Shown here in pieces: positions 1 through 64,000 of a stretch of 64,000 bases of DNA. Within the stretch, counting starts at the first letter, position 1; every line of letters begins with the position of its first letter. The notes beneath the pieces were generated by a model. That model searched no databases, was not told the origin of the DNA, and saw only the letters and a program-made list of their open reading frames with translations. The DNA comes from Halorubrum sodomense. GTDB taxonomy: Archaea; Halobacteriota; Halobacteria; Halobacteriales; Haloferacaceae. Location of the stretch: NCBI RefSeq assembly GCF_900111935.1, contig NZ_FOYN01000002.1, forward strand, positions 310,001 to 374,000. The letters are read 5' to 3'. The position numbers and the translations under genes are program-made.

Positions 1-57
1 CAGACAACGGCGAAAACGACTCGAATTCCTGTCGAAATAGATCCTGTTCTCGCCGCG

Positions 58-819
58 TTACGCGTCGGACTCGACGACTGTCTCGTCGTCGCGGCCCTTG
101 TCGGCGTCGTCGCCTTGGAGACGCCGTTCCGCCTCGTCGCGGTCCTCGGGATACCCCACGTCGATGCGCCACCCGTCAAGGCCGATGGCGTCGATGGTGC
201 GGCCCGACTGGATGAGGAGATCAATCGCGTCGCTGATCTCGTACTCGTCACGGTTCGACGGCTGGACAAGGTGGCAGGCATGGAAGATTGCGGGCGTAAA
301 GGTGTAAAAGCCGGTCATCACCAGGTTGCTCGGCGGGTCCTCCGGCTTCTCGACCACGTCGGTGATCTCGCCGTACTGGTTGGTATCACACACCCCGTAG
401 CGGCTGGCGTCTTCCCACGGCACCTCCTCGACGAGGAACGCGGCGTCCGCGCGCTCCTCGCGCTGGCGCCGCACCACGTCTTTGAGGTTCGCCTGAAAGA
501 TGTTGTCCCCGAGGATGAGCATGAAGTCATCGTCGATGTGCTCTTCGACCGTGAGCAGCGCGTGGGCGAGCCCCTTCTGTTCACGCTGGTGCGTGTACGT
601 GATTGGGACGCCCGCATACTCCTCGCCGTAGTGGTCGATAATTTGTTCTTTCATATACCCGACCACGACGACGAGGTGGTCGGCGCCGAGTTCGAGCAGC
701 TGGTCGAAACAATGGGTGATGAGTGGCTTCCCGTCGACCTCGACCATCCCCTTGGGCTTGTCGTCGGTCAGCGGGCGGAGCCGCGTCCCTTTGCCGGCGG
801 CGAGCACGACTGCTTTCAT
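58..819 (-). CDS. Sugar nucleotidyltransferase, AglF-like (UTP/dTTP-glucose-1-phosphate type)
   Basis: This 253-residue protein should join a sugar 1-phosphate to a nucleotide in the cytosol, supplying an activated sugar for surface glycans. The N-terminus carries the nucleotidyltransferase signature LAAGKGTRLRPLT (residues 7-19), followed by KPKGMVEV and, near residue 100, the metal-binding LILGDN. There is no C-terminal hexapeptide-repeat domain, and length fits the short AglF-type enzymes of haloarchaeal N-glycosylation. It is GC-rich, in contrast to the AT-rich glycosyltransferases that start 300 bases away on the other strand. Whether it uses UTP or dTTP cannot be read from the sequence. 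Confidence 0.85.
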   Translation of the reverse strand: MKAVVLAAGKGTRLRPLTDDKPKGMVEVDGKPLITHCFDQLLELGADHLVVVVGYMKEQIIDHYGEEYAGVPITYTHQREQKGLAHALLTVEEHIDDDFMLILGDNIFQANLKDVVRRQREERADAAFLVEEVPWEDASRYGVCDTNQYGEITDVVEKPEDPPSNLVMTGFYTFTPAIFHACHLVQPSNRDEYEISDAIDLLIQSGRTIDAIGLDGWRIDVGYPEDRDEAERRLQGDDADKGRDDETVVESDA

Positions 820-1134
820 AATCCGACCGTTCAGGCAATCATAAGAATTCTGCCTCGGTGAGTGGTCGCGTTACGTTAGGGGTGAGGCGGGCGAGTTCTG
901 TGTCTATGGCAGAACTCGCCCCCTCAATGATGGTATCGCGTGGAGTGACTCGTGGTTTGTGGAGTGAGATCGAACGCCGCTCTAGGCGATTGAGTCAGGG
1001 ATATGATCTCACATAACCAATATGTATCTTCAATCGCTATGTGGTATGGACTACTTTCTAAACTGATTACACGAAGAACAAAGGCTATATTATAGTTGAT
1101 ACTGTATCACTTGAGAAAGTAAGAATACACGATA
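820..1134. other. Divergent intergenic region with a strong hairpin
   Basis: This gap separates two divergently transcribed genes. It contains an inverted repeat at 889-921 with perfect 12-base arms (GGGCGAGTTCTG and its complement) around a 9-base loop. Base composition shifts from GC-rich to AT-rich at about 1000, marking the left edge of the AT-rich glycosyltransferase island. A 36-codon open frame at 907-1017 has no recognisable relatives and overlaps the hairpin, so I do not call it a gene. Confidence 0.5.
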
Positions 1135-2061
1135 ATGAACAATCAAACGAATACGAAAGAAAACTCTCCCCTAGTTTCTGTTATCGTGCTTAACTGGAAT
1201 AATTATCAAGACACTACAAAATGTCTTGAATCACTTTCAAACGCTGAATATCCCAACCTTCGCGTAACAGTTGTTGACAATGGATCTACAGATCAATCTG
1301 GTAAAATGTTAAAGAAAGAACATACCTGGTGTTCATATATATTCAATGATGAAAATCTAGGATTTGCGGCTGGAACAAATGTTGGTATCCAAAACGCGTT
1401 AGCAGATGGGGCCGAGTATATTCTTCTTTTAAATAATGATACAATTGTGCGCCCAGATTTTCTACCCCCACTGGTGCGTAGTGCAGAAGCGCGAGAAAAC
1501 CCTCTAGCTGTTAGTGGTCACATATTCGATCCGGAGGGTTCGTATTGGTACTGCGGCGGTGAGACCATTCCGCAACTCGCAAAAGCAAAAAAATGGGATT
1601 GCGACGAAGTAAGTAAATCTGAAGAATACGTTACAGAATATGTGACAGGTGCGATGGTATTATTGCCGAAAGATACAATAAAAAATCTTGATCTGCTCAA
1701 CGAAGACTATTATTTTGGCATGGAAGATTTGGAGATGTCATATAATATTCTCAAATCGGGAGGTAGTATTGTAGTGAATCCTAATTCAGAAATAATACAT
1801 AAAGAAAGTAGTAGCTCCGGTAACCAGAGTCCATTCACATATTACAACGCAACAAAAAACCGCATTCACTTCGGATTAAAGAATTTACCGCCTACACGTC
1901 AAGCCATATTCTTTGTGTACTTCATAATAACCAGGATCGTGCGAATTATACAATGGCTTGCTCAAGGCAGGTACGACCTGATACAGGCAGTCATACTGGG
2001 ATCTTGGCATTACATGATTGATAAAACCAAAAGCCCGGAGTCGTTTCAAAATGAATTTTAA
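1135..2061 (+). CDS. Family 2 glycosyltransferase (rhamnosyltransferase-like)
   Basis: The 308-residue protein is a cytoplasmic-face inverting glycosyltransferase of the GT-A fold. It shows VSVIVLNWNN near the start, VDNGSTD around residue 46, an LLNNDT motif in the place of the DXD metal site, and a downstream FGMEDLEMS segment supplying the catalytic acid region. A hydrophobic stretch at roughly residues 250-275 may anchor it to the membrane. The layout resembles rhamnosyltransferases of O-antigen clusters, but the sugar is unknown. Codon use is strongly AT-rich, unlike flanking housekeeping genes. It overlaps the following polymerase gene by 11 bases, so the two are probably co-transcribed and translationally coupled. 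Confidence 0.85.
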   Translation: MNNQTNTKENSPLVSVIVLNWNNYQDTTKCLESLSNAEYPNLRVTVVDNGSTDQSGKMLKKEHTWCSYIFNDENLGFAAGTNVGIQNALADGAEYILLLNNDTIVRPDFLPPLVRSAEARENPLAVSGHIFDPEGSYWYCGGETIPQLAKAKKWDCDEVSKSEEYVTEYVTGAMVLLPKDTIKNLDLLNEDYYFGMEDLEMSYNILKSGGSIVVNPNSEIIHKESSSSGNQSPFTYYNATKNRIHFGLKNLPPTRQAIFFVYFIITRIVRIIQWLAQGRYDLIQAVILGSWHYMIDKTKSPESFQNEF

Positions 2062-3403
2062 ATTTGTATCTCGAAGGGATATTATTCATCCAGTACTTAT
2101 TGTTACCTTGCTAATAATCCCTCTCGGGTTACTGACATCCGAGATTTTTTCGGCTTCTATTGAAAGAGCAACTTTATCTGTAGTGTTTTTCTCTCTTTCC
2201 TTAGTATTCTTATTACTATCGTATAACCGGTATCACGATTACTTTTCACCCTTAGGACTAATGGGATTAACTTGGTTGCTTAGTATTTCACTGTCTGTTA
2301 CCAAACTGAGTCCAGCATTCCAAACGAACTGGGAGCTAGATACATGGCTTATTATCTTTATATCTCTATTCTCTTTCATAATTGGTTGTCTCCTAGCAGG
2401 AAATATTACGAAAGACCGAACAGGCTCTGTATCGTTCAATAGTGAGGCATTAAAAATAATAATTCTTGGCACATTCTTAATAAGCTACTCTTCATTTATA
2501 ATAATATTTATATATACTATTGGAACTAACTCAATAAGCGCAGACGTACTCACAATAAGCTGGTATAAACAGGTCCAACGTGAGTTCTGGATATTCGGAT
2601 TGGGATATCTATATAATTTGAACTTTCTTCTTCCGGTCCTGTGTGTTGGGCATGTATATAGATATGGCAGAGATCGACTCGTGACTGCGATACTTGTAAT
2701 TTCATTGACGGCATGGCCCTTCAACATCTTAGCAGTCTCTCATTTGTTACTTCCAATATTTGCTATATTTATTGTTATAAACATGATGGGATCAAGTACT
2801 ATAAGATTTTCAACTTCTCTTATATTTGGACTAGTCATGCTAGCAGTGTTTGTTATTATGGATGTCATCTACGGCAGCAGGATAGAAACCTTCGTATCGT
2901 TGGGATTGGTTCAATTTCCAGATTACCTTTCGGCCCTAGCCATGCCATATCTCTATGCTTCCACATCTTTTGATAATCTACAAGTAATATTAAACACTGA
3001 TATACAGCATTATTACGGATCCCTTACGCTTGAGCCATTCTTAAAATTCACATTGTTACAAGATCTTCTCGGCATACATCCACAAGAGCCAACCATCATG
3101 TACGGAGAGAGATTTAATGCGAACACATATCTCGCAACAGTTTACTATGACTTTGGGCTGCTTGGTCCGATTGTTGTCCCTTGTGTATTCGGACTAATCT
3201 CGACGCATATATATAATTTTAGTAGAAAATACAAGTCAGTACCTTCAATCACAGCATACTCTGTTGTAGCATTTCCTGTCACATTCGCTTTCTTTGGCGA
3301 TTTTTTCACCTCCTCATTTGTCTTATCGCTTATTATATACTGTCTGTTCCTTCACTTTATTCAATTGTGGTTGGTTGCTTCGCTTAGCGAGAACCCAATT
3401 TAG
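2051..3403 (+). CDS. Wzy-like oligosaccharide repeat-unit polymerase (multi-pass membrane)
   Basis: This 450-residue protein has about ten to twelve hydrophobic helices and a large outward loop around residues 290-370 that includes the LLGIHPQEPTIMYGERFN segment. That pattern resembles O-antigen and capsule polymerases, which join lipid-linked repeat units outside the membrane. I chose the ATG at 2051 rather than an upstream TTG at 2018, because it gives an N-terminus running directly into the first helix and only a short overlap with the preceding gene. Polymerases of this type have weak sequence conservation, so an O-antigen ligase is an alternative. Composition is AT-rich like its neighbours. 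Confidence 0.7.
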   Translation: MNFKFVSRRDIIHPVLIVTLLIIPLGLLTSEIFSASIERATLSVVFFSLSLVFLLLSYNRYHDYFSPLGLMGLTWLLSISLSVTKLSPAFQTNWELDTWLIIFISLFSFIIGCLLAGNITKDRTGSVSFNSEALKIIILGTFLISYSSFIIIFIYTIGTNSISADVLTISWYKQVQREFWIFGLGYLYNLNFLLPVLCVGHVYRYGRDRLVTAILVISLTAWPFNILAVSHLLLPIFAIFIVINMMGSSTIRFSTSLIFGLVMLAVFVIMDVIYGSRIETFVSLGLVQFPDYLSALAMPYLYASTSFDNLQVILNTDIQHYYGSLTLEPFLKFTLLQDLLGIHPQEPTIMYGERFNANTYLATVYYDFGLLGPIVVPCVFGLISTHIYNFSRKYKSVPSITAYSVVAFPVTFAFFGDFFTSSFVLSLIIYCLFLHFIQLWLVASLSENPI

Positions 3404-3472
3404 TTGTATAACTTGAACTTACTCATAGTTCCTCTAGCCACTCTGTATAGTCTACCAAGCACTACAATTGCT

Positions 3473-3480
3473 ATACCAAC
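3473..3480. repeat. 8-bp target-site duplication, left copy
   Basis: ATACCAAC here is repeated exactly at 4927-4934, immediately outside the two ends of the IS5-family composite. An 8-base duplication is of the size reported for some IS5-family subgroups. Confidence 0.8.
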
Positions 3481-3557
3481 GGCTGTGTTGAATCGCCATA
3501 CGGCAGAGAGGTAGGCCGCTAAATCAAAGGAGTTGAAGCGGGAGAGTTCCGTTGACC

Positions 3558-3997
3558 ATGACGCAAATCTCCCGCTTCATCGGGGAGGTTGTACCGGTTG
3601 CTCAAAGAGTTACTGGCGATGGAGGCGAATCCGCCGCCCCGGAAGGCGGCGGCGGATTCGCCGACTACGCACTCGTTTCCCTTCACTGTCTGCGGATTTA
3701 CCTCGATTCGTCGTACCGCATGACGATCGACCTGCTCAAAGAGATGCCACAAATAATCGGGGAGATCGGCCTCAACGCGGCCGATCTCCCCGCGCCGTCC
3801 ACGTTGTGTAAAGCGTTCGACCGGATCAGTATGAGCGTCTGTCGAGTGCTGCTGCGCCAGTCGGCGCAGCTGCACGATCTCTCAGAACACGCCGCGATCG
3901 ATGCCACGTTCTACGACCGCTCACCAGCCAGCCGCCACTACTGCCAGCGGATCAGCTACCGCGTTCAGAAGCTGAAAGTCACGAAACTCGTCGATAC
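3558..3997 (+). pseudogene. IS5-family transposase, 3' half missing
   Basis: The reading frame from ATG 3558 encodes the first 146 or so residues of a DDE transposase of the haloarchaeal IS5 group. The first catalytic aspartate is visible in AAIDATFYDR, followed by CQRISYRVQKLKVTKLVDT. At 3998 the frame runs into the left inverted repeat of a second element and stops soon after, so the second Asp and the Glu are absent. The product cannot be an active transposase. It is GC-rich, unlike the AT-rich genes around it. Confidence 0.85.
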
Positions 3998-4926
3998 TGC
4001 TGTGTTGAATAGCTGCTTAGTCACGGTTATAGCGGCTCACACAGTGGTTCTATGTTGATGATAGCGAACATCAAGACGATTTCACGGAACTGCCGATACT
4101 AGCCAAGCGCTCGCACGGCATCGCCGAGCGAGCGCTTTGTTGTCGAGTAGGATGTTTCGGCCATCCACCGCTGAGAGTAGCCTTTTGCCCGGTTCAGAGC
4201 GTTTTTCGCGGCCGCGTTCGCTGACGAGCCGCGATAATGAACGAGGTAATCGATGTCGTGTGCGGCGATTTCGTACTCGGTGTGCCAGTCTTGGAAGCCG
4301 TTGTCGGCGGCGACGGACTGCAGGTCGTCCGCGTTTCGCCGGACGACCTGCGGTCCCGTCTTCGTGTCATGCTTCCACCGCGCTGTGATGTGAACGTCGA
4401 GAACAGTAAGCGACTCCACATCAGTCAATGTCGTCACTTTCAGCGTCTGTATCGTCCGTCCTGCCCGCTGGCGAAAGTACGAGGAGGCACGTCGCCGGTC
4501 GAAGAACGTGCTGTCAAGCGCAGCGTGTCCGGACTGCGGGTGCTGCTGCGCGGAAACGCGCAGTAGCGCCCGCCATACCCATATTTTCAGCCGATCAAAC
4601 GACTTGTAGATCGTGCTGTAGTCTGGGAGATCGTCTGGATCTAAGCCGAGTGCGTCACGAATCTCGGCCATATACTTCAGCCGATTCGGCGTTTCTCGGT
4701 AGCTGTGGCCGTCTTCGAGCCGAAGACAGTGTAGCACAACATGTTTCCAGCGGGCGAACCCGCCGCTGGCGGGTTCGCCCGCGTGCTTTCCCAACGCTTG
4801 TTTGACTAGGCGACGACACTGCTCAACGAAGTCGAGGAGATCGACTTCCATGGACAGAATCGATTTCCTCGGCTTCGTCCTTCTACCCCGTGATACTAGT
4901 CGATTAGATCGCTATTCAACACAGCA
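3998..4926 (-). mobile_element. IS5-family element B, 929 bp with perfect 16-bp terminal repeats
   Basis: Perfect terminal inverted repeats TGCTGTGTTGAATAGC (3998-4013) and GCTATTCAACACAGCA (4911-4926) bound this element. Its transposase is on the minus strand. No target duplication of its own is present: the 8 bases to the left (GTCGATAC, within element A) do not match the right flank. Confidence 0.85.
4027..4851 (-). pseudogene. IS5-family transposase with premature amber stop
   Basis: The ATG at 4851 opens a 250-residue frame. All three DDE residues seem present: Asp in AALDSTFFDR, Asp in VAADNGFQDW, and Glu in RWMAETSYSTTKRSLGD. The frame is cut by TAG at 4099-4101. Reading through it continues with YRQFREIVLM, the conserved C-terminal segment of this family, where relatives as I recall them have Trp-Tyr before Gln-Phe-Arg-Glu-Ile. 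The stop thus looks like a single TGG to TAG change. The readthrough frame ends at 4027-4029. The protein lacks about 24 residues and may be inactive. Confidence 0.8.
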
Positions 4927-4968
4927 ATACCAACAGATTTGTTAGCATTGCCAATAACATTCCAACCG

Positions 4969-6111
4969 ATGGATAGAGAAATACGAGTATTACACTTGAT
5001 AACTAGGTTTACTGGTGGCGGTGCTGAAAAGACTACTATTAATTCAATTAGAGCACTTCTGAAGACAAGCGATAATTATGATGTTCATTTAGGCTTCGGT
5101 GCTGAATATGATACTGAAGAAATTAAAAGAGCCGAGGATCTTGGGATAACGACGGTTAATTTCAAGTCTATCCGACACTATAATATTTTTAGTTCTGTCT
5201 GGGCAGTTTTAATGGTTTCCATCTATCTCTGGAAAAATAATATTGATATAATACATACTCACAGTACGGAAGCTGGAATTATTGGGAGACTAAGCGGTAA
5301 ATTGGCTGGAACTCCTGTTATAATACATGAGGTTCATGGTGACCCTGTCACAGATGACCGCAATCCCTTGCTAAACTGTTTTATCAAATATATGGAAAGG
5401 ATCACCGCTAAATTTTCGACAAAAATCATTGTGAAGTCGAGAATAATAAAACAAGAATATCTCCAACGAAAGATCGGTGAGGATGAGCAGTATGAATTAA
5501 TTTATCATGGTGTTAATTTAGACAAATTTCGAGAAGCTGAACCACTTAACTCAATTTCTTCTGATTCAAAGGTATCTATACTATTCGTTGGTCGTATTGA
5601 AGAAGGGAAAGGGATACCAGATCTTATTGATTCCTTTGAAAGAATCAATCATGAACTGCCTACAGAACTACTTATCGTTGGTGATGGTGAGCAGCTGCCA
5701 TTTCTCAAAGAAGTAACAAGAAATAACAATGTCGATGATGTATCGTTCCTTGGCCACCGTGATGATGTCCCTCAAATCATGGCTGCGTGTGATGTATTAG
5801 TTCTTCCTTCGTACAGGGAAGGCACACCTAGAGTGATAACAGAAGCGATAGCCAGCGGGATGCCTGTGGTCGCCTCAGACATCGCAGGTATACCTGAGCA
5901 ACTCGAGCAAATCGAAGCAGGTTATCTGGTCCAACCTGGCAATGTTAACGAATTATCGGGTGTACTCGAACATATCATTGAGTCAATTCACAGCAAGAAT
6001 TTGAATAATGATGTCAATCCAAACATGGCAAATTTTAGTATAGAGAACTCAATGTGTAAATATCAGGAATTGTATAATAAAATCACCAATGAATATACTA
6101 GCAATAACTGA
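4969..6111 (+). CDS. Family 4 glycosyltransferase
   Basis: This 380-residue retaining glycosyltransferase has two Rossmann-like halves. The N-terminal acceptor half contains RFTGGGAEKTT, and the C-terminal donor half contains VGRIEEGKGIPDLIDSFERI and the family's E-x7-E pattern in REGTPRVITEAIASGMPVVASD. ATG 4969 is preferred over an upstream TTG at 4939, which lies just outside the insertion-sequence junction and gives an implausible N-terminus. The gene overlaps the next glycosyltransferase by 23 bases, indicating one transcript. The donor sugar cannot be inferred. Codon use is AT-rich, matching the rest of the island. Confidence 0.85.
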   Translation: MDREIRVLHLITRFTGGGAEKTTINSIRALLKTSDNYDVHLGFGAEYDTEEIKRAEDLGITTVNFKSIRHYNIFSSVWAVLMVSIYLWKNNIDIIHTHSTEAGIIGRLSGKLAGTPVIIHEVHGDPVTDDRNPLLNCFIKYMERITAKFSTKIIVKSRIIKQEYLQRKIGEDEQYELIYHGVNLDKFREAEPLNSISSDSKVSILFVGRIEEGKGIPDLIDSFERINHELPTELLIVGDGEQLPFLKEVTRNNNVDDVSFLGHRDDVPQIMAACDVLVLPSYREGTPRVITEAIASGMPVVASDIAGIPEQLEQIEAGYLVQPGNVNELSGVLEHIIESIHSKNLNNDVNPNMANFSIENSMCKYQELYNKITNEYTSNN

Positions 6112-7177
6112 GTCGAGGTCCGAGAAAGTTGTTGGACCAATAAATAGAATGGAAAATTCACGTGTGATTGTAATTAGTGGTTCATCAAGCCAATTATATT
6201 CTTATTTTAAATTTGTCTTTCAACTTATCCATCACCTATGGAGTAGATCTCCCGACGTGGTATTAGTTAATAGGGATGGGCCAGCTTCTTTTATTACTAC
6301 TAGTATCTCTTTTATATTCCAAACACCTGTGGTCATTAGATTGGGGGGAGATCCATGGCAAAATCATCATCAAAAGATTAGGGAGTACTATAGCAAGAAA
6401 GAGTGTCTTGGTATTGCTAAACACTTGATACTATACTCAATCAATCACCTCGCTTTTAGATCTTGTAGTGGATTTATTGTGGTGTCAAATGAAATGAAAG
6501 ATATTGTGTGTAATAAATTAGGTGTATACGAAAGCGACGTACAGGTTGTACATTCGTCAGTTGATATGAGTCCGTTCTTTTGTCAGAACTCTGTCTTAGA
6601 AACCGCTGATATCCAGCAGTATGAACAATATACTATATTGACAGTGGCAAATCTGGACTTCTACGGCAAATATGATGGTATATGTCGAATGCTACCATCT
6701 ATACGTGATTTCCTACAAAAAAATAAGGAAGCAAAATATATTATCGCTGGATCGGGTATATATCTAGACAAACTAGAAAGTGAAATAGATCGGATAAACA
6801 ATAGTGAAATTAAAGAAAGAATAGAATTACTTGGATATGTAGATAATGTCGTGAATTTATATGAGGATTCCGATGTTTTTGTATATTGTTCTTTTTTTGA
6901 TGGCTATCCAAATGTAATTCTGGAAGCACAACTTTCTGGAATCCCGGTAATAACGAACGCAAAACACGGAATGATTGAGCAAGTGGTGCACAATCAAGAT
7001 GGGTATTTGATTGATGAACCTTCTGAATTTGAGTATTATCTCGATATGTTATATAAAAACCCAAAAATATACGATAAAATAGTCTACAATGCTAAAAAAA
7101 AGGTAATCCACTACAATAACCATTCCCGTGCCGCTGAGGATATCCGTAATTCTATAGGAAAAATTCTAAACGGCTAG
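6089..7177 (+). CDS. Family 4 glycosyltransferase
   Basis: This 362-residue protein is a second GT-B glycosyltransferase. Its donor-binding half shows LTVANLDFYGKYDG and the motif FDGYPNVILEAQLSGIPVITN with the paired glutamate and aspartate/glutamate positions of family 4. The N-terminal half is divergent but has VVIRLGGDPWQN, often seen in acceptor-site loops. It starts inside the end of the preceding glycosyltransferase gene, so translational coupling is likely. It is the last gene of this AT-rich plus-strand run; downstream is an IS1595-family insertion. Confidence 0.8.
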   Translation: MNILAITESRSEKVVGPINRMENSRVIVISGSSSQLYSYFKFVFQLIHHLWSRSPDVVLVNRDGPASFITTSISFIFQTPVVIRLGGDPWQNHHQKIREYYSKKECLGIAKHLILYSINHLAFRSCSGFIVVSNEMKDIVCNKLGVYESDVQVVHSSVDMSPFFCQNSVLETADIQQYEQYTILTVANLDFYGKYDGICRMLPSIRDFLQKNKEAKYIIAGSGIYLDKLESEIDRINNSEIKERIELLGYVDNVVNLYEDSDVFVYCSFFDGYPNVILEAQLSGIPVITNAKHGMIEQVVHNQDGYLIDEPSEFEYYLDMLYKNPKIYDKIVYNAKKKVIHYNNHSRAAEDIRNSIGKILNG

Positions 7178-7334
7178 GTTTCAGAGTCAGAACCTCACAA
7201 AATATCACTGGCTAGATCAGTTTGAGCTACCAACTTACAGCTAATAAAATGCTGTGAACCATCCAACACGCTGATCGAAGAGTGAGCTATCACCACTCAT
7301 TATGGAACCTACCGACAACTGGTTGTTATGTAGT

Positions 7335-8337
7335 CGCTCTTGTGAAGTACATTGTTGGTGAGTCAGAGAACTCCTCGAATAATCTGTTTCAGTGCTTCTC
7401 GTCCCGGTTTGCGGAGGATTCGTCGCCGAAGTTGGAACGGTCTGAGATACGCTGTCAGTTTGTCCTTTGAGACGCCTCGATGCGGCGAGAGCCACCGTCG
7501 CGCCAGCGACGTGTGGCTCTCGCACGTGTTCACGTGTGCGTCTCCATCAACGTACTCGCCGTCACCGTGAATCACTGATTCTCGGTGGAAGCTCTCGTCA
7601 TCGTCGAGTGGATCGTAGGCTCGAAATCCGTCAGTATAGACAGTCAGCGACTCCTTCTCGTGGTTGTCGAGAAGGAGTCGCACCGTCGCTTTATCGGCGG
7701 ATTTCGCTGGGACGACGTATCGCTGGCCGCTGCCGCGATCAACGAGCGTGAACACTGGCGGTTTGTCCCCCTCATACCTTCCTCGTCCGCGTTTCGAGAG
7801 GGCACGCGAGCGCGACTCTTGGTCGCGCTCGCGGCCTTTCTTCCCGGCAGAGACGTAGAACTCGTCGATCTCAACCGGACCAACGAGGTGGATGGCTGGC
7901 GCGTCGAGCGTTCTGGCGAACTGCTCGACGCGCCGGCGAAGCGAGCGATACGAAACATCAATTTCAGCGTCTAGCTGGCGGATACTTGTGTTGAACCGGA
8001 GGAACGAGTAGAACGCGAACAGGAGCTTGCCGAGGCCGATCTTCGCGTGCGCGAAGATCGTGCCGGTTTTGTCGTTGAACGTGCGGTCGCAATCCTTACA
8101 GATATACCGTTGATACTCTCGATAGCTGCCGTGTTTGATCACCGACTCAGACCGGCAGCGCGGGCACTGGAGGCCCTCGCGCCAGCGAACCTGCTCCAGC
8201 AGGTTCGCGGCGCTCGCCTCTGAACTCAGCAATTCAAATGGGAACATTGCGTTCGGGCGACGCGTTCGCGTCACCCTTGCCTGCTACGCTTTCACAGCGA
8301 CAGCTCTACCCGACCAACAATCTGCTTCGGAAGAGCG
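7335..8337 (-). mobile_element. IS1595-family (ISH4-like) element, 1003 bp, with 8-bp target duplication
   Basis: Imperfect terminal inverted repeats of about 25 bases lie at 7335-7359 and 8313-8337 (outer core CGCTCTT, inner core TTGTTGGT). The direct repeat TATGTAGT sits immediately outside both ends (7327-7334 and 8338-8345). The single transposase frame is intact and on the minus strand. The element interrupts an intergenic stretch after the glycosyltransferase operon, next to an older transposase relic. Confidence 0.85.
7363..8247 (-). CDS. IS1595-family (ISH4 group) transposase
   Basis: The 294-residue product has an N-terminal zinc ribbon (CPRCRSESV then CKDCDRTF, residues about 27-56), followed by the ISXO2/IS1595-type catalytic domain beginning at VGPVEIDEFYVSAGKKG and containing VYTDGFRAYD. 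Late residues VNTCESHTSLARRWL match the region of the last catalytic position (N/H or E) of this family. ATG 8247 is used; an in-frame GTG at 8274 would add nine residues. It catalyses cut-and-paste transposition of its own element. No frameshift or stop is seen, so it may be active. Confidence 0.85.
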   Translation of the reverse strand: MFPFELLSSEASAANLLEQVRWREGLQCPRCRSESVIKHGSYREYQRYICKDCDRTFNDKTGTIFAHAKIGLGKLLFAFYSFLRFNTSIRQLDAEIDVSYRSLRRRVEQFARTLDAPAIHLVGPVEIDEFYVSAGKKGRERDQESRSRALSKRGRGRYEGDKPPVFTLVDRGSGQRYVVPAKSADKATVRLLLDNHEKESLTVYTDGFRAYDPLDDDESFHRESVIHGDGEYVDGDAHVNTCESHTSLARRWLSPHRGVSKDKLTAYLRPFQLRRRILRKPGREALKQIIRGVL

Positions 8338-8417
8338 TATGTAGTTAATTTGTAGAGGGACCCCGAACACGCGGTAGAATTGGTGTGTTGACTCAATACG
8401 AAAGAGAACGACACGAG

Positions 8418-8833
8418 TCACTTGTCAGCAATTTCTATTTTGGTTTGCTGGAATAATTTGAGAAACAAGCAATTTGTCGTTTTACACTGCGAAGATAGGC
8501 CGACGGTGTTCCAATTTCTATGATGAATGATCTGAAACTGGAGAGAAGTCCTTGAGAACACATTTATGAGATGTCCGCCTGTACAATAGAGGTACAACTC
8601 ATTGTTAGCTTGGTGTCTCCTTCGGAGGTCGCGGATAAACGCTAGGATGAATATACCTGTGTAGGGATCTGCGCCCGCATGCGTCTAATCGCAGTTTGGT
8701 CGATCGTAACACGATTTGGGCTCGGATCGTTAGATGGCTGTAGATTAGTCTCTGAATTCAGTTGTGAATCGCTGTAATGCTCCACTTGACACTCAATACT
8801 AGTAGAAATGCCAAGGTAGTTAAATTTGTACAC
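8418..8833 (-). pseudogene. Decayed IS6-like transposase relic
   Basis: On the minus strand, one frame reads SPNRVTIDQTAIR, resembling the first catalytic-aspartate region of haloarchaeal IS6-like transposases. A frameshift near 8690 moves the recognisable coding to another frame with ADPYTGIF, then FIRDLRRRHQANNELYLY, and on to a stop at 8418-8420. Order and spacing match the family as I remember it, although the second aspartate region (normally LVDGA) has decayed to LYCTGG. No terminal repeats could be placed. It cannot encode a working enzyme. Confidence 0.5.
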
Positions 8834-8913
8834 AGATAATTTGAAACACTGAGGATGCGTTTTAATTTGACGCTGTGGATAAACATCTATGTGTGATGTT
8901 TGAAGTTATATAT

Positions 8914-10437
8914 TTAGTTTAAATGGATAATTTTGGAAAAAACTGGATATCCCATCTTATCGTCTATTTTGTGCGCAATCTGTTTGTCATCTGATGAGAA
9001 GGCTCCGGTTAGTGTTAACATATATACATAGCTAATTACAACTACTATTGGCAGAGCAACAGCAATGAGAATCTCTGAGTCAAGTTTTGAAGCAAGAGAC
9101 CAACCTAGTAGAATAGGGATGACTGCCGCCAAGTATGTTCGAAATAGTTGTGAAGTATATGGGTGTATATTTTTGAAAAAATAGATCTCAATGATACCAG
9201 CAAATCCAGCAACTGTAAGAGCACTTGCAGTACCGATTCCGGCACCGAGAATACCCATACGTGGAACGAGTATGATATCGAGTATTACATTAATAACAAC
9301 CAATAGTATTGAGTTAAAAAGCGTCAAACGAGTGAATCCTAATCCCTCTAGGACCATTCCTTCAGGGCCTGAAAAAGCGTTCAGCATATATCCGATTACA
9401 AGGGCAATTAGTGCGGTATTCGCTGCTGTGTATTCATTTGTGAAGAATATCGATAAATAGGCTTCAGGTGCTAGTGCGAGTGTAATCGCGATCGGAAGTG
9501 ATAGCATTGTTACCCACCGCGTAGCAAGTTGGAACCTCCTCCGGATCGTAGCTGTGTCCGAACTTGCTTCTGCTATCATTGGTTTGAATATTGGAGTAAT
9601 GGCTGTTAGTACGATCAGAAGGTTACTGCCGAGGAGATACGCGACTTGATACTGACCGACTTTGCTTGAAGTTAAGTAGTAACCAATGACGAAGAAATCG
9701 ATTTGACCGACTATAGAGTAGATTACACCAGCAAGCACTAGTGGTAACGAGTATGAAATGAGCGCTCGGTTTGAGATCGGTTGAGCAGTTGTCTCGCGAA
9801 ACCAGTCCAATTCGTATAAAAAGAATGTAATGCCAAATAATATAGTGACAGATATTCCGATTAGATGCCCACCAACCAGTCCAATGATTCCTGCTCCCCA
9901 ATATAAAAGAATAATAATACTAATGGTTCGCGTGATCGGATTTATTATGTTTTTCATTAAGACTCTGTACTTTATTTCTTTTACACTATTAAAAGTAGTT
10001 AATAATATATCATTGATAGTCTGAATCGGAATTAGGAGGCAGAATATAAGAAGTACAAATCCTAATTGAGGTTCCTCAAATACGCTTTCGATATACCCAC
10101 GAGAGATTACTAACAGAATAGCTCCGATCATAGAAGAAACAATGCCGATTACAAACGCGTTTTGTAGTGTTCTCTTTGCTTGGCCATAGTTTAATTCAGT
10201 CAAATATTTTGGGACAAAGTAATCAAGTGAGCGGTGTATGCTCAGGCTCGCAAAGCCCTGAACAAATATAACTATTGACAGTCCTAAAACGAACGTACCG
10301 TATTCCGATGAAGATGTTAATCGTGTGGCTACTGCTACGAATAAAAATCCGAGTAGCTTGCCAACGACGTTCCCGGCTAACCCGATTCCTCCCTGTGTAG
10401 CAAGGGTTGATGCGCCGTCGTCATTTTCATCGCCCAT
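8914..10437 (-). CDS. Wzx/AglR-type polysaccharide flippase
   Basis: This 507-residue integral membrane protein has about 14 hydrophobic helices typical of the MOP superfamily polysaccharide exporters. It begins with TLATQGGIGLAGNVVGKLLGFLFVAVATRL, the usual first helix, and ends in a charged tail. Its likely role is turning a lipid-linked glycan from the cytoplasmic to the outer face of the membrane. The start codon lies two bases after the stop of the upstream phosphatase-like gene on the same strand, so the two form an operon. AT-rich composition ties it to the transferred sugar island. Confidence 0.85.
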   Translation of the reverse strand: MGDENDDGASTLATQGGIGLAGNVVGKLLGFLFVAVATRLTSSSEYGTFVLGLSIVIFVQGFASLSIHRSLDYFVPKYLTELNYGQAKRTLQNAFVIGIVSSMIGAILLVISRGYIESVFEEPQLGFVLLIFCLLIPIQTINDILLTTFNSVKEIKYRVLMKNIINPITRTISIIILLYWGAGIIGLVGGHLIGISVTILFGITFFLYELDWFRETTAQPISNRALISYSLPLVLAGVIYSIVGQIDFFVIGYYLTSSKVGQYQVAYLLGSNLLIVLTAITPIFKPMIAEASSDTATIRRRFQLATRWVTMLSLPIAITLALAPEAYLSIFFTNEYTAANTALIALVIGYMLNAFSGPEGMVLEGLGFTRLTLFNSILLVVINVILDIILVPRMGILGAGIGTASALTVAGFAGIIEIYFFKNIHPYTSQLFRTYLAAVIPILLGWSLASKLDSEILIAVALPIVVVISYVYMLTLTGAFSSDDKQIAHKIDDKMGYPVFSKIIHLN

Positions 10438-10439
10438 AC

Positions 10440-12068
10440 TTAGCTGAGATAACCTAGATCGTCTAGCCGATCTTCAAGCTCAGATTCCTCTTCACTACTC
10501 CACTCACGACCTGTGTGACTGGACTTCCCGTATTTATCCGTCTTTGTGATCTCTCGCTCTTCTTGAATCTCCGCTGAAAACAGATCTGATAATACTCTCC
10601 CGTCCATGCTATTCGGTACCGGTTGTTCGAAGAGATACAATAGTGTTGGTGCGATATCCATTACCGAACTATTTTCAACCGAGCCAGTATCAAATGATGG
10701 TCCACTTGCGACGAGTATCCCGTCTCTTCGATGGTCTCCAGTCCGTTCTGCTCCTTTCTGTGATGAAGACTGAAGTAATGTCTCAGACTGTCCGCCTTTC
10801 AGTGTATACTCCGGTTTTGTTATGGCCACGAGATCTGGCGCGTCTTCAATTGCCCATCCTTCATATATTTCATCTTTTTCGTACACATTTTCAAGCAAAT
10901 CATCCCCGGTTTCAGGATGCTGAATAGACTGTAGCGATCGTTTGATCTCATCTACTAGAGTGTCGTACTGATCTTCTGTTATTATCCCTTTAGTGAATTT
11001 CTCTTCAATATTAATAAAGAACCCCTGTCCTGAAAGTGTGGTAAAGAACACATCCGTCTTTTCCCAGTCGACATCATTACGACGTTCACTCTTGAGACGC
11101 TGGCCGGTATCGACCCAAGATGCTGGTACAATCGATCTAATAAACTTATCTAAATCAGCCCGTTTGATAGTCTTCCAGCCTGCTTCAATTGAGGCTGAGA
11201 TAACAGTCTTTGTATTAAGCGAAAGAGACTGACGCGTCAGAAATCCCTCTTGCTCAAGCCATTCATCGATATGAATATCATGAGTTAACGGGCCGAAACC
11301 ATGATCTGAAATCACTAGGATATCACAATCTTCATCAATGTTATTCAGAATCCGACCAATTCCTTTGTCAACCATCTCGTAGTACTCTTCGATAGCTCCA
11401 TCTAATTTTTTGTCTTCAATGTAACGTGGATGTGACTCATCGAAATACTTCCAGAAGAAATGCTGTACTCGGTCTGAACCATCGTATACGGTCATCCCGA
11501 AATCGGTGTCAAATTGGTCTAATAACTCGCAAAAAACATCTGTTTGATGCTCTGCCACGTCATGTAGATTATCTCTGAAAGCTTCAAGATCTCCTTCGCT
11601 TTTTAGAGACCCATCTTCAAATAAATCATCAACGGGACCAACTTTTTCAGACAACGACTGCGGTACGGCAAAATCATCGACAGTACTCGGCGTCGGGAAT
11701 CCCGTCACCATATATCCAGAAACCTCGTCCGGGGGATAAGTAAATGGAATTTTAAATAACCCTGTCGATGTATTATGATCATTCATAACTTTCCAGAACG
11801 GTGTTGCTTTCCGATCTGTTGAGTTTATTGAACGTCGCCGATAATCCTCATCGAACCAACTAAAATCGTAAACACCATGTTTCCCCGGGTTGGTTCCGGT
11901 TTGAATCGAGTTCCAAGCTAAAGGTGAAACTGGTGGTATCGTCGATTCAAGTGGGCCAGAAACACCCTGTTCCTTGAGTCGGGCGAGATTCGGTAGTCGG
12001 CCGTCGGCGATCAAGGGACTGATGACATCCCATTCTCCCCCGTCAAGCCCGATCACCAGCGTATCCAT
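10440..12068 (-). CDS. Alkaline-phosphatase-superfamily phosphodiesterase/nucleotide pyrophosphatase-like protein
   Basis: The 542-residue protein belongs to the metal-dependent alkaline phosphatase superfamily. Metal-binding signatures are seen as VIGLDGGEWD at the start, the nucleophile region TIPPVSPLAWNSIQTGTNPGKHG around residues 43-66, and VISDHGFGP near residue 250 with downstream His residues. No signal peptide is evident, so it probably acts in the cytosol. Such enzymes often sit in haloarchaeal glycan clusters, where they may hydrolyse or transfer phosphate-linked sugars; the exact substrate is unknown. It is the first gene of a two-gene minus-strand operon with the flippase. Confidence 0.75.
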   Translation of the reverse strand: MDTLVIGLDGGEWDVISPLIADGRLPNLARLKEQGVSGPLESTIPPVSPLAWNSIQTGTNPGKHGVYDFSWFDEDYRRRSINSTDRKATPFWKVMNDHNTSTGLFKIPFTYPPDEVSGYMVTGFPTPSTVDDFAVPQSLSEKVGPVDDLFEDGSLKSEGDLEAFRDNLHDVAEHQTDVFCELLDQFDTDFGMTVYDGSDRVQHFFWKYFDESHPRYIEDKKLDGAIEEYYEMVDKGIGRILNNIDEDCDILVISDHGFGPLTHDIHIDEWLEQEGFLTRQSLSLNTKTVISASIEAGWKTIKRADLDKFIRSIVPASWVDTGQRLKSERRNDVDWEKTDVFFTTLSGQGFFINIEEKFTKGIITEDQYDTLVDEIKRSLQSIQHPETGDDLLENVYEKDEIYEGWAIEDAPDLVAITKPEYTLKGGQSETLLQSSSQKGAERTGDHRRDGILVASGPSFDTGSVENSSVMDIAPTLLYLFEQPVPNSMDGRVLSDLFSAEIQEEREITKTDKYGKSSHTGREWSSEEESELEDRLDDLGYLS

Positions 12069-12158
12069 GTACTCTCGTTAATAACAGGTCATTATTAATG
12101 GCGTGATTCCATATTCTGCTTCAATAAGATTAAGAGACTCCTGAAACAGGTACTATCT

Positions 12159-12623
12159 ATGATTCATGGTGTAGATGTCCGCGACCTCCAAGTCAATACC
12201 GACGAACGGGGACACCTCGTTGAGATGTTCCGCGAGGACTGGGACGAGTACAACCCGGAACCCGCTATGTCCTATTACTCGATGAGCTACCCGGGAGTGA
12301 TTCGGGCGTGGCACCGCCATATCCGCGGCCAGATCGACCACTTTGTCTGCCCCCAAGGCCGTATCAAAGTCGGTGTGTACGACGATCGCGATGACTCGCC
12401 GACGCAAGGTGAGGTGAACACCTTCGTTATCGGCGAACACAACCAACAAGTCGTCCGAATCCCCGGCTTGTGCTGGCACGGCTTCAAGGTAATCGGCAAC
12501 GAACAGGCGCTACTCGTGAACTTCCCGACGAACCTCTACGACTACGAGGACCCCGACGAGGAGCGACTTCCACACGACACCGACGAGATTCCGCTCGACT
12601 GGGAGGCTGACCCCCACGAATGA
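12159..12623 (+). CDS. rmlC: dTDP-4-dehydrorhamnose 3,5-epimerase-like cupin
   Basis: This 154-residue cupin should epimerise carbons 3 and 5 of dTDP-4-keto-6-deoxyglucose on the route to dTDP-rhamnose. It shows the family's opening pattern (DERGHLVEMFREDW) and the active-site stretch PGVIRAWHRHIRGQIDHF with conserved histidines. It is slightly shorter than bacterial RmlC (about 180). It overlaps the start of the nucleotidyltransferase gene by 4 bases, and rmlD and rmlB homologues follow, completing the four-step pathway. A related sugar 3-epimerase or isomerase function cannot be excluded. Confidence 0.85.
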   Translation: MIHGVDVRDLQVNTDERGHLVEMFREDWDEYNPEPAMSYYSMSYPGVIRAWHRHIRGQIDHFVCPQGRIKVGVYDDRDDSPTQGEVNTFVIGEHNQQVVRIPGLCWHGFKVIGNEQALLVNFPTNLYDYEDPDEERLPHDTDEIPLDWEADPHE

Positions 12624-13693
12624 AGGGCGTCCTCCTCGCCGGTGGGACCGGCTCGCGCCTGCGTCCCATCACGCACACGGGTCCGAAACAGCTCGTCCCT
12701 GTCGCGAACAAACCGGTGATCCAGTACGCGATCGAGGACCTCCGCGAAGCGGGAATCTCGGAGATCGGCGTCGTCCTCGGCAACAAGGGTCGCGAGGCGA
12801 TCCAATCGTTCCTCGGTGACGGAAGCGACTTCGGCGTCGATATCACCTACATCGTCCAGGGGCGACCCCTAGGGCTCGCCCACGCGGTCGGCTGTGCGGA
12901 GTCGTTCGTCGACGGCGACGACTTTGTCGTCTACCTCGGCGACAACATGCTCAAGCGCGGCATCGTCGATGTCGTCGACGGGTTCCGTGCTGGCGAGTTC
13001 GACGCCGGGATCGCCCTCCAGGAGGTCGACAACCCGACACAGTTCGGAATCGCGGATGTCGACGAAGATGGCAGGGTCACTCGGCTCATCGAGAAGCCGG
13101 ATGATCCTCCCTCGAATCTCGCGCTTATCGGGATCTACGTCTTTACTCCGCGCATCTTCGACGCGATCGAGGCGATCAAACCCTCGTGGCGCGGCGAATT
13201 GGAGATCACCGACGCGATTCAACACCTGCTCGACGACGGCGGCGCGATCGACTCTCAGGTCGTCGAAGGCTGGTGGAAAGACACTGGAAAGCCGGAGGAC
13301 GTACTCGAAGCGAATCGACTGGTACTCGAGGGCCTCGAAGCGACACGGGCTGGCTCCATCGACGCGGACGCCAAAGTCGAGGGCCGGGTCGACCTCGCAG
13401 AATCCTCACAGATCGAATCGGGGGCGGTCGTCCGCGGACCCGTGTCGATAGCCGAGAACACAACGGTCGAAACGGGCACGTACGTCGGACCGTACACCGC
13501 GATCGGCGCAAACTCCACGATCCGAAACGCTCACATCGAGAACAGCGTCGTGGTCGGGGAGACCGAGATCACGACGAGCGGGCGGATCATCGATAGCTTG
13601 ATCGGTCGTGGAGCCGCGATCGGAAGCGCCGAAGGGAAGCTCCCGGAAGGTCGTCGACTCGTGGTCGGCGAGAACTCACAGCTCGAACTGTAA
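12620..13693 (+). CDS. rmlA: Glucose-1-phosphate thymidylyltransferase, long form
   Basis: The 357-residue enzyme couples glucose 1-phosphate with dTTP. The catalytic domain begins with LLAGGTGSRLRPITHTGPKQLVPVANKP and contains VYLGDNML for metal binding. After about residue 240 the sequence becomes a left-handed beta-helix with hexapeptide repeats (for example VRGPVSIAENTTV), as in the long archaeal RmlA forms. ATGA overlap with rmlC indicates coupled translation. It supplies dTDP-glucose to the rmlB and rmlD products encoded just downstream. Confidence 0.88.
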   Translation: MKGVLLAGGTGSRLRPITHTGPKQLVPVANKPVIQYAIEDLREAGISEIGVVLGNKGREAIQSFLGDGSDFGVDITYIVQGRPLGLAHAVGCAESFVDGDDFVVYLGDNMLKRGIVDVVDGFRAGEFDAGIALQEVDNPTQFGIADVDEDGRVTRLIEKPDDPPSNLALIGIYVFTPRIFDAIEAIKPSWRGELEITDAIQHLLDDGGAIDSQVVEGWWKDTGKPEDVLEANRLVLEGLEATRAGSIDADAKVEGRVDLAESSQIESGAVVRGPVSIAENTTVETGTYVGPYTAIGANSTIRNAHIENSVVVGETEITTSGRIIDSLIGRGAAIGSAEGKLPEGRRLVVGENSQLEL

Positions 13694-13695
13694 CC

Positions 13696-13875
13696 ATGCG
13701 TGTCATCACCCTCGAATGTCCGGACTGTGGAACCGTCGTCGCCGCGAACGAACTCGAAGACAATCGGATCATGAAGTGTCCCGGCAGCGACTGTGAGACC
13801 GTCCTCCGGTTCGATGACCTCTCGGAAGACGACCAGTCGTTCTATCTGGAGAACAAAGAACAGTACCGACTCTAA
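13696..13875 (+). CDS. Small zinc-ribbon protein within the rhamnose cluster
   Basis: A 59-residue protein starts two bases after the rmlA stop, so it is probably in the same transcript. It has a CPDC knuckle at residues 9-12 and a second pair of cysteines spaced C-x4-C at about 28-33 (CPGSDC), fitting a compact zinc ribbon, then an acidic helical tail. I do not recognise a specific family. Its 3' end overlaps the converging rmlD gene by four bases. A regulatory or protein-binding role is a guess from size only. Confidence 0.7.
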   Translation: MRVITLECPDCGTVVAANELEDNRIMKCPGSDCETVLRFDDLSEDDQSFYLENKEQYRL

Positions 13876-14750
13876 AGTAGATCTGCGAGATCTTCTGCGA
13901 GCGTCGACTGGGGACGATCGAGTGCCGCTTCCACCGCCACCGTATCGAGACACGTGTACTGTGGTCGTTCCGCGTCCCGATCGATATCGTTCATTGAACT
14001 CTCCGTGAGCGTCGCGTCCGCGAACCCCGCTTCCTCGACGATTTGTTCGCCGAACTCGTAGGGCGTGACACAGGATCGGCTCGCGACGTTGAACGTCCCC
14101 TCCTGATCGGCTTCGAGGAGATCTAACAGGGTCTTGGCAGTCGCCTTTGCGTACGACGGTGACACTCGTTGATCGGTGAACAACGGGATCTCGTCGCCCT
14201 TGCGTGCCTTCTCAAGAACCCACGCCGGGAAGCCCGATACTGATCCGTCCGGTAGAGAACGACCGTACACGAACGACAGGCGGGCGATTAGTGGATCTGG
14301 ATGTGTCTCGCGAACACGACGCTCCCCCGCGAGTTTCGATTCGCCGTACACTTGTTTTGGGGCGGGTTCGGCAGTCTCCGAATAGGGTGCTGTCTCCTCA
14401 CCGCCAAAGACGTAGTCTGTCGAAGTGTGGATGAGTGCGGCGTCAGCGCTGTCAGCGGCCCGCGCCACGTGTTCGGCACCGTCTACGTTGACCGCATGAG
14501 CTTGCTCCGGATCGGTTTCACATCCGTCAACGTCCGTCATCGCCGCACAGTTGACGATCGCGTCAGGATCGGCTTCGGTGACAAGATTGTCTACCGCAGT
14601 CGATGAGGTAATATCGATCTGATGGCTCGGACAGTCAAATTTCGGCTCCCCTGAGTGGTATGCGGCCACGACGGCCTTGCCCCGGTTGAGTGCGACCGAT
14701 GTGACGTTTCCACCCAGTAAGCCGTTCGCGCCCACCACGAGTACCCGCAT
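13872..14750 (-). CDS. rmlD: dTDP-4-dehydrorhamnose reductase
   Basis: This 292-residue short-chain dehydrogenase performs the last NAD(P)H-dependent step of dTDP-rhamnose synthesis. The N-terminus has the nucleotide-binding VVGANGLLGGNV, followed by STDYVFGGEETAPYSE and the catalytic YGESKLAGE. ATG 14750 is chosen over the upstream in-frame start at 14804, because it begins exactly at the Rossmann strand (MRVLVVGANG) and leaves a 53-base divergent promoter gap from rmlB. It converges on the small zinc-ribbon gene. Confidence 0.87.
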   Translation of the reverse strand: MRVLVVGANGLLGGNVTSVALNRGKAVVAAYHSGEPKFDCPSHQIDITSSTAVDNLVTEADPDAIVNCAAMTDVDGCETDPEQAHAVNVDGAEHVARAADSADAALIHTSTDYVFGGEETAPYSETAEPAPKQVYGESKLAGERRVRETHPDPLIARLSFVYGRSLPDGSVSGFPAWVLEKARKGDEIPLFTDQRVSPSYAKATAKTLLDLLEADQEGTFNVASRSCVTPYEFGEQIVEEAGFADATLTESSMNDIDRDAERPQYTCLDTVAVEAALDRPQSTLAEDLADLL

Positions 14751-14803
14751 GCGGACCGGTCTGATAGATAGTGATTTATAGGTGACGACGTACCCTCGAA
14801 CCA

Positions 14804-15724
14804 ATGCGTGTGCTCGTGACCGGCGGCGCCGGGTTCATCGGTTCGAACTTTGTCCACTACCTCCTCGAAACGACGGACCATCACGTCGTGACGCTTGATT
14901 CGCTTACTTACGCCGGGACGACTGAGAATCTCTCCGAAGTTCTTGACAACGAGCGTCACCGGTTCGTCGAGGGGGATATTCGAGACGAAGAGCTCGTCGG
15001 TGATCTCGTCAAGGACTGTAACGTAATCGTCAACTTTGCCGCCGAATCTCACGTCGACAGGTCTATCCAAGACGCCGAACCCTTCGTCTCGACGAACGTC
15101 GACGGAACGCGAACGCTACTCGATGCTGCGCTGGAACACGACCTCGATTCCTTCGTCCAAATCTCGACTGATGAAGTGTACGGCACAATCGAATCTGGAA
15201 GCGTGACCGAAGAGGCGCCTCTCGATCCGAGAAACCCCTACTCGGCGACAAAAGCGAGTGCCGACCTTCTCGCATTGAGTTATCACACGACGCATGATCT
15301 TCCAGTCATGGTGACGCGGTCGTCGAACAACTACGGTCCCTACCAGCACCGTGAGAAACTCATCCCGAAGTTCATCACACGCGCGGCCGCAGGTGAGACG
15401 CTTCCGGTGTACGGCGACGGCTCGAACGTTCGTGAGTGGCTGTACGTCGAGGATAACTGTCGAGCGATTATGACCGTGCTTGAAAAGGGCGCTCCGGGGG
15501 AGGTGTACAATATCGGAAGCGGAACGGAGCTGACGAACATTGATGTCACCGAACGAATCATCGAGATGGCGGGTGGCTCGGACGATCAGATCGAATTCGT
15601 CGAGGACCGTCCCGGTCACGATCAACGATACTCCCTTGATGCGACCAAACTTCGATCGCTGGGATGGGAACCGGAACGAAGCTTCGAGAATGGGTTAGCA
15701 GAGACCGTCGAACACTATCTCTAA
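14804..15724 (+). CDS. rmlB: dTDP-glucose 4,6-dehydratase
   Basis: The 306-residue extended SDR enzyme converts dTDP-glucose to the 4-keto-6-deoxy sugar. Visible motifs are TGGAGFIGSNFV for NAD, AAESHVDRS, ISTDEVYG with the active-site Asp-Glu pair, and YSATK. Downstream, VREWLYVEDN is typical of the family. It is divergently transcribed from rmlD across a 53-base gap, completing a four-gene rhamnose pathway. Length fits archaeal RmlB. Rhamnose is therefore a likely component of the surface glycan made here. Confidence 0.9.
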   Translation: MRVLVTGGAGFIGSNFVHYLLETTDHHVVTLDSLTYAGTTENLSEVLDNERHRFVEGDIRDEELVGDLVKDCNVIVNFAAESHVDRSIQDAEPFVSTNVDGTRTLLDAALEHDLDSFVQISTDEVYGTIESGSVTEEAPLDPRNPYSATKASADLLALSYHTTHDLPVMVTRSSNNYGPYQHREKLIPKFITRAAAGETLPVYGDGSNVREWLYVEDNCRAIMTVLEKGAPGEVYNIGSGTELTNIDVTERIIEMAGGSDDQIEFVEDRPGHDQRYSLDATKLRSLGWEPERSFENGLAETVEHYL

Positions 15725-15868
15725 ACTTCTTTTCAGGAGAGTACTAGCTCGTTGCCCGCGGTGTAGACCACTATCCTAAACGCGGTCTTAACGAGAGGAC
15801 CACCACATTGACGAGCATTTTCAGTCGGTTATCGACTCATAGTGTACGTGCCCACACTACAGCAAAAG

Positions 15869-15894
15869 AGGGAAAGTAGATTTCGTGTGTTCTC
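15869..15894 (+). repeat. Origin-recognition-box-like repeat 1
   Basis: The segment around AAAGTAGATTTCGTGTGT matches the shared pattern GAGAGAGTA-C/G-A/G-TTTCGT-C/T-TGTC seen five times around the orc1/cdc6 gene, with some mismatches. It has the same orientation as repeats 2 and 3. Confidence 0.6.
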
Positions 15895-15922
15895 CCGCGC
15901 ACGTCCTACCGGGGATAGCGTT

Positions 15923-15948
15923 GAGAGAGAGTAGATTTCGTCTGTCTT
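15923..15948 (+). repeat. Origin-recognition-box-like repeat 2
   Basis: GAGAGAGTAGATTTCGTCTG followed by TCTT is a near-consensus copy of the orc1-flanking repeat, oriented toward the orc1/cdc6 gene. Confidence 0.7.
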
Positions 15949-16048
15949 GCTTTCCTCGACGGTGGCGCTCATCCGTGACTTACCGATTGGCTCGTGTCGA
16001 CCGTACTCCTGTGTCGTCTGTGCCCAACGAACCCGCATTCAGAAAAGA

Positions 16049-16074
16049 AAGAGAGAGTACGTTTCGTTTGTCCT
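16049..16074 (+). repeat. Origin-recognition-box-like repeat 3
   Basis: GAGAGAGTACGTTTCGTTTG followed by TCCT is a near-consensus copy in the same orientation, 130 bases before the orc1/cdc6 start codon. Confidence 0.7.
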
Positions 16075-16166
16075 CCGATGTACTGGCAGTGGTCGCTCGC
16101 ATCGGTGATTACTGCGTAGCGAATCGCGTGTGACTGGACAAGACAAATGAGACAGACAAAAGCAGG

Positions 16167-16177
16167 TTTTAAATATA
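16167..16177 (+). promoter_or_regulatory. TATA box of orc1/cdc6
   Basis: TTTTAAATATA lies about 27 to 37 bases before ATG 16204, the spacing expected for a leaderless or nearly leaderless haloarchaeal transcript. This supports the downstream start over an ATG at 16147. The same AT-rich patch could help duplex opening at the origin. Confidence 0.6.
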
Positions 16178-16203
16178 ACAAATGGCCTGTGACGAACGAG
16201 GAA

Positions 16204-17403
16204 ATGACCGGACCGTTCAACGACGTCGAGCGTTCGATCTTCACCGCCAAGGAGGTGCTCTCCGAAGACTACCAACCCGATCAGATACTCGAGCGCGACG
16301 AGGAGATCGACGAGTATCGCCACGCGCTCGAAGACGTGCTCTTCGGCCGGACGCCACAGAACATCATGTTGTACGGGAGAGCTGGACTCGGCAAGACCGC
16401 GGTGACGAAATACATGATGGACGCGCTGCGGGACGAGGCCGCGAAGCGGCCCGACGCGGACGAGCTGTTCGTCCACGAACTGAACTGTAACGGACAGACC
16501 GTGTACTCGGTCGTCCGAACACTTGTCAACGAACTGCTGCCGGAGGGTGCGAGCGAGTTCCCGAAACGGGGACTCAGTACAGCTGACGCGTTCGAGGAGC
16601 TGTACGCGCAATTCGATCGTCGGGGTGGAACGCATTTCGTCGTGTTCGACGAGATCGACCATCTCGACGATGTCGACACGCTCTTGTACGAACTTCCGCG
16701 AGCGCGCTCGATTGGCCACATCACGAACTCGAAGGTCGGCGTCATCGGGATCAGTAACAACTACACCTTTCGACAGGGCCTCTCACCGAAGGTCAAGGAC
16801 ACCCTCATGGAAGCCGAAATCTCGTTCAGCCCGTACGACGCCAGCGAGCTCCGGGCTATACTCGCGGACCGAGTCGACCGCGCGTTCGTCGACGGCGTCT
16901 GTGACGACTCTGCCGTCGCGAGGGCCGCGGCGATCGCGGCGAAAGACAGGGGAAACGCTCGTCAGGCGATCGACCTTCTCCGGGTCGGCGGCGAGGTGGC
17001 GAAGAAGCGCGGCGACGACGGCGTCAACGATTCGCACATTGTCGAGGCCCAGGACCTCGTCCAGCGTGGTCGATTGCGCAACCGGATTCGAGACCAGACC
17101 CAGCACGCCCAACTGCTGCTCGAGACCCTCGCGTACCTCGAAGGACGAGGCGAGACGCCGGCGCGTTCGAAGACGATCAAGACCCGGTACGAGCGCGTGG
17201 CGGACTCACACGCGGTGGACCCGCTCACGACGCTGAAAAGCATTCAGAACCACCTCTCGGACCTCCACATGCTTGGCTTTCTCCAGCGCACCGACCGGAA
17301 TCGCGGCGAGAGCGGCGGCCGGTACTACGAGTACGGTCTCGATCTCGACCCCGAGATCGTCCTCGACATCAGAGACGAGATCGAAACGGAACGCGACCGG
17401 TGA
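16204..17403 (+). CDS. Orc1/Cdc6 origin-binding AAA+ ATPase
   Basis: This 399-residue protein is a replication initiator that binds origin recognition boxes and loads the MCM helicase. It has an ORC-type Walker A (LYGRAGLGKTAVT), Walker B (FVVFDEIDHLDD), sensor 1 (GISNNYTF) and arginine-rich sensor 2 region (RGNARQAIDLLR), then a C-terminal winged helix ending in SGGRYYEYGLDLD. I start at ATG 16204 because MTGPFNDVERSIF fits the family's beginning and a TATA box sits about 30 bases upstream. Haloarchaea carry many Orc paralogues, each tied to its own origin; matching repeats on both sides suggest this one works locally. Confidence 0.92.
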   Translation: MTGPFNDVERSIFTAKEVLSEDYQPDQILERDEEIDEYRHALEDVLFGRTPQNIMLYGRAGLGKTAVTKYMMDALRDEAAKRPDADELFVHELNCNGQTVYSVVRTLVNELLPEGASEFPKRGLSTADAFEELYAQFDRRGGTHFVVFDEIDHLDDVDTLLYELPRARSIGHITNSKVGVIGISNNYTFRQGLSPKVKDTLMEAEISFSPYDASELRAILADRVDRAFVDGVCDDSAVARAAAIAAKDRGNARQAIDLLRVGGEVAKKRGDDGVNDSHIVEAQDLVQRGRLRNRIRDQTQHAQLLLETLAYLEGRGETPARSKTIKTRYERVADSHAVDPLTTLKSIQNHLSDLHMLGFLQRTDRNRGESGGRYYEYGLDLDPEIVLDIRDEIETERDR

Positions 17404-17414
17404 CATCCCGCCGC

Positions 17415-17440
17415 GAAGACAGACGAAACGTACTCTCTCG
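17415..17440 (-). repeat. Origin-recognition-box-like repeat 4 (inverted)
   Basis: GACAGACGAAACGTACTCTC is the reverse complement of the upstream ORB-like consensus, placed directly after the orc1/cdc6 stop codon. Confidence 0.7.
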
Positions 17441-17490
17441 CTTTGCTGGCGAGCGAGTGGGAATCCAATGACCCTACCAGAGTCGTTCCC

Positions 17491-17516
17491 GAGACAGACG
17501 AAATGAGGTGTGTCTC
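17491..17516 (-). repeat. Origin-recognition-box-like repeat 5 (inverted, degenerate)
   Basis: GAGACAGACGAAATGAGG keeps the GACAGACGAAA core in inverted orientation. The distal half is degenerate. Confidence 0.55.
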
Positions 17517-17709
17517 TTCGTCACCGCCACCGCACGCGATCGAACTCGGAAGCTTCCGTAATACGCCGGTACGGCGACTATGCCCGTAGATACGCGCCGA
17601 GGCCCCCTGTTCGAACGCGAGCGTTACCCCGGTCGAACACTTGACGCGGTGGGGTGCGATACGAGACCAGTCGTTGGTCGTCTCCGAGAACACTCGACAC
17701 GGTGGGGTG

Positions 17710-18303
17710 TCAGGAACTCGTCCCACTCTCCCCGCGCACCAACCCGCTCGCCCGCTCAATGTCGTCCGGGATGTTCACGTTCACGCGCTCACCCACCCGA
17801 ACCGTTTCGACCTCGTACCCCGCTCGCACCAACAATCCCACGGCCTCGCTCAGCTGGTACTCGCCTTCGGCCGACGGCCGGAGCAGCGCACACGCGTGAA
17901 AGACGTCTTCGGGCAACACGTAACACCCGGTCGTCACGAGCGTCGACGGCGGCTCAGCCGGCTTCTCAACGATCCCAGTCACGCGCCCTACCTCGTCCGT
18001 CTCGATCACGCCGGTCGTCGCCGCGACCTCTGGCGACACCTCTTCGACCGCGAGCACGGCGTCCGCCTCTGCGACAGCCTCCACCGCGGGCGCAACGCTC
18101 CCCGCGAAAACGTTGTCGCCGTTCACGAGCAGGAACGTCCCGTCGACGTGTGGTTCCGCCTGAAGTACGGCGTGCCCGAGTCCCAGCCGCTCGCGCTGGT
18201 GGGCGTACGTGATCGGGACGCCCTCGAAGGCGTCGCCGAACCGGTCGACGATCTGGGCCGCCTCGTACCCGACGATTACGACCAGCTCGTCGGCTCCGGG
18301 ATC
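17710..18303 (-). pseudogene. Nucleotidyltransferase duplicate lacking its N-terminus
   Basis: From about 18303 to the stop at 17710 the translated sequence (GADELVVIVGYEAAQIV onward) closely matches the intact gene at 19572-20288. The homology stops abruptly at GCTCCG (about 18298). The first 45 or so residues, including the G-x-G-T/S-R-L nucleotide-binding loop, are missing and replaced by unrelated sequence from the neighbouring gene's end. It cannot be a working enzyme. Homology also extends about 20 bases past the stop codon. Confidence 0.85.
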
Positions 18304-18371
18304 GATACCGAAGGGTCCGGATCGCGGTCCGCGGACCGTCGCCGGACGTTTTCTGACGACTGACTCGTTTT

Positions 18372-18815
18372 CTATCGATTCGACGCATATGCTGGTATCT
18401 TCGTTTCGAACAACCGCTGAAGCGCGGTCCACAGAACTTCTGTCGGAGCAGATTTCGAGAACTCTGCGCGGAGCCGGTCCGATTCCTCGGCTTCCCGGTT
18501 TTCGTACTGAAAGTGTACCGAACCCAGACCCGGGTGATCCTCGTCGCGGTGCCACCCACAGTTGAACCCCGTGTTCGGGTCCGCGTAGTGGATTCGATAG
18601 TATTCCGTCTCTCGTCGAAACCGCCACTCCACTTCGAGTATGGGGGAGTTCGGACCGGTTGGCGGCTCAATTCGATCAGGAGCGACGGTCGCCCGAACGT
18701 ATTCTTTCGAGATACTGTCCGGCTCAAAGCCAACGGTCGTAATTTTGGGATGTCGATTCAGGACATCACGAAGCCCGGTATAGACGGACGCGTCGATCGT
18801 TCCCGGCAACCCCAT
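18372..18815 (-). CDS. Small protein paired with a winged-helix gene; possible TumE/DUF6516-like toxin
   Basis: The 147-residue protein starts three bases after the stop of a winged-helix gene, a typical toxin-antitoxin layout. Its core has YRIHYADPNTGFNCGWHRDEDHPG, resembling the histidine-containing beta-sheet region of DUF6516/TumE-type proteins in archaea; that assignment is tentative. No membrane segment is seen. The pair sits between two copies of a nucleotidyltransferase gene near the origin, consistent with a mobile or plasmid-derived cassette. Confidence 0.6.
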   Translation of the reverse strand: MGLPGTIDASVYTGLRDVLNRHPKITTVGFEPDSISKEYVRATVAPDRIEPPTGPNSPILEVEWRFRRETEYYRIHYADPNTGFNCGWHRDEDHPGLGSVHFQYENREAEESDRLRAEFSKSAPTEVLWTALQRLFETKIPAYASNR

Positions 18816-18818
18816 CGT

Positions 18819-19337
18819 TCAGACCGGAACCCCGTCTCGATCGGTCGCCCAATCGTACTCTTTGAGCGCTGCCTTCACAACCGGCAACCGGTCAGCGAGG
18901 TGGTCCCACTCGCTGGCGATCGCACGCCGTCTCTCGGCCTCGTCAGGGGCAACGTCGGAGACACTTGCGAGGAGTTCGCTCGGCGATTCGACGTCGTACT
19001 CGGCTTCCCACTCCGCGATCTGCGCCCGCATCGACTCCAGGGCGTCGGCGAGTTTCTCCCGGTCGTGCTCGCGCTGGAGGGCCGCGACTTCGCGATAGGT
19101 CGCCATCAGCTGATCGACGCAGTAGAGTGTCTGGCCCCCGCGGTCGGTCTTCTGTAAGACGTTATCCTCGACGAGCTGATCGAGGTACTTCTGGGCCGTC
19201 TTCGTCGTGGTTTCGGTTTCTTCGGCAACCCACGATGCGGTTCGGGGCGTTCGGAGCGTTCGCGCGGCCGCGCGAACTCGCTCACCTCGCGTCATCGAGG
19301 GAGCGTTTGAATCGGCAGCGTCCGTTTCGTTCGGCAT
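18819..19337 (-). CDS. Winged-helix DNA-binding protein, DUF7342-like; likely antitoxin/autoregulator
   Basis: This 172-residue protein has an N-terminal winged helix (residues about 17-75: RGERVRAAARTLRTPRTASWVAEETETTTKTAQKYLDQLVEDNVLQ), followed by a long charged helical region with the pattern ALESMRAQIAEWEAEYDVESPSELLAS. That resembles haloarchaeal proteins labelled DUF7342. It is the first gene of a two-gene unit with the 18372 gene. A palindrome in the promoter and a second one covering its Shine-Dalgarno and start codon suggest autoregulation. Confidence 0.75.
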   Translation of the reverse strand: MPNETDAADSNAPSMTRGERVRAAARTLRTPRTASWVAEETETTTKTAQKYLDQLVEDNVLQKTDRGGQTLYCVDQLMATYREVAALQREHDREKLADALESMRAQIAEWEAEYDVESPSELLASVSDVAPDEAERRRAIASEWDHLADRLPVVKAALKEYDWATDRDGVPV

Positions 19338-19386
19338 AGGGCCTCCTATGCCCGGCGAGAATATATATCTAAGGGATTGTAGATAT
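19333..19386 (-). promoter_or_regulatory. Promoter palindrome plus start-codon hairpin of the winged-helix gene
   Basis: Two inverted repeats lie here. ATATCTA-N8-TAGATAT (19365-19386) overlaps the AT-rich promoter. GGCATAGG-N4-CCTATGCC (19333-19352) contains the start codon and, on the minus strand, an AGGAGG ribosome-binding site. The first is a plausible operator. The second could form an RNA hairpin that hides the ribosome-binding site. Confidence 0.55.
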
Positions 19387-19550
19387 TTTCACCTCGTTTT
19401 TGAGCCTGTCGCAGACGTTCCGGTTTGAATCTCGGCCGTTCGCCGCCACCGCCGGACCGTTTCCCGCTGGATGTCCCCTATCACGTCGTCGACCGGAGAT
19501 GGGCGTTTCCGTCCTGTCCTCCGTGGCCGTGTCGAAACGAATACTTCGAA

Positions 19551-19570
19551 AATACTCGAGGCGGTGGGGT
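19551..19570 (+). repeat. Third copy of the GGTGGGGT repeat
   Basis: AATACTCGAGGCGGTGGGGT resembles the two copies at 17635-17656 and 17688-17709. It lies at the same position relative to the nucleotidyltransferase stop as the 17688 copy, so it marks the end of the duplicated segment. Confidence 0.55.
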
Positions 19571-19571
19571 A

Positions 19572-20288
19572 TTAGTTCCTCTCGCTCTCCCCCCGGATCA
19601 ATTCGCCTGCCCGCTCAACGTCGTCCGGCGTGTTCACGTTCACGCGCTCACCCACTCGAACCGTCGCGACCTCGTACCCCGCCCGCACCAACAACCCCAC
19701 GGCCTCGCTCAGCTGATACTCGCCCTCGGCCGACGGCCGGAGCAGCGCACACGCGTGAAAGACATCTTCAGGAAGCACGTAACACCCGGTCGTCACGAGC
19801 GTCGACGACGGCTCGGCCGGTTTCTCGACGAGTCCCCTCACGCGTCCCCGCTCGCCCGTCTCGATCACGCCGGTCGTCGCCGCAATCTCGGGCGAGACCT
19901 CCTCCACCGCGAGCGCGGCGTCCGCCTCCCCGACAGCCTCCACCGCCGGCTCGACACTCCCGGAAAAGACATTATCGCCGTTCACGAGCAGGAACGTCCC
20001 GTCGACGTGCGGCTCCGCCTGTACCACCGCGTGCCCGAGCCCCAGCCGCTCGCGCTGGTGGACGTACGTGATCGGGACGCCCTCGAAGACGTCGCCGAAC
20101 CGGTCGACGATCTGCGCCGCCTCGTAGCCGACGATCACGACCAGCTCGTCGGCTCCGGCCTCGGCCGCCGTCTCGAACACGTGCGCGAGCAGGGGACGCC
20201 CCGCGACCTCGACGAGCCCCTTCGGTCGGTCGTCGGTCAGCTCGCCGAGTCGACTGCCGCGCCCGGCAGCGGGGATGACCGCGTCCAT
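19572..20288 (-). CDS. Sugar nucleotidyltransferase, intact copy
   Basis: This 238-residue enzyme of the RmlA/AglF type begins MDAVIPAAGRGSRLGELTDDRPKGLVEVAGRP, with the nucleotide-binding loop intact, and has LLVNGDNVF at the metal site. ATG 20288 is chosen over the upstream start at 20318, because it sits right at the first beta strand. It is the parent or sister of the truncated copy at 17710. Sugar and base preference are unknown, but the gene belongs with the surrounding glycan loci. A short upstream gap with TATAAT-like sequence separates it from the divergent toxin-antitoxin pair. Confidence 0.82.
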   Translation of the reverse strand: MDAVIPAAGRGSRLGELTDDRPKGLVEVAGRPLLAHVFETAAEAGADELVVIVGYEAAQIVDRFGDVFEGVPITYVHQRERLGLGHAVVQAEPHVDGTFLLVNGDNVFSGSVEPAVEAVGEADAALAVEEVSPEIAATTGVIETGERGRVRGLVEKPAEPSSTLVTTGCYVLPEDVFHACALLRPSAEGEYQLSEAVGLLVRAGYEVATVRVGERVNVNTPDDVERAGELIRGESERN

Positions 20289-20404
20289 ACGGGGACTGGG
20301 ACACACCAGCAACCTCAATTCATTGGTCGCTATAATACGCTCGTGTTGAGAAAACCAGAGAGGTTGTCGAACACGAGTTGATACCTCTCTTGAGTAGCCG
20401 ATAT

Positions 20405-20425
20405 GCTGTTGTATACCACAACAGC
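20405..20425. promoter_or_regulatory. Perfect palindrome upstream of the TumE-like/HVO_A0114 pair
   Basis: GCTGTTGT-N5-ACAACAGC has perfect 8-base arms and a central ATACC. It lies 48 bases before the GTG start of the first gene, a good position for an operator bound by the winged-helix partner protein. Confidence 0.6.
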
Positions 20426-20472
20426 TATGGTGATGTGGTGCGAAACATCAGATATCGATAGCACCCGACGAC

Positions 20473-20778
20473 GTGCGTGTGTTGGAAGACACGGAACGGC
20501 GCTTTGCGGATGGCACCGTTCTCCGTGTCCGCGTGCTGAGCGTGCCGGAGTCGGAGAAATTCCCGGATGGTGTCAAGTACCGGCTTCATTTCGGTACTGA
20601 AGACGAGACGACGCTAATACGGTATGACAACTCCCACGGCGTCCACGAACGACACACGTCCGATGGACTTGACGACGACTACCGATTTCCCGGCTACGGG
20701 GCGGTCCAAGAGCGCTTCTGGACGGAGGTCGAACAGTTGCGCGACGAAAAGCCATCACAGGACGACGACAACCCATGA
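20473..20778 (+). CDS. TumE/DUF6516-family toxin-like protein
   Basis: The 101-residue protein contains YRLHFGTEDETTLIRYDNSHGVHERHT, which resembles the small archaeal family known as DUF6516 or TumE, with its characteristic Arg-Tyr-Asp-Asn and following histidines, and a C-terminal FWTEVEQL helix. GTG 20473 is used because no ATG lies in frame between the upstream palindrome and the conserved start. It overlaps the winged-helix gene by four bases. In this family the protein is regarded as the toxin; activity here is inferred. Confidence 0.75.
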   Translation: MRVLEDTERRFADGTVLRVRVLSVPESEKFPDGVKYRLHFGTEDETTLIRYDNSHGVHERHTSDGLDDDYRFPGYGAVQERFWTEVEQLRDEKPSQDDDNP

Positions 20779-21179
20779 CACAGAACACGCTCATTGTGAC
20801 CGTTGAATCGATCGGTGCTGTTCAACAGCGCACTACCGAGGCATTCACGCAGGCACTCACCGGCGATGAAGCGGGAGAGGACGCTCCCCACCGTCTGAGT
20901 TTCGAAACGACCGACCAGCTGGCACAGGTCTTCACACCGCGCGCGATCGACCTTCTTCAGGCGATCGCACAAGAAGAGCCCGCGAGCATCCGCGAGGCCG
21001 CTCGGGTCGTCGATCGAGACATCAAACAAGTTTCGGAAAACCTCGAACGGCTCGAAGGATACGATGTCGTCGAGTTCGTTGCTGAGGGGCGAGCCAAGCG
21101 TCCCGTCGTCCCCTACGACGAAATTGACATCCAACTCCCGCTCCGGGAGACCGCAGAGCGGGATGCTGCCTCGGTGTGA
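20775..21179 (+). CDS. HVO_A0114-family winged-helix protein, likely antitoxin (TumA-like)
   Basis: This 134-residue DNA-binding protein matches the HVO_A0114 type. It has an N-terminal beta segment, then FETTDQLAQVFTPRAIDLLQAIAQEEPASIREAARVVDRDIKQVSENLERLEGYDVVEF (winged helix, residues about 43-101), and a beta-wing tail with RAKRPVVPYDEIDIQLPL. ATGA overlap with the toxin-like gene shows coupled expression. It probably represses the promoter at the 20405 palindrome. Its 3' end overlaps the remains of a vapC gene on the opposite strand. Confidence 0.8.
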   Translation: MTQNTLIVTVESIGAVQQRTTEAFTQALTGDEAGEDAPHRLSFETTDQLAQVFTPRAIDLLQAIAQEEPASIREAARVVDRDIKQVSENLERLEGYDVVEFVAEGRAKRPVVPYDEIDIQLPLRETAERDAASV

Positions 21180-21217
21180 TGCGCGTAGAACACGCCGGTG
21201 TCGACGAAGACGCTCAT
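21113..21217 (-). pseudogene. VapC (PIN-domain toxin) N-terminal fragment
   Basis: The frame starts at ATG 21217, overlapping the antitoxin stop in an ATGA arrangement. It reads MSVFVDTGVFYAHHTEAASR, a typical PIN-domain beginning with the first metal-binding aspartate. After about 20 codons the frame continues as unrelated sequence within the 3' end of the winged-helix gene and stops at 21113. More than 100 residues of the toxin are missing, so the nuclease is gone. Confidence 0.75.
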
Positions 21218-21489
21218 CCGTACAGGACATCGTCGATGTCGTCTTCGCTCGTTTCGACACCGGAGGCGATCGTCCCCTGGTTGAATTCCTCGAGTTCCGT
21301 TTCGTTCAGGGCTGTCGTTCCATCTCGGAACGAATCCACGAACTCCGCGCGGGAGTCGACCGCCGATTGAATCAGTGTCGATAGAACTTCTTGTTGGGTG
21401 ACCTTCTTCCCCGTTTTGAGCCGAATCTCCGCCTGTAGCTCTTCGAGTTTGGATTTTGCGTCTTCATCCATCTTGACCGCTGTTGACAT
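21214..21489 (-). CDS. VapB-like antitoxin, orphaned by loss of its toxin
   Basis: The 91-residue protein has the look of an archaeal VapB antitoxin: MDEDAKSKLEELQAEIRLKTGKKVTQQEVLSTLIQSAV (ribbon-helix-helix-like, residues 7-44), followed by an acidic C-terminal tail (SEDDIDDVLYG) of the kind that wraps the toxin. The toxin gene that should follow is reduced to its first 20 codons. A short palindrome just upstream may be its operator. Function as a free repressor or anti-toxin for other VapC proteins is possible. Confidence 0.75.
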   Translation of the reverse strand: MSTAVKMDEDAKSKLEELQAEIRLKTGKKVTQQEVLSTLIQSAVDSRAEFVDSFRDGTTALNETELEEFNQGTIASGVETSEDDIDDVLYG

Positions 21490-21497
21490 ACAGTTGA

Positions 21498-21511
21498 GTT
21501 GTGACTACAAC
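21498..21511. promoter_or_regulatory. Palindrome upstream of the vapB-like gene
   Basis: GTTGT-GACT-ACAAC lies 9 to 22 bases upstream of ATG 21489 on the minus strand, where a ribbon-helix-helix repressor would block transcription. Confidence 0.4.
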
Positions 21512-21587
21512 ACAGCTAATGTTTCCACCAAATTGTTGCCGGGCCCCAGCATCCCGTGGCTGTCTTGTAGCCCGATTAAGTGGTCGC

Positions 21588-22574
21588 CTACGACTCCCGC
21601 ACTAACGGCTCGTACCACTCGCGATTCGCCTGATACCACTCGATGAACTCCCCGACGCCCTCCGCGATCGTCCGCGAGGGCTCGTACCCGATCACCTCGC
21701 CGGCCTTCTCGACGGACGCGTGCGTGTGTTCCGCGTCGGCCTCGCGCGCTGGCTCGTACTCGATCTCCAGATCGGGCGCCAACTGATCCCGAACTGTCTC
21801 GGCCAGCTCCTGAATCGAGATGTTATCTGAACTCCCGATGTTCAACACGTCGCCGTCGGCCGCGTCCGACTCTAGCAGCGTCCGGTTCGCGTCCACGATG
21901 TCGGCCACGTACGTGAAGTCGCGCGTCTGTTGGCCGTCTCCATAAATCACCGGCGGCTCACCGTTCACACACCGCGAGACGAAATTCGAGATGGCCATGT
22001 TCGGCCGCATCCGCGGGCCGTACACGGTGAAGTAGCGCAGACACACCGTCGGCAGGCCGTGGAGCTCCGTGTACACCCGCGCCATGTGCTCCTGTGTGAG
22101 CTTCGTCACGCCGTAGGGACTCACGGGCTCGGTCGGGTGGTCCTCCTCGTAGGGTAACGAGCGGGGCTTCCCGTACACCGACGACGAGCTCGCGAGGATC
22201 ACTCGCTTCACGTCCGCCCCCTTCGACGCCTCTAAAAGATTTACCGTCCCGTCGACGTTGATACCGGTCACATTCTGCGGATTTTTCATACTCTCGCGAA
22301 CCCTGGCCTGTGCGGCTTGGTGAACAACGACATCCGTATCGGCGACAAGCTCTTTAACAGTGTTCGGGTCTCGAACGTCGTCCTCCACGAACCGGTAGTC
22401 GACATCTCGCTCCTCGTCTACCTCGCGGTGGATGTCGAGCGTGTGGCGCTTGATCCCCTCGGCGTAGAAGGGTTCGAAGTTATCGAGGACCGTCACTTCA
22501 TGGCCGTCTTCGAGGAACGACTCGGCGAGGTGGCCGCCGATGAATCCGGCCCCTCCCGTCACGAGGACTCGCAT
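21588..22574 (-). CDS. NAD-dependent sugar epimerase (UDP-glucose 4-epimerase/UDP-glucuronate epimerase type)
   Basis: This 328-residue extended SDR enzyme interconverts nucleotide sugars. It has the NAD motif TGGAGFIGGHL, the Ser in ILASSSSVYGKPRSLPYEED, and catalytic YGVTK, followed by LPTVCLRYFTVYGPRMRPNM, a common feature of UDP-glucuronate and UDP-glucose 4-epimerases. ATG 22574 is chosen because the alternative at 22598 only adds eight residues before the Rossmann strand. It would supply a donor sugar for the polyprenyl-phosphate sugar transferase and glycosyltransferases of the region. The exact substrate is not determinable. Confidence 0.83.
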   Translation of the reverse strand: MRVLVTGGAGFIGGHLAESFLEDGHEVTVLDNFEPFYAEGIKRHTLDIHREVDEERDVDYRFVEDDVRDPNTVKELVADTDVVVHQAAQARVRESMKNPQNVTGINVDGTVNLLEASKGADVKRVILASSSSVYGKPRSLPYEEDHPTEPVSPYGVTKLTQEHMARVYTELHGLPTVCLRYFTVYGPRMRPNMAISNFVSRCVNGEPPVIYGDGQQTRDFTYVADIVDANRTLLESDAADGDVLNIGSSDNISIQELAETVRDQLAPDLEIEYEPAREADAEHTHASVEKAGEVIGYEPSRTIAEGVGEFIEWYQANREWYEPLVRES

Positions 22575-22669
22575 AGCGACTCTTCCGGTGGCCGACACAA
22601 CACTCGCGCGGTTCCTCCGTTGATCGTTTTAACAGCGTTGCAGGAGAACCACGGCTGTTTTCGATAGTA

Positions 22670-23002
22670 TCACGGCCATACCGCCACCACGTCCGCAACG
22701 GCCTTCCACAGCTGTCGCGCCACGATTTTCAGGTCGTACGCGAACGGGAGCTTCGCCCGCGGGTCGACGCTGCTCGCGTCGTTGATCTGCGCGAGGCCGG
22801 TCAGGCCGAGCTTGACGAACCACCGCTTGCGCCACGTCTCCGCCTCGTCTTCCAGCAGGTGCTCCTCCTCGGTCCAGACTGCCCGCGGCCCGACGACGCT
22901 CATATCGCCCCGGAGGATCGACCACAGCTGCGGGATCTCGTCGAGATGCTTTCGTCGGAGTGACCACTTCCGCAGCACAGCCGCCTCACTATCCCTCTTC
23001 AT
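22670..23002 (-). pseudogene. Polyprenyl-phosphate sugar transferase, C-terminal fragment
   Basis: These 110 codons correspond only to the last part of a WcaJ/PglC-type sugar transferase: [34 protein letters not shown] followed by [19 protein letters not shown]. The membrane domain and the sugar-nucleotide-binding first half are missing. It overlaps the end of the complete gene (22989-24455) by 14 bases. Most probably it is the remnant of a tandem duplicate. A functional half-protein is unlikely. Confidence 0.75.
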
Positions 23003-24455
23003 CCGTTACAATTGCTGCGGCATCGACTAACACCTTCCAAATCTGCCGCGTCACAATTTTCATATCAAAACTGAACGACTGCCGCTTGATGTACTGGAGG
23101 TCATATCGGATCTTTCGATCTGGTTCCTTGCCCGTCACGTCGTTGATCTGCGCGAGCCCAGTCAGTCCGGGCTTCACGAACCACCGCTTCGGCCAGTCGT
23201 CGACGCCGTGTTGGATGTCGGCGTCGATCTCCGGACGTTCGGGTCGCGGCCCGACGACGCTCATTTTGCCCGACAATACGGCCCACAGCTGCGGCATCTC
23301 ATCGAGGTGTGTCTGTCGTAACACGCGCCCGACGCGCGTCACCCGAGGGTCGACGCCACCCTCATCCTCGTCGCTGATCGTCGCGCCCGTCACCGACTCG
23401 GCGTCTTCGACCATCGACCGGAACTTGTACACGTCGAACGTTTCCCCGAACACCGCCGTCCGCTCCTGCTGATACAGGATCGATCCCCCGTCGTCCAGCT
23501 TGATCGCAATCGCGATGGCGAGGATAACCGGTGACAGTCCGATCAATCCCGCTCCCGCGAACGCGACATCGAACGCGCGTTTCATGATGTGGTCTTGAAC
23601 GTCCCACGGTTCGATATCGACATCGACGAGGGTCCCCGGGTCGTCTTCGGCGAGCAATACCACGTCTGCGGTGTCGCGGTGCGCCTTCGCCGCGACGCCG
23701 TGTTCGTAGCAGGCGTCGAGCGCGCCGAAAAACTCGGCTCGGTCCGTCTCGCCGAACGCCAAAATGACCGTATCGACATCGTGTGTGACCAGTACGTCTT
23801 CAAGCCGAGAGAGGCCGCCGAGCTGTTCGAGGCTGATATGTAGCTCTCTCCCCCCGTCTGCCACGGACGCGGCCTCTACGGTTGTCCCCTCTTGGTCGTC
23901 CGCCGATTGACTGCGAGCTCCCATGTTCGCTTGTGTGGAGAACAAATACCCGAGAAGTGTTAGATCTGTTTCACGGGCAGCGTGCGCGACCCGTGAAATC
24001 TCCGCGAGATCATCTCCGACGATGACCGCGCGCTCGCTGCGCGCCTCGGGACGGCGGAGCCAGACGAACCACGCCGGCAGGACGACCAGCAGCAGCGGCG
24101 TGATCAACACGAGCGTCAGTCGCGGCACCTTGTACGTGTAATCGAAGTAGCCGATGGCCGCCAGCGCGAACACGGCCACGAAGGTGCGCTTGTGCGCGAG
24201 CGCGACGATGTCGAGGATCCGCCGCGGGCGCGGCTTGTACAGCGGGACGAACGCGCCCGTCACGACCGCGACGGTCAGCGCGACCTCGATGACGAACTCC
24301 GCCCCGGTGGGCGGGTCCACGGGGAGCCGGGCGAGAACGGGCGCGGTCGACACGGTCGCCTGGACGGCGCCGTTGTTGACGAGCATCACCGCCAGCCCGA
24401 CCAGCGCGGCGACGCCACCAACGCTTGCGACCCGATACCCCCAACCGGTGTCCAT
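22989..24455 (-). CDS. Polyprenyl-phosphate sugar-1-phosphate transferase (WcaJ/WbaP-like)
   Basis: The 488-residue membrane enzyme starts glycan assembly by moving a sugar 1-phosphate from a nucleotide sugar to a polyprenyl phosphate. Four or five hydrophobic helices (residues about 9-150) are followed by a Rossmann-like CoA-binding-type domain. The catalytic domain follows: [33 protein letters not shown] (re-entrant helix), YKFRSM, and the catalytic Asp-Glu in [24 protein letters not shown]. Such phosphoglycosyl transferases feed Wzx/Wzy-type pathways, which fits the flippase and polymerase-like genes upstream. It is divergent from the STT3 gene. Confidence 0.87.
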
Positions 24456-24658
24456 TACCCTATTGTGTCAGGCGTATCGTGTTAAATATCGTGTTTGTCG
24501 CCCGCGTGTGCCTGGGTTTCTCGTCGAGACCGCGGGCTCGTCTCAGACTCCGTCTGTCGTTCGTCTCGGCGATCCGCTCGGCCGCTCCCGACCCTTCGCT
24601 CCCGTTGACCGTCCGCCGACCGAAACCGCTAATCGGCGCCCCCCACAGGTGACAGCCA

Positions 24659-27157
24659 ATGCCCTCGCCTGAGGAGACGACCGCGGCCGCGCGCGACTTC
24701 CTCGCGGCCCACCCGGAGGCCGAAGCCGCCCTCGCCGCCCTCGTCGAGCGCGACGACCGCGGCGAGCCGTGGACGTTCGCCGACATCGACCTCGACTCCG
24801 GCCGGTTCGGCGACCTGGTCGCTCGCGACCTCGCCCGCGAGGTCGACGACGGGTACCGGCTCCGGAACCCGGACGCGGTCCGCGCCGCGATCGAGGCGGG
24901 CCCGGCGGACGCGGACGACGCGTCCGGCGCGGCTTCGGAGGGAGCTGACGCCGACGCGATCGGGGCCGACGACGCGCACACCGAGTCGAATTACCTCGCG
25001 GTCCCGGACGTCGACGCCCTCACGCTGCTCGGCCTCGTCGGCGCGCTGCTCGCGGTCGCCGCCGCGCGCCTCGTCGCCGCCCCCGCGGTGTTCCAGCAGG
25101 GGTTCGTCGTCTCGCCGGCCAACGACACGTACTTCTTCCGCTACTGGCAGGAGCGGCTGGTCGCCCGCGCCGACGGGGTTCTCGATCTGGGGCTGTTCGC
25201 GGACATGGGCGGGGCCGCGGGCACGCGCCCCCTCGCGCACGCGACGAACTGGTGGGTGACGGTCCTGCTCGGCGGGGTCGACGCCGCGCCCGCGGTCGCC
25301 GCGTGGCTCCCGGTCGTCGCGTCCGTCTGTCTGGGCTACCTCGTCTACCGGCTCGCGCGGCTGCTCACCGGCGACGTCCGCGTCGCGCTCGCGGCGGTGC
25401 TGTTCTACGGGCTCGCGCCCGCCAACGTCGTGTACACCTCGGTCGGCTTCCTCGACCACCAGGCCCACCAGTACCTGTGGCTTGGCCTTCTCGTTCTGAC
25501 GCTGACCGCGCTCGGGGTCGACGCGGCGCGGCGGACGGCTCGGACCGACCCGCGGGCGGCCTCGCGGGCGCACGCTCGTGACGCGACGATGTGGCTCGTC
25601 GCGCTCGGGCTCGCCGTCGCCGTGGCGGCGTCCGCGCACGCCTACGGCGGCTCGCCGCTGACCTTCGTCCCCGTCGCGGCCGTCGTCGGGCTCCGCGTCG
25701 CGCTCGACGTGCGCCGCGATGTCTCGCCGGCCGCCGCCAACGCCCCGCTGCTCGGCGGCCTCGCGCTCGGGGCCGGGCTGGCGCTCGCGGCGCATCTCGG
25801 GCTGGGGTGGCACGAGTCGATCGCCGCGGTCACGCCCGTCCTCGTGGCCGGGGGCGCGCTCGTCGTCGTCGGCCTGGGCGAGCTGTGGCGCCGCGTCGCG
25901 TGGCCGCCGCTCGGGCTCGTCGCGGCCGAAGCGGTCGTCGCCGCCGGCGGGCTCGTCACGTACGCGCGCCTGCGTCCGGGCGACATCGAACGACTCCGGG
26001 CGCGCGCCGGCGACCTGTTCTTCCGCGAGGGGATCTCCGAGACGGTGTCGCTGTTCAGCCCGGACTTCGCGGTGGTGTTCGGGCCGCTGCTCCAGCTCGG
26101 GCTCGGCTTCTACTTCGCGGTCGCCGTCCTCGCGGTCGCGACGTGGGCGGTCGCCCGGCGCTACGAGCCCGGGTGGCTCGTCCTCGTCTGTTTCGCGTGG
26201 TACTACACGCTGCTCGCGACGATTCAGGTCCGGTTCGCCGGGCAGCTGGCGATCATGATCGCGCCGTTCGCGGGGGTCGGGCTCGTCTACCTGCTCGCAG
26301 CGATCGACATCGCGCGTCCCGTGGCCGCCCTCGGGCGCGGCGACGACGCCGACTCCCGGTCGCGTCGGGCTCGGTCGGGCCGCGCTCGAACGGACGAATC
26401 CGGTTCGGGCGACGAGCGGGCGATCACGTCGCTCGCGCTGCCGGAAGGCACTCGCCTGCGCGGGTACCTCGCCGCGACGGTCGCGCTGGTGTTGCTGTTC
26501 AATCTCCTGCTCGTGCCGTCGCTCGTCGGGCAGACGACCCACGACCGGGCGCAGTTCGACGCCGCGCTCACGGTCGATTCCCACGCCGAGGCGGTCGGCC
26601 GCGAGTACCCGCGGAACTTCGTGTTGAGTCGGTGGGGCGACAACCGCATGTACAACTACTTCGTGAGCGGCGAGGCGCGGAGCTACGGCTACGCGCGGAG
26701 CACCCACGCCCAGTTCCTGTCGTCGCCCGACCCGGACGCCTGGTACGATCGCTTCCGGGGGCGGGTCGGATACGTCGTCGTCACCGAGCGCGAGACCGCG
26801 CCCGCGGCGAACGCCACGTACGCGGCCCTCCACGAGGGGCTCGGGCTCGGCGTCAACGGCACCGCCCCGACCGGCCACTACCAGTTGCTCGCGAGCGACG
26901 ACGGCGTGCGGACGTTCGCGGTCGTCCCCGGGGCGACGATTCAGATCTCGGCCCCGAGCGGCGAGCAAGTGACCGCCACGACAATGGTGACGGCCGGCGG
27001 GGCCACCTACGAATACGCGCGTAGCGCAACAGTTGTGAACGGCACCGCGACGATTCGAGTCGCGCATCCCGGCGAGTACCAGGTGGGGAATCGCACGGTT
27101 ACCGTGACGAACACGGATGTTTTCGCGGGTAATCAGACGACGGTCCCGTCTTCGTAG
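24659..27157 (+). CDS. STT3/AglB-family oligosaccharyltransferase, divergent paralogue
   Basis: The 832-residue membrane protein should transfer a lipid-linked glycan to asparagines of surface proteins. A soluble N-terminal segment (about 120 residues) is followed by roughly 12 helices. The first acidic motif appears as PANDTYFFRYWQ, the second as GFLDHQAHQYLW, and the WWDYG-like catalytic motif is altered to RWGDNRMYNYF near residue 660. The C-terminal soluble domain is short. Classical haloarchaeal AglB is longer and keeps WWDYG, so this is a paralogue that might use a different glycan or acceptor. The S-layer gene is 2.4 kb downstream. Confidence 0.8.
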   Translation: MPSPEETTAAARDFLAAHPEAEAALAALVERDDRGEPWTFADIDLDSGRFGDLVARDLAREVDDGYRLRNPDAVRAAIEAGPADADDASGAASEGADADAIGADDAHTESNYLAVPDVDALTLLGLVGALLAVAAARLVAAPAVFQQGFVVSPANDTYFFRYWQERLVARADGVLDLGLFADMGGAAGTRPLAHATNWWVTVLLGGVDAAPAVAAWLPVVASVCLGYLVYRLARLLTGDVRVALAAVLFYGLAPANVVYTSVGFLDHQAHQYLWLGLLVLTLTALGVDAARRTARTDPRAASRAHARDATMWLVALGLAVAVAASAHAYGGSPLTFVPVAAVVGLRVALDVRRDVSPAAANAPLLGGLALGAGLALAAHLGLGWHESIAAVTPVLVAGGALVVVGLGELWRRVAWPPLGLVAAEAVVAAGGLVTYARLRPGDIERLRARAGDLFFREGISETVSLFSPDFAVVFGPLLQLGLGFYFAVAVLAVATWAVARRYEPGWLVLVCFAWYYTLLATIQVRFAGQLAIMIAPFAGVGLVYLLAAIDIARPVAALGRGDDADSRSRRARSGRARTDESGSGDERAITSLALPEGTRLRGYLAATVALVLLFNLLLVPSLVGQTTHDRAQFDAALTVDSHAEAVGREYPRNFVLSRWGDNRMYNYFVSGEARSYGYARSTHAQFLSSPDPDAWYDRFRGRVGYVVVTERETAPAANATYAALHEGLGLGVNGTAPTGHYQLLASDDGVRTFAVVPGATIQISAPSGEQVTATTMVTAGGATYEYARSATVVNGTATIRVAHPGEYQVGNRTVTVTNTDVFAGNQTTVPSS

Positions 27158-27645
27158 GGGATCGCGTTCTCTTCCGGTCTTACCTAGATCGAAGCCTGGC
27201 GTGTAGACATCACAGACAGTTGAGCGCAGCAAAACGGAGCCGACCAGACCCAGACGACTGGACGTCCCCTACCGCCAGCGTGACTGTCCAGTCGCGTGAG
27301 TCTGTGGGGCCCGGTCGAATCAAGGGAGTCTCGGATTGTACCCCTTTCGGTCGGCTGAATCTCGGCAGAATCCTCGGTTCATATACCCATCAGCGCTCCC
27401 GCACGAACACCTCGAAATCGAAAAAGGTCGACTCGGTCCCCGAGACGGCTTTGGGGCGTCCATATACGCAGACATATCGTAAGACCGTACAAAGAAATTA
27501 CAGATAATTTGACACGAAGATTTTGAGTTTAGCGTGGATGAAGCTGGTAACAAGACAACGGACGACTCTCTGACAATCGGCTGTATTCCCCATGTGACCA
27601 ATTTTTAAATAATTTTGGCTCATAATAAGCTATGAACACAGCACG
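27158..27645. other. Non-coding stretch before tnpB
   Basis: No convincing frame is seen on either strand in these 488 bases. There is an inverted repeat CGACTGGAC/GTCCAGTCG at 27255-27263 and 27286-27294. Composition becomes AT-rich after about 27480, which probably includes the left end of the TnpB element. I could not define that left end exactly. Confidence 0.5.
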
Positions 27646-28902
27646 ATGCTGAAGACGACTCGCACTTACGTCGCACGTATCACGAACCATGGACAGGTTC
27701 GTGACGACCTCGACCAGTGCGGGTTCGCCGCATCCAAACTGTGGAACGTCGGACGTTACTACATTCAGGAACGATGGGACGAAGACGGTGAAATACCAGA
27801 CGAAGCCGAACTGAAATCGGAGTTGAAAGACCACGAACGCTATAGTGACCTACATTCGCAGTCGAGTCAGCGAGTTCTCGAAGAGCTTGCTGAGGCGTTC
27901 GTCGGCTGGTACAACTCCGATGCCAGCAACAATCCACCCGGATACCGGAAAAACGGTGACGATCATCCACGATCCACCGTCGTCTGGAAGACGGAAGCCA
28001 TCAAGCACGACGACAAGCACGGCCAGCTCCGCCTCTCGAAAGGATTCAATCTAAAAGAGTCCCGGTCAGACTTCATCCTCGCGGAGTATGAAACTCGTTC
28101 CGACGTAACAATTGAGAACATCCAACAGGTACGAGCTGTCTGGGGCGGCGACGAGTGGGAGCTCCACATCGTCTGTAAGAAAGAGATACCAGTCGAAGAC
28201 GCACCGGGAGACAAGACGGCGGGAATAGACCTCGGCATTAGTAACTACCTTGCTATTGACTACGAAGACGGTCCGTCGGAGTTGTATCCGGGGAACGTGC
28301 TGAAAGAGGACAAGCACTACTTCACCCGCGAGGAGTACCAGACCGAAGGCGAGAACGGGCCGTCGAAGCGTGCGTTGAAGGCTCGGAAGAAACTCTCCCG
28401 GCGGAAAGATCACTTCCTTCACACACTCTCGAAACACGTTGTAGAGCGGTGTGTCGAAGAAGGCGTGGAGACGATCGCCGTTGGTGATCTCAGCGGGATC
28501 CGCGAGAACGAAGACGGTGAATCGCGGAACTGGGGACAATCAGGGAATAAGAAGCTCCACGGCTGGGAGTTCGACCGATTCGCTCGTCTGCTCGAATACA
28601 AGGCCGAAGAACACGGCATTCTCGTCGATCGGGTAGATGAGGCAAACACCAGTAAAACGTGTTCGTGTTGTGGACAGATTCGGGATACAAATCGCGTGGA
28701 GCGTGGATTGTACGTCTGTGAGTCGTGTGGGACGACGATGAATGCGGACGTGAACGGCGCAGTGAACATCCGGCGAAAGATAACTCAGAGTCCTCCGACG
28801 GAGGATATGAGTAACGGCTGGTTGGCCCAGCCCGGAGCCTTCCTGTTCGATCGCGAGAGCGGCCGGTTCACACCGAGAGAGCGGGGAGACTGTAAACCGT
28901 AA
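27646..28902 (+). CDS. tnpB: TnpB, IS200/IS605 (IS1341-type) RNA-guided nuclease
   Basis: The 418-residue protein is a TnpB-type nuclease guided by an RNA made from the element's right end. The RuvC aspartate is in KTAGIDLGISNYLAID (near residue 190), the zinc ribbon is CSCCGQIRDTN with CESCG (about 344-366), and the last catalytic aspartate is in NADVNGAVNIRR. The segment that normally carries the RuvC glutamate (V-E-D-L) reads VGDLSG instead. No tnpA is next to it, so the element is of the IS1341 type and non-autonomous. No stop or frameshift is seen. Confidence 0.88.
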   Translation: MLKTTRTYVARITNHGQVRDDLDQCGFAASKLWNVGRYYIQERWDEDGEIPDEAELKSELKDHERYSDLHSQSSQRVLEELAEAFVGWYNSDASNNPPGYRKNGDDHPRSTVVWKTEAIKHDDKHGQLRLSKGFNLKESRSDFILAEYETRSDVTIENIQQVRAVWGGDEWELHIVCKKEIPVEDAPGDKTAGIDLGISNYLAIDYEDGPSELYPGNVLKEDKHYFTREEYQTEGENGPSKRALKARKKLSRRKDHFLHTLSKHVVERCVEEGVETIAVGDLSGIRENEDGESRNWGQSGNKKLHGWEFDRFARLLEYKAEEHGILVDRVDEANTSKTCSCCGQIRDTNRVERGLYVCESCGTTMNADVNGAVNIRRKITQSPPTEDMSNGWLAQPGAFLFDRESGRFTPRERGDCKP

Positions 28903-28975
28903 TCTCCCAACGCTCGGGAATCCCACTTTTTCGGGGGTGGGAGGAGGTCAAACTGACCGCTTTAACACTCGATTC
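28780..28975 (+). ncRNA. Putative guide (omega/sot) RNA at the tnpB 3' end
   Basis: In this family the RNA scaffold overlaps the 3' end of tnpB and finishes at the right end of the element. Here a stem TCCCAC/GTGGGA at 28921-28942 is followed by GGAGGTCAA (28943-28951), the typical haloarchaeal right-end sequence. Bases after 28951 (ACTGACCGCTTTAACACTCG) would serve as guide. The 5' boundary is a guess; transcription is inferred. Confidence 0.45.
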
Positions 28976-29335
28976 TAGCCTGTGTCTCCAAACCGCCTGA
29001 CGTGGGTCCGTATCAAGCTCGGCTGTTCTTTGCCGACGACGTGGCTGATGCTGGCTAGACTGAGGTCATCACGGGCGTGCCCATGGGTGCTACGGACACA
29101 ACCGACTAGGCCGATTCTGATCATAAAATCACTACGCAGTCACCTGTGTGAGTTCAGACCCTTCGATTCAAGCTATGGGCCGCACGTAGCGCTTTGGTCG
29201 CCCGAACGCCCGGAACTGGCCATATACTCGCTTGCCACAGTGGCAGGTGGCCATTTTCAATTCCGAAAATACACGTCTAACGCCCGTTACTGTCTGTGTG
29301 TGGCGTTAACACACATTCGGGAGGCACACAAAGCA
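28952..29335. other. Long intergenic region upstream of the S-layer gene
   Basis: No intact gene is seen. A frame from 28979 gives about 44 residues interrupted by stops (GPYQARLFFADDVADAG then stop), perhaps a relic. Closer to the promoter there are short palindromes: GCCACAGTGGC near 29233 and TGTGT-N11-ACACA near 29297. These may be regulator sites. Confidence 0.4.
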
Positions 29336-29341
29336 TTTATA
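29336..29341 (+). promoter_or_regulatory. TATA box of the S-layer glycoprotein gene
   Basis: TTTATA, preceded by AAAGCA, is the best archaeal promoter element upstream of the S-layer gene. Transcription would begin about 25 bases on (near 29365), leaving a leader of about 145 nucleotides, unusual among mostly leaderless haloarchaeal messages. Confidence 0.5.
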
Positions 29342-29380
29342 CCCAACACCGAAAGTATTGGTCGCAGCCCCTACCCCACA

Positions 29381-29401
29381 ATGCGACACGAACGTGAGTA
29401 A
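29381..29401 (+). other. Six-codon upstream open frame in the S-layer leader
   Basis: ATG at 29381 opens MRHERE followed by TAA at 29399-29401, inside the predicted S-layer mRNA leader. It may be chance, or it may influence translation or mRNA stability. Confidence 0.3.
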
Positions 29402-29509
29402 TCTTTGCCAAGTCCGGCCGTTCCACATCGAGTATGTCGGCAGACGACGAACGGGCGACCCAGGCGAGGACAAAGCAGACTGTCGCGACGCAGAACACAA
29501 CAACACACA

Positions 29510-32500
29510 ATGACAAACGACAATACAACACGCAAGAAGGCTAACTCAGTCTTCTTCGCGGCGGTCATGGTCATCTCCATGGTTGCTGTCGGATTCGCTG
29601 CCGCGCCTGCCGCGGCCGCGAACAACCCGACGGTCAACACCTTCACCAACACGAATGTGGACGGTGGAGAAACTGTGACCCATAGTGTAGACTTCACAGT
29701 AGATAACATCTCCGACGACGGAGATACGGACACGTTCACACTTGCTCTGCCCACGCAGGCAGAGATTGTGAGCGGTCCCAGTAGCTTCACCATCGTGGAT
29801 GCATCTGGAGACCCCATCAGCACCTCTGGTGGTCCGTCTCTCGCTGACGCAAACGGCGGAACTAACAACGCACTCACGTTCGACATCTCGCCTGCCACGA
29901 TGGCTGACGCTCGTGACGTGACCGTTAGCTTCTCGGCAGAGGTCGAGTGGGCTAGCGTTGGATCTGACACGACCGGGGATATCCTGCTTTCCGTTACCGA
30001 CAGTGGTAACGCAGATCTCGATAACGTCGACATCGGCGACATCAACATTGCGGCCGCTGGCGCTCCGTCTCTCGACAAGCGCCCGCTCCACTTCGCTGCG
30101 AACGATGATACCAACCTCGACAGCCTCGGTAGCTTTACTGCCGACAGCGGTGATGGTATCCTCGAACTGGCGTTCGAGCAGAGAGTCAAGGACAACGGGA
30201 CCGTTACGATCCTCAACCGTACCGGCGGTGAGGTTGCCACCTTTGACCTGAGCGATGCGGGTAACGGAAACGTCTACGTAAGCGATTCCAGCGGCCTTGT
30301 CCTGCTCAACACTGACGATGTCGTTCAGCAGGTTGGTGACATCGAGATTGACGGTGCGGAGCGCTACGGTGTTTCCAGCTCCAACGCCGAGAACTCGGAC
30401 ATCACGAGTGAAGCTCGGTTCCTCGGTAGCACCATCGCCGACGGTCAGGCTGACAGCAATGTCTTCCAGGGCACGACGATCGCCTTCGTCAACGCGTCCG
30501 ACGACACTACCGACGTGACGATCTCGAGCGAAAGCGAGTTCGCCACGCGCGGCTCTGGTCCGAACAGCATCGTCGCTGCCTTCAGCACCGACGGTCGGGC
30601 CACCGAGGAGTACGAAGTGACCGGCGACGTCGCCGCGAACTTCACGCTTCGGAACCTCAACCTCGACGTCGAGCTTGACTCGACGAACCTCACCACCAGC
30701 GACGCGCTGACGGGGACCGTCTCGGCGGCCTCCTCGGACCGCACCGTGCTCGTCGAAGCGATCGACGAGGACGACGAAGTCGCTGCGTCCAGCGAAGTCG
30801 CTCTCGGCGGCGACGCTGAGGGAACCTTCGACCTTGGCACGCTCGCGACCGGCGAGTACGAGGTCGAAGTGACTGACCTCGCATCCGGTGCGTCCGTCAC
30901 CTCCGACGCGGTGACCGTCACCGAAGCGCCTGAGGGTGACCTCACCTTCGAAGATAGCTTCATCACCCAGGAGCGTGGTGACGTCGCTAACATCACGGTC
31001 AACTTCCAGGGCGACCTCGAAACCGCGTACCTCACCATCGGTGACAACGAGGAAGTCGGGTACGAGACCAACATCACCGTCGAGTCCGGCGGTGAAGACA
31101 GCGTTACGGTCGGCTTCAACACCTTCGCTGCGGGTAACACCACCGCGACCGGTGTCCCCACGAGCGACATCGCGTACGTCGCTGACAGCGATAGTGACGC
31201 CACCGTGACCGTTCACAACCAGACGACCGGCCTCAACAACCTGCTCGCTGCGGGTACGTACCCGTTCGAGATGAGTGCCGACGGCTTCGGCGCAATCGCT
31301 AGCGGGAACGCCGAAGCGGTCGGCGACCTCGAACTCGAAGCGCGCGGCGTCCAGAACTTCCGTCTGTGGACCACCTCGACTACCGTCTACGAGAACGTCG
31401 AGAACGTCCAGGACATCACGAGCGCGGTCGAGAACAGCTCCGTCGTTCAGACCAGCTCGCTGGTTGAGGGCGACGTCCTTATCCACGAACTCAGCGCGAC
31501 GGGTCTCGAGGGTGCCATCCGAGCGAACGGTGGCAGTCTCGCTGACCTGATCGGCAACGGCGTCGACGTCCGCATCCGGCAGACGGCCGACACCACTGCG
31601 CCGAACTCGCCGCGCAAGCAGATCGACCTCACTCAGATGATCGACAACGGCAACGTTGACGTCATCTCGACTGAGGGTTCGTACTTCATCGCGTTCGACG
31701 AGGACAACGTCGTCCTTCAGGACGACACTCGCTCCATCGCTGACGGTGACGCCTTCGAGGTCCGCGTCCAGGTCCGGAACGAGCGCCTGCTCGATCCCGA
31801 CGAGGACGCACTCGCTGAGGCCGACGGTCTCTCCGAGTTCTACGAGACCGCGAACGCGACCTTCGAGTACCTCGATGCGACTGGCGAATTCAACACGCCG
31901 GTCGAAGTGACGAACGCCGAGAACCAGAGCATCTCGGGCACGACGAACGTCGCGCCCGGTCAGGAGTTCACGGTCCGCGTGCGCTCCGACTCTGACGTCT
32001 CGCCCGGCTTCGTCCAGACCGCCGAGGACGTGACCGTCCAGCCGGACGGCACCTTCACGGCGACTGGGCTCGACCTGAGCGACGCCTCGGTGAACGACAC
32101 GTTCACCGTGACGGCGCAGCAGGCGACCTTCAGCGCCGAGGCAGACGGCACCGTGGTCGCGGCGGACGCGCCCGCGGCAGCCAGCTTCCAGGTCTCCGAG
32201 CTTAGCCCGCAGGACGTGACCGCGACGGTCGGCGACACGCTGACCGTGACGGCCACGATCGAGAACACGGGCGAGCAGGAAGGCACCCAGACTGTCGAGT
32301 TCCGCGTTGGCGGTAACGCGGTCGCCAGTCAGGAAGTCACGCTCGCCGGTGGCAACAGTACCACCGTCGAGTTCGCCAACGTCGACACCTCCAGCCTCGA
32401 CGCCGGCGAGTACGAGCACGGTGTCTTCACCAACAACGACGAGCAGACCGCGACGCTGACGCTCGAAGCCGCCGACTCCGGTACCGGCGACGGTACCGGT

Positions 32501-32713
32501 GACGGCTCCGGCGACGGCTCCGGTGACGGCTCCGGCGACGGCTCCGGTGACGGCTCCGGCGACGGCTCCGGTGACGGCTCCGGCGACGGCTCCGGTGACG
32601 GCTCCGGTGACGGCTCCGGCTCCACCGACGGCAGCACGCCCGGCTTCGGTGCCATCGTCGCGCTCGTTGCCCTCATCGCCGCTGCGCTGCTCGCGACCCG
32701 CCGCAACGACTAA
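29510..32713 (+). CDS. csg: S-layer (cell surface) glycoprotein with PGF-CTERM anchor
   Basis: The 1067-residue precursor begins with a surface-glycoprotein signal peptide (KKANSVFFAAVMVISMVAVGF then AAAPAAAA). The mature part is acidic, beta-rich and carries about a dozen N-glycosylation sequons (such as NGT, NRT, NLT, NQT, NDT). A Gly-Asp-Ser repeat linker (32480-32621) precedes TPGFGAIVALVALIAAALLA and RRND, the PGF-CTERM tripartite signal cut and lipid-anchored by archaeosortase A. ATG 29510 fits the signal peptide; an earlier frame opening at 29405 does not. It forms the surface lattice and is the likely acceptor for glycans made by the cluster upstream. Confidence 0.92.
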   Translation: MTNDNTTRKKANSVFFAAVMVISMVAVGFAAAPAAAANNPTVNTFTNTNVDGGETVTHSVDFTVDNISDDGDTDTFTLALPTQAEIVSGPSSFTIVDASGDPISTSGGPSLADANGGTNNALTFDISPATMADARDVTVSFSAEVEWASVGSDTTGDILLSVTDSGNADLDNVDIGDINIAAAGAPSLDKRPLHFAANDDTNLDSLGSFTADSGDGILELAFEQRVKDNGTVTILNRTGGEVATFDLSDAGNGNVYVSDSSGLVLLNTDDVVQQVGDIEIDGAERYGVSSSNAENSDITSEARFLGSTIADGQADSNVFQGTTIAFVNASDDTTDVTISSESEFATRGSGPNSIVAAFSTDGRATEEYEVTGDVAANFTLRNLNLDVELDSTNLTTSDALTGTVSAASSDRTVLVEAIDEDDEVAASSEVALGGDAEGTFDLGTLATGEYEVEVTDLASGASVTSDAVTVTEAPEGDLTFEDSFITQERGDVANITVNFQGDLETAYLTIGDNEEVGYETNITVESGGEDSVTVGFNTFAAGNTTATGVPTSDIAYVADSDSDATVTVHNQTTGLNNLLAAGTYPFEMSADGFGAIASGNAEAVGDLELEARGVQNFRLWTTSTTVYENVENVQDITSAVENSSVVQTSSLVEGDVLIHELSATGLEGAIRANGGSLADLIGNGVDVRIRQTADTTAPNSPRKQIDLTQMIDNGNVDVISTEGSYFIAFDEDNVVLQDDTRSIADGDAFEVRVQVRNERLLDPDEDALAEADGLSEFYETANATFEYLDATGEFNTPVEVTNAENQSISGTTNVAPGQEFTVRVRSDSDVSPGFVQTAEDVTVQPDGTFTATGLDLSDASVNDTFTVTAQQATFSAEADGTVVAADAPAAASFQVSELSPQDVTATVGDTLTVTATIENTGEQEGTQTVEFRVGGNAVASQEVTLAGGNSTTVEFANVDTSSLDAGEYEHGVFTNNDEQTATLTLEAADSGTGDGTGDGSGDGSGDGSGDGSGDGSGDGSGDGSGDGSGDGSGDGSGSTDGSTPGFGAIVALVALIAAALLATRRND
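32480..32621 (+). repeat. In-frame repeat encoding the Gly-Asp-Gly-Ser linker
   Basis: A 12-base unit close to GGCGACGGCTCC is repeated about eleven times, encoding (G-D-G-S)n just before the PGF-CTERM segment. Synonymous variation (GGC/GGT, GAC constant) shows copies are not perfectly identical. Confidence 0.85.
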
Positions 32714-32750
32714 CGTCGCTGCCGCGGTCGCGACTCGCAGTCACTAACCA

Positions 32751-32790
32751 TCGGCCCTCGCGGGCCGACCCACACGCGGTTTTTTTTTTA
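32751..32790 (+). terminator. Hairpin and T-run terminator after the S-layer gene
   Basis: The stem TCGGCCC-TCGC-GGGCCGA (32751-32768) is followed after 11 bases by a run of about ten T residues (32780-32789). A strong terminator is expected after such a highly expressed gene. Confidence 0.75.
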
Positions 32791-32929
32791 TCGCGCTCGA
32801 CTCGGCCAGCGGCGGCGCTCGCGTTCGTCGTGATCGGGTCGTGTTCTGACGCCAGTTCGCTCGTCGCTTCCGAAAAAACGACTCCTGACCGGCGGAATGC
32901 TCTTTGAAATCGCCGTTCAACTGCGATCT

Positions 32930-33085
32930 ATGACGCGTGGTCCGGATCCAGAGGATACGGCCGGCCTCCTTTCCGAAGCCGACGCTGAAACTGCGAAAAA
33001 CGTGGTCGACCGCCTCCGTGGTCGAGACCGTGACCGCTTCGACGCCGCCCGCGCTGCGTTCGACGACGCCGAGAGCGACTCGTGA
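32930..33085 (+). CDS. Small acidic hypothetical protein
   Basis: This 51-residue frame starts at ATG 32930 and encodes a charged, probably helical protein (for example ADAETAKNVVDRLRGRDRDRF). Its acid-rich composition is what is expected of real haloarchaeal proteins. An in-frame upstream start at 32897 would add 11 residues but with a less natural composition. It lies between the S-layer terminator and an antitoxin-like gene. I do not recognise it, and no function can be proposed. Confidence 0.45.
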   Translation: MTRGPDPEDTAGLLSEADAETAKNVVDRLRGRDRDRFDAARAAFDDAESDS

Positions 33086-33156
33086 CTCGGTTCGGGATCT
33101 GGGATTTTCCCCGCAGCGGACGCGGATTTAAGAACGTTGGCGGATAAGAATACGGC

Positions 33157-33408
33157 ATGGCTGCTGAGATCTCCGACCGCGTTCGCGAAATTGCGGCGGC
33201 TCGCGAGCTCTCCGAGTCCGAAGTCTTCGAGCGCGCCCTCGAACGAGGCCTCGAAGCCCTCTGGAAAGATCTCGTCCTCGCGCAGTACCTCGCCGGCGAC
33301 CTCGACCGTGCGGCGGCGATCGACCGCGTCGGGCGGGCGACGGTCGAGCGAGCCGACCGAGAGCGTTCGGTCGTCGAGGATGACGTCGATTGGGGCTTGA
33401 ACGCGTGA
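33157..33408 (+). CDS. Antitoxin-like protein of a PIN-toxin pair (UPF0175-like)
   Basis: The 83-residue protein begins with a short DNA-binding-type segment, ISDRVREIAAARELSESEVFERALERGLEALWKD, and ends with an acidic tail (DDVDWGLNA). Such proteins (UPF0175/related) precede DUF3368-type PIN toxins. It overlaps the PIN gene by four bases (GTGA), indicating translational coupling. It would neutralise the toxin and probably repress the shared promoter. The family label is approximate. Confidence 0.7.
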   Translation: MAAEISDRVREIAAARELSESEVFERALERGLEALWKDLVLAQYLAGDLDRAAAIDRVGRATVERADRERSVVEDDVDWGLNA

Positions 33409-33875
33409 CACTCGCGGCAGTCTCGGACGCGGGACCGCTCATTCATCTTGCCGAAATCGATTCGCTTGAACTACTCGCGACGTTCGACACGCTCCTCGTT
33501 CCAAAGACCGTCTACGAGGAAGTCGAGTCCGGTGGTGTTCCTGCCGGGTTATCGGATCTCTCGTACGAACTCGTCGAAGCCGACGAACGCCGAGTTGACG
33601 AAACAGAACTGGATGCCGGAGAGCGCGCCGCAATTGCGATCGCGAAGGATCGAAGCGTCGTCCTGCTGACGGATGACCTTGCTGCCCGGGAGGCCGCAAC
33701 CGACGCTGGCGTCGACGTACACGGTACCGTCGGCATTATCGCGCTCGGCTACGGTCGCAAGGTACTCGGTAAGGACGAGGCGAAATCTCGTATGCGCGCA
33801 CTCCAACGTGAAACGAGTTTGTTCATTTCTGAGACGGTCGTGGAGCGTGGCATCCAAATGCTCGATGAACAATAA
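33405..33875 (+). CDS. PIN-domain nuclease toxin (DUF3368-like)
   Basis: This 156-residue protein has the PIN acidic residues in VSDAGPLIHLAEID (Asp near residue 8), ETELDAGERAAIAIAK (Glu) and VLLTDDLAAREAA (Asp pair), with GTVGIIALGYGRK close to the C-terminus as in DUF3368 proteins. Such enzymes cleave RNA when free of antitoxin. GTG 33405 is preferred because it overlaps the antitoxin stop and opens at the first beta strand. All visible metal ligands are intact, so the pair may be active, unlike the truncated vapC near 21.2 kb. Confidence 0.78.
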   Translation: MTLAAVSDAGPLIHLAEIDSLELLATFDTLLVPKTVYEEVESGGVPAGLSDLSYELVEADERRVDETELDAGERAAIAIAKDRSVVLLTDDLAAREAATDAGVDVHGTVGIIALGYGRKVLGKDEAKSRMRALQRETSLFISETVVERGIQMLDEQ

Positions 33876-33883
33876 TCTGATAC

Positions 33884-33903
33884 CATTGGTCTATGTACCA
33901 ATG
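33884..33903. promoter_or_regulatory. Palindromic operator-like site before an HVO_A0114-type gene
   Basis: CATTGGT-N6-ACCAATG has perfect 7-base arms. It lies 41 to 61 bases upstream of ATG 33945, comparable to the palindrome at 20405 in front of the other HVO_A0114-type unit. Confidence 0.5.
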
Positions 33904-33944
33904 AATGTGTGGCCTCACTAACCGACGACGCCACGGTGATACCC

Positions 33945-34394
33945 ATGACCGACACCACGCCGCCGCTACATCCGATGGAGCGCGAACGGCTTCGAGCCGA
34001 ATCGACCCTCGTCGTGACGGTGAACCCGCCGGGCGAGTTCCACGACGACGTCACCGACGCGATCGAGACGCTCAAACGGGGCGACGCGGCCGACTCCACG
34101 CCCACGCTCGCGTTCGCCAGCTACGACGACCTCATGGCGACGCTGACGCCGCGCGTCCTCGATCTCATCGAAGCGATCCGCCGGGAGGAGCCGGAGAGCA
34201 TCAACGAGACCGCACGTGTCGTCGATCGGGACGTGAAGAACGTTCACGAGGAACTCAGCCGGCTCGCCCGGTTGGGAATCATCTTCTTCGAGGAGGACGG
34301 CCAAAGCAAGCGCCCGGTCGTCTGGTTCGACGAACTCGTTATCAACCTCCCGTTCGATCCGGAGGCCGACGACGCGGCCGCGGCCGCGCCGTGA
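33945..34394 (+). CDS. HVO_A0114-family winged-helix regulator
   Basis: The 149-residue protein is a relative of the 20775 gene product: LAFASYDDLMATLTPRVLDLIEAIRREEPESINETARVVDRDVKNVHEELSRLARLGIIFF forms the winged helix, followed by KRPVVWFDELVINLPF. ATG 33945 is chosen because it matches the start of relatives; a GTG at 33909 is in frame. No TumE-like toxin partner sits next to it, so it may be a solitary repressor or act on other targets. A perfect palindrome lies just upstream. Confidence 0.78.
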   Translation: MTDTTPPLHPMERERLRAESTLVVTVNPPGEFHDDVTDAIETLKRGDAADSTPTLAFASYDDLMATLTPRVLDLIEAIRREEPESINETARVVDRDVKNVHEELSRLARLGIIFFEEDGQSKRPVVWFDELVINLPFDPEADDAAAAAP

Positions 34395-34546
34395 CTCCTC
34401 CCGAGAACGCGAAACGAACGCCGACAGATCAGAAAATCGCTACTCCTCGTCGCGCTCACGCCGCCAGCGGCGGCGCTCGCCGCGGACGATGCTCGGCGAG
34501 CGCGTTCGGATCGGGTCGCACTGAGAGCCGGGACCCGAGAAAACAG

Positions 34547-34717
34547 TTACTCCGTTTCGAGTCGCTCGTAGATGACCGCGTGGCGTCGACCGTCGAGTTC
34601 ACCCATCTCTAAGGCGATCGCTCGGCGTTCCGCGTCCGTCTCGGCCGACTGATACCGCTCGTACAGGCGGCGGACCTCGTCGTCGACCGAGGTCGTGGAA
34701 TCGCTACTGGACGCCAT
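34547..34717 (-). CDS. Small conserved-type haloarchaeal protein (56 aa)
   Basis: The minus-strand frame from ATG 34717 to TAA 34547 encodes 56 residues: a Ser/Thr-rich start (ASSSDSTTSVDDEVRRLYERY), then helices with many Glu and Arg (QSAETDAERRAIALEMGELDGRRH), ending in LETE. The regular charged composition and clean boundaries suggest a real gene. A solitary IS200/IS605 right end lies about 30 bases upstream of its start. No function can be assigned. Confidence 0.6.
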   Translation of the reverse strand: MASSSDSTTSVDDEVRRLYERYQSAETDAERRAIALEMGELDGRRHAVIYERLETE

Positions 34718-34747
34718 TCGTGTGGTGTTCTGGAAGTTACAAAATAA

Positions 34748-34780
34748 AAATCCCGCTCCTCAAGGCGGGGAGGATGTCAA
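34748..34780 (+). repeat. Solitary IS200/IS605-type right end
   Basis: AAAATCCCGCTCCTCAAGGC continuing to GGGGAGGATGTCAA has the hairpin and terminal GGATGTCAA typical of haloarchaeal IS200/IS605 and IS1341 right ends, similar to the end of the tnpB element at 28918-28951. No tnpA or tnpB is adjacent, so it is an orphan end. Confidence 0.65.
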
Positions 34781-34853
34781 CCACAAAATCATCGTTCGTT
34801 CCGCAGGCCCGATCGTCGCCTCACTGTCTCCGATCGGTCACCCTCCCGACCGC

Positions 34854-35309
34854 CTACTCCTCATCGCGCTCGACGACGACCGTCCGCCCGGTCAACGTCT
34901 CGGGCGTGAAGCGGTAGAGGTCGATGTCGAGGTCCGGCTTGTCGTCGGCCCAGATCTCGAAGAGGGGGCGCTGCGTCTCGCCGTACTGCGCGATCGTCTC
35001 GGGGGTGAGCTCGTCGAGGTCGACCCGTTCGAGGGGGCCGACGCCGACGACGCTCGCGTACTCGTCGCCGTCCTCCTCGTAGACAACCACGCGGGCCTCC
35101 GGCGTCGACGCGAGGAACTCGCGCTTCTCGCTGTCGGGCGTCGACACCAGCCGGAGGTACAACGCGCGCTCGTCGGCGTCGTACCCGTAGGAGACCGGGA
35201 TAGCGTACGGGGCGTCGTCGCGCGCGAGCGCGAGCACGCCCGTCTCGTGACGGGACAGGTGCGCGTCCACCTCGGCCGGCGACATCTCGACCTCGCTGTT
35301 CGTCGGCAT
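34854..35309 (-). CDS. Pyridoxamine 5'-phosphate oxidase-family (flavin-binding split-barrel) protein
   Basis: This 151-residue protein has the split-barrel pattern of FMN-binding proteins: HETGVLALARDDAPYAIPVSYGYDADERALYLRLVSTPDSEKREFL, then ARVVVYEEDGDEYASVVGVGPLE. ATG 35309 precedes MPTNSEVEMSPAEVDAHLSRH, the normal opening; longer upstream frames are Arg-rich and implausible. Many haloarchaeal members are annotated only at family level, so the substrate is unknown. An FMN- or F420-dependent oxidoreductase or a haem/flavin-binding stress protein are options. Confidence 0.8.
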   Translation of the reverse strand: MPTNSEVEMSPAEVDAHLSRHETGVLALARDDAPYAIPVSYGYDADERALYLRLVSTPDSEKREFLASTPEARVVVYEEDGDEYASVVGVGPLERVDLDELTPETIAQYGETQRPLFEIWADDKPDLDIDLYRFTPETLTGRTVVVERDEE

Positions 35310-35428
35310 ACCCCGAATTTCTTCGCACGAGGTGATAAAGGGAACGAGACGACGGCGCGCAGGGTCCCCCGGGCCGTCCGTCGGCGCCGCCGCGCCCGGC
35401 GGCGGCACGCGAGCGTGCGGTCCGGCGC

Positions 35429-35587
35429 TCAGCTCATCGCCGGCGTCTCGCCTACGTTCTCCTCGGTGACCGGTGCGCCGCAGACGACGCAGCCCGTCTC
35501 GAGCAGCGTCGCCCGCATCGCGTCGTCCACCTCGATCGAGCGCCGACACTCCGGGCAGACGAAGGTGTGGGTGGATCGCCCCGTCAT
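35429..35587 (-). CDS. Small zinc-ribbon protein (DUF7560-like)
   Basis: The 52-residue protein from ATG 35587 has two CxxC knuckles: CPEC at residues 11-14 and CVVC at 33-36, separated by RRSIEVDDAMRATLLETG, a compact zinc ribbon. It is like small haloarchaeal zinc-ribbon proteins that I recall as DUF7560. It sits 74 bases downstream of the bat-type regulator gene on the same strand and could be in its operon. Function unknown; a protein or nucleic-acid interaction role is plausible. Confidence 0.7.
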   Translation of the reverse strand: MTGRSTHTFVCPECRRSIEVDDAMRATLLETGCVVCGAPVTEENVGETPAMS

Positions 35588-35661
35588 ACCCGTGGGTACG
35601 ACACCCACGCCCATCAAACGGGCCTCGGATTCCCGCGGCCTCGGAACGTGATCATCGATCC

Positions 35662-36294
35662 TTAATCTAACAGCGCCCCGAACAGCTTCCGCTGGGCGGC
35701 CGCGACGTGCTCCGTGAACGTCGACCGACCGATCCCCAGCGACTCCGCGACCTCGCCGGCGTTGGCCCCCTTCGGGTGGTCGAAGTAGCCCGCCTCGTAG
35801 GCGGCGGCGAGCACCTCGCGCTGGCGCTCGGTCAGCTCGCTCCGGTCGACGGTCACCAGGTCCGACTCCGTCGGCGTCGTCGTCGACTGGAGCAGGCGCA
35901 ACACCTCCATGTCCGGACACCCCTCGCGGAACGCCTCCAACACCGACCGCAGCGTCTGGAGGTCGCTCGCGTGGAAGGTGATCCGGAGTCGCCCGTCGCG
36001 GACCGTCGCCTCCGAGACGGGCGTCTCGTGCCGGTCGAGGACGGCGAACGGCGAGTCGGGGTCGACGGCGGCGTCGAACCGGTACGCCGCCCGGCCGCCG
36101 TAGTCGAAGACGACCTCGACCCCGTCGGGGACCGACAGGTCGGCGTCCGCGATGAACTCCACGACCACCCGTTCGCGGTCGCCGTCGGGCGTACAGCGCG
36201 AGACCTCGGTGACGGGGATCGTCCCGTCGACGACGCCGTCGAACGGGGACGGCGCGGTCGGCAGCGAGACCTCCGCCCGAATTCCCGATCCCAT
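35662..36294 (-). CDS. Bat-type helix-turn-helix transcription regulator
   Basis: The 210-residue protein is of the bacterio-opsin activator type. An N-terminal beta-rich domain (residues about 10-140, including FIADADLSVPDGVEVVFDY) is followed by the HTH_10 domain with LTERQREVLAAAYEAGYFDHPKGANAGEVAESLGIGRSTFTEHVAAAQRKLF. ATG 36294 is preferred because the reading upstream becomes Arg-rich and overlaps the divergent gene. Such proteins activate a small set of promoters; the target is not visible here. Confidence 0.82.
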   Translation of the reverse strand: MGSGIRAEVSLPTAPSPFDGVVDGTIPVTEVSRCTPDGDRERVVVEFIADADLSVPDGVEVVFDYGGRAAYRFDAAVDPDSPFAVLDRHETPVSEATVRDGRLRITFHASDLQTLRSVLEAFREGCPDMEVLRLLQSTTTPTESDLVTVDRSELTERQREVLAAAYEAGYFDHPKGANAGEVAESLGIGRSTFTEHVAAAQRKLFGALLD

Positions 36295-36408
36295 CTCGTT
36301 CGTCCCTACCCGCCCCGGGTAAAAACGTTGGCGGGCCCGGACCGCGGTATAAAACCCCCAGCATATGATGGGCAACCGTTCGGGGGGCTGGAGCGGGTAC
36401 GTACAGAC

Positions 36409-36795
36409 ATGAAACGCCCCCCGCGGACGACCGACGCCACGACGACGACCGAGGACGACGCGGCGCTCGACGCGACGTTCGAGGCGCTCGCCGACGCCGA
36501 CTGCCGGGAGATCCTCGCCGCCGCGGCGACGCCGAAGACGACGAGCGAGCTCGCCGAGGACTGCGACATCGCGCTCTCGACCGCCTACCGGAAGGTGGAA
36601 CTGCTGAGCGAGACGCCGCTGCTCGCCGAGGGCGTCCGGTTCGACCCGGACGGCGACCACGCCGCCGAGTACGTCCGCGACGCCGCGGACGCCGCGATCG
36701 AACTCGACGACGACGGCGTCGCGCTCACGGTCGACGACGAGGGGGCCGACCCGCTGGCCGCCGCGCTCGACGCCCCCGGCGTCTCGGCCGACTGA
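36409..36795 (+). CDS. ArsR-like winged-helix transcription regulator
   Basis: The 128-residue protein has a low-complexity Thr/Asp N-terminus, then an ArsR-like winged helix: ATFEALADADCREILAAAATPKTTSELAEDCDIALSTAYRKVELLSETPLL. The acidic C-terminal half (IELDDDGVALTVDDEG) follows. The gene is divergent from the bat-type regulator across 114 bases, and both promoters must lie there. Ligand and targets are unknown. Confidence 0.78.
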   Translation: MKRPPRTTDATTTTEDDAALDATFEALADADCREILAAAATPKTTSELAEDCDIALSTAYRKVELLSETPLLAEGVRFDPDGDHAAEYVRDAADAAIELDDDGVALTVDDEGADPLAAALDAPGVSAD

Positions 36796-36899
36796 CCGGC
36801 CCGCTCGGTTGCGGCGGCCACCCCCGCCGTCGGGCGATAGTTCTCGGACCTGATAATCGAACGGTCAAGGTTTTAGGCCAGTTCCGGGACGCTTTCGAT

Positions 36900-38609
36900 A
36901 TGTCTCGCCCGCCGGAGCCGAAGACCCTTCTCGATCTCGCGCAAGACAAGCTTGCGGTGATCGACGAGGCGGGCCGGTTCCGGTACCTCAACGCGGCCAC
37001 GCGCGATCTGCTCGGGTTCGACCCCGAGGAGCTCGTCGGGACGGACGCGTTCGAGCTGGTCCACCCCGACGACACCGACCGCGTCCGGGCGGCGTTCGAG
37101 GCGCTCGTCGCCGACGGCGACGAGACGGACGCCCCGTTGGAGTACCGCTACGAGACCGCCGACGGCGACTGGGTGTGGTTCCGCACCCGCGTGTTCCCGC
37201 CCGCCGACACCGGGCTCGACGGCTACGCGCTGAGCTCTCGCGACATCACCCTCGAGGTCGAGTCCAGGCGGCGCCTGGAGACCATCGCCTCGACCTCGCC
37301 GGACGTGCTGTGGATGTTCGACGCCGACTGGACGGAGCTTTTGTTCGTCAACGGCGCGGTCGAGTCGGTGTTCGGGATCGCCCCCGACACGCTCGAAGCG
37401 CGGCCGCGAGAGTTCTTAGAGGCCGTCCACCCCGACGACAGGGCGGACGTCGAGCGCTCGATGGAGCGGCTCTCCGCCGGCGAGCCGACGAACCTCGACT
37501 ACCGGATCGGCTCGCCCGACGGGCCGACCACCTGGGTCCGGGTGCCCGCCCGCCCCGTCGTCGAGGACGGCGAGGTGGTCGCGGTCACCGGGTTCGCGCG
37601 CGACGTCACCGACGAGTACCGCCGTGAGCGACAGCTCACGGTGATGGACAACCTGCTCCGGCACACCATCCGCAACGACATGAACATCGTCGACGGCACG
37701 GCGGAGCGGATCGCCGACCGGGTCGACGACGCCGTCGGCGCCGCGGCGACGGCGTCCGGGGGCGACGAACCGGATCCCCCGGACGTCGACCTGGCCGAAC
37801 TCGCCGCCGACCTGATCGACCACGCCGAGACGGTCCGCCGCGTCGCGGACGACCTGCTCACCACCGCCGAGAAGCAGCGCGGCGTGATCGACCTCCTCCG
37901 CCAGCACGAGCCGCCGCAGCCGCTCCGGGTCGCCCCGCTCGTCGAGCGCGCGGTGGCGGACGCCGTCGGGGACGCGCGCGACTCGCCCGCCGACGTCGCG
38001 GTCTCCTGTCCCGCGGACGCGCGGGCGTTCACGCACCCCGAGCTCGACTACGCGATCGCCGAGCTGATCGAGAACGCGATCGAACACGCGGAGGGGGCGG
38101 CGACGGTCGAGGTCGAGGTCACGGCGCCCGACGACCGCGTCGAGATCGCGGTCGGGGACGACGCGCCCCCCATCCCGGCGGCCGAGCGGGACCCGATCAC
38201 CGACCGGTGGAAGATGGACGACCTCAGACACACCGGTGGGATGGGGCTGTGGCTCGTCTACTGGATCGCGGACCGCTCCGGCGGCGACCTCGCGTTCGAC
38301 GCCGGCCCCGACGGCAACGAGGTGACGATCAGCGTCCCCGACGCCGACTGCGACCCCTCCTTCTCGGTGGCGGAGCGCGGGCGCCCGGCGGGCTCGGCGG
38401 TCAGTTCGGTCTCGACCGAGCCGGACGGCGGGGCGACGGCGCCGGTCGCCGGCTCGGAGACGGTCTCCCCCGAATCCGACGCCGGCGAGGGGGCCGTCGC
38501 CGCCGAATCCGACGCCGGCGAAGGGGCCGTCGCCGCGTCCGCCGCGGACCGCGGGGCCGACGACGCCGACGCACCCTCCGAGCGATCCCCGGGATCGACC
38601 GACCCCTGA
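36900..38609 (+). CDS. PAS-domain sensor histidine kinase
   Basis: The 569-residue protein has no clear membrane segment, so it is probably a cytosolic sensor. PAS domain 1 spans residues about 8-118 and PAS domain 2 about 125-240. The phospho-accepting histidine lies in NLLRHTIRNDMN (near residue 253), and the ATPase has the N box ELIENAIEHAEG and G box GMGLWLVYWIADRSGG. A disordered acidic tail after about residue 485 includes a duplicated ESDAGEGAVAA. Such kinases often lack a neighbouring receiver protein in haloarchaea; none is present here. Confidence 0.87.
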   Translation: MSRPPEPKTLLDLAQDKLAVIDEAGRFRYLNAATRDLLGFDPEELVGTDAFELVHPDDTDRVRAAFEALVADGDETDAPLEYRYETADGDWVWFRTRVFPPADTGLDGYALSSRDITLEVESRRRLETIASTSPDVLWMFDADWTELLFVNGAVESVFGIAPDTLEARPREFLEAVHPDDRADVERSMERLSAGEPTNLDYRIGSPDGPTTWVRVPARPVVEDGEVVAVTGFARDVTDEYRRERQLTVMDNLLRHTIRNDMNIVDGTAERIADRVDDAVGAAATASGGDEPDPPDVDLAELAADLIDHAETVRRVADDLLTTAEKQRGVIDLLRQHEPPQPLRVAPLVERAVADAVGDARDSPADVAVSCPADARAFTHPELDYAIAELIENAIEHAEGAATVEVEVTAPDDRVEIAVGDDAPPIPAAERDPITDRWKMDDLRHTGGMGLWLVYWIADRSGGDLAFDAGPDGNEVTISVPDADCDPSFSVAERGRPAGSAVSSVSTEPDGGATAPVAGSETVSPESDAGEGAVAAESDAGEGAVAASAADRGADDADAPSERSPGSTDP

Positions 38610-38698
38610 CCTGAACCCGATCGATCGTTCACCGTAGGACCCGATTTCGAAGAACCTCCCACCGATCTTAAGCCGCCGCTTCGCGTACTCCCGCGTTG

Positions 38699-40873
38699 AT
38701 GGGTACGCTCAACGAGCTGTTCGACCCGGACCGGGTCGCCGTCGTCGGCGCCACCGCCCGCGAGGGCGCCGTCGGCCGCGCCGTCACGTCGAATCTCCTC
38801 GACGACTTCGACGGCGACACGGTCCCCGTCAACCCGAACTACGACGAGGTACTCGGCACGGCCTGCGTCGACGACGTCGCCGACGCGGACGCCGACGTCG
38901 CGGTCGTCGTCGTTCCCCCCTCGATCGTGTTGGACGCCATCGAGGCGTGCGGCGAGGCGGGGGTCCGCAACGTCGTCGTGATCACCGCCGGGTTCGGCGA
39001 GACGGGGGAGGACGGAGCGGCGAGGGAGCGTCGCCTCGCGGAGCTAGCCGACGAGTACGACCTGAACCTCGTCGGCCCAAACAGCCTGGGGATCATGTCG
39101 ACGCCCTCGGGGATGAACGCCACGTTCGGCCCCGAGAACGCCCTCCCCGGCGGGCTCTCTTTCATGAGCCAGTCGGGGGCGTTCGTCACCGCGGTCCTCG
39201 ACTGGGCCAACGACAACGGGATCGGGTTCAAGGACGTTGTCTCGCTGGGGAACAAGGCGGTGTTAGACGAGACGGACTTCGTCGACCACTGGGGGGACGA
39301 CGAGGAGACCGACGTGATCATCGGCTACCTCGAGGGGATCGAGGACGGCCGCGAGTTCATCGAGACCGCCCGCGAGACGACGGGCGACACCCCGATCGTC
39401 GCCGTGAAGTCGGGACGGACGAGCGCCGGCGCGCAGGCCGCCTCCTCGCACACCGGGACGCTGGCGGGTTCCGACAAGGCGTACGAGGCCGGCCTCGACC
39501 AGGCGGGGGTCATCCGCGCGGAGTCGGTCGACGAGCTGTTCGACTCGGCGGGCATCCTCGGCAGCCAGCCGCTTCCCGACACCGACAGCGTCGCGGTCGT
39601 CACGAACGCCGGCGGCCCGGGCGTGATGGCGACCGACGCCGTGGGCGACGCCGACCTCGACATGGCCTCGTTCACGGCCGAGACGACCGACCGGCTCGCG
39701 GAGTCGATGCCCGAGGAGGCGAACATCCACAACCCGGTCGACGTGATCGGCGACGCCGACGTGGAGCGGTTCCGCGAGGCGCTCGAAATCACGGTCGCCG
39801 ACGACAACGTCGGCGCCGCGATGGTGTTGGCCGCGCCGACGGCGACGATCGATTTCGACGAGCTCGCGGACGCGATCACCGACGTGAGCGACGAGATGGA
39901 CGCGCCCGTCGCCGCCTGTCTGATGGGCGGCGACCGGACTCGCGAGCCGAAACAGCGGCTCCAGTCGAAGGGGATCCCCTGCTACTTCGATCCCGCCCGC
40001 GCGATCGACAGCCTCGCGACGCTCGCGCGCTACCGCGACATCAAGGCGCGCGAGTACGCGCCGCCGATGTCGTTCGACGTCGATCGCGAACGCGCCCGCG
40101 AGATCCTGAACGCGGTGCGCGACCGCGACGACAACCGCCTCGGCGTCGAGGCGATGGAACTGCTCGACGCGTACGGCATCCCCACGCCGGCCGGCGAGAT
40201 CGTCGACTCGCCCGAGCGCGCCCGCGAGGTCGCGGCCGGGGTCGACGGCGACGTAGTGATGAAGATCGTCTCGCCGGACATCCTGCACAAGTCCGACATC
40301 GGCGGCGTCGCCGTCGGCGTCGCGGACGACGACGTGGCCGACACCTACGAGGACCTGATCACCCGCGCGCGGAACTACCAGCCGGACGCGACCGTCCTCG
40401 GCGTTCAGGTCCAGGAGATGGTCGACCTCGACGACGGCGTCGAGACGATCGTCGGGATGAACCGCGACCCGCAGTTCGGCCCGCTGCTGATGTTCGGGCT
40501 CGGCGGCATCTTCGTGGAGGTGATGGAGGACACCACCTTCCGCGTCGCGCCCGTCTCCGAGCCCGAGGCCCGCGAGATGACCGAGGAGATCCAGTCGGCG
40601 CCGCTGCTGCGGGGCGCCCGCGGCCGCGACCCCGTCGACGTCGACGCCGTCATCGAGACGATCGGCCGGCTCTCGCAGCTGGTCACCGACTTCCCGGCCA
40701 TCTTAGAGCTCGACATCAACCCCCTCGTCGCACTGCCCGACGACGACGGCGGCACGAACGCCGCCGCCGTCGACGTGAGACTCACCGTCGACCCGGAGGC
40801 ACTCGACCCGCCGGGAACCGACGCGGAGACCGATCCGAAGCCGCTCGACGCGGAGGAACCCACCGATGACTGA
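38699..40873 (+). CDS. acd: Acetate-CoA ligase (ADP-forming), single-chain
   Basis: This 724-residue enzyme interconverts acyl-CoA, ADP and phosphate with acid, CoA and ATP, conserving energy during fermentation of acids and sugars. The order is a CoA-binding Rossmann domain (VAVVGATAREGAVGRAV), a succinyl-CoA ligase-like domain with the phosphohistidine region SSHTGTLAGSDKAYEAG, and a C-terminal ATP-grasp domain (ELLDAYGIPTPAGEIVDS onward). This is the fused alpha-beta form typical of haloarchaea. ATG 38699 is used rather than a TTG one codon earlier. It overlaps the next gene by eight bases. Confidence 0.9.
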   Translation: MGTLNELFDPDRVAVVGATAREGAVGRAVTSNLLDDFDGDTVPVNPNYDEVLGTACVDDVADADADVAVVVVPPSIVLDAIEACGEAGVRNVVVITAGFGETGEDGAARERRLAELADEYDLNLVGPNSLGIMSTPSGMNATFGPENALPGGLSFMSQSGAFVTAVLDWANDNGIGFKDVVSLGNKAVLDETDFVDHWGDDEETDVIIGYLEGIEDGREFIETARETTGDTPIVAVKSGRTSAGAQAASSHTGTLAGSDKAYEAGLDQAGVIRAESVDELFDSAGILGSQPLPDTDSVAVVTNAGGPGVMATDAVGDADLDMASFTAETTDRLAESMPEEANIHNPVDVIGDADVERFREALEITVADDNVGAAMVLAAPTATIDFDELADAITDVSDEMDAPVAACLMGGDRTREPKQRLQSKGIPCYFDPARAIDSLATLARYRDIKAREYAPPMSFDVDRERAREILNAVRDRDDNRLGVEAMELLDAYGIPTPAGEIVDSPERAREVAAGVDGDVVMKIVSPDILHKSDIGGVAVGVADDDVADTYEDLITRARNYQPDATVLGVQVQEMVDLDDGVETIVGMNRDPQFGPLLMFGLGGIFVEVMEDTTFRVAPVSEPEAREMTEEIQSAPLLRGARGRDPVDVDAVIETIGRLSQLVTDFPAILELDINPLVALPDDDGGTNAAAVDVRLTVDPEALDPPGTDAETDPKPLDAEEPTDD

Positions 40874-41927
40874 CACACCCACCACACTCGTCACCGCGAC
40901 CGGAGACAGCGCCGGAAAGACAGCGATCACCGTCGCCTTAGCGCGGCTCGCGGCCGACCGCGACCGCAGCGTCGGCTACATGAAACCGAAGGGGACCCGG
41001 CTCCAGTCGAACGTCGGCAAGACCCTCGATCAGGACCCCATGCTCGCCCGCGAGGTGCTCGGCTTAGACGCCGAGATGCACCAGATGGAGCCGGTGGTCT
41101 ACTCCCCGACGTTCGTCGAGGGCGCGATCCGCGGCACCGAGGACCCGGACGCGCTCCGCGACCGGATCCGCGAGGAGTACGACGGGATCGCGGCCGACAA
41201 CGACCGGGTGTTCGTCGAGGGCGGCGGCAGCTGGACGACCGGCGGCGTCGTCGACCTCACCGACGTCGACGTCGCGGAGCTGCTCGACGCGCGGGTCGTC
41301 CTCGTCGCGGAGTACGGCTCGCCGAACGACCTCGACGAGGTGCTTGCGGCCGCCGACGCGTTCGGCGACCGCCTCGCCGGCGTCGTGTTCAACAAGGTGT
41401 CCGACGACGCCTTCGAGTCGCTCGACCAGGACGGGATCCCGTTCCTCGAGTCGAAGGGGATCACCGTCTTCGGCGCGCTCCCGTACGAGAAGGAGTTAGC
41501 GGGCGTCACGGTCGGGGAACTCGCAGACGAGCTCGGCGCCGAACTCCTCACCGACGCGCCCACCGACGCGTTCGTCGAGCGCTTCCTCGTGGGCGCGATG
41601 GGCGGCGACGAGGCGCTCCGTTACTTCCGGCGCGCCCGCGACGCCGCCGTCATCACCGGCGGCGACCGCGCGGACGTCCAGACCGCGGCGCTCGACGCCT
41701 CCGGGGTCGCCTGCCTCGTCCTCACCGGCGGACACCGCCCCTCCGGCGCGGTGCTGGGGAAGGCCGCCGACGCCGGCAAGCCGGTCCTCGCCGTCAACAC
41801 CGACACGGTCACGGCCATCGACCGGGCCGAGGAGGTCGTCCGCGGCGGGCGCACCCGCGACGTCCGGACGGTGGACCGGATGGCCGACCTGCTCGACGCC
41901 CACGTCGACGTCGACGCGCTGGTCTGA
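40866..41927 (+). CDS. Phosphotransacetylase-like P-loop/DRTGG-domain protein
   Basis: The 353-residue protein resembles the N-terminal regulatory part of long phosphotransacetylases, without the catalytic Pta domain. A BioD-like P-loop segment (VTATGDSAGKTAIT, residues 9-22) and ENDRVFVEGGGSW-type region are followed by a DRTGG-like domain (EALRYFRRARDAAVITGGDRADVQTAAL). Overlap with the acetate-CoA ligase gene implies a shared transcript. It may sense nucleotide or acetyl metabolites and tune the ligase; this is inference from context. Confidence 0.78.
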   Translation: MTDTPTTLVTATGDSAGKTAITVALARLAADRDRSVGYMKPKGTRLQSNVGKTLDQDPMLAREVLGLDAEMHQMEPVVYSPTFVEGAIRGTEDPDALRDRIREEYDGIAADNDRVFVEGGGSWTTGGVVDLTDVDVAELLDARVVLVAEYGSPNDLDEVLAAADAFGDRLAGVVFNKVSDDAFESLDQDGIPFLESKGITVFGALPYEKELAGVTVGELADELGAELLTDAPTDAFVERFLVGAMGGDEALRYFRRARDAAVITGGDRADVQTAALDASGVACLVLTGGHRPSGAVLGKAADAGKPVLAVNTDTVTAIDRAEEVVRGGRTRDVRTVDRMADLLDAHVDVDALV

Positions 41928-41936
41928 GGCGGGAGT

Positions 41937-42024
41937 CCCCGTTCGGTTCGCCCGCGGCCCCCTGTCCGGGCCGCCGCGTTCCCCGTTCGGTTCGCCCGCG
42001 GCCCCCTGTTCGGGCCGCCGCGTT
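41937..42024. repeat. 44-bp tandem duplication
   Basis: Two adjacent copies (41937-41980 and 41981-42024) of a 44-base GC-rich unit starting CCCCGTTCGGTTCGCCCGCG differ at one position. They lie between the Pta-like and DUF7139-type genes. Confidence 0.85.
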
Positions 42025-42083
42025 CGCCCGCGATCCGTGATCGTCTGACGTACTGTTTTCACGGTGGACGACGTACCCCGCCT

Positions 42084-43139
42084 ATGACCAGTCTCTCGGA
42101 GGCGTACGGCGGACGGGGGCGCTCCGGGGTCGACCCGCATCGGCTGTACCTCGGTGTGGGATCCTTCGTCGCGGGCGCGCTGCTCCTCGTCGTGGGGATC
42201 CTCGTGGCGGCCGAGGTGGTGCTACCGGCGGGCTACACCGCGGGCACCGCGCGGGAGGTCGGCGGGATCGTCGGCGGCGTCGGCGTCCCGCTCGTGTTGC
42301 TCGGCGTGATGGCGGTCCTCCCGGCCGACCGCAACACCTACGCCGCGGCGTTCGTCGGCGCGGCCGTCATGTGTCTCGGTGTGGCGCTGTTCGCGCACGC
42401 GTACCCCCAGCAGTGGGTCGGGGGGCCGCGTCCGGAACTGACCGACCTGACGCTCCCGACCGCGGGCGTCTACTTCCTCGGCGCCGCGACGACGCTGTGG
42501 AGCGTGTTTGTCGGCGTCGCGAACTTCAAGACCCGCAACGACCCCGGCGGCACCGTCTCGATGGAGGTGACCCACAAGGGCGAGACGAAGGTGGTCGAGG
42601 TGCCCCGCGACCAACTGGGAAGCCGCGGCGGCGTCGGCCTCCTCGGCGGCACCCCCGACGGCGACATCGAGACGCAGACGAACCGCCCGGACGACGGCGG
42701 CGCCGAGAACTCCGCGGCGCGGGACTCGACCCCGTCTTCGTCGAGCGGTTCGTCCGGACCCGCTCCCGGCTCCGGGGAGGCGGTCGACTCCGGTGCGTCG
42801 GGCGCGCGCGGACGGACGAGTTCGACGGGACGGTCCCGCGCCGCCGGCCGCTCCGGTCCCGGTTCACCGGGCGTGAGCGACGGCGGCAGCGCCGAGAGCG
42901 ACATCACCTCGCCGCTCGACGAGGCGGAGTCGACGGACGTCCCGTCGTCGCCGGCGGCACCGGAGTCCGGGCCCGCTCCCGGCTCCCCCGCCGCCCGAGA
43001 CGGGCCCGGCGACGCGTACTGCGGCAACTGCGCCGAGTTCGACTACGTCCGGACCGACGACGGGATGCGCCCCTACTGCGCTCACTACGACGAGCTCATG
43101 GACGACATGGAGGCGTGCGACTCCTGGACGCCGCGCTGA
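42084..43139 (+). CDS. DUF7139-like membrane protein with Cys-rich tail
   Basis: The 351-residue protein has four hydrophobic segments in the first 160 residues (for example LYLGVGSFVAGALLLVVGILVA), then a cytosolic beta segment (TVSMEVTHKGETKVVEVPRDQLGS), a long disordered Ser/Gly/Pro/Asp linker, and a small C-terminal Cys cluster (YCGNCAEFDYV, PYCAHY, EACDSW) that could bind metal. It resembles the haloarchaeal DUF7139 family. Function is unknown. It faces the converging DUF373 gene. Confidence 0.72.
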   Translation: MTSLSEAYGGRGRSGVDPHRLYLGVGSFVAGALLLVVGILVAAEVVLPAGYTAGTAREVGGIVGGVGVPLVLLGVMAVLPADRNTYAAAFVGAAVMCLGVALFAHAYPQQWVGGPRPELTDLTLPTAGVYFLGAATTLWSVFVGVANFKTRNDPGGTVSMEVTHKGETKVVEVPRDQLGSRGGVGLLGGTPDGDIETQTNRPDDGGAENSAARDSTPSSSSGSSGPAPGSGEAVDSGASGARGRTSSTGRSRAAGRSGPGSPGVSDGGSAESDITSPLDEAESTDVPSSPAAPESGPAPGSPAARDGPGDAYCGNCAEFDYVRTDDGMRPYCAHYDELMDDMEACDSWTPR

Positions 43140-43170
43140 CGGCGCCGTCCTTTTTGCCACCTCTTTCCCC

Positions 43171-44280
43171 TCACACCGGCTCCGCGGAGGGGAGCTGCGA
43201 CTCCGCCACCGCGAACGCGAGCGTGCTCAACACGCCGATGAGCGTCCCGGCCGCGAGCGCCATCGCCAGCTCCGAGAGCCCGAGCGCCGTCACGCCCGGC
43301 GCCTCCGGGAGGAAGAACCCGGAGACCGCGAACAGTACGACGGCGATGGACGCCACGTAGAAGGGGGCGTTGAGGTAGCGCCACCGGAACCGCCCGGCGA
43401 GGTACTCGTCGGTGATCTGCCCGAGACTGGAGGTGACGCCCGCGACGCTGAGCCACTGGACGAGCCCGTGGACGAACGCGGCGAGGGCCGTCCCGGCGGC
43501 GAGCGATCCGCCGCGGACGCCGCGGACGGCGTCGACGGTGTCGACTCCCTGAACGATCCCGACGACGACGAGCGCGAGCGCGACCACGTAGGTGACGAGC
43601 GTCACGCGCCCGGTGTAGAGGACGTTGCGGACGGTCTCGGCGGTGCCGTCGACGGTCTCTTCGAGCCCTAGCCCGCGGAACAGCGAGTAGAGGCCGACCC
43701 CGCCCGAGAGGATCCCCAGCACCGCCGCGCCGGCGACGTCGAAGAGGTTCGCCACGACGACGAGCGGGTAGATCAAGAGGAGGACTCCGAGCGGGACCAG
43801 TATCGTGCCGCGAGTCTCCGGGTCGGCGAGGACCTGCTTGATCGTGTAGTACAGCGATTCGAGGTCCTGCGCCTGGCGGACGACGACGCGCCGCATCCCG
43901 TCGATCGGCATCCGCGACCGGATCACGGGGAGGACGGACTCGTCTTGGGCGCCGTCGGTGATCACGACCGCGGACACCTCCTCGCCGGTCGACAGCTCCG
44001 CGAGCACGCGGTCGACCTCCTTGCCGACCGCCCGGTTCGCCTTCACGTCGGCGCCGTCGACGCCCGTGACGGCCGCGACCTCGACGGCCTCGCCCTCGGC
44101 GGCGAGTTCGTCGTGGACGTTGACGCCCTGGAAGAGGACGTTGACGTCGGAGTCCTCCGGGTCGGCGGTCGCGAGCGCGACCGCGGCCTCGGTGACGTCC
44201 TCGTCGCCGATGACGGGGGTTGGGATCCCCGTCTTGCGGCCGAGGTCGTCGTCGAGGTCGACGCAGAGGACGAGCAGCAT
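43171..44280 (-). CDS. DUF373-family membrane protein
   Basis: This 369-residue protein belongs to the archaeal DUF373 family. The N-terminal soluble half begins LLVLCVDLDDDLGRKTGIPTPVIG and contains GEEVSAVVITDGAQDESVLPVI. The C-terminal half has about seven to eight hydrophobic helices (from GTILVPLGVLLLIYPLVVVANLF). ATG 44280 is the natural start. The family's role is not established; its phylogenetic spread across archaea suggests a basic membrane function. Confidence 0.85.
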   Translation of the reverse strand: MLLVLCVDLDDDLGRKTGIPTPVIGDEDVTEAAVALATADPEDSDVNVLFQGVNVHDELAAEGEAVEVAAVTGVDGADVKANRAVGKEVDRVLAELSTGEEVSAVVITDGAQDESVLPVIRSRMPIDGMRRVVVRQAQDLESLYYTIKQVLADPETRGTILVPLGVLLLIYPLVVVANLFDVAGAAVLGILSGGVGLYSLFRGLGLEETVDGTAETVRNVLYTGRVTLVTYVVALALVVVGIVQGVDTVDAVRGVRGGSLAAGTALAAFVHGLVQWLSVAGVTSSLGQITDEYLAGRFRWRYLNAPFYVASIAVVLFAVSGFFLPEAPGVTALGLSELAMALAAGTLIGVLSTLAFAVAESQLPSAEPV

Positions 44281-44386
44281 CGTTCGAAGCTACGCCGGGG
44301 GACGGCATATGTTTTCGGCTCGCGGCGCGGTCGCGCGACGCCGGCGCCCGCGCCGGGCGGGGTCCCGGTCGGCGTCGGTCTGCGCT

Positions 44387-44463
44387 CGTCCGACGCGGCG
44401 GCCGACCCGCGCCGTCAGCTCCCCGCGTCCGACGCGGCGGCCGACCCGCGCCGTCAGCTCCCC
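44387..44463. repeat. 39-bp-period tandem repeat over a gene end
   Basis: Two copies (44387-44424 and 44426-44463) of a 38-base unit starting CGTCCGACGCGGCGGCCGAC lie over and just past the stop codon of the minus-strand lipoprotein gene. The second unit contains the real stop (TGA at 44454-44456). Confidence 0.85.
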
Positions 44464-45173
44464 TCGTTCGGCTCGTGTTCGAGCCCGTTCATCATCCGGC
44501 GGACGTTCTCGCCGTCGCTGAACGCGGCCGGATACGCCGCCAGCGGGAGGACGAAGTCGTCGTTGACCCCGACCGGCTCGCCGATGTGTAGCTCCAGCTC
44601 GGTGGTCGCGCCGGTCCCCGCGATCTCGCCGTCGGCCGCGTACACGACGACCGCGGCGTCGGACCCGAGGACCTCGGTCGAGTACTCCGAGCCGCGCTCG
44701 AGGTCGCCGACCCCCTCGTACCGGCGCAGGATGAGGTCGGCGCGCTCGCGGGTACCCATCTCGGCGATCGGGTTGAGCGCCCGACCGAGCACCTCGATCT
44801 GCGGCGTCGTCACCGCGGCGAACACGGCGGCCTGGTAGCGCTCGCCGAACAGCTCGACGGCCTTGTCGTACTCGGCGACGGTGTTCGTCACGCGCACCTC
44901 GCGGGTCCGCCCGGCCACCTCCACCTCCCGGGCGATCACGTCGTCGGACACCTCGTTGAGTTCGTACCCGCTCTCCGAGAGGGTCGCGTCGGCGACCGTC
45001 GCGGTGCCGGCCGCGAACTCCGCGGGCCCCTCACCGGTGGCCACGTCCAGCGCGGTACAGCCGGCGAGGCTCGCGAGCCCGACGGCGCCGCCGACCGCGA
45101 GCGCCCGGCGCCGCGTGATCGCGTCGCTCGCTGCCCTGTGCTCGGCGTCGTCGGCGGTCGGGTCTCGGTCCAT
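44454..45173 (-). CDS. Tat-exported lipoprotein, DUF6517-like
   Basis: The 239-residue precursor has a twin-arginine signal (TRRRALAVGGAVGLASLAGC) with a lipobox cysteine around residue 37, so it is exported folded and lipid-anchored outside. The mature part has two alpha-beta segments with VEVAGRTREVRVTNTVAEYDKAVELFGERYQAAVFAAV; it resembles haloarchaeal DUF6517 proteins. ATG 45173 is used instead of GTG 45182. A tandem repeat covers the 3' end. Function unknown. Confidence 0.78.
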   Translation of the reverse strand: MDRDPTADDAEHRAASDAITRRRALAVGGAVGLASLAGCTALDVATGEGPAEFAAGTATVADATLSESGYELNEVSDDVIAREVEVAGRTREVRVTNTVAEYDKAVELFGERYQAAVFAAVTTPQIEVLGRALNPIAEMGTRERADLILRRYEGVGDLERGSEYSTEVLGSDAAVVVYAADGEIAGTGATTELELHIGEPVGVNDDFVLPLAAYPAAFSDGENVRRMMNGLEHEPNEGS

Positions 45174-45298
45174 GGGCGCCACTGGCCGCGGCGGGGGTAC
45201 ATACTTTGTGTCCGGTCTACTCGCGCCCGTGACAACGGGTCTCCCGGCAACGCGCGGTTCGGACGCTTTTTCAGGCCGCGGCCGGTAACGAGAGACAG

Positions 45299-46294
45299 AT
45301 GATCTCCAAGGGCTGTGAACAGTGCGCCAAGGGCGGGAAGATGGTGCTGTTCGTCTACGGCTACTGCGACCAGCGGGACTGCTTCTACTGCCCCCTCGGA
45401 GAGAACCGGAAGAACGTCACCGACGTGTACGCCAACGAGCGGAAGGTTGAGTCGGACGAAGACGTGATCGAGGAGGCTAAGCGCATGAGCGCGCTCGGCA
45501 CCTCGATCACCGGCGGCGAACCGCAGGAGGCGATGGCGAAGACGACCCGGTACCTCGAACTGCTGAAAGACGAGTTCGGCGAGGACCACCACACCCACCT
45601 CTACACCGGGATCACGGGCGGCCGCGAGAACATGCGCCGCCTCTCGGAGGCGGGTCTCGACGAGATCCGCTTCCACCCGCCCCTCGAGCTGTGGGGCGAC
45701 ATGCACGGCACCGAGTGGGAAGAGATACTCCATATCGCCCGCGAGGAGGGGCTCACGCCGGCCTTCGAGATCCCCGGCATCCGCGCGGAGCCGGAGTTCC
45801 TGGAGTTCCTCGACGAGGGCGCCGCGGAGTTCTGTAACATCAACGAGTTCGAGATGTCCGACGGGAACTACCGCCGGATGCAAGAGAAGGGCTTCGAGCT
45901 TCAGGAGGGCCACATGTCCGCGGTCGAGGGGTCGAAGGACGCCATCTTAGAGGAGATGGCGAGCCACGAGAAGGTGTACTTCTGTACGTCGGTGTTCAAA
46001 GACGCCGCCCAACACCGGAACCGCCTGAAGCGGATGGCGAAGAACATCCGTCGCGAGTTCGACGAGGTGACCGACGACGGCACGCTCGTCTACGGGAAGG
46101 CGTTCGCCGCCCCCGAGCGCTTCGAGGCGCTCGGCGTCCCCGAGCAGTTCTACACCGTCAAGTCGGACCACGTCGAGGTCGCGTGGTGGCTCTTGGAGGA
46201 GATGGTCGAGGACGGCGACCTCGACGAGGGCGAGATCGTCGAGCAGTACCCGACCGTCGACGGGACCGTCGTCGAGCGCACCCCGGTCGCCTGA
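45299..46294 (+). CDS. Radical SAM protein with unusual cysteine spacing
   Basis: This 331-residue enzyme probably binds a [4Fe-4S] cluster and S-adenosylmethionine to generate a radical. Near the N-terminus it has CEQC at residues 5-8 and CDQRDCFYC around 23-31, which is C-x4-C-x2-C rather than the usual C-x3-C-x2-C. GTSITGGEPQEA supplies the glycine-rich SAM-binding GGEP motif. A conserved later segment has EFCNINEFEMS. The substrate is unknown; haloarchaea keep very close versions. It stands alone, with its own promoter in the 125-base gap. Confidence 0.83.
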   Translation: MISKGCEQCAKGGKMVLFVYGYCDQRDCFYCPLGENRKNVTDVYANERKVESDEDVIEEAKRMSALGTSITGGEPQEAMAKTTRYLELLKDEFGEDHHTHLYTGITGGRENMRRLSEAGLDEIRFHPPLELWGDMHGTEWEEILHIAREEGLTPAFEIPGIRAEPEFLEFLDEGAAEFCNINEFEMSDGNYRRMQEKGFELQEGHMSAVEGSKDAILEEMASHEKVYFCTSVFKDAAQHRNRLKRMAKNIRREFDEVTDDGTLVYGKAFAAPERFEALGVPEQFYTVKSDHVEVAWWLLEEMVEDGDLDEGEIVEQYPTVDGTVVERTPVA

Positions 46295-46349
46295 ACGGAC
46301 GGATCTTGGTTCTTCTGACGGCGATTCTCGTTCGGTACCCGTAGGAACG

Positions 46350-46517
46350 GCGGTGGCGCGCACCTGCGAGCGGCCGGAGCGAAGCGGAGGCCGCGAGTCG
46401 GCACGCGCGAGGGACGCGGCGAGCGACGGGGCGACCGGAGGGAGACCCGAGCGAGCCGCGAGGCTGGGGAGGCGTGAGGTGCGGTCGCTGTGCGGTGCGG
46501 GGCGGGGCTCGAAGGGG
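46350..46517 (+). repeat. Long inverted repeat, left copy
   Basis: This 168-base GC-rich stretch is matched in inverted orientation at 47013-47171, with a nearly identical core of about 55 bases (GAGGCTGGGGAGGCGTGAGG onward, at 46453-46507). The outer parts also align with gaps. Together they flank the small rubredoxin-like gene. The overall size and arrangement look like a dispersed genomic repeat or MITE. Confidence 0.75.
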
Positions 46518-46638
46518 CAGCCGCGAGTCGTCGCGGCTGGGGCTTTGGCGGTGTTCCCCGTCGAGCGGCGGTCGAAATCTCGAACGTGGCGTGCTATCTG
46601 CTCCCACACTTATAGGGGATCAGCGCGTACGGCCGCGT

Positions 46639-46935
46639 ATGGCTTCCGAAGAACCCGTCTTCGCGAACGTGAGCATCGGGCAGGAGGTGTACAACGAGGA
46701 CGGCGAGCGCCTCGGGTCGATCCGCGGGGTCGACGACGACGGCTTCTACGTCGCGTCGCCGTCGGACACGGACACGCTGACGCTCACCGGCGCGCGCGAC
46801 GTGTTCGGCACCGCCTACGTGATGTGGCGCTGCTGGGAGTGCGGCGAGATGGGCGAGATCGGCGACCAGCTCCCCGCGAACTGCCCGAGCTGCGACGCGC
46901 CCCGCGAGGAGCTGTACTACTGGGCCGAGGACTGA
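46639..46935 (+). CDS. Small rubredoxin/zinc-ribbon-type protein (DUF7130-like)
   Basis: The 98-residue protein combines a PRC-barrel-like N-terminal half (VSIGQEVYNEDGERLGSIRGVDDDGFYV) with a C-terminal rubredoxin-like metal site: CWECGEMGEIGDQLPANCPSCDAPREELYYW. The two C-x2-C pairs and aromatic tail match rubredoxin-type knuckles. I recall haloarchaeal DUF7130 proteins with this layout. It may carry electrons or bind zinc in an adaptor role. It is bracketed by a long inverted repeat. Confidence 0.78.
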   Translation: MASEEPVFANVSIGQEVYNEDGERLGSIRGVDDDGFYVASPSDTDTLTLTGARDVFGTAYVMWRCWECGEMGEIGDQLPANCPSCDAPREELYYWAED

Positions 46936-47012
46936 GACGACTACCGTGAGAAGCGCCCCCGTGTCTGTATCTGTTATCTGTGAGCGGCTGACTACATAGA
47001 CGCTGTTGACAC

Positions 47013-47171
47013 CCCCGAAGCCCCGCCCCGCCCCGCCCCGCACCGCACAGCGACCGCACCTCACGCCTCCCCAGCCTCGCGGCTCCCTCCGCTGCGCTCC
47101 GGTCGCCGCGTCCCTCGCGCGGTGCCGCTCACGGCCGCCGGGGGCGGCCGCTCGCGGGCACGCGCCACCGC
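47013..47171 (-). repeat. Long inverted repeat, right copy
   Basis: Reverse complement of the repeat at 46350-46517, with an extra CGGGG run and small indels. The core (reverse complement of GAGGCTGGGGAGGCGTGAGG) is at about 47034-47084. It lies between the rubredoxin-like and NreA genes. Confidence 0.75.
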
Positions 47172-47239
47172 ACGTCTCTCTATAAATAGACGATACCGCC
47201 CCCACAGTTGCTTATAAATAACCGTCGCCGCCAGCCGGC

Positions 47240-48568
47240 TCAGTCCGCGTCGGCGAAGTCCGCGAGGTTCGCCTGGAGCCCGGCGGCCATCGTCGACTTC
47301 CGGCGGAGGCGCCCGAGCGAGACGGGGAGGCGGTCGGCGACGCCGCGGACCGCCTCGCCGAACGTCTCCGCGGCCCCGTGCTCGCCCTCGAACGCGTTCC
47401 GGACCGCCTCGCGCACCTGCCAGACGCCGACCGGCCCCCAGTAGTCGTCGGAGACGTGGCGCAAGACGAGCGCCTTCGCCTGCCGCCCGCGGTCGTCGAG
47501 GTGTTCCAAGACGCCGAGCCGGGCCGCGTAGTAGGCGCCCGCCGTCTCCTCGACGTAGCCGGTCCGCCCCTCGCGGCCCTCGCTCGCGGCCGCGAGGTAG
47601 ACGCCGGCCTCGGGGTCGGGGTTCCAGATCGACCCCGGCGACTTCATCTCGACGAGCTCGTACTCCCACCGGCCCGGGACCAGGATCACCCAGAACGCGT
47701 TGCCGAGGTACTCGTTGCGGTGGACCTCGATCCGGTCGACGGTCGGGTCGTCGCGGATCGACCCGCGGAGGAACTGGCCGACCGTGTCGTCGACGGCCGT
47801 GATCGACCAGCGCGTCGGGACGAGCCGGCGGTTCTCGCCGCGCCCGAGCGCGCCCGCCGAGAGGATCGTGTTGATCTCGTACACGTCGAAGCCGCGGCGG
47901 TAGAGGAACGTCATCGCCCCCTCGGCGCGCCAGTCGTCGTCCTCGAGCGTCTTCTGTACCGGCCGCGGGACGTGCGGATTCTCGCCCAGGTCGGCGGTCC
48001 GGGCCGCCGCCCGCGGTCCCGTCGGCGTCTTGATGTCCTCGGTCCCGACCTCGAAGTCGAGGTCCGGCCGGCCGTCGAGACCGATCTCCACGTCGACCGG
48101 GCGGTCCGCGATGGCGACCTCGCGTTGAACGCCGAGCCAGCCGTCCCACGCGTCGTGAACGCTCTCGGCCGGGCCGCTCGCGCCGCCGACCGACTTCACT
48201 CCGCCGGTCGCGCCCGCGTCCGCCACGTCGACCCCGCGGGTCGAGTTGAGCAGGCTCGTCCGCCGGTCGAACACGTCCGAGATGGAGACGCCCTCGTCGT
48301 ACCACGCCGCGGAGGTCTCGAACGCCGCGGCGCGCTCCTCGCGGCCGACCGGCGAGAGGAGCCCGGTCGAGACGTTCGGGTAGTCCGCGCGGCCGACGAA
48401 GATAGAGGGCGAGACGCTGCCGACGACGGCGTCGTCGGAGACGTGCTCGTCGAAGCGGCGCTCGAAGGAGTCGAGGTGGTCCACGATCCCGTAATCCTTC
48501 TCCGCGGCGAGGCGCCGCCGCTCGGCGCGCTCGTTCGCCTCGAACTCGATGAACTCGTCGAGCCGCAT
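47240..48568 (-). CDS. nreA: Nre-family DNA repair protein, PCNA-binding
   Basis: The 442-residue protein matches archaeal NreA, implicated in repair of DNA damage together with PCNA. It opens MRLDEFIEFEANERAERRR, has conserved segments SPSIFVGRADYPNVSTGLLSP, DWRAEGAMTFLYRRGFDVYEINTILSAG and GRTGYVEETAGAYYAARLGVLEHL, and ends QANLADFADAD, a PIP-box-like PCNA contact (Q-x-x-L-x-x-F). An insertion around residues 115-135 (Gly/Ala/Ser-rich) looks lineage-specific. No zinc-finger cysteines are seen at the N-terminus. Confidence 0.87.
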   Translation of the reverse strand: MRLDEFIEFEANERAERRRLAAEKDYGIVDHLDSFERRFDEHVSDDAVVGSVSPSIFVGRADYPNVSTGLLSPVGREERAAAFETSAAWYDEGVSISDVFDRRTSLLNSTRGVDVADAGATGGVKSVGGASGPAESVHDAWDGWLGVQREVAIADRPVDVEIGLDGRPDLDFEVGTEDIKTPTGPRAAARTADLGENPHVPRPVQKTLEDDDWRAEGAMTFLYRRGFDVYEINTILSAGALGRGENRRLVPTRWSITAVDDTVGQFLRGSIRDDPTVDRIEVHRNEYLGNAFWVILVPGRWEYELVEMKSPGSIWNPDPEAGVYLAAASEGREGRTGYVEETAGAYYAARLGVLEHLDDRGRQAKALVLRHVSDDYWGPVGVWQVREAVRNAFEGEHGAAETFGEAVRGVADRLPVSLGRLRRKSTMAAGLQANLADFADAD

Positions 48569-48652
48569 TCGTTTCGTGTAGGGCCGAGCGCGACTTGACG
48601 GTGTCGGCGGCGGGCGGGGCTTCGTCCCGACCCGCGGCGCGTCGCCCGCCGC

Positions 48653-49579
48653 TCAGGTCGCGAGTGACGTCACGCCGGCCGGTAGCGTCGCGCCCGTGCG
48701 CCACGCGCCGTCCTCGCGGACGACCAGCGGCGTCGGCTCCCCGCCCGCGAACCCGTCCTCGTCGACGCGCAGCGTCCCGCCGACGAGCGTCCCGTCGGCG
48801 ACCGCCCACGAGGCGACGAACGCCGGCTCGGCGGCGGGCACGGGGTCGGCGTCGAACCCGTCGCCGTCGACGGGCCCGGACAGCGTCACGCCCGAGGGCG
48901 CCTCCGGCCCCCAGCGGTTCGCCCCCGCGTAGAGTCGGCCGTCGCGGACGACCGCCTCGCGGAAGTAGTTCGCCCAGAAGTCGCGGAAGTCGGTGTCGAG
49001 CCGGTACCACCGGTCGCCGTCGTCCGTCCGGTAGAGCCCGTTCCCGGTGGCGGCGACGACGGCGCCGCCGTCGAGCACGCGCAGGTCGTGGACGTCGTCG
49101 TGGACGCCCCGCCCGTACCGCCGCCAGAAGTCGCCGTCGAACGCGTAGACGCCGCCGGGTTCGAGCCCCGCGAGCACGCCGTTCTCCGGGTGGACCGCCA
49201 GCGTCCTGACGCTCGGCGACGCCCCGGGCGCGCGGTCCCGCCACCGCTCGCCGTGCGGATGCGCGTCGAGGTCGCCGACCGGGTCGAAGCGCCACCCGTC
49301 GCCGTCGGCCGCCGGCCGCGCCCGGAGCACGTCGATCGAGCCCGTCCCGACCAGCACGGTCTCGGGGCCGGCGAGCACGGAGACCGGGCCGTCCGGGCCG
49401 TCGAGCCGGTGCCACTCGGTCCCGTCGGTCGAGCGGTACAGCCCCTCGGCGGTCGCGGCGATCCGGGCGTCGCCGCTCCGGACGACCTCGCGAACGCGCC
49501 CGCACGCGGCGACCCGCACCGGGTCGCCGTGCGGCCCGTCGAGCCGATACAGCCCGTTGTGGGTTCCGCAGACGAGCAT
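48653..49579 (-). CDS. HVO_0234-like beta-propeller protein
   Basis: The 308-residue protein has repeated short blades typical of beta-propellers: GTHNGLYRLDG, ATAEGLYRSTDGTEWHRL, ATGNGLYRTDDGDRWYRL and similar. These resemble BNR/photosystem-stability-factor-like repeats. It has no signal peptide, so acts in the cytosol. It matches a haloarchaeal family I recall as HVO_0234. The ligand or partner is unknown. It lies between nreA and tfb on the same strand, with 84- and 57-base gaps. Confidence 0.75.
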   Translation of the reverse strand: MLVCGTHNGLYRLDGPHGDPVRVAACGRVREVVRSGDARIAATAEGLYRSTDGTEWHRLDGPDGPVSVLAGPETVLVGTGSIDVLRARPAADGDGWRFDPVGDLDAHPHGERWRDRAPGASPSVRTLAVHPENGVLAGLEPGGVYAFDGDFWRRYGRGVHDDVHDLRVLDGGAVVAATGNGLYRTDDGDRWYRLDTDFRDFWANYFREAVVRDGRLYAGANRWGPEAPSGVTLSGPVDGDGFDADPVPAAEPAFVASWAVADGTLVGGTLRVDEDGFAGGEPTPLVVREDGAWRTGATLPAGVTSLAT

Positions 49580-49636
49580 GTGTCGTGATCCGTGACCGAG
49601 CGAAAAAACCGTACGCCTCCCGTCGGCCCCGGCCCG

Positions 49637-50632
49637 TTAGCTGTGGATCCCCATCGCCTCGATCTGCTCCTGGTACCGGTTGCGGATGGTGACCTCGGTG
49701 ACCTGCGCGACGTCGGCGACCTCGCGCTGGGTCTTCTTCTCGTTACAGAGGAGCGAGGCCGCGTAGATGGCGGCGGCGGCGTAGCCGGTCGGCGACTTCC
49801 CGGAGAGCAGGCCCTGCTCGGCGGTCGTCTCGATTATCTCGTTGGCCTTCGACTGGACCTCCTCGGAGAGCTCCAGCTCGGAGGAGAACCGCGGCACGTA
49901 CTTCTTCGGGTCGACCGGGCGCATCTCGAGGCCGAGCTCCTGAGAGATGTAGCGGTACGTCCGGCCGATCTCCTTGCGGTCGACGCGCGAGACCTCGGAG
50001 ATCTCCTCTAAGCTCCGGGGGATCCCCTCCTTGCGGCAGGCGGCGTACAGCGCGGCGGTGGAGACGCCCTCGATGGAGCGGCCGCGGATCAGGTCCTCGT
50101 TGAGCGCGCGTCGATAGATCACCGAGGCGACCTCCCGCACCGAGCGCGGCACCCCGAGCGCGCTCGCCATCCGGTCGATCTCCGAGAGCGCGAACTGGAG
50201 GTTGCGCTCGCCGGCGTCCTTCGTTCGAATGCGCTCCTGCCACTTCCGCAGCCGGTGCATCTGCGACCGCTTCTTCGACGAGATGGAGCGACCGTACGCG
50301 TCCTTGTCCTTCCAGTCGATGGTCGTCGTCAGCCCCTTGTCGTGCATCGTTTTCGTCGTCGGGGCGCCGACGCGCGACTTCTCCTGCCGCTCCGAGTGGT
50401 TGAACGCGCGCCACTCCGGGCCGGGATCGATCTGCTCGTCTTCGATGATCATCCCCGTCTCCTCGTGTATCAGCTCCCCGTCGGCCGTCCGGGTGAGATC
50501 CTCCGGATCGAAGTCCTCGGGGTCCAGTTCGTCGACGTCCTCGATCTCCGCGACGTCGACCTCGTCTTCCTCGGCGTCTTCGTCCCCCACGCGCTGCCGG
50601 TCGTGATCCCGTTGCCGGGTGGGCCGTGTCAT
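49637..50632 (-). CDS. tfb: Transcription factor B (TFIIB) lacking zinc-ribbon cysteines
   Basis: The 331-residue protein recruits RNA polymerase to TBP-bound promoters. The B-reader/linker [25 protein letters not shown] and two cyclin repeats ([33 protein letters not shown] and the second from [21 protein letters not shown]) are complete. The N-terminal region, where TFB normally holds C-x2-C pairs, is instead acidic: [26 protein letters not shown], with no cysteine. Haloarchaea have several TFBs, and such ribbon-less versions may have specialised roles. Confidence 0.88.
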
Positions 50633-50765
50633 CGCATTTATATGCTATCGAAATGGTTTAACTTAAAAGTTCGTTAGTGTGTGGTTCGATACCACGCTCG
50701 GTCCCGCCGCTCAACTCGACGGCGGACGGACAGCCCTTTGTCCGGCGGGCACGGAGTTCGAACGA

Positions 50766-51362
50766 ATGCCGACGATCGACTGCGACCCGGCCGCCGCGCG
50801 CGAGCGACTCGCGGGCGAGGGCGTCCGGATCGACGAGGGGAACACGCCCCACGAGCGGTGGCGCGCCGAGCGCGACGGGGCCGTCGCGGTCGCGTACGAC
50901 GACAAGGTCGTGGTCCAGGGGAGCGACCCCACCCGACTGACCGCTCTGCTCCGCGACGGCGGCGGCCGCGCGCACGTCTACTTCGACGGCGCCTCCCGCG
51001 GGAACCCGGGGCCGGCCGCGGTCGGGTGGTGTCTGGTCGCGTCCGACGGGGTCGTCGCCGAGGGCGGCGAGCGCATCGGCCGCGCGACGAACAACCAGGC
51101 CGAGTACGCGGCGCTGATCCGCGCGCTGGAGGGGGCCGACGAGTACGGCTTCGACGCGATCGACGTGCGGGGGGACTCCCAACTGATCGTCAAGCAGATC
51201 CGCGGCGAGTGGGACGCCAACGACCCGGAACTCCGCGAGCGACGAGTCCGCGCCCGGGAGCTGTTGGAACGGTTCGACCGCTGGTCGATCGCGCACGTAC
51301 CGCGGGAGATAAACGAACGCGCAGACGATCTGGCGAACGAGGCACTCGATGACGCGAACTGA
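50766..51362 (+). CDS. rnhA: Ribonuclease HI-type enzyme
   Basis: The 198-residue protein cleaves RNA in RNA-DNA hybrids. Catalytic residues appear in the order expected for the archaeal type: Asp in VYFDGASRGNPGPAAVGWCLV, Glu in NNQAEYAALIRALE, Asp in IDVRGDSQLIVKQIRGEW, and the last in INERADDLANEAL. A short N-terminal domain (residues 1-70: PTIDCDPAAARERLAGEGVRI) is haloarchaeal. ATG 50766 is chosen over an upstream frame lacking conserved sequence. It overlaps the next gene by 14 bases. Confidence 0.87.
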   Translation: MPTIDCDPAAARERLAGEGVRIDEGNTPHERWRAERDGAVAVAYDDKVVVQGSDPTRLTALLRDGGGRAHVYFDGASRGNPGPAAVGWCLVASDGVVAEGGERIGRATNNQAEYAALIRALEGADEYGFDAIDVRGDSQLIVKQIRGEWDANDPELRERRVRARELLERFDRWSIAHVPREINERADDLANEALDDAN

Positions 51363-52158
51363 CGACGATCCGCCGGAGTGGGCGAAGGAACGGGCGCGCG
51401 AGATGATGGCGGCGGAGGAAGCCGACGCGGAGGCGGACGGCCCCGCCGACGAGGACGACGCCGATCCCCACCCCGACGACGAGCGCGTCCCGGACGTGCC
51501 GGTCGCGGCGGTCGACGAGGCGGAGCGGCTCACGCGACTCGCCCGCGAGGCCGAGTCCGCGGAGCCGACGCCGGAGATCGAAGAGGCGGCCGGCCAGTAC
51601 CGGGAGCGGCGCGACGCGCTGGCCGCCGAGTACGGCTACACCGCGCGCGTCCGCGACGAGGACGACGCGCTCGTGCTGTACCCCGACGAGTGGATGGAGG
51701 ACGGAACGGTCCGGCTCGACCGCGTCGAGGACACCGACCGCGCGGTCGAGGTGTCGCTGTCCGGTCCCGGCGACGCCGACCGCTACCGCCAGGTGGCCGC
51801 GTACAACGAAGCGGTCGCCGAGGCGGTCGCCGATCGGGAGCCGGACGTTCACGCCCGGACCGCGGAGACGTTCGCGGCGTTCATGAGCAACCACTACGTC
51901 CGCCCGGTCGACGACGCCACGCCGGCGATGCGCGCCGAGTTCCGCGAGGAGTACCTGGTCCGGAACGGGTGGCCGACCGACGAGCAGCTCGACGCCGTCG
52001 ACGAGTCGCTGTCCGTGATCGAGTCGGTCGCCGGCGACATCGACGACCCTGCCGATGACTCCGCCGATGTCGACGATCCTGCCGATGACTCCGCCGACGT
52101 CGACGATCCTGCCGATGACTCCGCCGACGCCGACGGTTCCGCCGACGATCCGGCGTAG
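51349..52158 (+). CDS. DUF7108-like acidic protein
   Basis: The 269-residue, very acidic protein overlaps the end of the RNase HI gene and probably shares its transcript. The folded core (residues about 45-215: EAERLTRLAREAESAEPTPEIEEAAGQYRERRDALAAEYGY onward) fits haloarchaeal DUF7108. The last 40 residues are three imperfect repeats of DDPADDSADV, encoded by near-perfect 30-base DNA repeats. No membrane segment is seen. Function unknown; its link to RNase HI suggests nucleic-acid metabolism. Confidence 0.72.
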   Translation: MTRTDDDPPEWAKERAREMMAAEEADAEADGPADEDDADPHPDDERVPDVPVAAVDEAERLTRLAREAESAEPTPEIEEAAGQYRERRDALAAEYGYTARVRDEDDALVLYPDEWMEDGTVRLDRVEDTDRAVEVSLSGPGDADRYRQVAAYNEAVAEAVADREPDVHARTAETFAAFMSNHYVRPVDDATPAMRAEFREEYLVRNGWPTDEQLDAVDESLSVIESVAGDIDDPADDSADVDDPADDSADVDDPADDSADADGSADDPA

Positions 52159-52262
52159 CGGCGGCTCATCGAAAAGAGAACGCGGCTTTCGCCGCGCCGT
52201 GTGCCAGGAATTTTCGATCGGATTCGATGCCGTCGACCGCGCGGGACCGCGCGCCGTCGCCC

Positions 52263-52613
52263 TTACTCGAGCAGCGCACGGACCTCGTCCGCGCGCGCCT
52301 CGTCGGTGACGAAGCGCCCGAGGACCCACTCGATCTGGCCGAGGACGATGTCGTGGCCGGCCTCGGTGAGCTCGTACTGGTTCGTCCGCTTGTCGAGCTC
52401 GCTCTTCCCGACGAACCCGTAGTCGACGAGGTCGTCGAGGTTCGGGTAGAGGCGCCCGTGGTTCACCTCGGAGCCGTAGTACTCCTCCAGCTCGCGCTTG
52501 ATGGCGAGACCGTACATCGGCTCCTCGGCCAGGATGGTGAGGATGTTCTGCTGGAACGCCGTGAGATCGCTTGCCGCCCTCGATTCATCAGTGACTGTTT
52601 GTGCCTCTGACAT
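52263..52613 (-). CDS. PadR-family transcription regulator
   Basis: This 116-residue regulator has the PadR winged helix: DLTAFQQNILTILAEEPMYGLAIKRELEEYYGSEVNHGRLYPNLDDLVDYGFVGKSELDKRTNQYELTEAG. ATG 52613 is preferred over an upstream GTG/ATG because it fits the typical MSEAQT start and leaves a TATA-like CTATAAG about 22 bases upstream. PadR proteins are usually repressors answering small molecules; the target is unknown. Confidence 0.85.
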   Translation of the reverse strand: MSEAQTVTDESRAASDLTAFQQNILTILAEEPMYGLAIKRELEEYYGSEVNHGRLYPNLDDLVDYGFVGKSELDKRTNQYELTEAGHDIVLGQIEWVLGRFVTDEARADEVRALLE

Positions 52614-52956
52614 GCCTGAGGGAAGGGGACCCGAACTTATAGTCTTTCTCAACGTTCACGATCGCTGCGATGCGTAACTCCGAACGTTCGTCCGGATCTC
52701 TCGGTATCGACGGTCTCTCGGCGGACACCCGTGCGATCCGGCCGCGGAGCGCGTTCGACTGATCGATTCCGTTTGCGCCGAGCCGGTCGACGATCTCTCG
52801 GTCGTACCGTCGCTTCGGTTCGCGATCGAAACCCGCGGATCGGCGGTTGGCGGGCTCGGGCCGGTGACGCGGTGCCGCGTCCCCGTTCCGCCGCCAGCGC
52901 ATCGGCTCAGGCGATCCCGAAAGGACTTTGCCCGACTTCGACCCATCCACGGGCAC
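52614..52956. other. Divergent promoter region between padR and ppa
   Basis: No gene is supported here. A TATA-like CTATAAG (minus strand, near 52635-52641) suits the PadR gene. The rest is GC-rich with long open frames that are only shadows. A 29-codon plus-strand frame at 52671 has no conserved look and is not called. Confidence 0.45.
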
Positions 52957-53490
52957 ATGGTCAACCTCTGGGAGGATCTCGAGACGGGACCGAACGCGCC
53001 GGACGAGATCTACGCCGTCGTCGAGTGTCTCAAAGGCGAGCGGAACAAGTACGAGTACGACAAGGACGTCCCCGGCGTCGTGCTCGACCGCGTGCTTCAC
53101 TCGAACGTCCACTACCCGTACGACTACGGCTTCATCCCGCAGTCGTACTACGACGACGAGGACCCCTTCGACGTGATGGTGCTCGTCGAGGACCAGACGT
53201 TCCCCGGCTGCGTCGTCGAGGCCCGCCCCGTCGCGCTGATGAAGATGGACGACGACGGCGAGCAGGACGACAAGGTGATCGCGGTGCCGACCGAGGACCC
53301 CCGGTTCGATCACATCGAGGACCTCGAGGACATCCCCCGACAGATCCGCGACGAGATAGACGAGTTCTTCTCGACGTACAAGAACCTCGAGGCCGGCAAG
53401 GAGGTCGAAACGCTCGGCTGGGAGGACAAGGCGGCCGCGAAAGCGGCCATCGAACACGCGCAGGAGCTGTACGACGAGCAGATCGCGTAG
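52957..53490 (+). CDS. ppa: Inorganic pyrophosphatase, soluble family I
   Basis: The 177-residue enzyme hydrolyses pyrophosphate, driving nucleotide-sugar, nucleic-acid and tRNA-charging reactions. Metal-binding signatures are present: KYEYDKDVPGVVLDRVL, YPYDYGFIPQSYYDDEDPFDVMVL (containing the classic D-x-D-P-x-D) and IEDLEDIP. ATG 52957 opens with VNLWEDLETGPNAPD, the standard archaeal beginning. Full length fits the family and no residue seems missing. Its acidic composition suits high salt. Confidence 0.94.
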   Translation: MVNLWEDLETGPNAPDEIYAVVECLKGERNKYEYDKDVPGVVLDRVLHSNVHYPYDYGFIPQSYYDDEDPFDVMVLVEDQTFPGCVVEARPVALMKMDDDGEQDDKVIAVPTEDPRFDHIEDLEDIPRQIRDEIDEFFSTYKNLEAGKEVETLGWEDKAAAKAAIEHAQELYDEQIA

Positions 53491-53587
53491 CGACGATATA
53501 ACCTGGGCACATCCGGCGCCCGCGATCGGATGCGTTATGCCTATGGGTAATTTTTAGGGCGCGAGTCGCGTATCGTCTAGCGGAATC

Positions 53588-53713
53588 ATGAGCGCCACCA
53601 CGCCCGCCGTCGGCATCGATCACCCGACGGTCGTTCCCGCGAACTTCGATCCGGACGACGACACGCCGGACGGCGCGGCTCCCGACGACACCGCCGCGAG
53701 CGACGACGCGTAG
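53588..53713 (+). CDS. Tiny acidic protein of unknown function
   Basis: A 41-residue frame starts at ATG 53588 and ends at TAG 53711-53713. A TAATTTTTAG TATA-like element about 34 bases upstream would make a leaderless or nearly leaderless transcript. The product (GIDHPTVVPANFDPDDD then an Asp/Ala-rich tail) is acidic and probably unstructured. I do not recognise a family. Chance remains possible given its length. Confidence 0.4.
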   Translation: MSATTPAVGIDHPTVVPANFDPDDDTPDGAAPDDTAASDDA

Positions 53714-53730
53714 GGGTCGCTGACGCCCGT

Positions 53731-54528
53731 TCAGACTCGTTCGACGACCGATGAGAGCCGCGCCGCGTCCGCTTGAAGCGTCTCGAACGCCTCGTCGACC
53801 CAGTCGACGACCGCCTCGTCGGTCGATTCGAGCACGCACCGCGGGTTGTTCCGCTCGTCGTACGCGGTCACGCAGGCGATGTCGTCACACCGGAACAGTC
53901 CGTACTCTATCGGCTCTGCGCTCACGTACACCTCGGCGTCGTCGTCGTCGAGCGCTCGGTCGGTCGCCGGCTCGAACTCCGCGACCGACGCGTCGGCCAC
54001 GTCGCGGTCGATGATCAGCTCCACGCTCGCGCCGCCGTCCAACGCCGCGGCCGCCGCCTCGTTGAACTGCTGGAGGACGACGGGAGAGACGGCCCGGATC
54101 TCGGCGCCGCTGCTCTCGCGGAGGAGCTCCGTGAGCCGGTCGACGGCCGCCAGGGGGTTCTGATCGGACGCGACCGTGAGCTCGCTGTCGGGGATCCCGT
54201 CTCCGGGGAAGTCGACCCCGACGCGTTCGACGGTCGCCGCGAACCGGCCGTAGCGGTCGGCGCGTTCGACCTCCCTCAGGAGCGTCTCGTACGCGTCGTG
54301 GACGCGCTCACCGGTCGGCGTCACCCGATAGGCGGCGTCGCGTTTCACCACCCAGTCGCGCTCGCGGAACCCCGCGAGGATCCGCTGGACCGTCGTTCGG
54401 GTGGCGTCGACCGCGTCGGTCAACTCCGCGGGGCGCCGCGGATCGTCGCGTAGCGCCCGCAGTATCGCGACCCGAACAGGCGAGCCGGCGAGGTACTGTG
54501 CGCCGTCGTGTCCGTCCTCGGCCGTCAT
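53731..54528 (-). CDS. Winged-helix transcription regulator with C-terminal sensor domain
   Basis: This 265-residue protein has a winged helix at residues about 10-70 (LAGSPVRVAILRALRDDPRRPAELTDAVDATRTTVQRILAGFRERDWV) and a C-terminal domain with an alpha-beta pattern (LLRESSGAEIRAVSPVVLQQFNEAAAAALDGGASVELIIDRD), as in many haloarchaeal TrmB/ArsR-like one-component regulators. It converges on the tiny 53588 gene and lies 94 bases before a small conserved gene on the same strand. The effector is unknown. Confidence 0.8.
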   Translation of the reverse strand: MTAEDGHDGAQYLAGSPVRVAILRALRDDPRRPAELTDAVDATRTTVQRILAGFRERDWVVKRDAAYRVTPTGERVHDAYETLLREVERADRYGRFAATVERVGVDFPGDGIPDSELTVASDQNPLAAVDRLTELLRESSGAEIRAVSPVVLQQFNEAAAAALDGGASVELIIDRDVADASVAEFEPATDRALDDDDAEVYVSAEPIEYGLFRCDDIACVTAYDERNNPRCVLESTDEAVVDWVDEAFETLQADAARLSSVVERV

Positions 54529-54622
54529 CGTACGATCCGTGTGTACGGGTACCGCCCTGTTAACCGTACCGCGTCGCGGTCGCGGGCGCCGCGCTCGGGT
54601 CCCTCCGCGCTCGCCGGTCGCG

Positions 54623-54871
54623 TCAGTCCCGGTACCGGAACGACACGACGGTGCCGACGGTGTCCTCGCCGGCGATCCGCTCCGTGGTCACCGTCACGGC
54701 CGCGAGCCCGTCCGCGCCGAGTGCCTCCTCGATCACCGCCCGCAGCGCGTCGGGGTCGGCCCCCTCCTGGATCACCGGCACGCGGACCTGTCGCCGGTTG
54801 ACCGCGATGTCGCCGAGGTCGTACTCCGTGTGCTTGAACGCCTCCCGGATCGCGGCCTCGATGTCGGTCAT
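54623..54871 (-). CDS. Small conserved haloarchaeal protein (82 aa)
   Basis: From ATG 54871 the 82-residue product reads TDIEAAIREAFKHTEYDLGDIAVNRRQVRVPVIQEGADPDALRAVIEEALG, then beta strands ending in TVVSFRYRD. The two-layer alpha-beta pattern and clean start suggest a small folded domain conserved in haloarchaea. Longer upstream starts are Arg-rich and unlikely. No catalytic motif is visible and I cannot name the family. It lies upstream of a regulator gene on the same strand. Confidence 0.65.
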   Translation of the reverse strand: MTDIEAAIREAFKHTEYDLGDIAVNRRQVRVPVIQEGADPDALRAVIEEALGADGLAAVTVTTERIAGEDTVGTVVSFRYRD

Positions 54872-54994
54872 TGCGGCTTGACCTGCGCGCTCGCCGGTGA
54901 AAAAACGCGGTCCTCGGTGGATCCCGCGAGAGCGCCGGTTCTCAGTCGTCCATGGCCTCCGTAGAATCGGCCGTTTCTCGGCGTCCAACGATTC

Positions 54995-55089
54995 CTACCA
55001 ATTTAATACAAATATAAAATGTTTCAAATATCTCTATAATTCAACCGCAGAACAATCTTAATATTTATTTATCCTGATACTTTTCGAAT
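54995..55089 (+). promoter_or_regulatory. AT-rich promoter of the small membrane peptide
   Basis: This stretch is sharply AT-rich compared with its surroundings, with several TATA-like runs (for example TTAATATTTATTTATCC at about 55057-55073). The last lies 20-30 bases before ATG 55090, suited to a leaderless transcript. Confidence 0.5.
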
Positions 55090-55221
55090 ATGCACGAAAG
55101 TGTGGCAGATTACGTTGCAGAGCACCCGAAGATGGCCGGCGTCCTGTTCACCGCGCTGCTGCTGCTGACGCAGGCGGCGCCCGCAGCGGCGAACCAAGCA
55201 GCTGTTAACCCTGGTCCGTAA
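55090..55221 (+). CDS. 43-residue putative membrane peptide (DUF7503-like) convergent with a CHAT protease
   Basis: The peptide reads a short polar N-terminus (HESVADYVAEHPKMAG), one hydrophobic helix (VLFTALLLLTQAAPAAA), and a short tail ending NPGP. That layout matches tiny haloarchaeal proteins I recall as DUF7503. Its last 17 bases overlap the end of the CHAT gene on the opposite strand. A strong AT-rich promoter precedes it. It may be membrane-inserted or exported. Partnership with the protease as substrate, toxin or sensor is inferred from overlap only. Confidence 0.65.
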   Translation: MHESVADYVAEHPKMAGVLFTALLLLTQAAPAAANQAAVNPGP

Positions 55222-57385
55222 GTTCAGTCAGCTTATTATTCCAAGTTAGCTCCTTGTCGTAGAATATCGGGGTATCTTCTAAATCCAGAAATTCCTTAAC
55301 TTCGTTAGTTGTTACCGATTTAATATCCACGTTGGTGGGAATCAGGTGGTTCTTGTCGTCTTTGTCCAAATTTATGTACATCAAACTACCGACGCCGTAA
55401 GGTCCGTTCGGGAATCCTTCTATCAGTAGATCTAAACACTCTGTCTCGGTAGGTTCTAAATTAAGCACTAACGCGGCGCCGCTCCGACTCTGACAGATCG
55501 TCGTCCCCCCGTCGCCGACAACGATGTACTGGTGACCCGTAATCAACTCCCGTTTCGCCACGTGGAGCGCGGTCCGGAGGTTGAACCCGCTGTTCATCAG
55601 TCGGGCGATGATCCGGCCGAGCGTCGTCGCGGGGGAGTTCGCGACGTCTGAGAGCGTGACGATGCCGCCGCGCGAGCCGCGGTGGATCAGGGCCTCGCCC
55701 TGCTGGTAGGACTGGCAGGCGTTGAGCAGGAAGGCGCTGACGCCGATTTCGAGGTCCTCGTCGGTCAGATCGAGGTAGCCGTCCGCGCACTGCATCCCGC
55801 GGTCGTCGACGTGGCCGATGTAGTGGAGGAAGTCGACGTCGGACTCGAGGGTCTCGCGCATCTCCTCGCGGGTGCGGTCGTGGCGCACCTCGATGTCGAA
55901 CTGGACCATGTCGCGGAGCCCGTACAGGTCGGCGACGTTCCCTTCCTCGCGCATCTGATCGTCGTTACAGACGACGAGGACGGAGATCCGCGACTGCTCG
56001 ACTTGCCCGACTTCGAGCCGGCGGTGGTACGCGTCGAGCGTCGCCTTGTTGGCGTCGAGCGGGACGCCGTCACCGACCCACGCGTGCTCGACGGTGTCGA
56101 CCGGCTCCGGTCGGACGAATTCGGTCTGCGCCGGGACGGCCCCGCGTTCCGTGGAGGCGTCCGCCCCGCGGGTGACCCCCGCGCTCGCGGCGCCGCGCAC
56201 GAACTCGCCGCCGGCGGGGCTCCCACGGCTGTCGAGGTCGACGCCGCCGCCCGGGACTTCCCGCCTCGTGGTCGCCGCCGAGTTTCGGCCCGCGCCGCCG
56301 AAGAAGCCGACGCCGACGCCCCCGTCGTCGTCCGCCGGCGTGACGGTCTCCGGCGAGCGGACGATCGACAGCTCGCCGGCGACGAACGGGAGCATCTCCA
56401 CGTTCCCTGGGTCGGGACGCACGTCCGTCGTCAGCGTCCACTGCGGCAGTTCGGGCTCGACCGCCTCGAACGGAACGTCGAGGTACTCGCCGAGCCGCTC
56501 GGCGAGCGGGAGGTCGTACAGCCGCCCCCAGTCGAGGTCGAGGCCCGTCGTCTCGCGCTCGTGGAGGTCGACCGGGTAGAACCCCTCCGTGCGGGCGAGA
56601 CAGTCCATGTGGAACGACTGCCTGAGCACCTCGGCGGCCCGCGCCTCGAATTTCGGTTCGAGCGGGTACGTCCACCCGTCGCCCTCGATCCGCGGGGCGT
56701 CGCCGGGGACGACGTCGGCGGCGAAGTAGTACGCCAGCGAGACGACGGGGTAGAGGTAGCGGTACTCGGGCGGGACGACGATCCGCACGCCGCTCTCGAC
56801 CGGCTCGACCCGCTCGGGGACGCGGAACTCCTCGCCGGGCTCGATGAGGGGAGGATGGCCCCGCAGGGTCGGGAACGACCGCTCGGGACTGGTCGTCTGG
56901 AGCGCCGACCCGAGCAGCGAGACGGCGTCCATCAGCGACTCCGGATCGGTCGGCGTGGTGATCGTCCCCGCCGGCGTCTGGTGGAGCGACCGGAAGCCGA
57001 GCCCGACGGTGGCCGGCGCGTCGAGGTCGATCCGGGTGGTCCGGTCGGTCGTCGAGACGGAGAACCCGGCGTCGAAGGTGAGGTACAGTTTCGTCGGCGC
57101 GGGGTTTATACCGACGTGATAGGTCCCGCCGGGCATCTCGTAGCAGTCCCCGTGGGTCAGGAGCACTCCGTCGCCGTCCCGCGTCTCGACGACCGCGACC
57201 CGCGGGATCTCGATCGAGCCGGTCTCGACGGCGACGCTGGTGTCGACCGGGAAGTAGTGGTCCGACGCGGGGCGCGGACGGGGGTCGACCGGCCGGTCGG
57301 TGTACACCTCGAACTGGGTGTTCTCGATGTGGTCCGTGACGGTGATCCCGTCGGCCTCGCGCAGCGGGTCGATGTCGATGCTCAT
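55205..57385 (-). CDS. CHAT-domain (caspase-like) protease
   Basis: The 726-residue protein has a long N-terminal beta-rich domain (residues about 1-370), a Gly/Ala-rich linker (about 375-430), and a C-terminal CHAT peptidase. The catalytic His is in DVDFLHYIGHVDDRG and the Cys in AFLLNACQSYQQGEALI, followed by GIVTLSDV. ATG 57385 begins MSIDIDPLREADGITVTDHIENTQFEVYTDRPV, and upstream residues are Arg-rich shadow. No signal or membrane helix is seen, so it is cytosolic. The last 90 codons or so are clearly AT-richer than the rest. CHAT enzymes are known in bacterial immunity and cell-death systems. Confidence 0.85.
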   Translation of the reverse strand: MSIDIDPLREADGITVTDHIENTQFEVYTDRPVDPRPRPASDHYFPVDTSVAVETGSIEIPRVAVVETRDGDGVLLTHGDCYEMPGGTYHVGINPAPTKLYLTFDAGFSVSTTDRTTRIDLDAPATVGLGFRSLHQTPAGTITTPTDPESLMDAVSLLGSALQTTSPERSFPTLRGHPPLIEPGEEFRVPERVEPVESGVRIVVPPEYRYLYPVVSLAYYFAADVVPGDAPRIEGDGWTYPLEPKFEARAAEVLRQSFHMDCLARTEGFYPVDLHERETTGLDLDWGRLYDLPLAERLGEYLDVPFEAVEPELPQWTLTTDVRPDPGNVEMLPFVAGELSIVRSPETVTPADDDGGVGVGFFGGAGRNSAATTRREVPGGGVDLDSRGSPAGGEFVRGAASAGVTRGADASTERGAVPAQTEFVRPEPVDTVEHAWVGDGVPLDANKATLDAYHRRLEVGQVEQSRISVLVVCNDDQMREEGNVADLYGLRDMVQFDIEVRHDRTREEMRETLESDVDFLHYIGHVDDRGMQCADGYLDLTDEDLEIGVSAFLLNACQSYQQGEALIHRGSRGGIVTLSDVANSPATTLGRIIARLMNSGFNLRTALHVAKRELITGHQYIVVGDGGTTICQSRSGAALVLNLEPTETECLDLLIEGFPNGPYGVGSLMYINLDKDDKNHLIPTNVDIKSVTTNEVKEFLDLEDTPIFYDKELTWNNKLTELTDQG

Positions 57386-57537
57386 GGGAACTCGCCGCGA
57401 CGGTCGTCGTCGGGTACGGGAGACCGGCGCCGCGGTAGTGCGTGCCACTGGGTTGTGCGATAGCGGCGATAAAGGTTGCGTCGGTCGGATCGCCGCGGAC
57501 CGAACGGATAAAGTCCCGGCCGCCCCACCTCCGCGTA

Positions 57538-58494
57538 ATGATAACGCTGGGAACGGCCCGCGCCTCTCCGGGGGAGACGGACACGGGCCGTCTCGAGGTG
57601 GGAGAGATGCGGGACGGGAGCCCCGTCCGGCTCCCGGTCGCCGCGATCAACGGCGCGGCCGACGGGCCGACGCTGTACGTCCAGGCGGTGAGCGACGGCG
57701 ACGAACTGAACGGGTTAGGCGTCGTCAACCGCGTCGTCCCCCGGATCGACCCGGCCGAGCTGTCGGGCTCCGTCCTCGTCGTCGGCATCGTGAACCACTT
57801 CGCGTTCCAGGCCGCCGAACACCGGAACCCGGTCGACGACCGGAAGATGAACCGCGGTTACCCGGGCGACGCCGACGGGACGACCAGCGAACGGATCGCC
57901 CACGAGACGTTTCAGGCCGCCACGCGCGCCGACTACATCCTTGACCTCCACCAGGGGTCGACGAGCCGGATGATAAACGAGACCCGCGTGCGTTGCGGCG
58001 TCCGCCACCGGCTCCACGGCGACTGCTTAGAGCTCGCGAAGGCGTTCGGCTGCGGGCACGTACTCGACATCAAGGGCCCGGACGGCCAGCTCGCACGGGC
58101 CGGCCCGGAACACGGTATCCCCACGGTCGACCCAGAACTCGGCGGCTGCGTGGGCTGGGACGAGGAGTCGATCCGGTACGGCGTCGAGGGCGTGTTCAAC
58201 GTCCTCCGCCACTACGGGTTCCTCGACGGCGACGCCTCTCTCGAATCCCAGACGCGCGCCCGCGGCTTCGACCAGTACGGCTCGCCCGCCGGGGGGTTGG
58301 TCCGCTTCGAGCGCGAGCTCGGCGAGCGCGTCTCCGAAGGCGACGTCCTCTTCGAGGTGACGGACACCTTCGGCGCCTTAGAGGGCCGCGTGACCGCCGA
58401 CACCGACGGCATCTTCTGGCGGACCCGTCGGCTCCCACAGGTGGCCGCGGGCGAGTACGTCTGCTCGATCGGAACCAACGTCGACCGATACTGA
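57538..58494 (+). CDS. Succinylglutamate desuccinylase/aspartoacylase-family zinc hydrolase
   Basis: The 318-residue protein belongs to the M14-like deacylase family. Zinc ligands are in a family-typical setting: FQAAEHRNPVDDRKMNRGYPGD (replacing H-G-N-E patterns with a divergent H-R-N), and ILDLHQGS for the second histidine. The C-terminal beta domain has GDVLFEVTDTFGALEGRVTADTDGIFW. ATG 57538 is used. It would cleave an N-acyl amino acid or similar amide. TGATG overlap of one base with the next gene implies co-transcription. Confidence 0.8.
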   Translation: MITLGTARASPGETDTGRLEVGEMRDGSPVRLPVAAINGAADGPTLYVQAVSDGDELNGLGVVNRVVPRIDPAELSGSVLVVGIVNHFAFQAAEHRNPVDDRKMNRGYPGDADGTTSERIAHETFQAATRADYILDLHQGSTSRMINETRVRCGVRHRLHGDCLELAKAFGCGHVLDIKGPDGQLARAGPEHGIPTVDPELGGCVGWDEESIRYGVEGVFNVLRHYGFLDGDASLESQTRARGFDQYGSPAGGLVRFERELGERVSEGDVLFEVTDTFGALEGRVTADTDGIFWRTRRLPQVAAGEYVCSIGTNVDRY

Positions 58495-59735
58495 TGGGGT
58501 CCCCTACCGACGCCCGCGACTCCGAAACTCCGTCGTCGAGGGCATCCGAACCCGACCGGCTCCGTTGCCCCGAGTGCGGCGAGACGTACCGCGACCGCTG
58601 GCGCTGTCGGTGCGGTTCGCCCCTCGAGTTCGCCGGCCCGCCGACGCCCGCGGGCGAGGCGCCCGACCCCGAGTCGTTCGACGCGCGCGACGGGCTCTGG
58701 GCGTTCGACGACCTGCTCGCCGTCGGGGACGACCCCGTCGATCGGGTGACGCTCGGCGAGGGGATGACGCCGCTCGTCGACGCCGACCGGAGCGAGGACG
58801 GGGCCGCCGGAGACGCCGAATTCCCTCCGTGGAACGCGTCGTTCAAGCTGGAGTACGTGTTCCCGACCGGCTCGTTCAAGGACCGCGGGGCGACGACGAC
58901 GCTGACCCGGGCCCGCGAGCTGGGCGTCGAGCGCGTCGTCGAGGACTCCTCGGGCAACGCGGGCGCCGCGGTCGCGACCTACGCCGCCCGCGCCGGCATC
59001 GACGCCGAGATCTACGTCCCGGCCGACGCGAAGGAATCGAAGCTCCGGGCGATCCGACGCGCCGGCGCCGACCCGGTCCGGATCGAGGGGAGCCGGGGAG
59101 ACGTGACGGACGCGTGCGTGGCGGCGCTCGGTGACGCGGACGACGCCGTGGGTGAGGACGCGGACGACCCCGCGGGCGACGACCCCGCCTGGTACGCCAG
59201 CCACGCCTGGAACCCGGCGTTCCTCGAGGGCACCGCCACGGTCGCGTACGAGATCGCGTCCCAGCGCGGCTGGGACGCCCCCGACGCGGTCGTGACGCCG
59301 CTCGGCCACGGCACGCTGTTCCTCGGCGCCTACCGCGGGTTCCGCCGGCTCGAACGCGCCGGCTGGATCGACGCGGTTCCCCGGCTCTACGGCGCGCAGG
59401 CGGCCGGGGTCGCGCCGATCGTCCGTGCGCTTCACGGCCCCGACGCCGCCGATCCGGACGACGCGGTCAACGACGCGGCGGACGGGATCCAGATCGCGGA
59501 GCCGGTCCGCGACCGCGAGATCCGCGCGGCGATCGCCGCGACCGGCGGCGACGCGCTCGCCGTCACCGAGGCGGCCGCGACGCGCGAACTCGACCGGCTC
59601 CACGCCGCCGGCTTCTACACGGAACCGACCTGCGCGGTCGCGCCCGCGGCGCTGCGGACGCTCCGTGGGCGCGGCGAGATCGGTCCCGACGAGGACGTGG
59701 TGGTGCCGCTGACCGGGAGCGGACTGAAGGGTTGA
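58494..59735 (+). CDS. Threonine synthase-like PLP-dependent enzyme
   Basis: The 413-residue enzyme has an N-terminal zinc-ribbon-like segment (CPECGETYRDRWRCRCG, residues 25-41), common in archaeal threonine synthases, then a fold-type II PLP domain. The PLP lysine is in PTGSFKDRGATTTLTRARELG. SSGNAGAAVATYAARAGIDAEIYVP and the phosphate-binding loop PLGHGTLFLGAYRG follow. It starts in the stop codon of the deacylase gene. Haloarchaea have several paralogues; whether this one makes threonine is uncertain. Confidence 0.8.
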   Translation: MGSPTDARDSETPSSRASEPDRLRCPECGETYRDRWRCRCGSPLEFAGPPTPAGEAPDPESFDARDGLWAFDDLLAVGDDPVDRVTLGEGMTPLVDADRSEDGAAGDAEFPPWNASFKLEYVFPTGSFKDRGATTTLTRARELGVERVVEDSSGNAGAAVATYAARAGIDAEIYVPADAKESKLRAIRRAGADPVRIEGSRGDVTDACVAALGDADDAVGEDADDPAGDDPAWYASHAWNPAFLEGTATVAYEIASQRGWDAPDAVVTPLGHGTLFLGAYRGFRRLERAGWIDAVPRLYGAQAAGVAPIVRALHGPDAADPDDAVNDAADGIQIAEPVRDREIRAAIAATGGDALAVTEAAATRELDRLHAAGFYTEPTCAVAPAALRTLRGRGEIGPDEDVVVPLTGSGLKG

Positions 59736-59815
59736 GTCTGGTCGGAGTCGGCGGCCCCGAAGCGGCGGGTTACCCCACCGTTATCCCTTTTCAGTCGGCG
59801 CTCGTCCGTCCTCGC

Positions 59816-60712
59816 ATGAAGGTGCTCGTCTACGGCGCGGGCGCGCTCGGGAGCCTCGTGGGCGGGCTGCTGGCGCGCGAACACGACGTGACGCTCGTCG
59901 GGCGCGACCCGCACATGCGGCGGATTCGGGAGGACGGGCTCCGGGTCGACGGCGAGGTCGACGCCCGCGTCACGCCCCGAGCGCTCACCGACGGGCGGCA
60001 CCGTGCCGCCGACCTCGCATTAGTCACGACCAAGGCGTACGACACCGACGCGGCGGCCCGCGCGCTCGCGACCGGCGAGTACGAGGCGGTCTGCTCGCTC
60101 CAGAACGGGCTCACCGAGGAGCGGCTGGTCGCCGCGCTCGACGCGACGGTCCTCGCCGGCACCGCGAGCTACGGCGCCCGGTTCGTCGAGCCGGGCCGCG
60201 TCACCTGCACCGGCGTCGGAGCGGTGGTGGTCGGCGCGCTCTCCGGCGGCGCGAGCCCGGCCGCCGCGCGGGTCGGAGCGGCCTTCGAGGCGGCCGGCGT
60301 CGAGGTGACCGTCGCCGACGACATGCCCGTGCGACGCTTCGAGAAGCTCGCGGTCAACGCCGGGATCAACGGCCCCTCGGCGCTCGCGCGGACCGAGAAC
60401 GGACCGACGCTCGACGGGCCCGCCGGCGGGGTCGCTCGCGAGGCCGCCCGCGAGACGGCCCGCGTCGCCCGGGCGGTCGGGGTCGACCTCCCGGACGAGC
60501 GGGCGGTCACGGCCGTCGAGCGCGTCGCCGGCGACACCGCCGCCAACCGGTCGTCGATGCGCGAGGACGTCGAGAACGGGCGACGAACCGAAGTCGACGC
60601 CGTCTACGGCGCGGTCGTCGACCGGGCGGACCGGCACGGCGTGCCGGCGCCGACCTGTCGGACGGTCGGTTCGCTGATCCGCGGCTGGGAAGCGTCTCGC
60701 GGACTCCGGTGA
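59816..60712 (+). CDS. 2-dehydropantoate 2-reductase-family (ApbA/PanE) enzyme
   Basis: This 298-residue NAD(P)H-dependent reductase has the N-terminal Rossmann motif VLVYGAGALGSLVGGLLA, LVTTKAYDTDAA, and the catalytic Lys/Asn segment RRFEKLAVNAGINGPSALA. The C-terminal helical domain ends with R-S-S-M-R-E-D-V-E-N-G-R-R-T-E-V-D-A, typical of ketopantoate reductases. ATG 59816 fits. It would make pantoate for coenzyme A; however, some archaeal members act on other 2-keto acids. Confidence 0.82.
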   Translation: MKVLVYGAGALGSLVGGLLAREHDVTLVGRDPHMRRIREDGLRVDGEVDARVTPRALTDGRHRAADLALVTTKAYDTDAAARALATGEYEAVCSLQNGLTEERLVAALDATVLAGTASYGARFVEPGRVTCTGVGAVVVGALSGGASPAAARVGAAFEAAGVEVTVADDMPVRRFEKLAVNAGINGPSALARTENGPTLDGPAGGVAREAARETARVARAVGVDLPDERAVTAVERVAGDTAANRSSMREDVENGRRTEVDAVYGAVVDRADRHGVPAPTCRTVGSLIRGWEASRGLR

Positions 60713-60749
60713 TTGGGGCGCCGCCGCCGGTGCCATACGCGACGGCGGC

Positions 60750-60830
60750 GAGGGAAAACGGGGCGACGGCGAGGGAAAACGGGGCGACGGCGAGGGAAAA
60801 CGGGGCGACGGCGAGGGAAAACGGGGCGGC
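60750..60830. repeat. 21-bp tandem repeat, four copies
   Basis: The unit GAGGGAAAACGGGGCGACGG-C starts at 60750, 60771, 60792 and 60813, the last being shortened. It lies between the ends of two convergent genes. Confidence 0.9.
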
Positions 60831-60840
60831 GGCTACGCGC

Positions 60841-61059
60841 TCAACACCACTCCTCGAGGACGGTCGCGTCGGCCTCGTCGACCGACACCCACGCGTCCTC
60901 CCGCGAGACGTCCGCGATGACGAACTCCGGTCGCGACGACGAGGAGTCGATCGACGCCATCACGTCCGGCGCGGCGGCGTCGAGCCTCGGCTCCGTCGGC
61001 AGCGCCGTACGGCGGCGGTCGGGGTCCGGCTCGTCCCAAGGAGTGGAACTCCGTGACAT
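60841..61059 (-). CDS. Small acidic haloarchaeal protein (DUF7556-like)
   Basis: The 72-residue protein starts at ATG 61059 and ends with DVSREDAWVSVDEADATVLEEWC, a C-terminal motif seen in small haloarchaeal proteins I recall as DUF7556. A TATA box about 25 bases upstream and a perfect palindrome between them show it has its own regulated promoter. The 3' end meets a tandem-repeat array. Function unknown. Confidence 0.7.
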   Translation of the reverse strand: MSRSSTPWDEPDPDRRRTALPTEPRLDAAAPDVMASIDSSSSRPEFVIADVSREDAWVSVDEADATVLEEWC

Positions 61060-61062
61060 GGT

Positions 61063-61087
61063 TGTGAATTGTTCACAGTAGTTATAA
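61063..61087 (-). promoter_or_regulatory. Promoter and operator-like palindrome of the DUF7556-like gene
   Basis: On the minus strand, TTATAA (61082-61087) lies 23-28 bases before the start codon, so the transcript would be leaderless. TGTGAA-TTG-TTCACA (61063-61077) sits between TATA and start, where a repressor would block initiation. Confidence 0.6.
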
Positions 61088-61313
61088 GAGTTGCGAACCC
61101 GGACGAGATCGGCCGTCGAATCGGAGATGTCCGGGACTGCCCGCCGACGTATCTGTCGAAAAACCGCCGATCGGCCGACGATACGGCGAAACGTGTCGGG
61201 TTTCTCATCGACTCATGGGGCCCGAACCGCACACCGACGTCCCCGCGTCCCCTCGGTGATTCGGCTCCGCACACCTTCGCAGTATACAAGAGGTGTCGCG
61301 CTGAAAGGCGGGC

Positions 61314-62162
61314 ATGAACGTCGCAGACGCCATGACGCCCCGGTCGGAGCTCGTCGTCGTCGAGATCCCCGGGAGCCGGAACGACGTGTTGGAGTACATC
61401 CAGGACCACGGGTTCTCGTCGGTGCCGGTCGTGAAGGACGTCGACGGCGACGAGGTGTACCGGGGGCTCGTCACGCGCGACGACCTGATCGACCAGCCGG
61501 ACGAGGACCAGCTGGCGCTCCTGATGCGCGAGGTGCCGACCGTCGGGGCCGACGACGACATCGTCGACGCCGCCCGAACGATGGTCGCTGAGGGGTCGCG
61601 GCGCCTCCCCGTGGTCGACGGCGACGAGCTCGTCGGCATCCTCACCGTCACCGACGTGGTGCGGGCGATCGCCCGCGGCGAGGTCGACGGCGAGACCGAG
61701 GTGGGCGAGCTCGCGACCCGCTCGGTCAACGCCACCCACACCGCGACGCCGCTGCCGGTCGCCGAGCGCGAGATCGGGCTCTCCGGCGTCCCGTACGCGG
61801 TCGTCCTCGACGACGACGCCGCGGTCGCGGGGATGCTCACCGAGGTCGACATCCTCGCGGTCGCCCGCGTCGTCGAGGGCGAGGCGAGCACCGGCGACTC
61901 GATCGCCGAGGAGGACTCCGAGTGGTCCTGGGAGGGGATCAAGGCGACCGGCGCGCGCTACCTCCCGACCCGGAACGTCGAGATCCCCGCGGAGGCGGTC
62001 CGTCACTTCATGACCGAAGACCTGATCACGGTCAACGCCACGCGGACGGCGCGGGAGGTCGCCCAGGAGCTCATCAGCAACGACATCGAGCAGGTCCCGC
62101 TCGTGTCGGGCACGGACCTCGACGGGATCGTCCGCGACGTGGACCTGCTGGAGGGGCTGTAG
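61314..62162 (+). CDS. CBS-domain protein with four repeats
   Basis: The 282-residue protein contains four CBS motifs in tandem pairs: VADAMTPRSELVVVEIPGS, MREVPTVGADDDIVDAARTMVAEGSRRLPVVDGDELVGILTVTDVVRAI, SGVPYAVVLDDDAAVAGMLTEVDILA and FMTEDLITVNATRTAREVAQELISNDIEQVPLVSG. Such modules bind adenosyl ligands (ATP, AMP, SAM) and regulate partners. It directly abuts glyS, stop and start being adjacent, so both share a transcript. A link to translation or glycine supply is inferred from position only. Confidence 0.85.
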   Translation: MNVADAMTPRSELVVVEIPGSRNDVLEYIQDHGFSSVPVVKDVDGDEVYRGLVTRDDLIDQPDEDQLALLMREVPTVGADDDIVDAARTMVAEGSRRLPVVDGDELVGILTVTDVVRAIARGEVDGETEVGELATRSVNATHTATPLPVAEREIGLSGVPYAVVLDDDAAVAGMLTEVDILAVARVVEGEASTGDSIAEEDSEWSWEGIKATGARYLPTRNVEIPAEAVRHFMTEDLITVNATRTAREVAQELISNDIEQVPLVSGTDLDGIVRDVDLLEGL

Positions 62163-63965
62163 ATGGCCGCGGACGCGCTCGCCGAACTCGCGAAGCGCCG
62201 CGGGTTCTTCTTCGGCTCGAACGGCGCGTACGGCGGCACCGCCGGCTTCTACACGTTCGGGCCCCAGGGCGCCGCCCTCAAGCGGAACGTCGAGGACGCG
62301 TGGCGCGACCGGTTCACCATCCGCGAGGGGAACCGCGAGATCGAGGCGCCGACGGTGATGCCCGAGCCCGTCTTCGAGGCCTCCGGTCACTTGGAGGGGT
62401 TCGACGACATGCTCGTCGAGTGCCCCGAGTGCGGCGAGTCCCACCGCGCCGACCACCTCGTCGAGGACGCCACCGAGGTCGAGGACGCCGAGGCGCTCCC
62501 CGGCGAGGAGGTCGCGGAGCTGATCGCGGACAACGAGATCGCCTGCCCGGCCTGCGGCACGCCGCTCGCCGGCGAGCCGGTCGAGGCGTTCAACCTCATG
62601 TTCGCGACCGACATCGGGCCCGGCGACGCCCAGCCCGGCTACCTCCGCCCGGAGACCGCCCAGGGCATCTTCGTCGAGTTCCCGCGGCTGAAGGAGTACG
62701 CCCGCGGGAACCTCCCGTTCGGGATCACCCAGATCGGCCCCGCCTACCGCAACGAGATCTCGCCGCGCGGCGGGCTGCTCCGCCTCCGCGAGTTCACGCA
62801 GGCCGAGCTGGAGCAGTTCATCGACCCCGAGGCGGACGAGCCGCCCCTCGACCGCGTGCGCGACGTCGAGGTCCGGCTGTACCCCGCGACCGAGCAGGAG
62901 GCCGACGACGGCGACTACCTCGAGACGACGGTCGGCGAGGCGGTCGAGTCGGGGGTCATCGGCTCCCCGTGGGTCGGCTACTACCTCGGCGTCGCCCAGG
63001 AGTGGTACGAGCGCGTCGGCGTCGACCTCGACCGGTTCCGGTTCCGCCAGCACCTCGCCGGCGAGCGCGCCCACTACGCGGCCGACTGCTGGGACGCGGA
63101 GAGCGAGGTCGACGGCGACTGGATCGAGATCGCCGGCTTCGCGTACCGCGGCGACTACGACCTCTCGAAGCACGACGAGCACGGCGACGACTCCTTCACG
63201 GTGTTCAAGCGTTACGACGAGCCGAAGACGGTCGAGCGCGCGACCGTCGATCCCGACATGTCCGTCCTCGGGCCCGAGTTCGGCGGCGACGCGGCCGCGG
63301 TCGCGGAGGCGCTCGAGACGCTCGCCGAGCGCGACCCGGACGCCTTCGACGGCGAGACGGTCGCGGTGACGGTGGGCGAGGGCGACGACGCGGCGACCCG
63401 CGAGGTCGACGCCGACGTCGCGAACTTCTCGGTCGAGGAGGTGACCGAGAGCGGCGAGCACATCACGCCCCACGTCGTCGAGCCCTCCTTCGGCGTCGGC
63501 CGGACCGTCCAGACGCTGCTGGCGCACGCGTACAACGAGGACGAGGTCGACGGCGAGGCGCGCACCTACCTCTCCCTGGAGCCCGAGGTCGCGCCGCAGG
63601 ACGCCGCCGTCTTCCCGCTGGTGACGAACGACGACCGCCTCACCGCGCTCGCCGACGAGGTCGCGGCCGACCTGCGCGCGGCGGGCCTCGCGGTCGCGTA
63701 CGACGACTCCGGCTCGATCGGCCGCCGATACCGCCGGCAGGACGAGGTCGGCACCCCGTTCTGCGTCACGGTCGACCGCGACGGCATCGAGGGCGACGGT
63801 CCCGACACGGTCACCCTTCGCGAGCGCGACTCCGCGGCGCAGGTCCGGATCCCGGTCGCGGACTTGGCCGACGAGCTGACCGCGCTGCGCGAGGGCGAGC
63901 CGTTCGCGTCCGTCGCCGACCGGTACGACGCGGTCGACACCGACGTCGAGACCGCGGGGAACTGA
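62163..63965 (+). CDS. glyS: Glycyl-tRNA synthetase, class II
   Basis: The 600-residue enzyme charges tRNA-Gly. Class II motifs are visible: motif 1 near KRNVEDAWRDRFTIREGNREIEAPTVMPEPVFEASGH, motif 2 in FGITQIGPAYRNEISPRGGLLRLREFTQAELEQF, and motif 3 in VVEPSFGVGRTVQTLL. An inserted segment has two C-x2-C pairs (CPECGE and CPACGT) for zinc. The C-terminal anticodon-binding domain begins VAPQDAAVFPLVTNDDRLTALADEVAADL. It begins at the base after the stop of the CBS gene. Confidence 0.95.
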   Translation: MAADALAELAKRRGFFFGSNGAYGGTAGFYTFGPQGAALKRNVEDAWRDRFTIREGNREIEAPTVMPEPVFEASGHLEGFDDMLVECPECGESHRADHLVEDATEVEDAEALPGEEVAELIADNEIACPACGTPLAGEPVEAFNLMFATDIGPGDAQPGYLRPETAQGIFVEFPRLKEYARGNLPFGITQIGPAYRNEISPRGGLLRLREFTQAELEQFIDPEADEPPLDRVRDVEVRLYPATEQEADDGDYLETTVGEAVESGVIGSPWVGYYLGVAQEWYERVGVDLDRFRFRQHLAGERAHYAADCWDAESEVDGDWIEIAGFAYRGDYDLSKHDEHGDDSFTVFKRYDEPKTVERATVDPDMSVLGPEFGGDAAAVAEALETLAERDPDAFDGETVAVTVGEGDDAATREVDADVANFSVEEVTESGEHITPHVVEPSFGVGRTVQTLLAHAYNEDEVDGEARTYLSLEPEVAPQDAAVFPLVTNDDRLTALADEVAADLRAAGLAVAYDDSGSIGRRYRRQDEVGTPFCVTVDRDGIEGDGPDTVTLRERDSAAQVRIPVADLADELTALREGEPFASVADRYDAVDTDVETAGN

Positions 63966-63969
63966 GGGC

Positions 63970-64000
63970 GTGACGCTCCCGGCCGCGGCGTGGCGCGAGC
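63970..64000 (+). CDS. Possible start of the next gene, cut by the window edge
   Basis: A GTG at 63970, five bases after the glyS stop, opens TLPAAAWRE, which runs to the window's end in frame. It may be the first codons of a co-transcribed gene. Too little sequence remains to identify it. Confidence 0.25.
   Translation, partial: MTLPAAAWRE

Follow-up and report, generated by a model that had tools for sequence, protein, structure and literature searches.

A haloarchaeal STT3-superfamily family without the WWD motif and its association with an early asparagine of the S-layer glycoprotein

The STT3-like gene and its relatives

The window (the whole stretch of 64,000 nucleotides of Halorubrum sodomense DNA that was analysed) contains an open reading frame with an ATG start coding for an STT3-fold protein of 832 amino acids. 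Sugar genes, coding for glycosyltransferases, a Wzx-type flippase, a repeat-unit polymerase and dTDP-rhamnose-type functions, are located upstream of it. The genes of the locus are:

1135–2061, forward: GT2 glycosyltransferase
2018–3403, forward: repeat-unit polymerase, Wzy-type (TIGR04370, 92.4 bits; cut-off 40)
4939–6111, forward: GT4 glycosyltransferase
6089–7177, forward: GT4 glycosyltransferase
8914–10437, reverse: Wzx/MOP-type flippase (PF13440, 96.9 bits)
10440–12068, reverse: type I phosphodiesterase/nucleotide-pyrophosphatase-fold protein
12159–15724: dTDP-rhamnose-type nucleotide-sugar genes (RmlC, RmlA, RmlD, RmlB-like)
19572–20318, reverse: nucleotidyltransferase
21588–22598, reverse: NDP-sugar epimerase/dehydratase
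22989–24455, reverse: polyprenyl-phosphate sugar-phosphate transferase (PGT; PF02397, 198 bits)
24659–27157, forward: second STT3-fold oligosaccharyltransferase-like protein, 832 aa
27646–28902, forward: solo TnpB-type RNA-guided nuclease
29510–32713, forward: S-layer glycoprotein, 1067 aa, with signal peptide, PGF-CTERM and 15 N-x-S/T sites past the signal peptide

A sequence-only reading of this DNA had placed the STT3-like gene between a polyprenyl-phosphate sugar transferase gene and the S-layer gene, which is accurate except that the solo TnpB gene intervenes before the latter. The S-layer protein scored 292 bits with NF041335 (below the cut-off of 1100) and 46 bits with the PGF-CTERM profile (above its cut-off). 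Two further transposase genes (4099–4851 and 7363–8274) break up the sugar cluster, and a fragment of a second PGT (22670–23002, reverse strand; PF02397 positions 83–160, 71.7 bits), probably the scar of a cassette exchange, lies just downstream of the intact one.

The 832-residue protein scored 96.2 bits with TIGR04154 (archaeo_STT3), under the cut-off of 450, and had no match to Pfam PF02516 (STT3) at E ≤ 1 (gathering threshold 24.5); its relatives L200 (29.4 bits) and L022 (31.8 bits) passed the latter profile. The AlphaFold model of the protein (47 sequences, pLDDT 89.2) found its best structural match in Archaeoglobus fulgidus AglB (AfAglB; Z 33.6, 644 residues, 4.0 Å), and model and structure comparison together reveal a multi-TM GT-C fold with a C-terminal globular domain, which gave a weak match (19.6 bits) to the AglB_L1-type domain. 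Near-full-length relatives (BLAST E ≤ 1e-50) were present in 70 of the 146 genomes of the order, including a partial member in genome G099; the remainder of the 95 matches covered only the N-terminal domain or the C-terminus of AglB. This distribution, together with the well-modelled AglB-like fold, indicates a real gene and bears out the earlier identification of an STT3/AglB paralogue; a pseudogene or chance reading frame was rejected given the widespread relatives and the catalytic acids invariant in 47/47 members (see below).

In a tree of 47 family members (46 loci, taken from the best 80 of 123, and the window protein) and 14 AglBs, the family formed a clade apart from AglB on a single branch (SH-aLRT 100). 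Named carriers among the best 80 of the 123 loci include Halorubrum, in which the nearest named relatives of the window protein are found, Natrinema, Natrialba, Haloarcula, Halorussus and others, and some members are labelled "STT3 domain-containing protein" in RefSeq. No match to the family was found in viral contigs. One genome has a second family copy interrupted by three stops (G145:C1:2937879-2940293). In five members (L122, L126, L133, L140 and L332) the C-terminus carries a Laminin-G/concanavalin-like domain (PF13385) that may bind glycans or the S-layer.

AglB itself scored over the cut-off in 141/146 genomes, and an AglB was listed in all 70 family-positive genomes. The search for a canonical aglB elsewhere in the genome, proposed in the earlier reading as a check, located one on another contig (G000:C7:235732-238605; TIGR04154 907.7 bits, cut-off 450), adjoining an AglG-type transferase gene (515.6 bits, cut-off 440). 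The window protein is thus not the sole STT3 of its genome, so the case that the earlier reading named as its refutation does not apply.

Residues 1–80 (24659–24898, forward strand) form a predicted cytosolic domain whose homologues make up the N-terminal part of haloarchaeal EMC3/TMCO1-type insertases. Modelled alone, this stretch behaved as a separate domain (pLDDT 89.3). It also matched the N-termini of proteins of about 300 aa, one of which was scanned and proved EMC3/TMCO1-like (PF01956, 158 bits), while a PDB search with the domain alone gave no clear match (best E 0.51). One may speculate from this homology that an EMC3/TMCO1-like (Oxa1 superfamily) domain ties glycosylation to membrane insertion at the fresh N-terminus.

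Catalytic residues and the replaced WWD motif

Residue equivalences were taken from a profile alignment to the AfAglB chain. The relevant features of the window protein, all on the forward strand, are:

25121–25126: N155-D156, with D156 aligned to catalytic D47 of AfAglB (first DXD Asp); 47/47 members
25454–25462: D266-H267-Q268, with D266 and Q268 aligned to the metal-site residues D161 and H163; variable in the family (D/E; H/R/Q)
26039–26041: E461, aligned to E360 of AfAglB (TIXE/SVSE Glu); 47/47 members
26627–26662: residues 657–668, SRWGDNRMYNYF, in place of S-W-W-D-Y-G; WWD in 0/47 members

In AglB, the acid pair D47 and E360 twists the amide of the acceptor Asn, and WWD(YG) binds the acceptor Ser/Thr at sequon position +2, as described in passages of PMC7226087 and PMC8342417. 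The sequence-only reading had noticed SRWGDNRMYNYF where AglB has W-W-D-Y-G and had called it a rearranged catalytic motif. The rearrangement is real, but "catalytic" is imprecise, as WWDYG is the binding site of the +2 residue, and D156 and E461, the catalytic acids, remain in place. The PANDTYFFRYW stretch that it had reported in the first loop is likewise present; it contains N155-D156 and is unremarkable, N-D being common to AglB and the window protein.

Eight positions (N155, D156, H267, E461, R525, F526, W659 and N666) are invariant in all 47 members, and N662, R663 and N666 are near-invariant in the same alignment. SWWDYGH was kept in 31/31 canonical AglBs examined, and the WWD motif was absent from all 47 aligned family members. 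In an ungapped comparison of VLSxWG with VMSWWD, whose register was set by eye because the profile alignment ends before the motif, the first Trp is lost, and the Asp is lost in 45/47. Since none of the 47 has WWDYG, we classified these proteins as a distinct family of the STT3 superfamily and not as AglB. The residues at the positions of R154, D161 and H163 of AfAglB were R-D-H in 16/47 members, Y-E-R in 15/47, Y-D-Q in 9/47 (including the window protein), Y-D-H in 5/47, and Y-D-P and Y-D-N in 1/47 each. Judging from residues 259, 266 and 268, the Y-E-R and R-D-H members may represent two biochemical subtypes, perhaps with different use of metal, and catalysis could be altered in some members.

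The family therefore shares with AglB (A. fulgidus 3WAK/5GMY/7E9S; TIGR04154) the fold, the D47 and E360 equivalents and the R-F of the phosphate side, and differs from it in the replaced WWDYG, the variable metal site and the extra N-terminal domain. PglB and eukaryotic STT3 have the fold in common with the window protein, at 12–14% identity in the structure alignment, but possess WWD.

Associations with lipid-diphosphate genes and S-layer N-termini

Genome counts are related by descent; stratification by family or genus, as used for the Cochran–Mantel–Haenszel (CMH) tests below, lessens the effect of kinship and does not remove it. PGT genes (PF02397) were found in 68/70 family-positive compared with 28/76 family-negative genomes (Fisher 3e-16; CMH by family 1.5e-12, by genus 2e-5). 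Where family gene and PGT co-occurred (68 genomes), a PGT was no more than 10 kb from the family gene in 33 cases and no more than 60 kb from it in 55, against 0/68 and 1/68, respectively, for AglB. Proteins of the PGT cluster were encoded at 48 of the best 80 named loci plus the window, some loci being shortened by contig ends. The family is linked to PGT and BacA genes, whereas AglB is linked to AglG-type transferases.

In Salinigranum and Haloplanus plasmids, the gene next to the family member codes for an undecaprenyl-diphosphate phosphatase, and for this reason BacA (PF02673) was tested across genomes. It was present in 60/70 family-positive and 25/76 family-negative genomes (4e-11; CMH by genus 3e-4), within 5 kb of the family gene in 12/60 and of AglB in 0/60. 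Ten family-positive genomes had no BacA match and two had no PGT. In the genome that contains the window, the undecaprenyl-diphosphate phosphatase gene (G000:C8:305100-305861) is found some 29 kb upstream, a short way beyond the edge of the window. BacA recycles lipid diphosphate, a residue that only diphosphate donors leave behind. Given that the donors of euryarchaeal AglB are monophosphates (PMC8342417, in part), the genome context suggests that the donor of the window paralogue is likely a lipid diphosphate, a donor type also used by PglB and eukaryotic STT3.

The S-layer glycoprotein of Halobacterium salinarum carries a repeating-unit glycan at Asn-2 that is built on dolichyl diphosphate, is sensitive to bacitracin and persists when Ser-4 is replaced by Val, Leu or Asn; the relevant passages of PMC2952790 term this tolerance unexplained and mention the single oligosaccharyltransferase gene found at that time. 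In view of these data, the mature N-termini of S-layer proteins were read across genomes. The candidate S-layer protein was the best match per genome to the TIGR04207 signal peptide, and cleavage sites were set by rule and are thus predictions. The test covered 123 genomes (95 in a first batch, 28 in a second) out of the 146 plus G146–G149, leaving out those without a signal-peptide match or without a match in the 650–1350 aa frame; under this length rule a later match was used for G017, G021, G039, G052, G079, G106, G115 and G142. G095 and G139 were retained though weak, the window S-layer protein was entered by hand, the unparsed G058 was scored negative, and G124 was negative under the strict rule though its N-terminus reads V-A-A-N-H.

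An Asn within the first six mature residues was found in 63/70 family-positive compared with 14/53 family-negative genomes (2e-13; CMH by genus 1.3e-4). The seven family-positive exceptions include the unparsed one. For Asn exactly at position 2 the counts were 43/70 and 2/53 (Fisher 3e-12; CMH by family 6e-8, by genus 9e-4), and among genomes with PGT but without the family it was seen in 1/13. The strict Asn-2 rule was written only after the first 95 N-termini had been viewed. Among the 28 later N-termini, the strict rule gave 3/12 versus 0/16 (p 0.067) and the first-six rule 10/12 versus 2/16 (p 3e-4), or 8/10 versus 1/14 (p 5e-4) when previously viewed genomes were removed. The link between the family and an early S-layer Asn is therefore firm, and that with exactly Asn-2 is weaker. 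In the window, the codon of the predicted mature Asn-2 (A-N-N-P, cleavage by rule) and proposed acceptor is at 29621–29623 (forward strand); a mature start at N-A-S was considered and rejected. The S-layer gene lay within 10 kb of the family gene in 5/68 genomes, showing that adjacency is local to some genera and not general.

A proposed N-terminus-directed oligosaccharyltransferase

Ser/Thr at +2 is a near-universal need in N-glycosylation, Asn-2 of the H. salinarum S-layer protein being one exception. The combined data point to a distinct and widespread STT3-superfamily family that would act as a lipid-diphosphate-dependent oligosaccharyltransferase on N-terminal Asn without a +2 requirement, a reading to which we assign a probability of roughly two in three. 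The gene content speaks for a putative second oligosaccharyltransferase of different acceptor and glycan specificity, in support of the earlier proposal of a different sequon or glycan specificity. In the order we propose, the neighbouring PGT would start the glycan on polyprenyl diphosphate, the glycosyltransferases would lengthen it, Wzx would flip it and Wzy would polymerise it. The STT3 paralogue would then move it to the Asn at the very beginning of the S-layer protein, the likely acceptor, right after removal of the signal peptide. D156 and E461 would activate this Asn in the manner of AglB, Ser/Thr at +2 would not be needed because the WWD pocket is lost, and the lipid diphosphate left over from the transfer would be recycled by BacA. 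The pairing with a Wzx/Wzy-type pathway suggested by the earlier reading is supported by the Wzx-like protein, the repeat-unit polymerase over its cut-off and the co-occurrence with PGT and BacA. PGT, Wzx, repeat-unit polymerase and nucleotide-sugar genes are common to the window and bacterial Wzx/Wzy pathways, from which the locus would differ in its final step, an STT3-fold transfer to protein. A polymeric product is likely at the window locus, given the Wzy found there; TIGR04370 was present in 15/146 genomes of the order, too sparse for an association test.

A second oligosaccharyltransferase with a lipid-diphosphate donor could instead use ordinary N-x-S/T acceptors through a rebuilt +2 pocket (N-R-M-Y-N), the early Asn being incidental. 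The retained TIXE-like E461, near-invariant N662, R663 and N666 that could bind the +2 residue, and the many N-x-S/T sites of the window S-layer protein are in keeping with this. We nevertheless consider it improbable, as the early Asn follows the family across taxa and the residue at +2 of Asn-2 was Ser in 7/43 and Thr in 0/43 (Asp, in 11, and Ala, in 9, being the most frequent), a share of Ser/Thr that does not exceed the one at other Asn (32/107). Somewhat less probable still is a polysaccharide or glycolipid ligase whose acceptor for the Wzx/Wzy glycan is not a protein but a lipid or exopolysaccharide: the lost sequon motif, the Wzx/Wzy/PGT surroundings and the lipid-modifying ArnT among the GT-C structural matches would suit such an enzyme, but all 47 members have the acids for activating the Asn carboxamide, and the family is associated with S-layer N-termini and lies next to S-layer genes in some genera. 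That the family is a regulatory or inactive pseudo-oligosaccharyltransferase is very unlikely; the varying metal-site ligands would suit it, but D156, H267, E461 and R525 are invariant in 47/47 over long branches. The missing enzyme of the AglB-independent Agl15 (low-salt) pathway of Haloferax volcanii, whose gene is yet to be named according to part of PMC8241124, is the least credible candidate, as the H. volcanii control genome shows neither PF02397 nor PF02673, found in nearly all and in most family-positive genomes, respectively, and part of PMC5898192 assigns to that cluster HVO_2052, a member of a different PMT/STT3-like family.

The proposed N-terminus-directed enzyme may fit the Asn-2 repeating-unit glycan of H. 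salinarum, by analogy in lipid-diphosphate donor, repeat-unit glycan, N-terminal Asn and absence of a +2 Ser need; that system is known as an activity and not as a gene. In a broader and more tentative scheme, to which we give somewhat less than even odds, haloarchaea would possess both AglB, using dolichyl monophosphate and N-x-S/T, and a sequon-independent, lipid-diphosphate-dependent enzyme placed at emerging N-termini by its insertase-type cytosolic domain, which would explain the H. salinarum Asn-2 glycan. The role of AglB at this site was still described as unclear in 2019 (PMC6591318, in part). Among titles and abstract openings we found no paper describing a second, WWD-less haloarchaeal oligosaccharyltransferase, and the AglB phylogeny of Nikolayev 2020 may hold prior notice; in the excerpted text of the Halorubrum sp. 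PV6 paper, matches to "Asn-2" were Asn-267, Asn-273 and similar, with no Asn-2 site. The divergent STT3 family offers a specific candidate gene for a glycosylation left unexplained since the 1990s and, if the proposal is true, a possible tool for sequon-free glycosylation of protein N-termini. The published H. salinarum aglB primer stretches had no full match in the 13 genomes of genus g31 (best 20/23 and 21/24). Four genomes of this genus are family-positive; the S-layer proteins of three start with A-N (ANAD, ANAS and ANEV) and that of the fourth with QAGN, and in two of the four, G064 and G149, no more than about 6 kb separates this S-layer gene from the STT3 gene.
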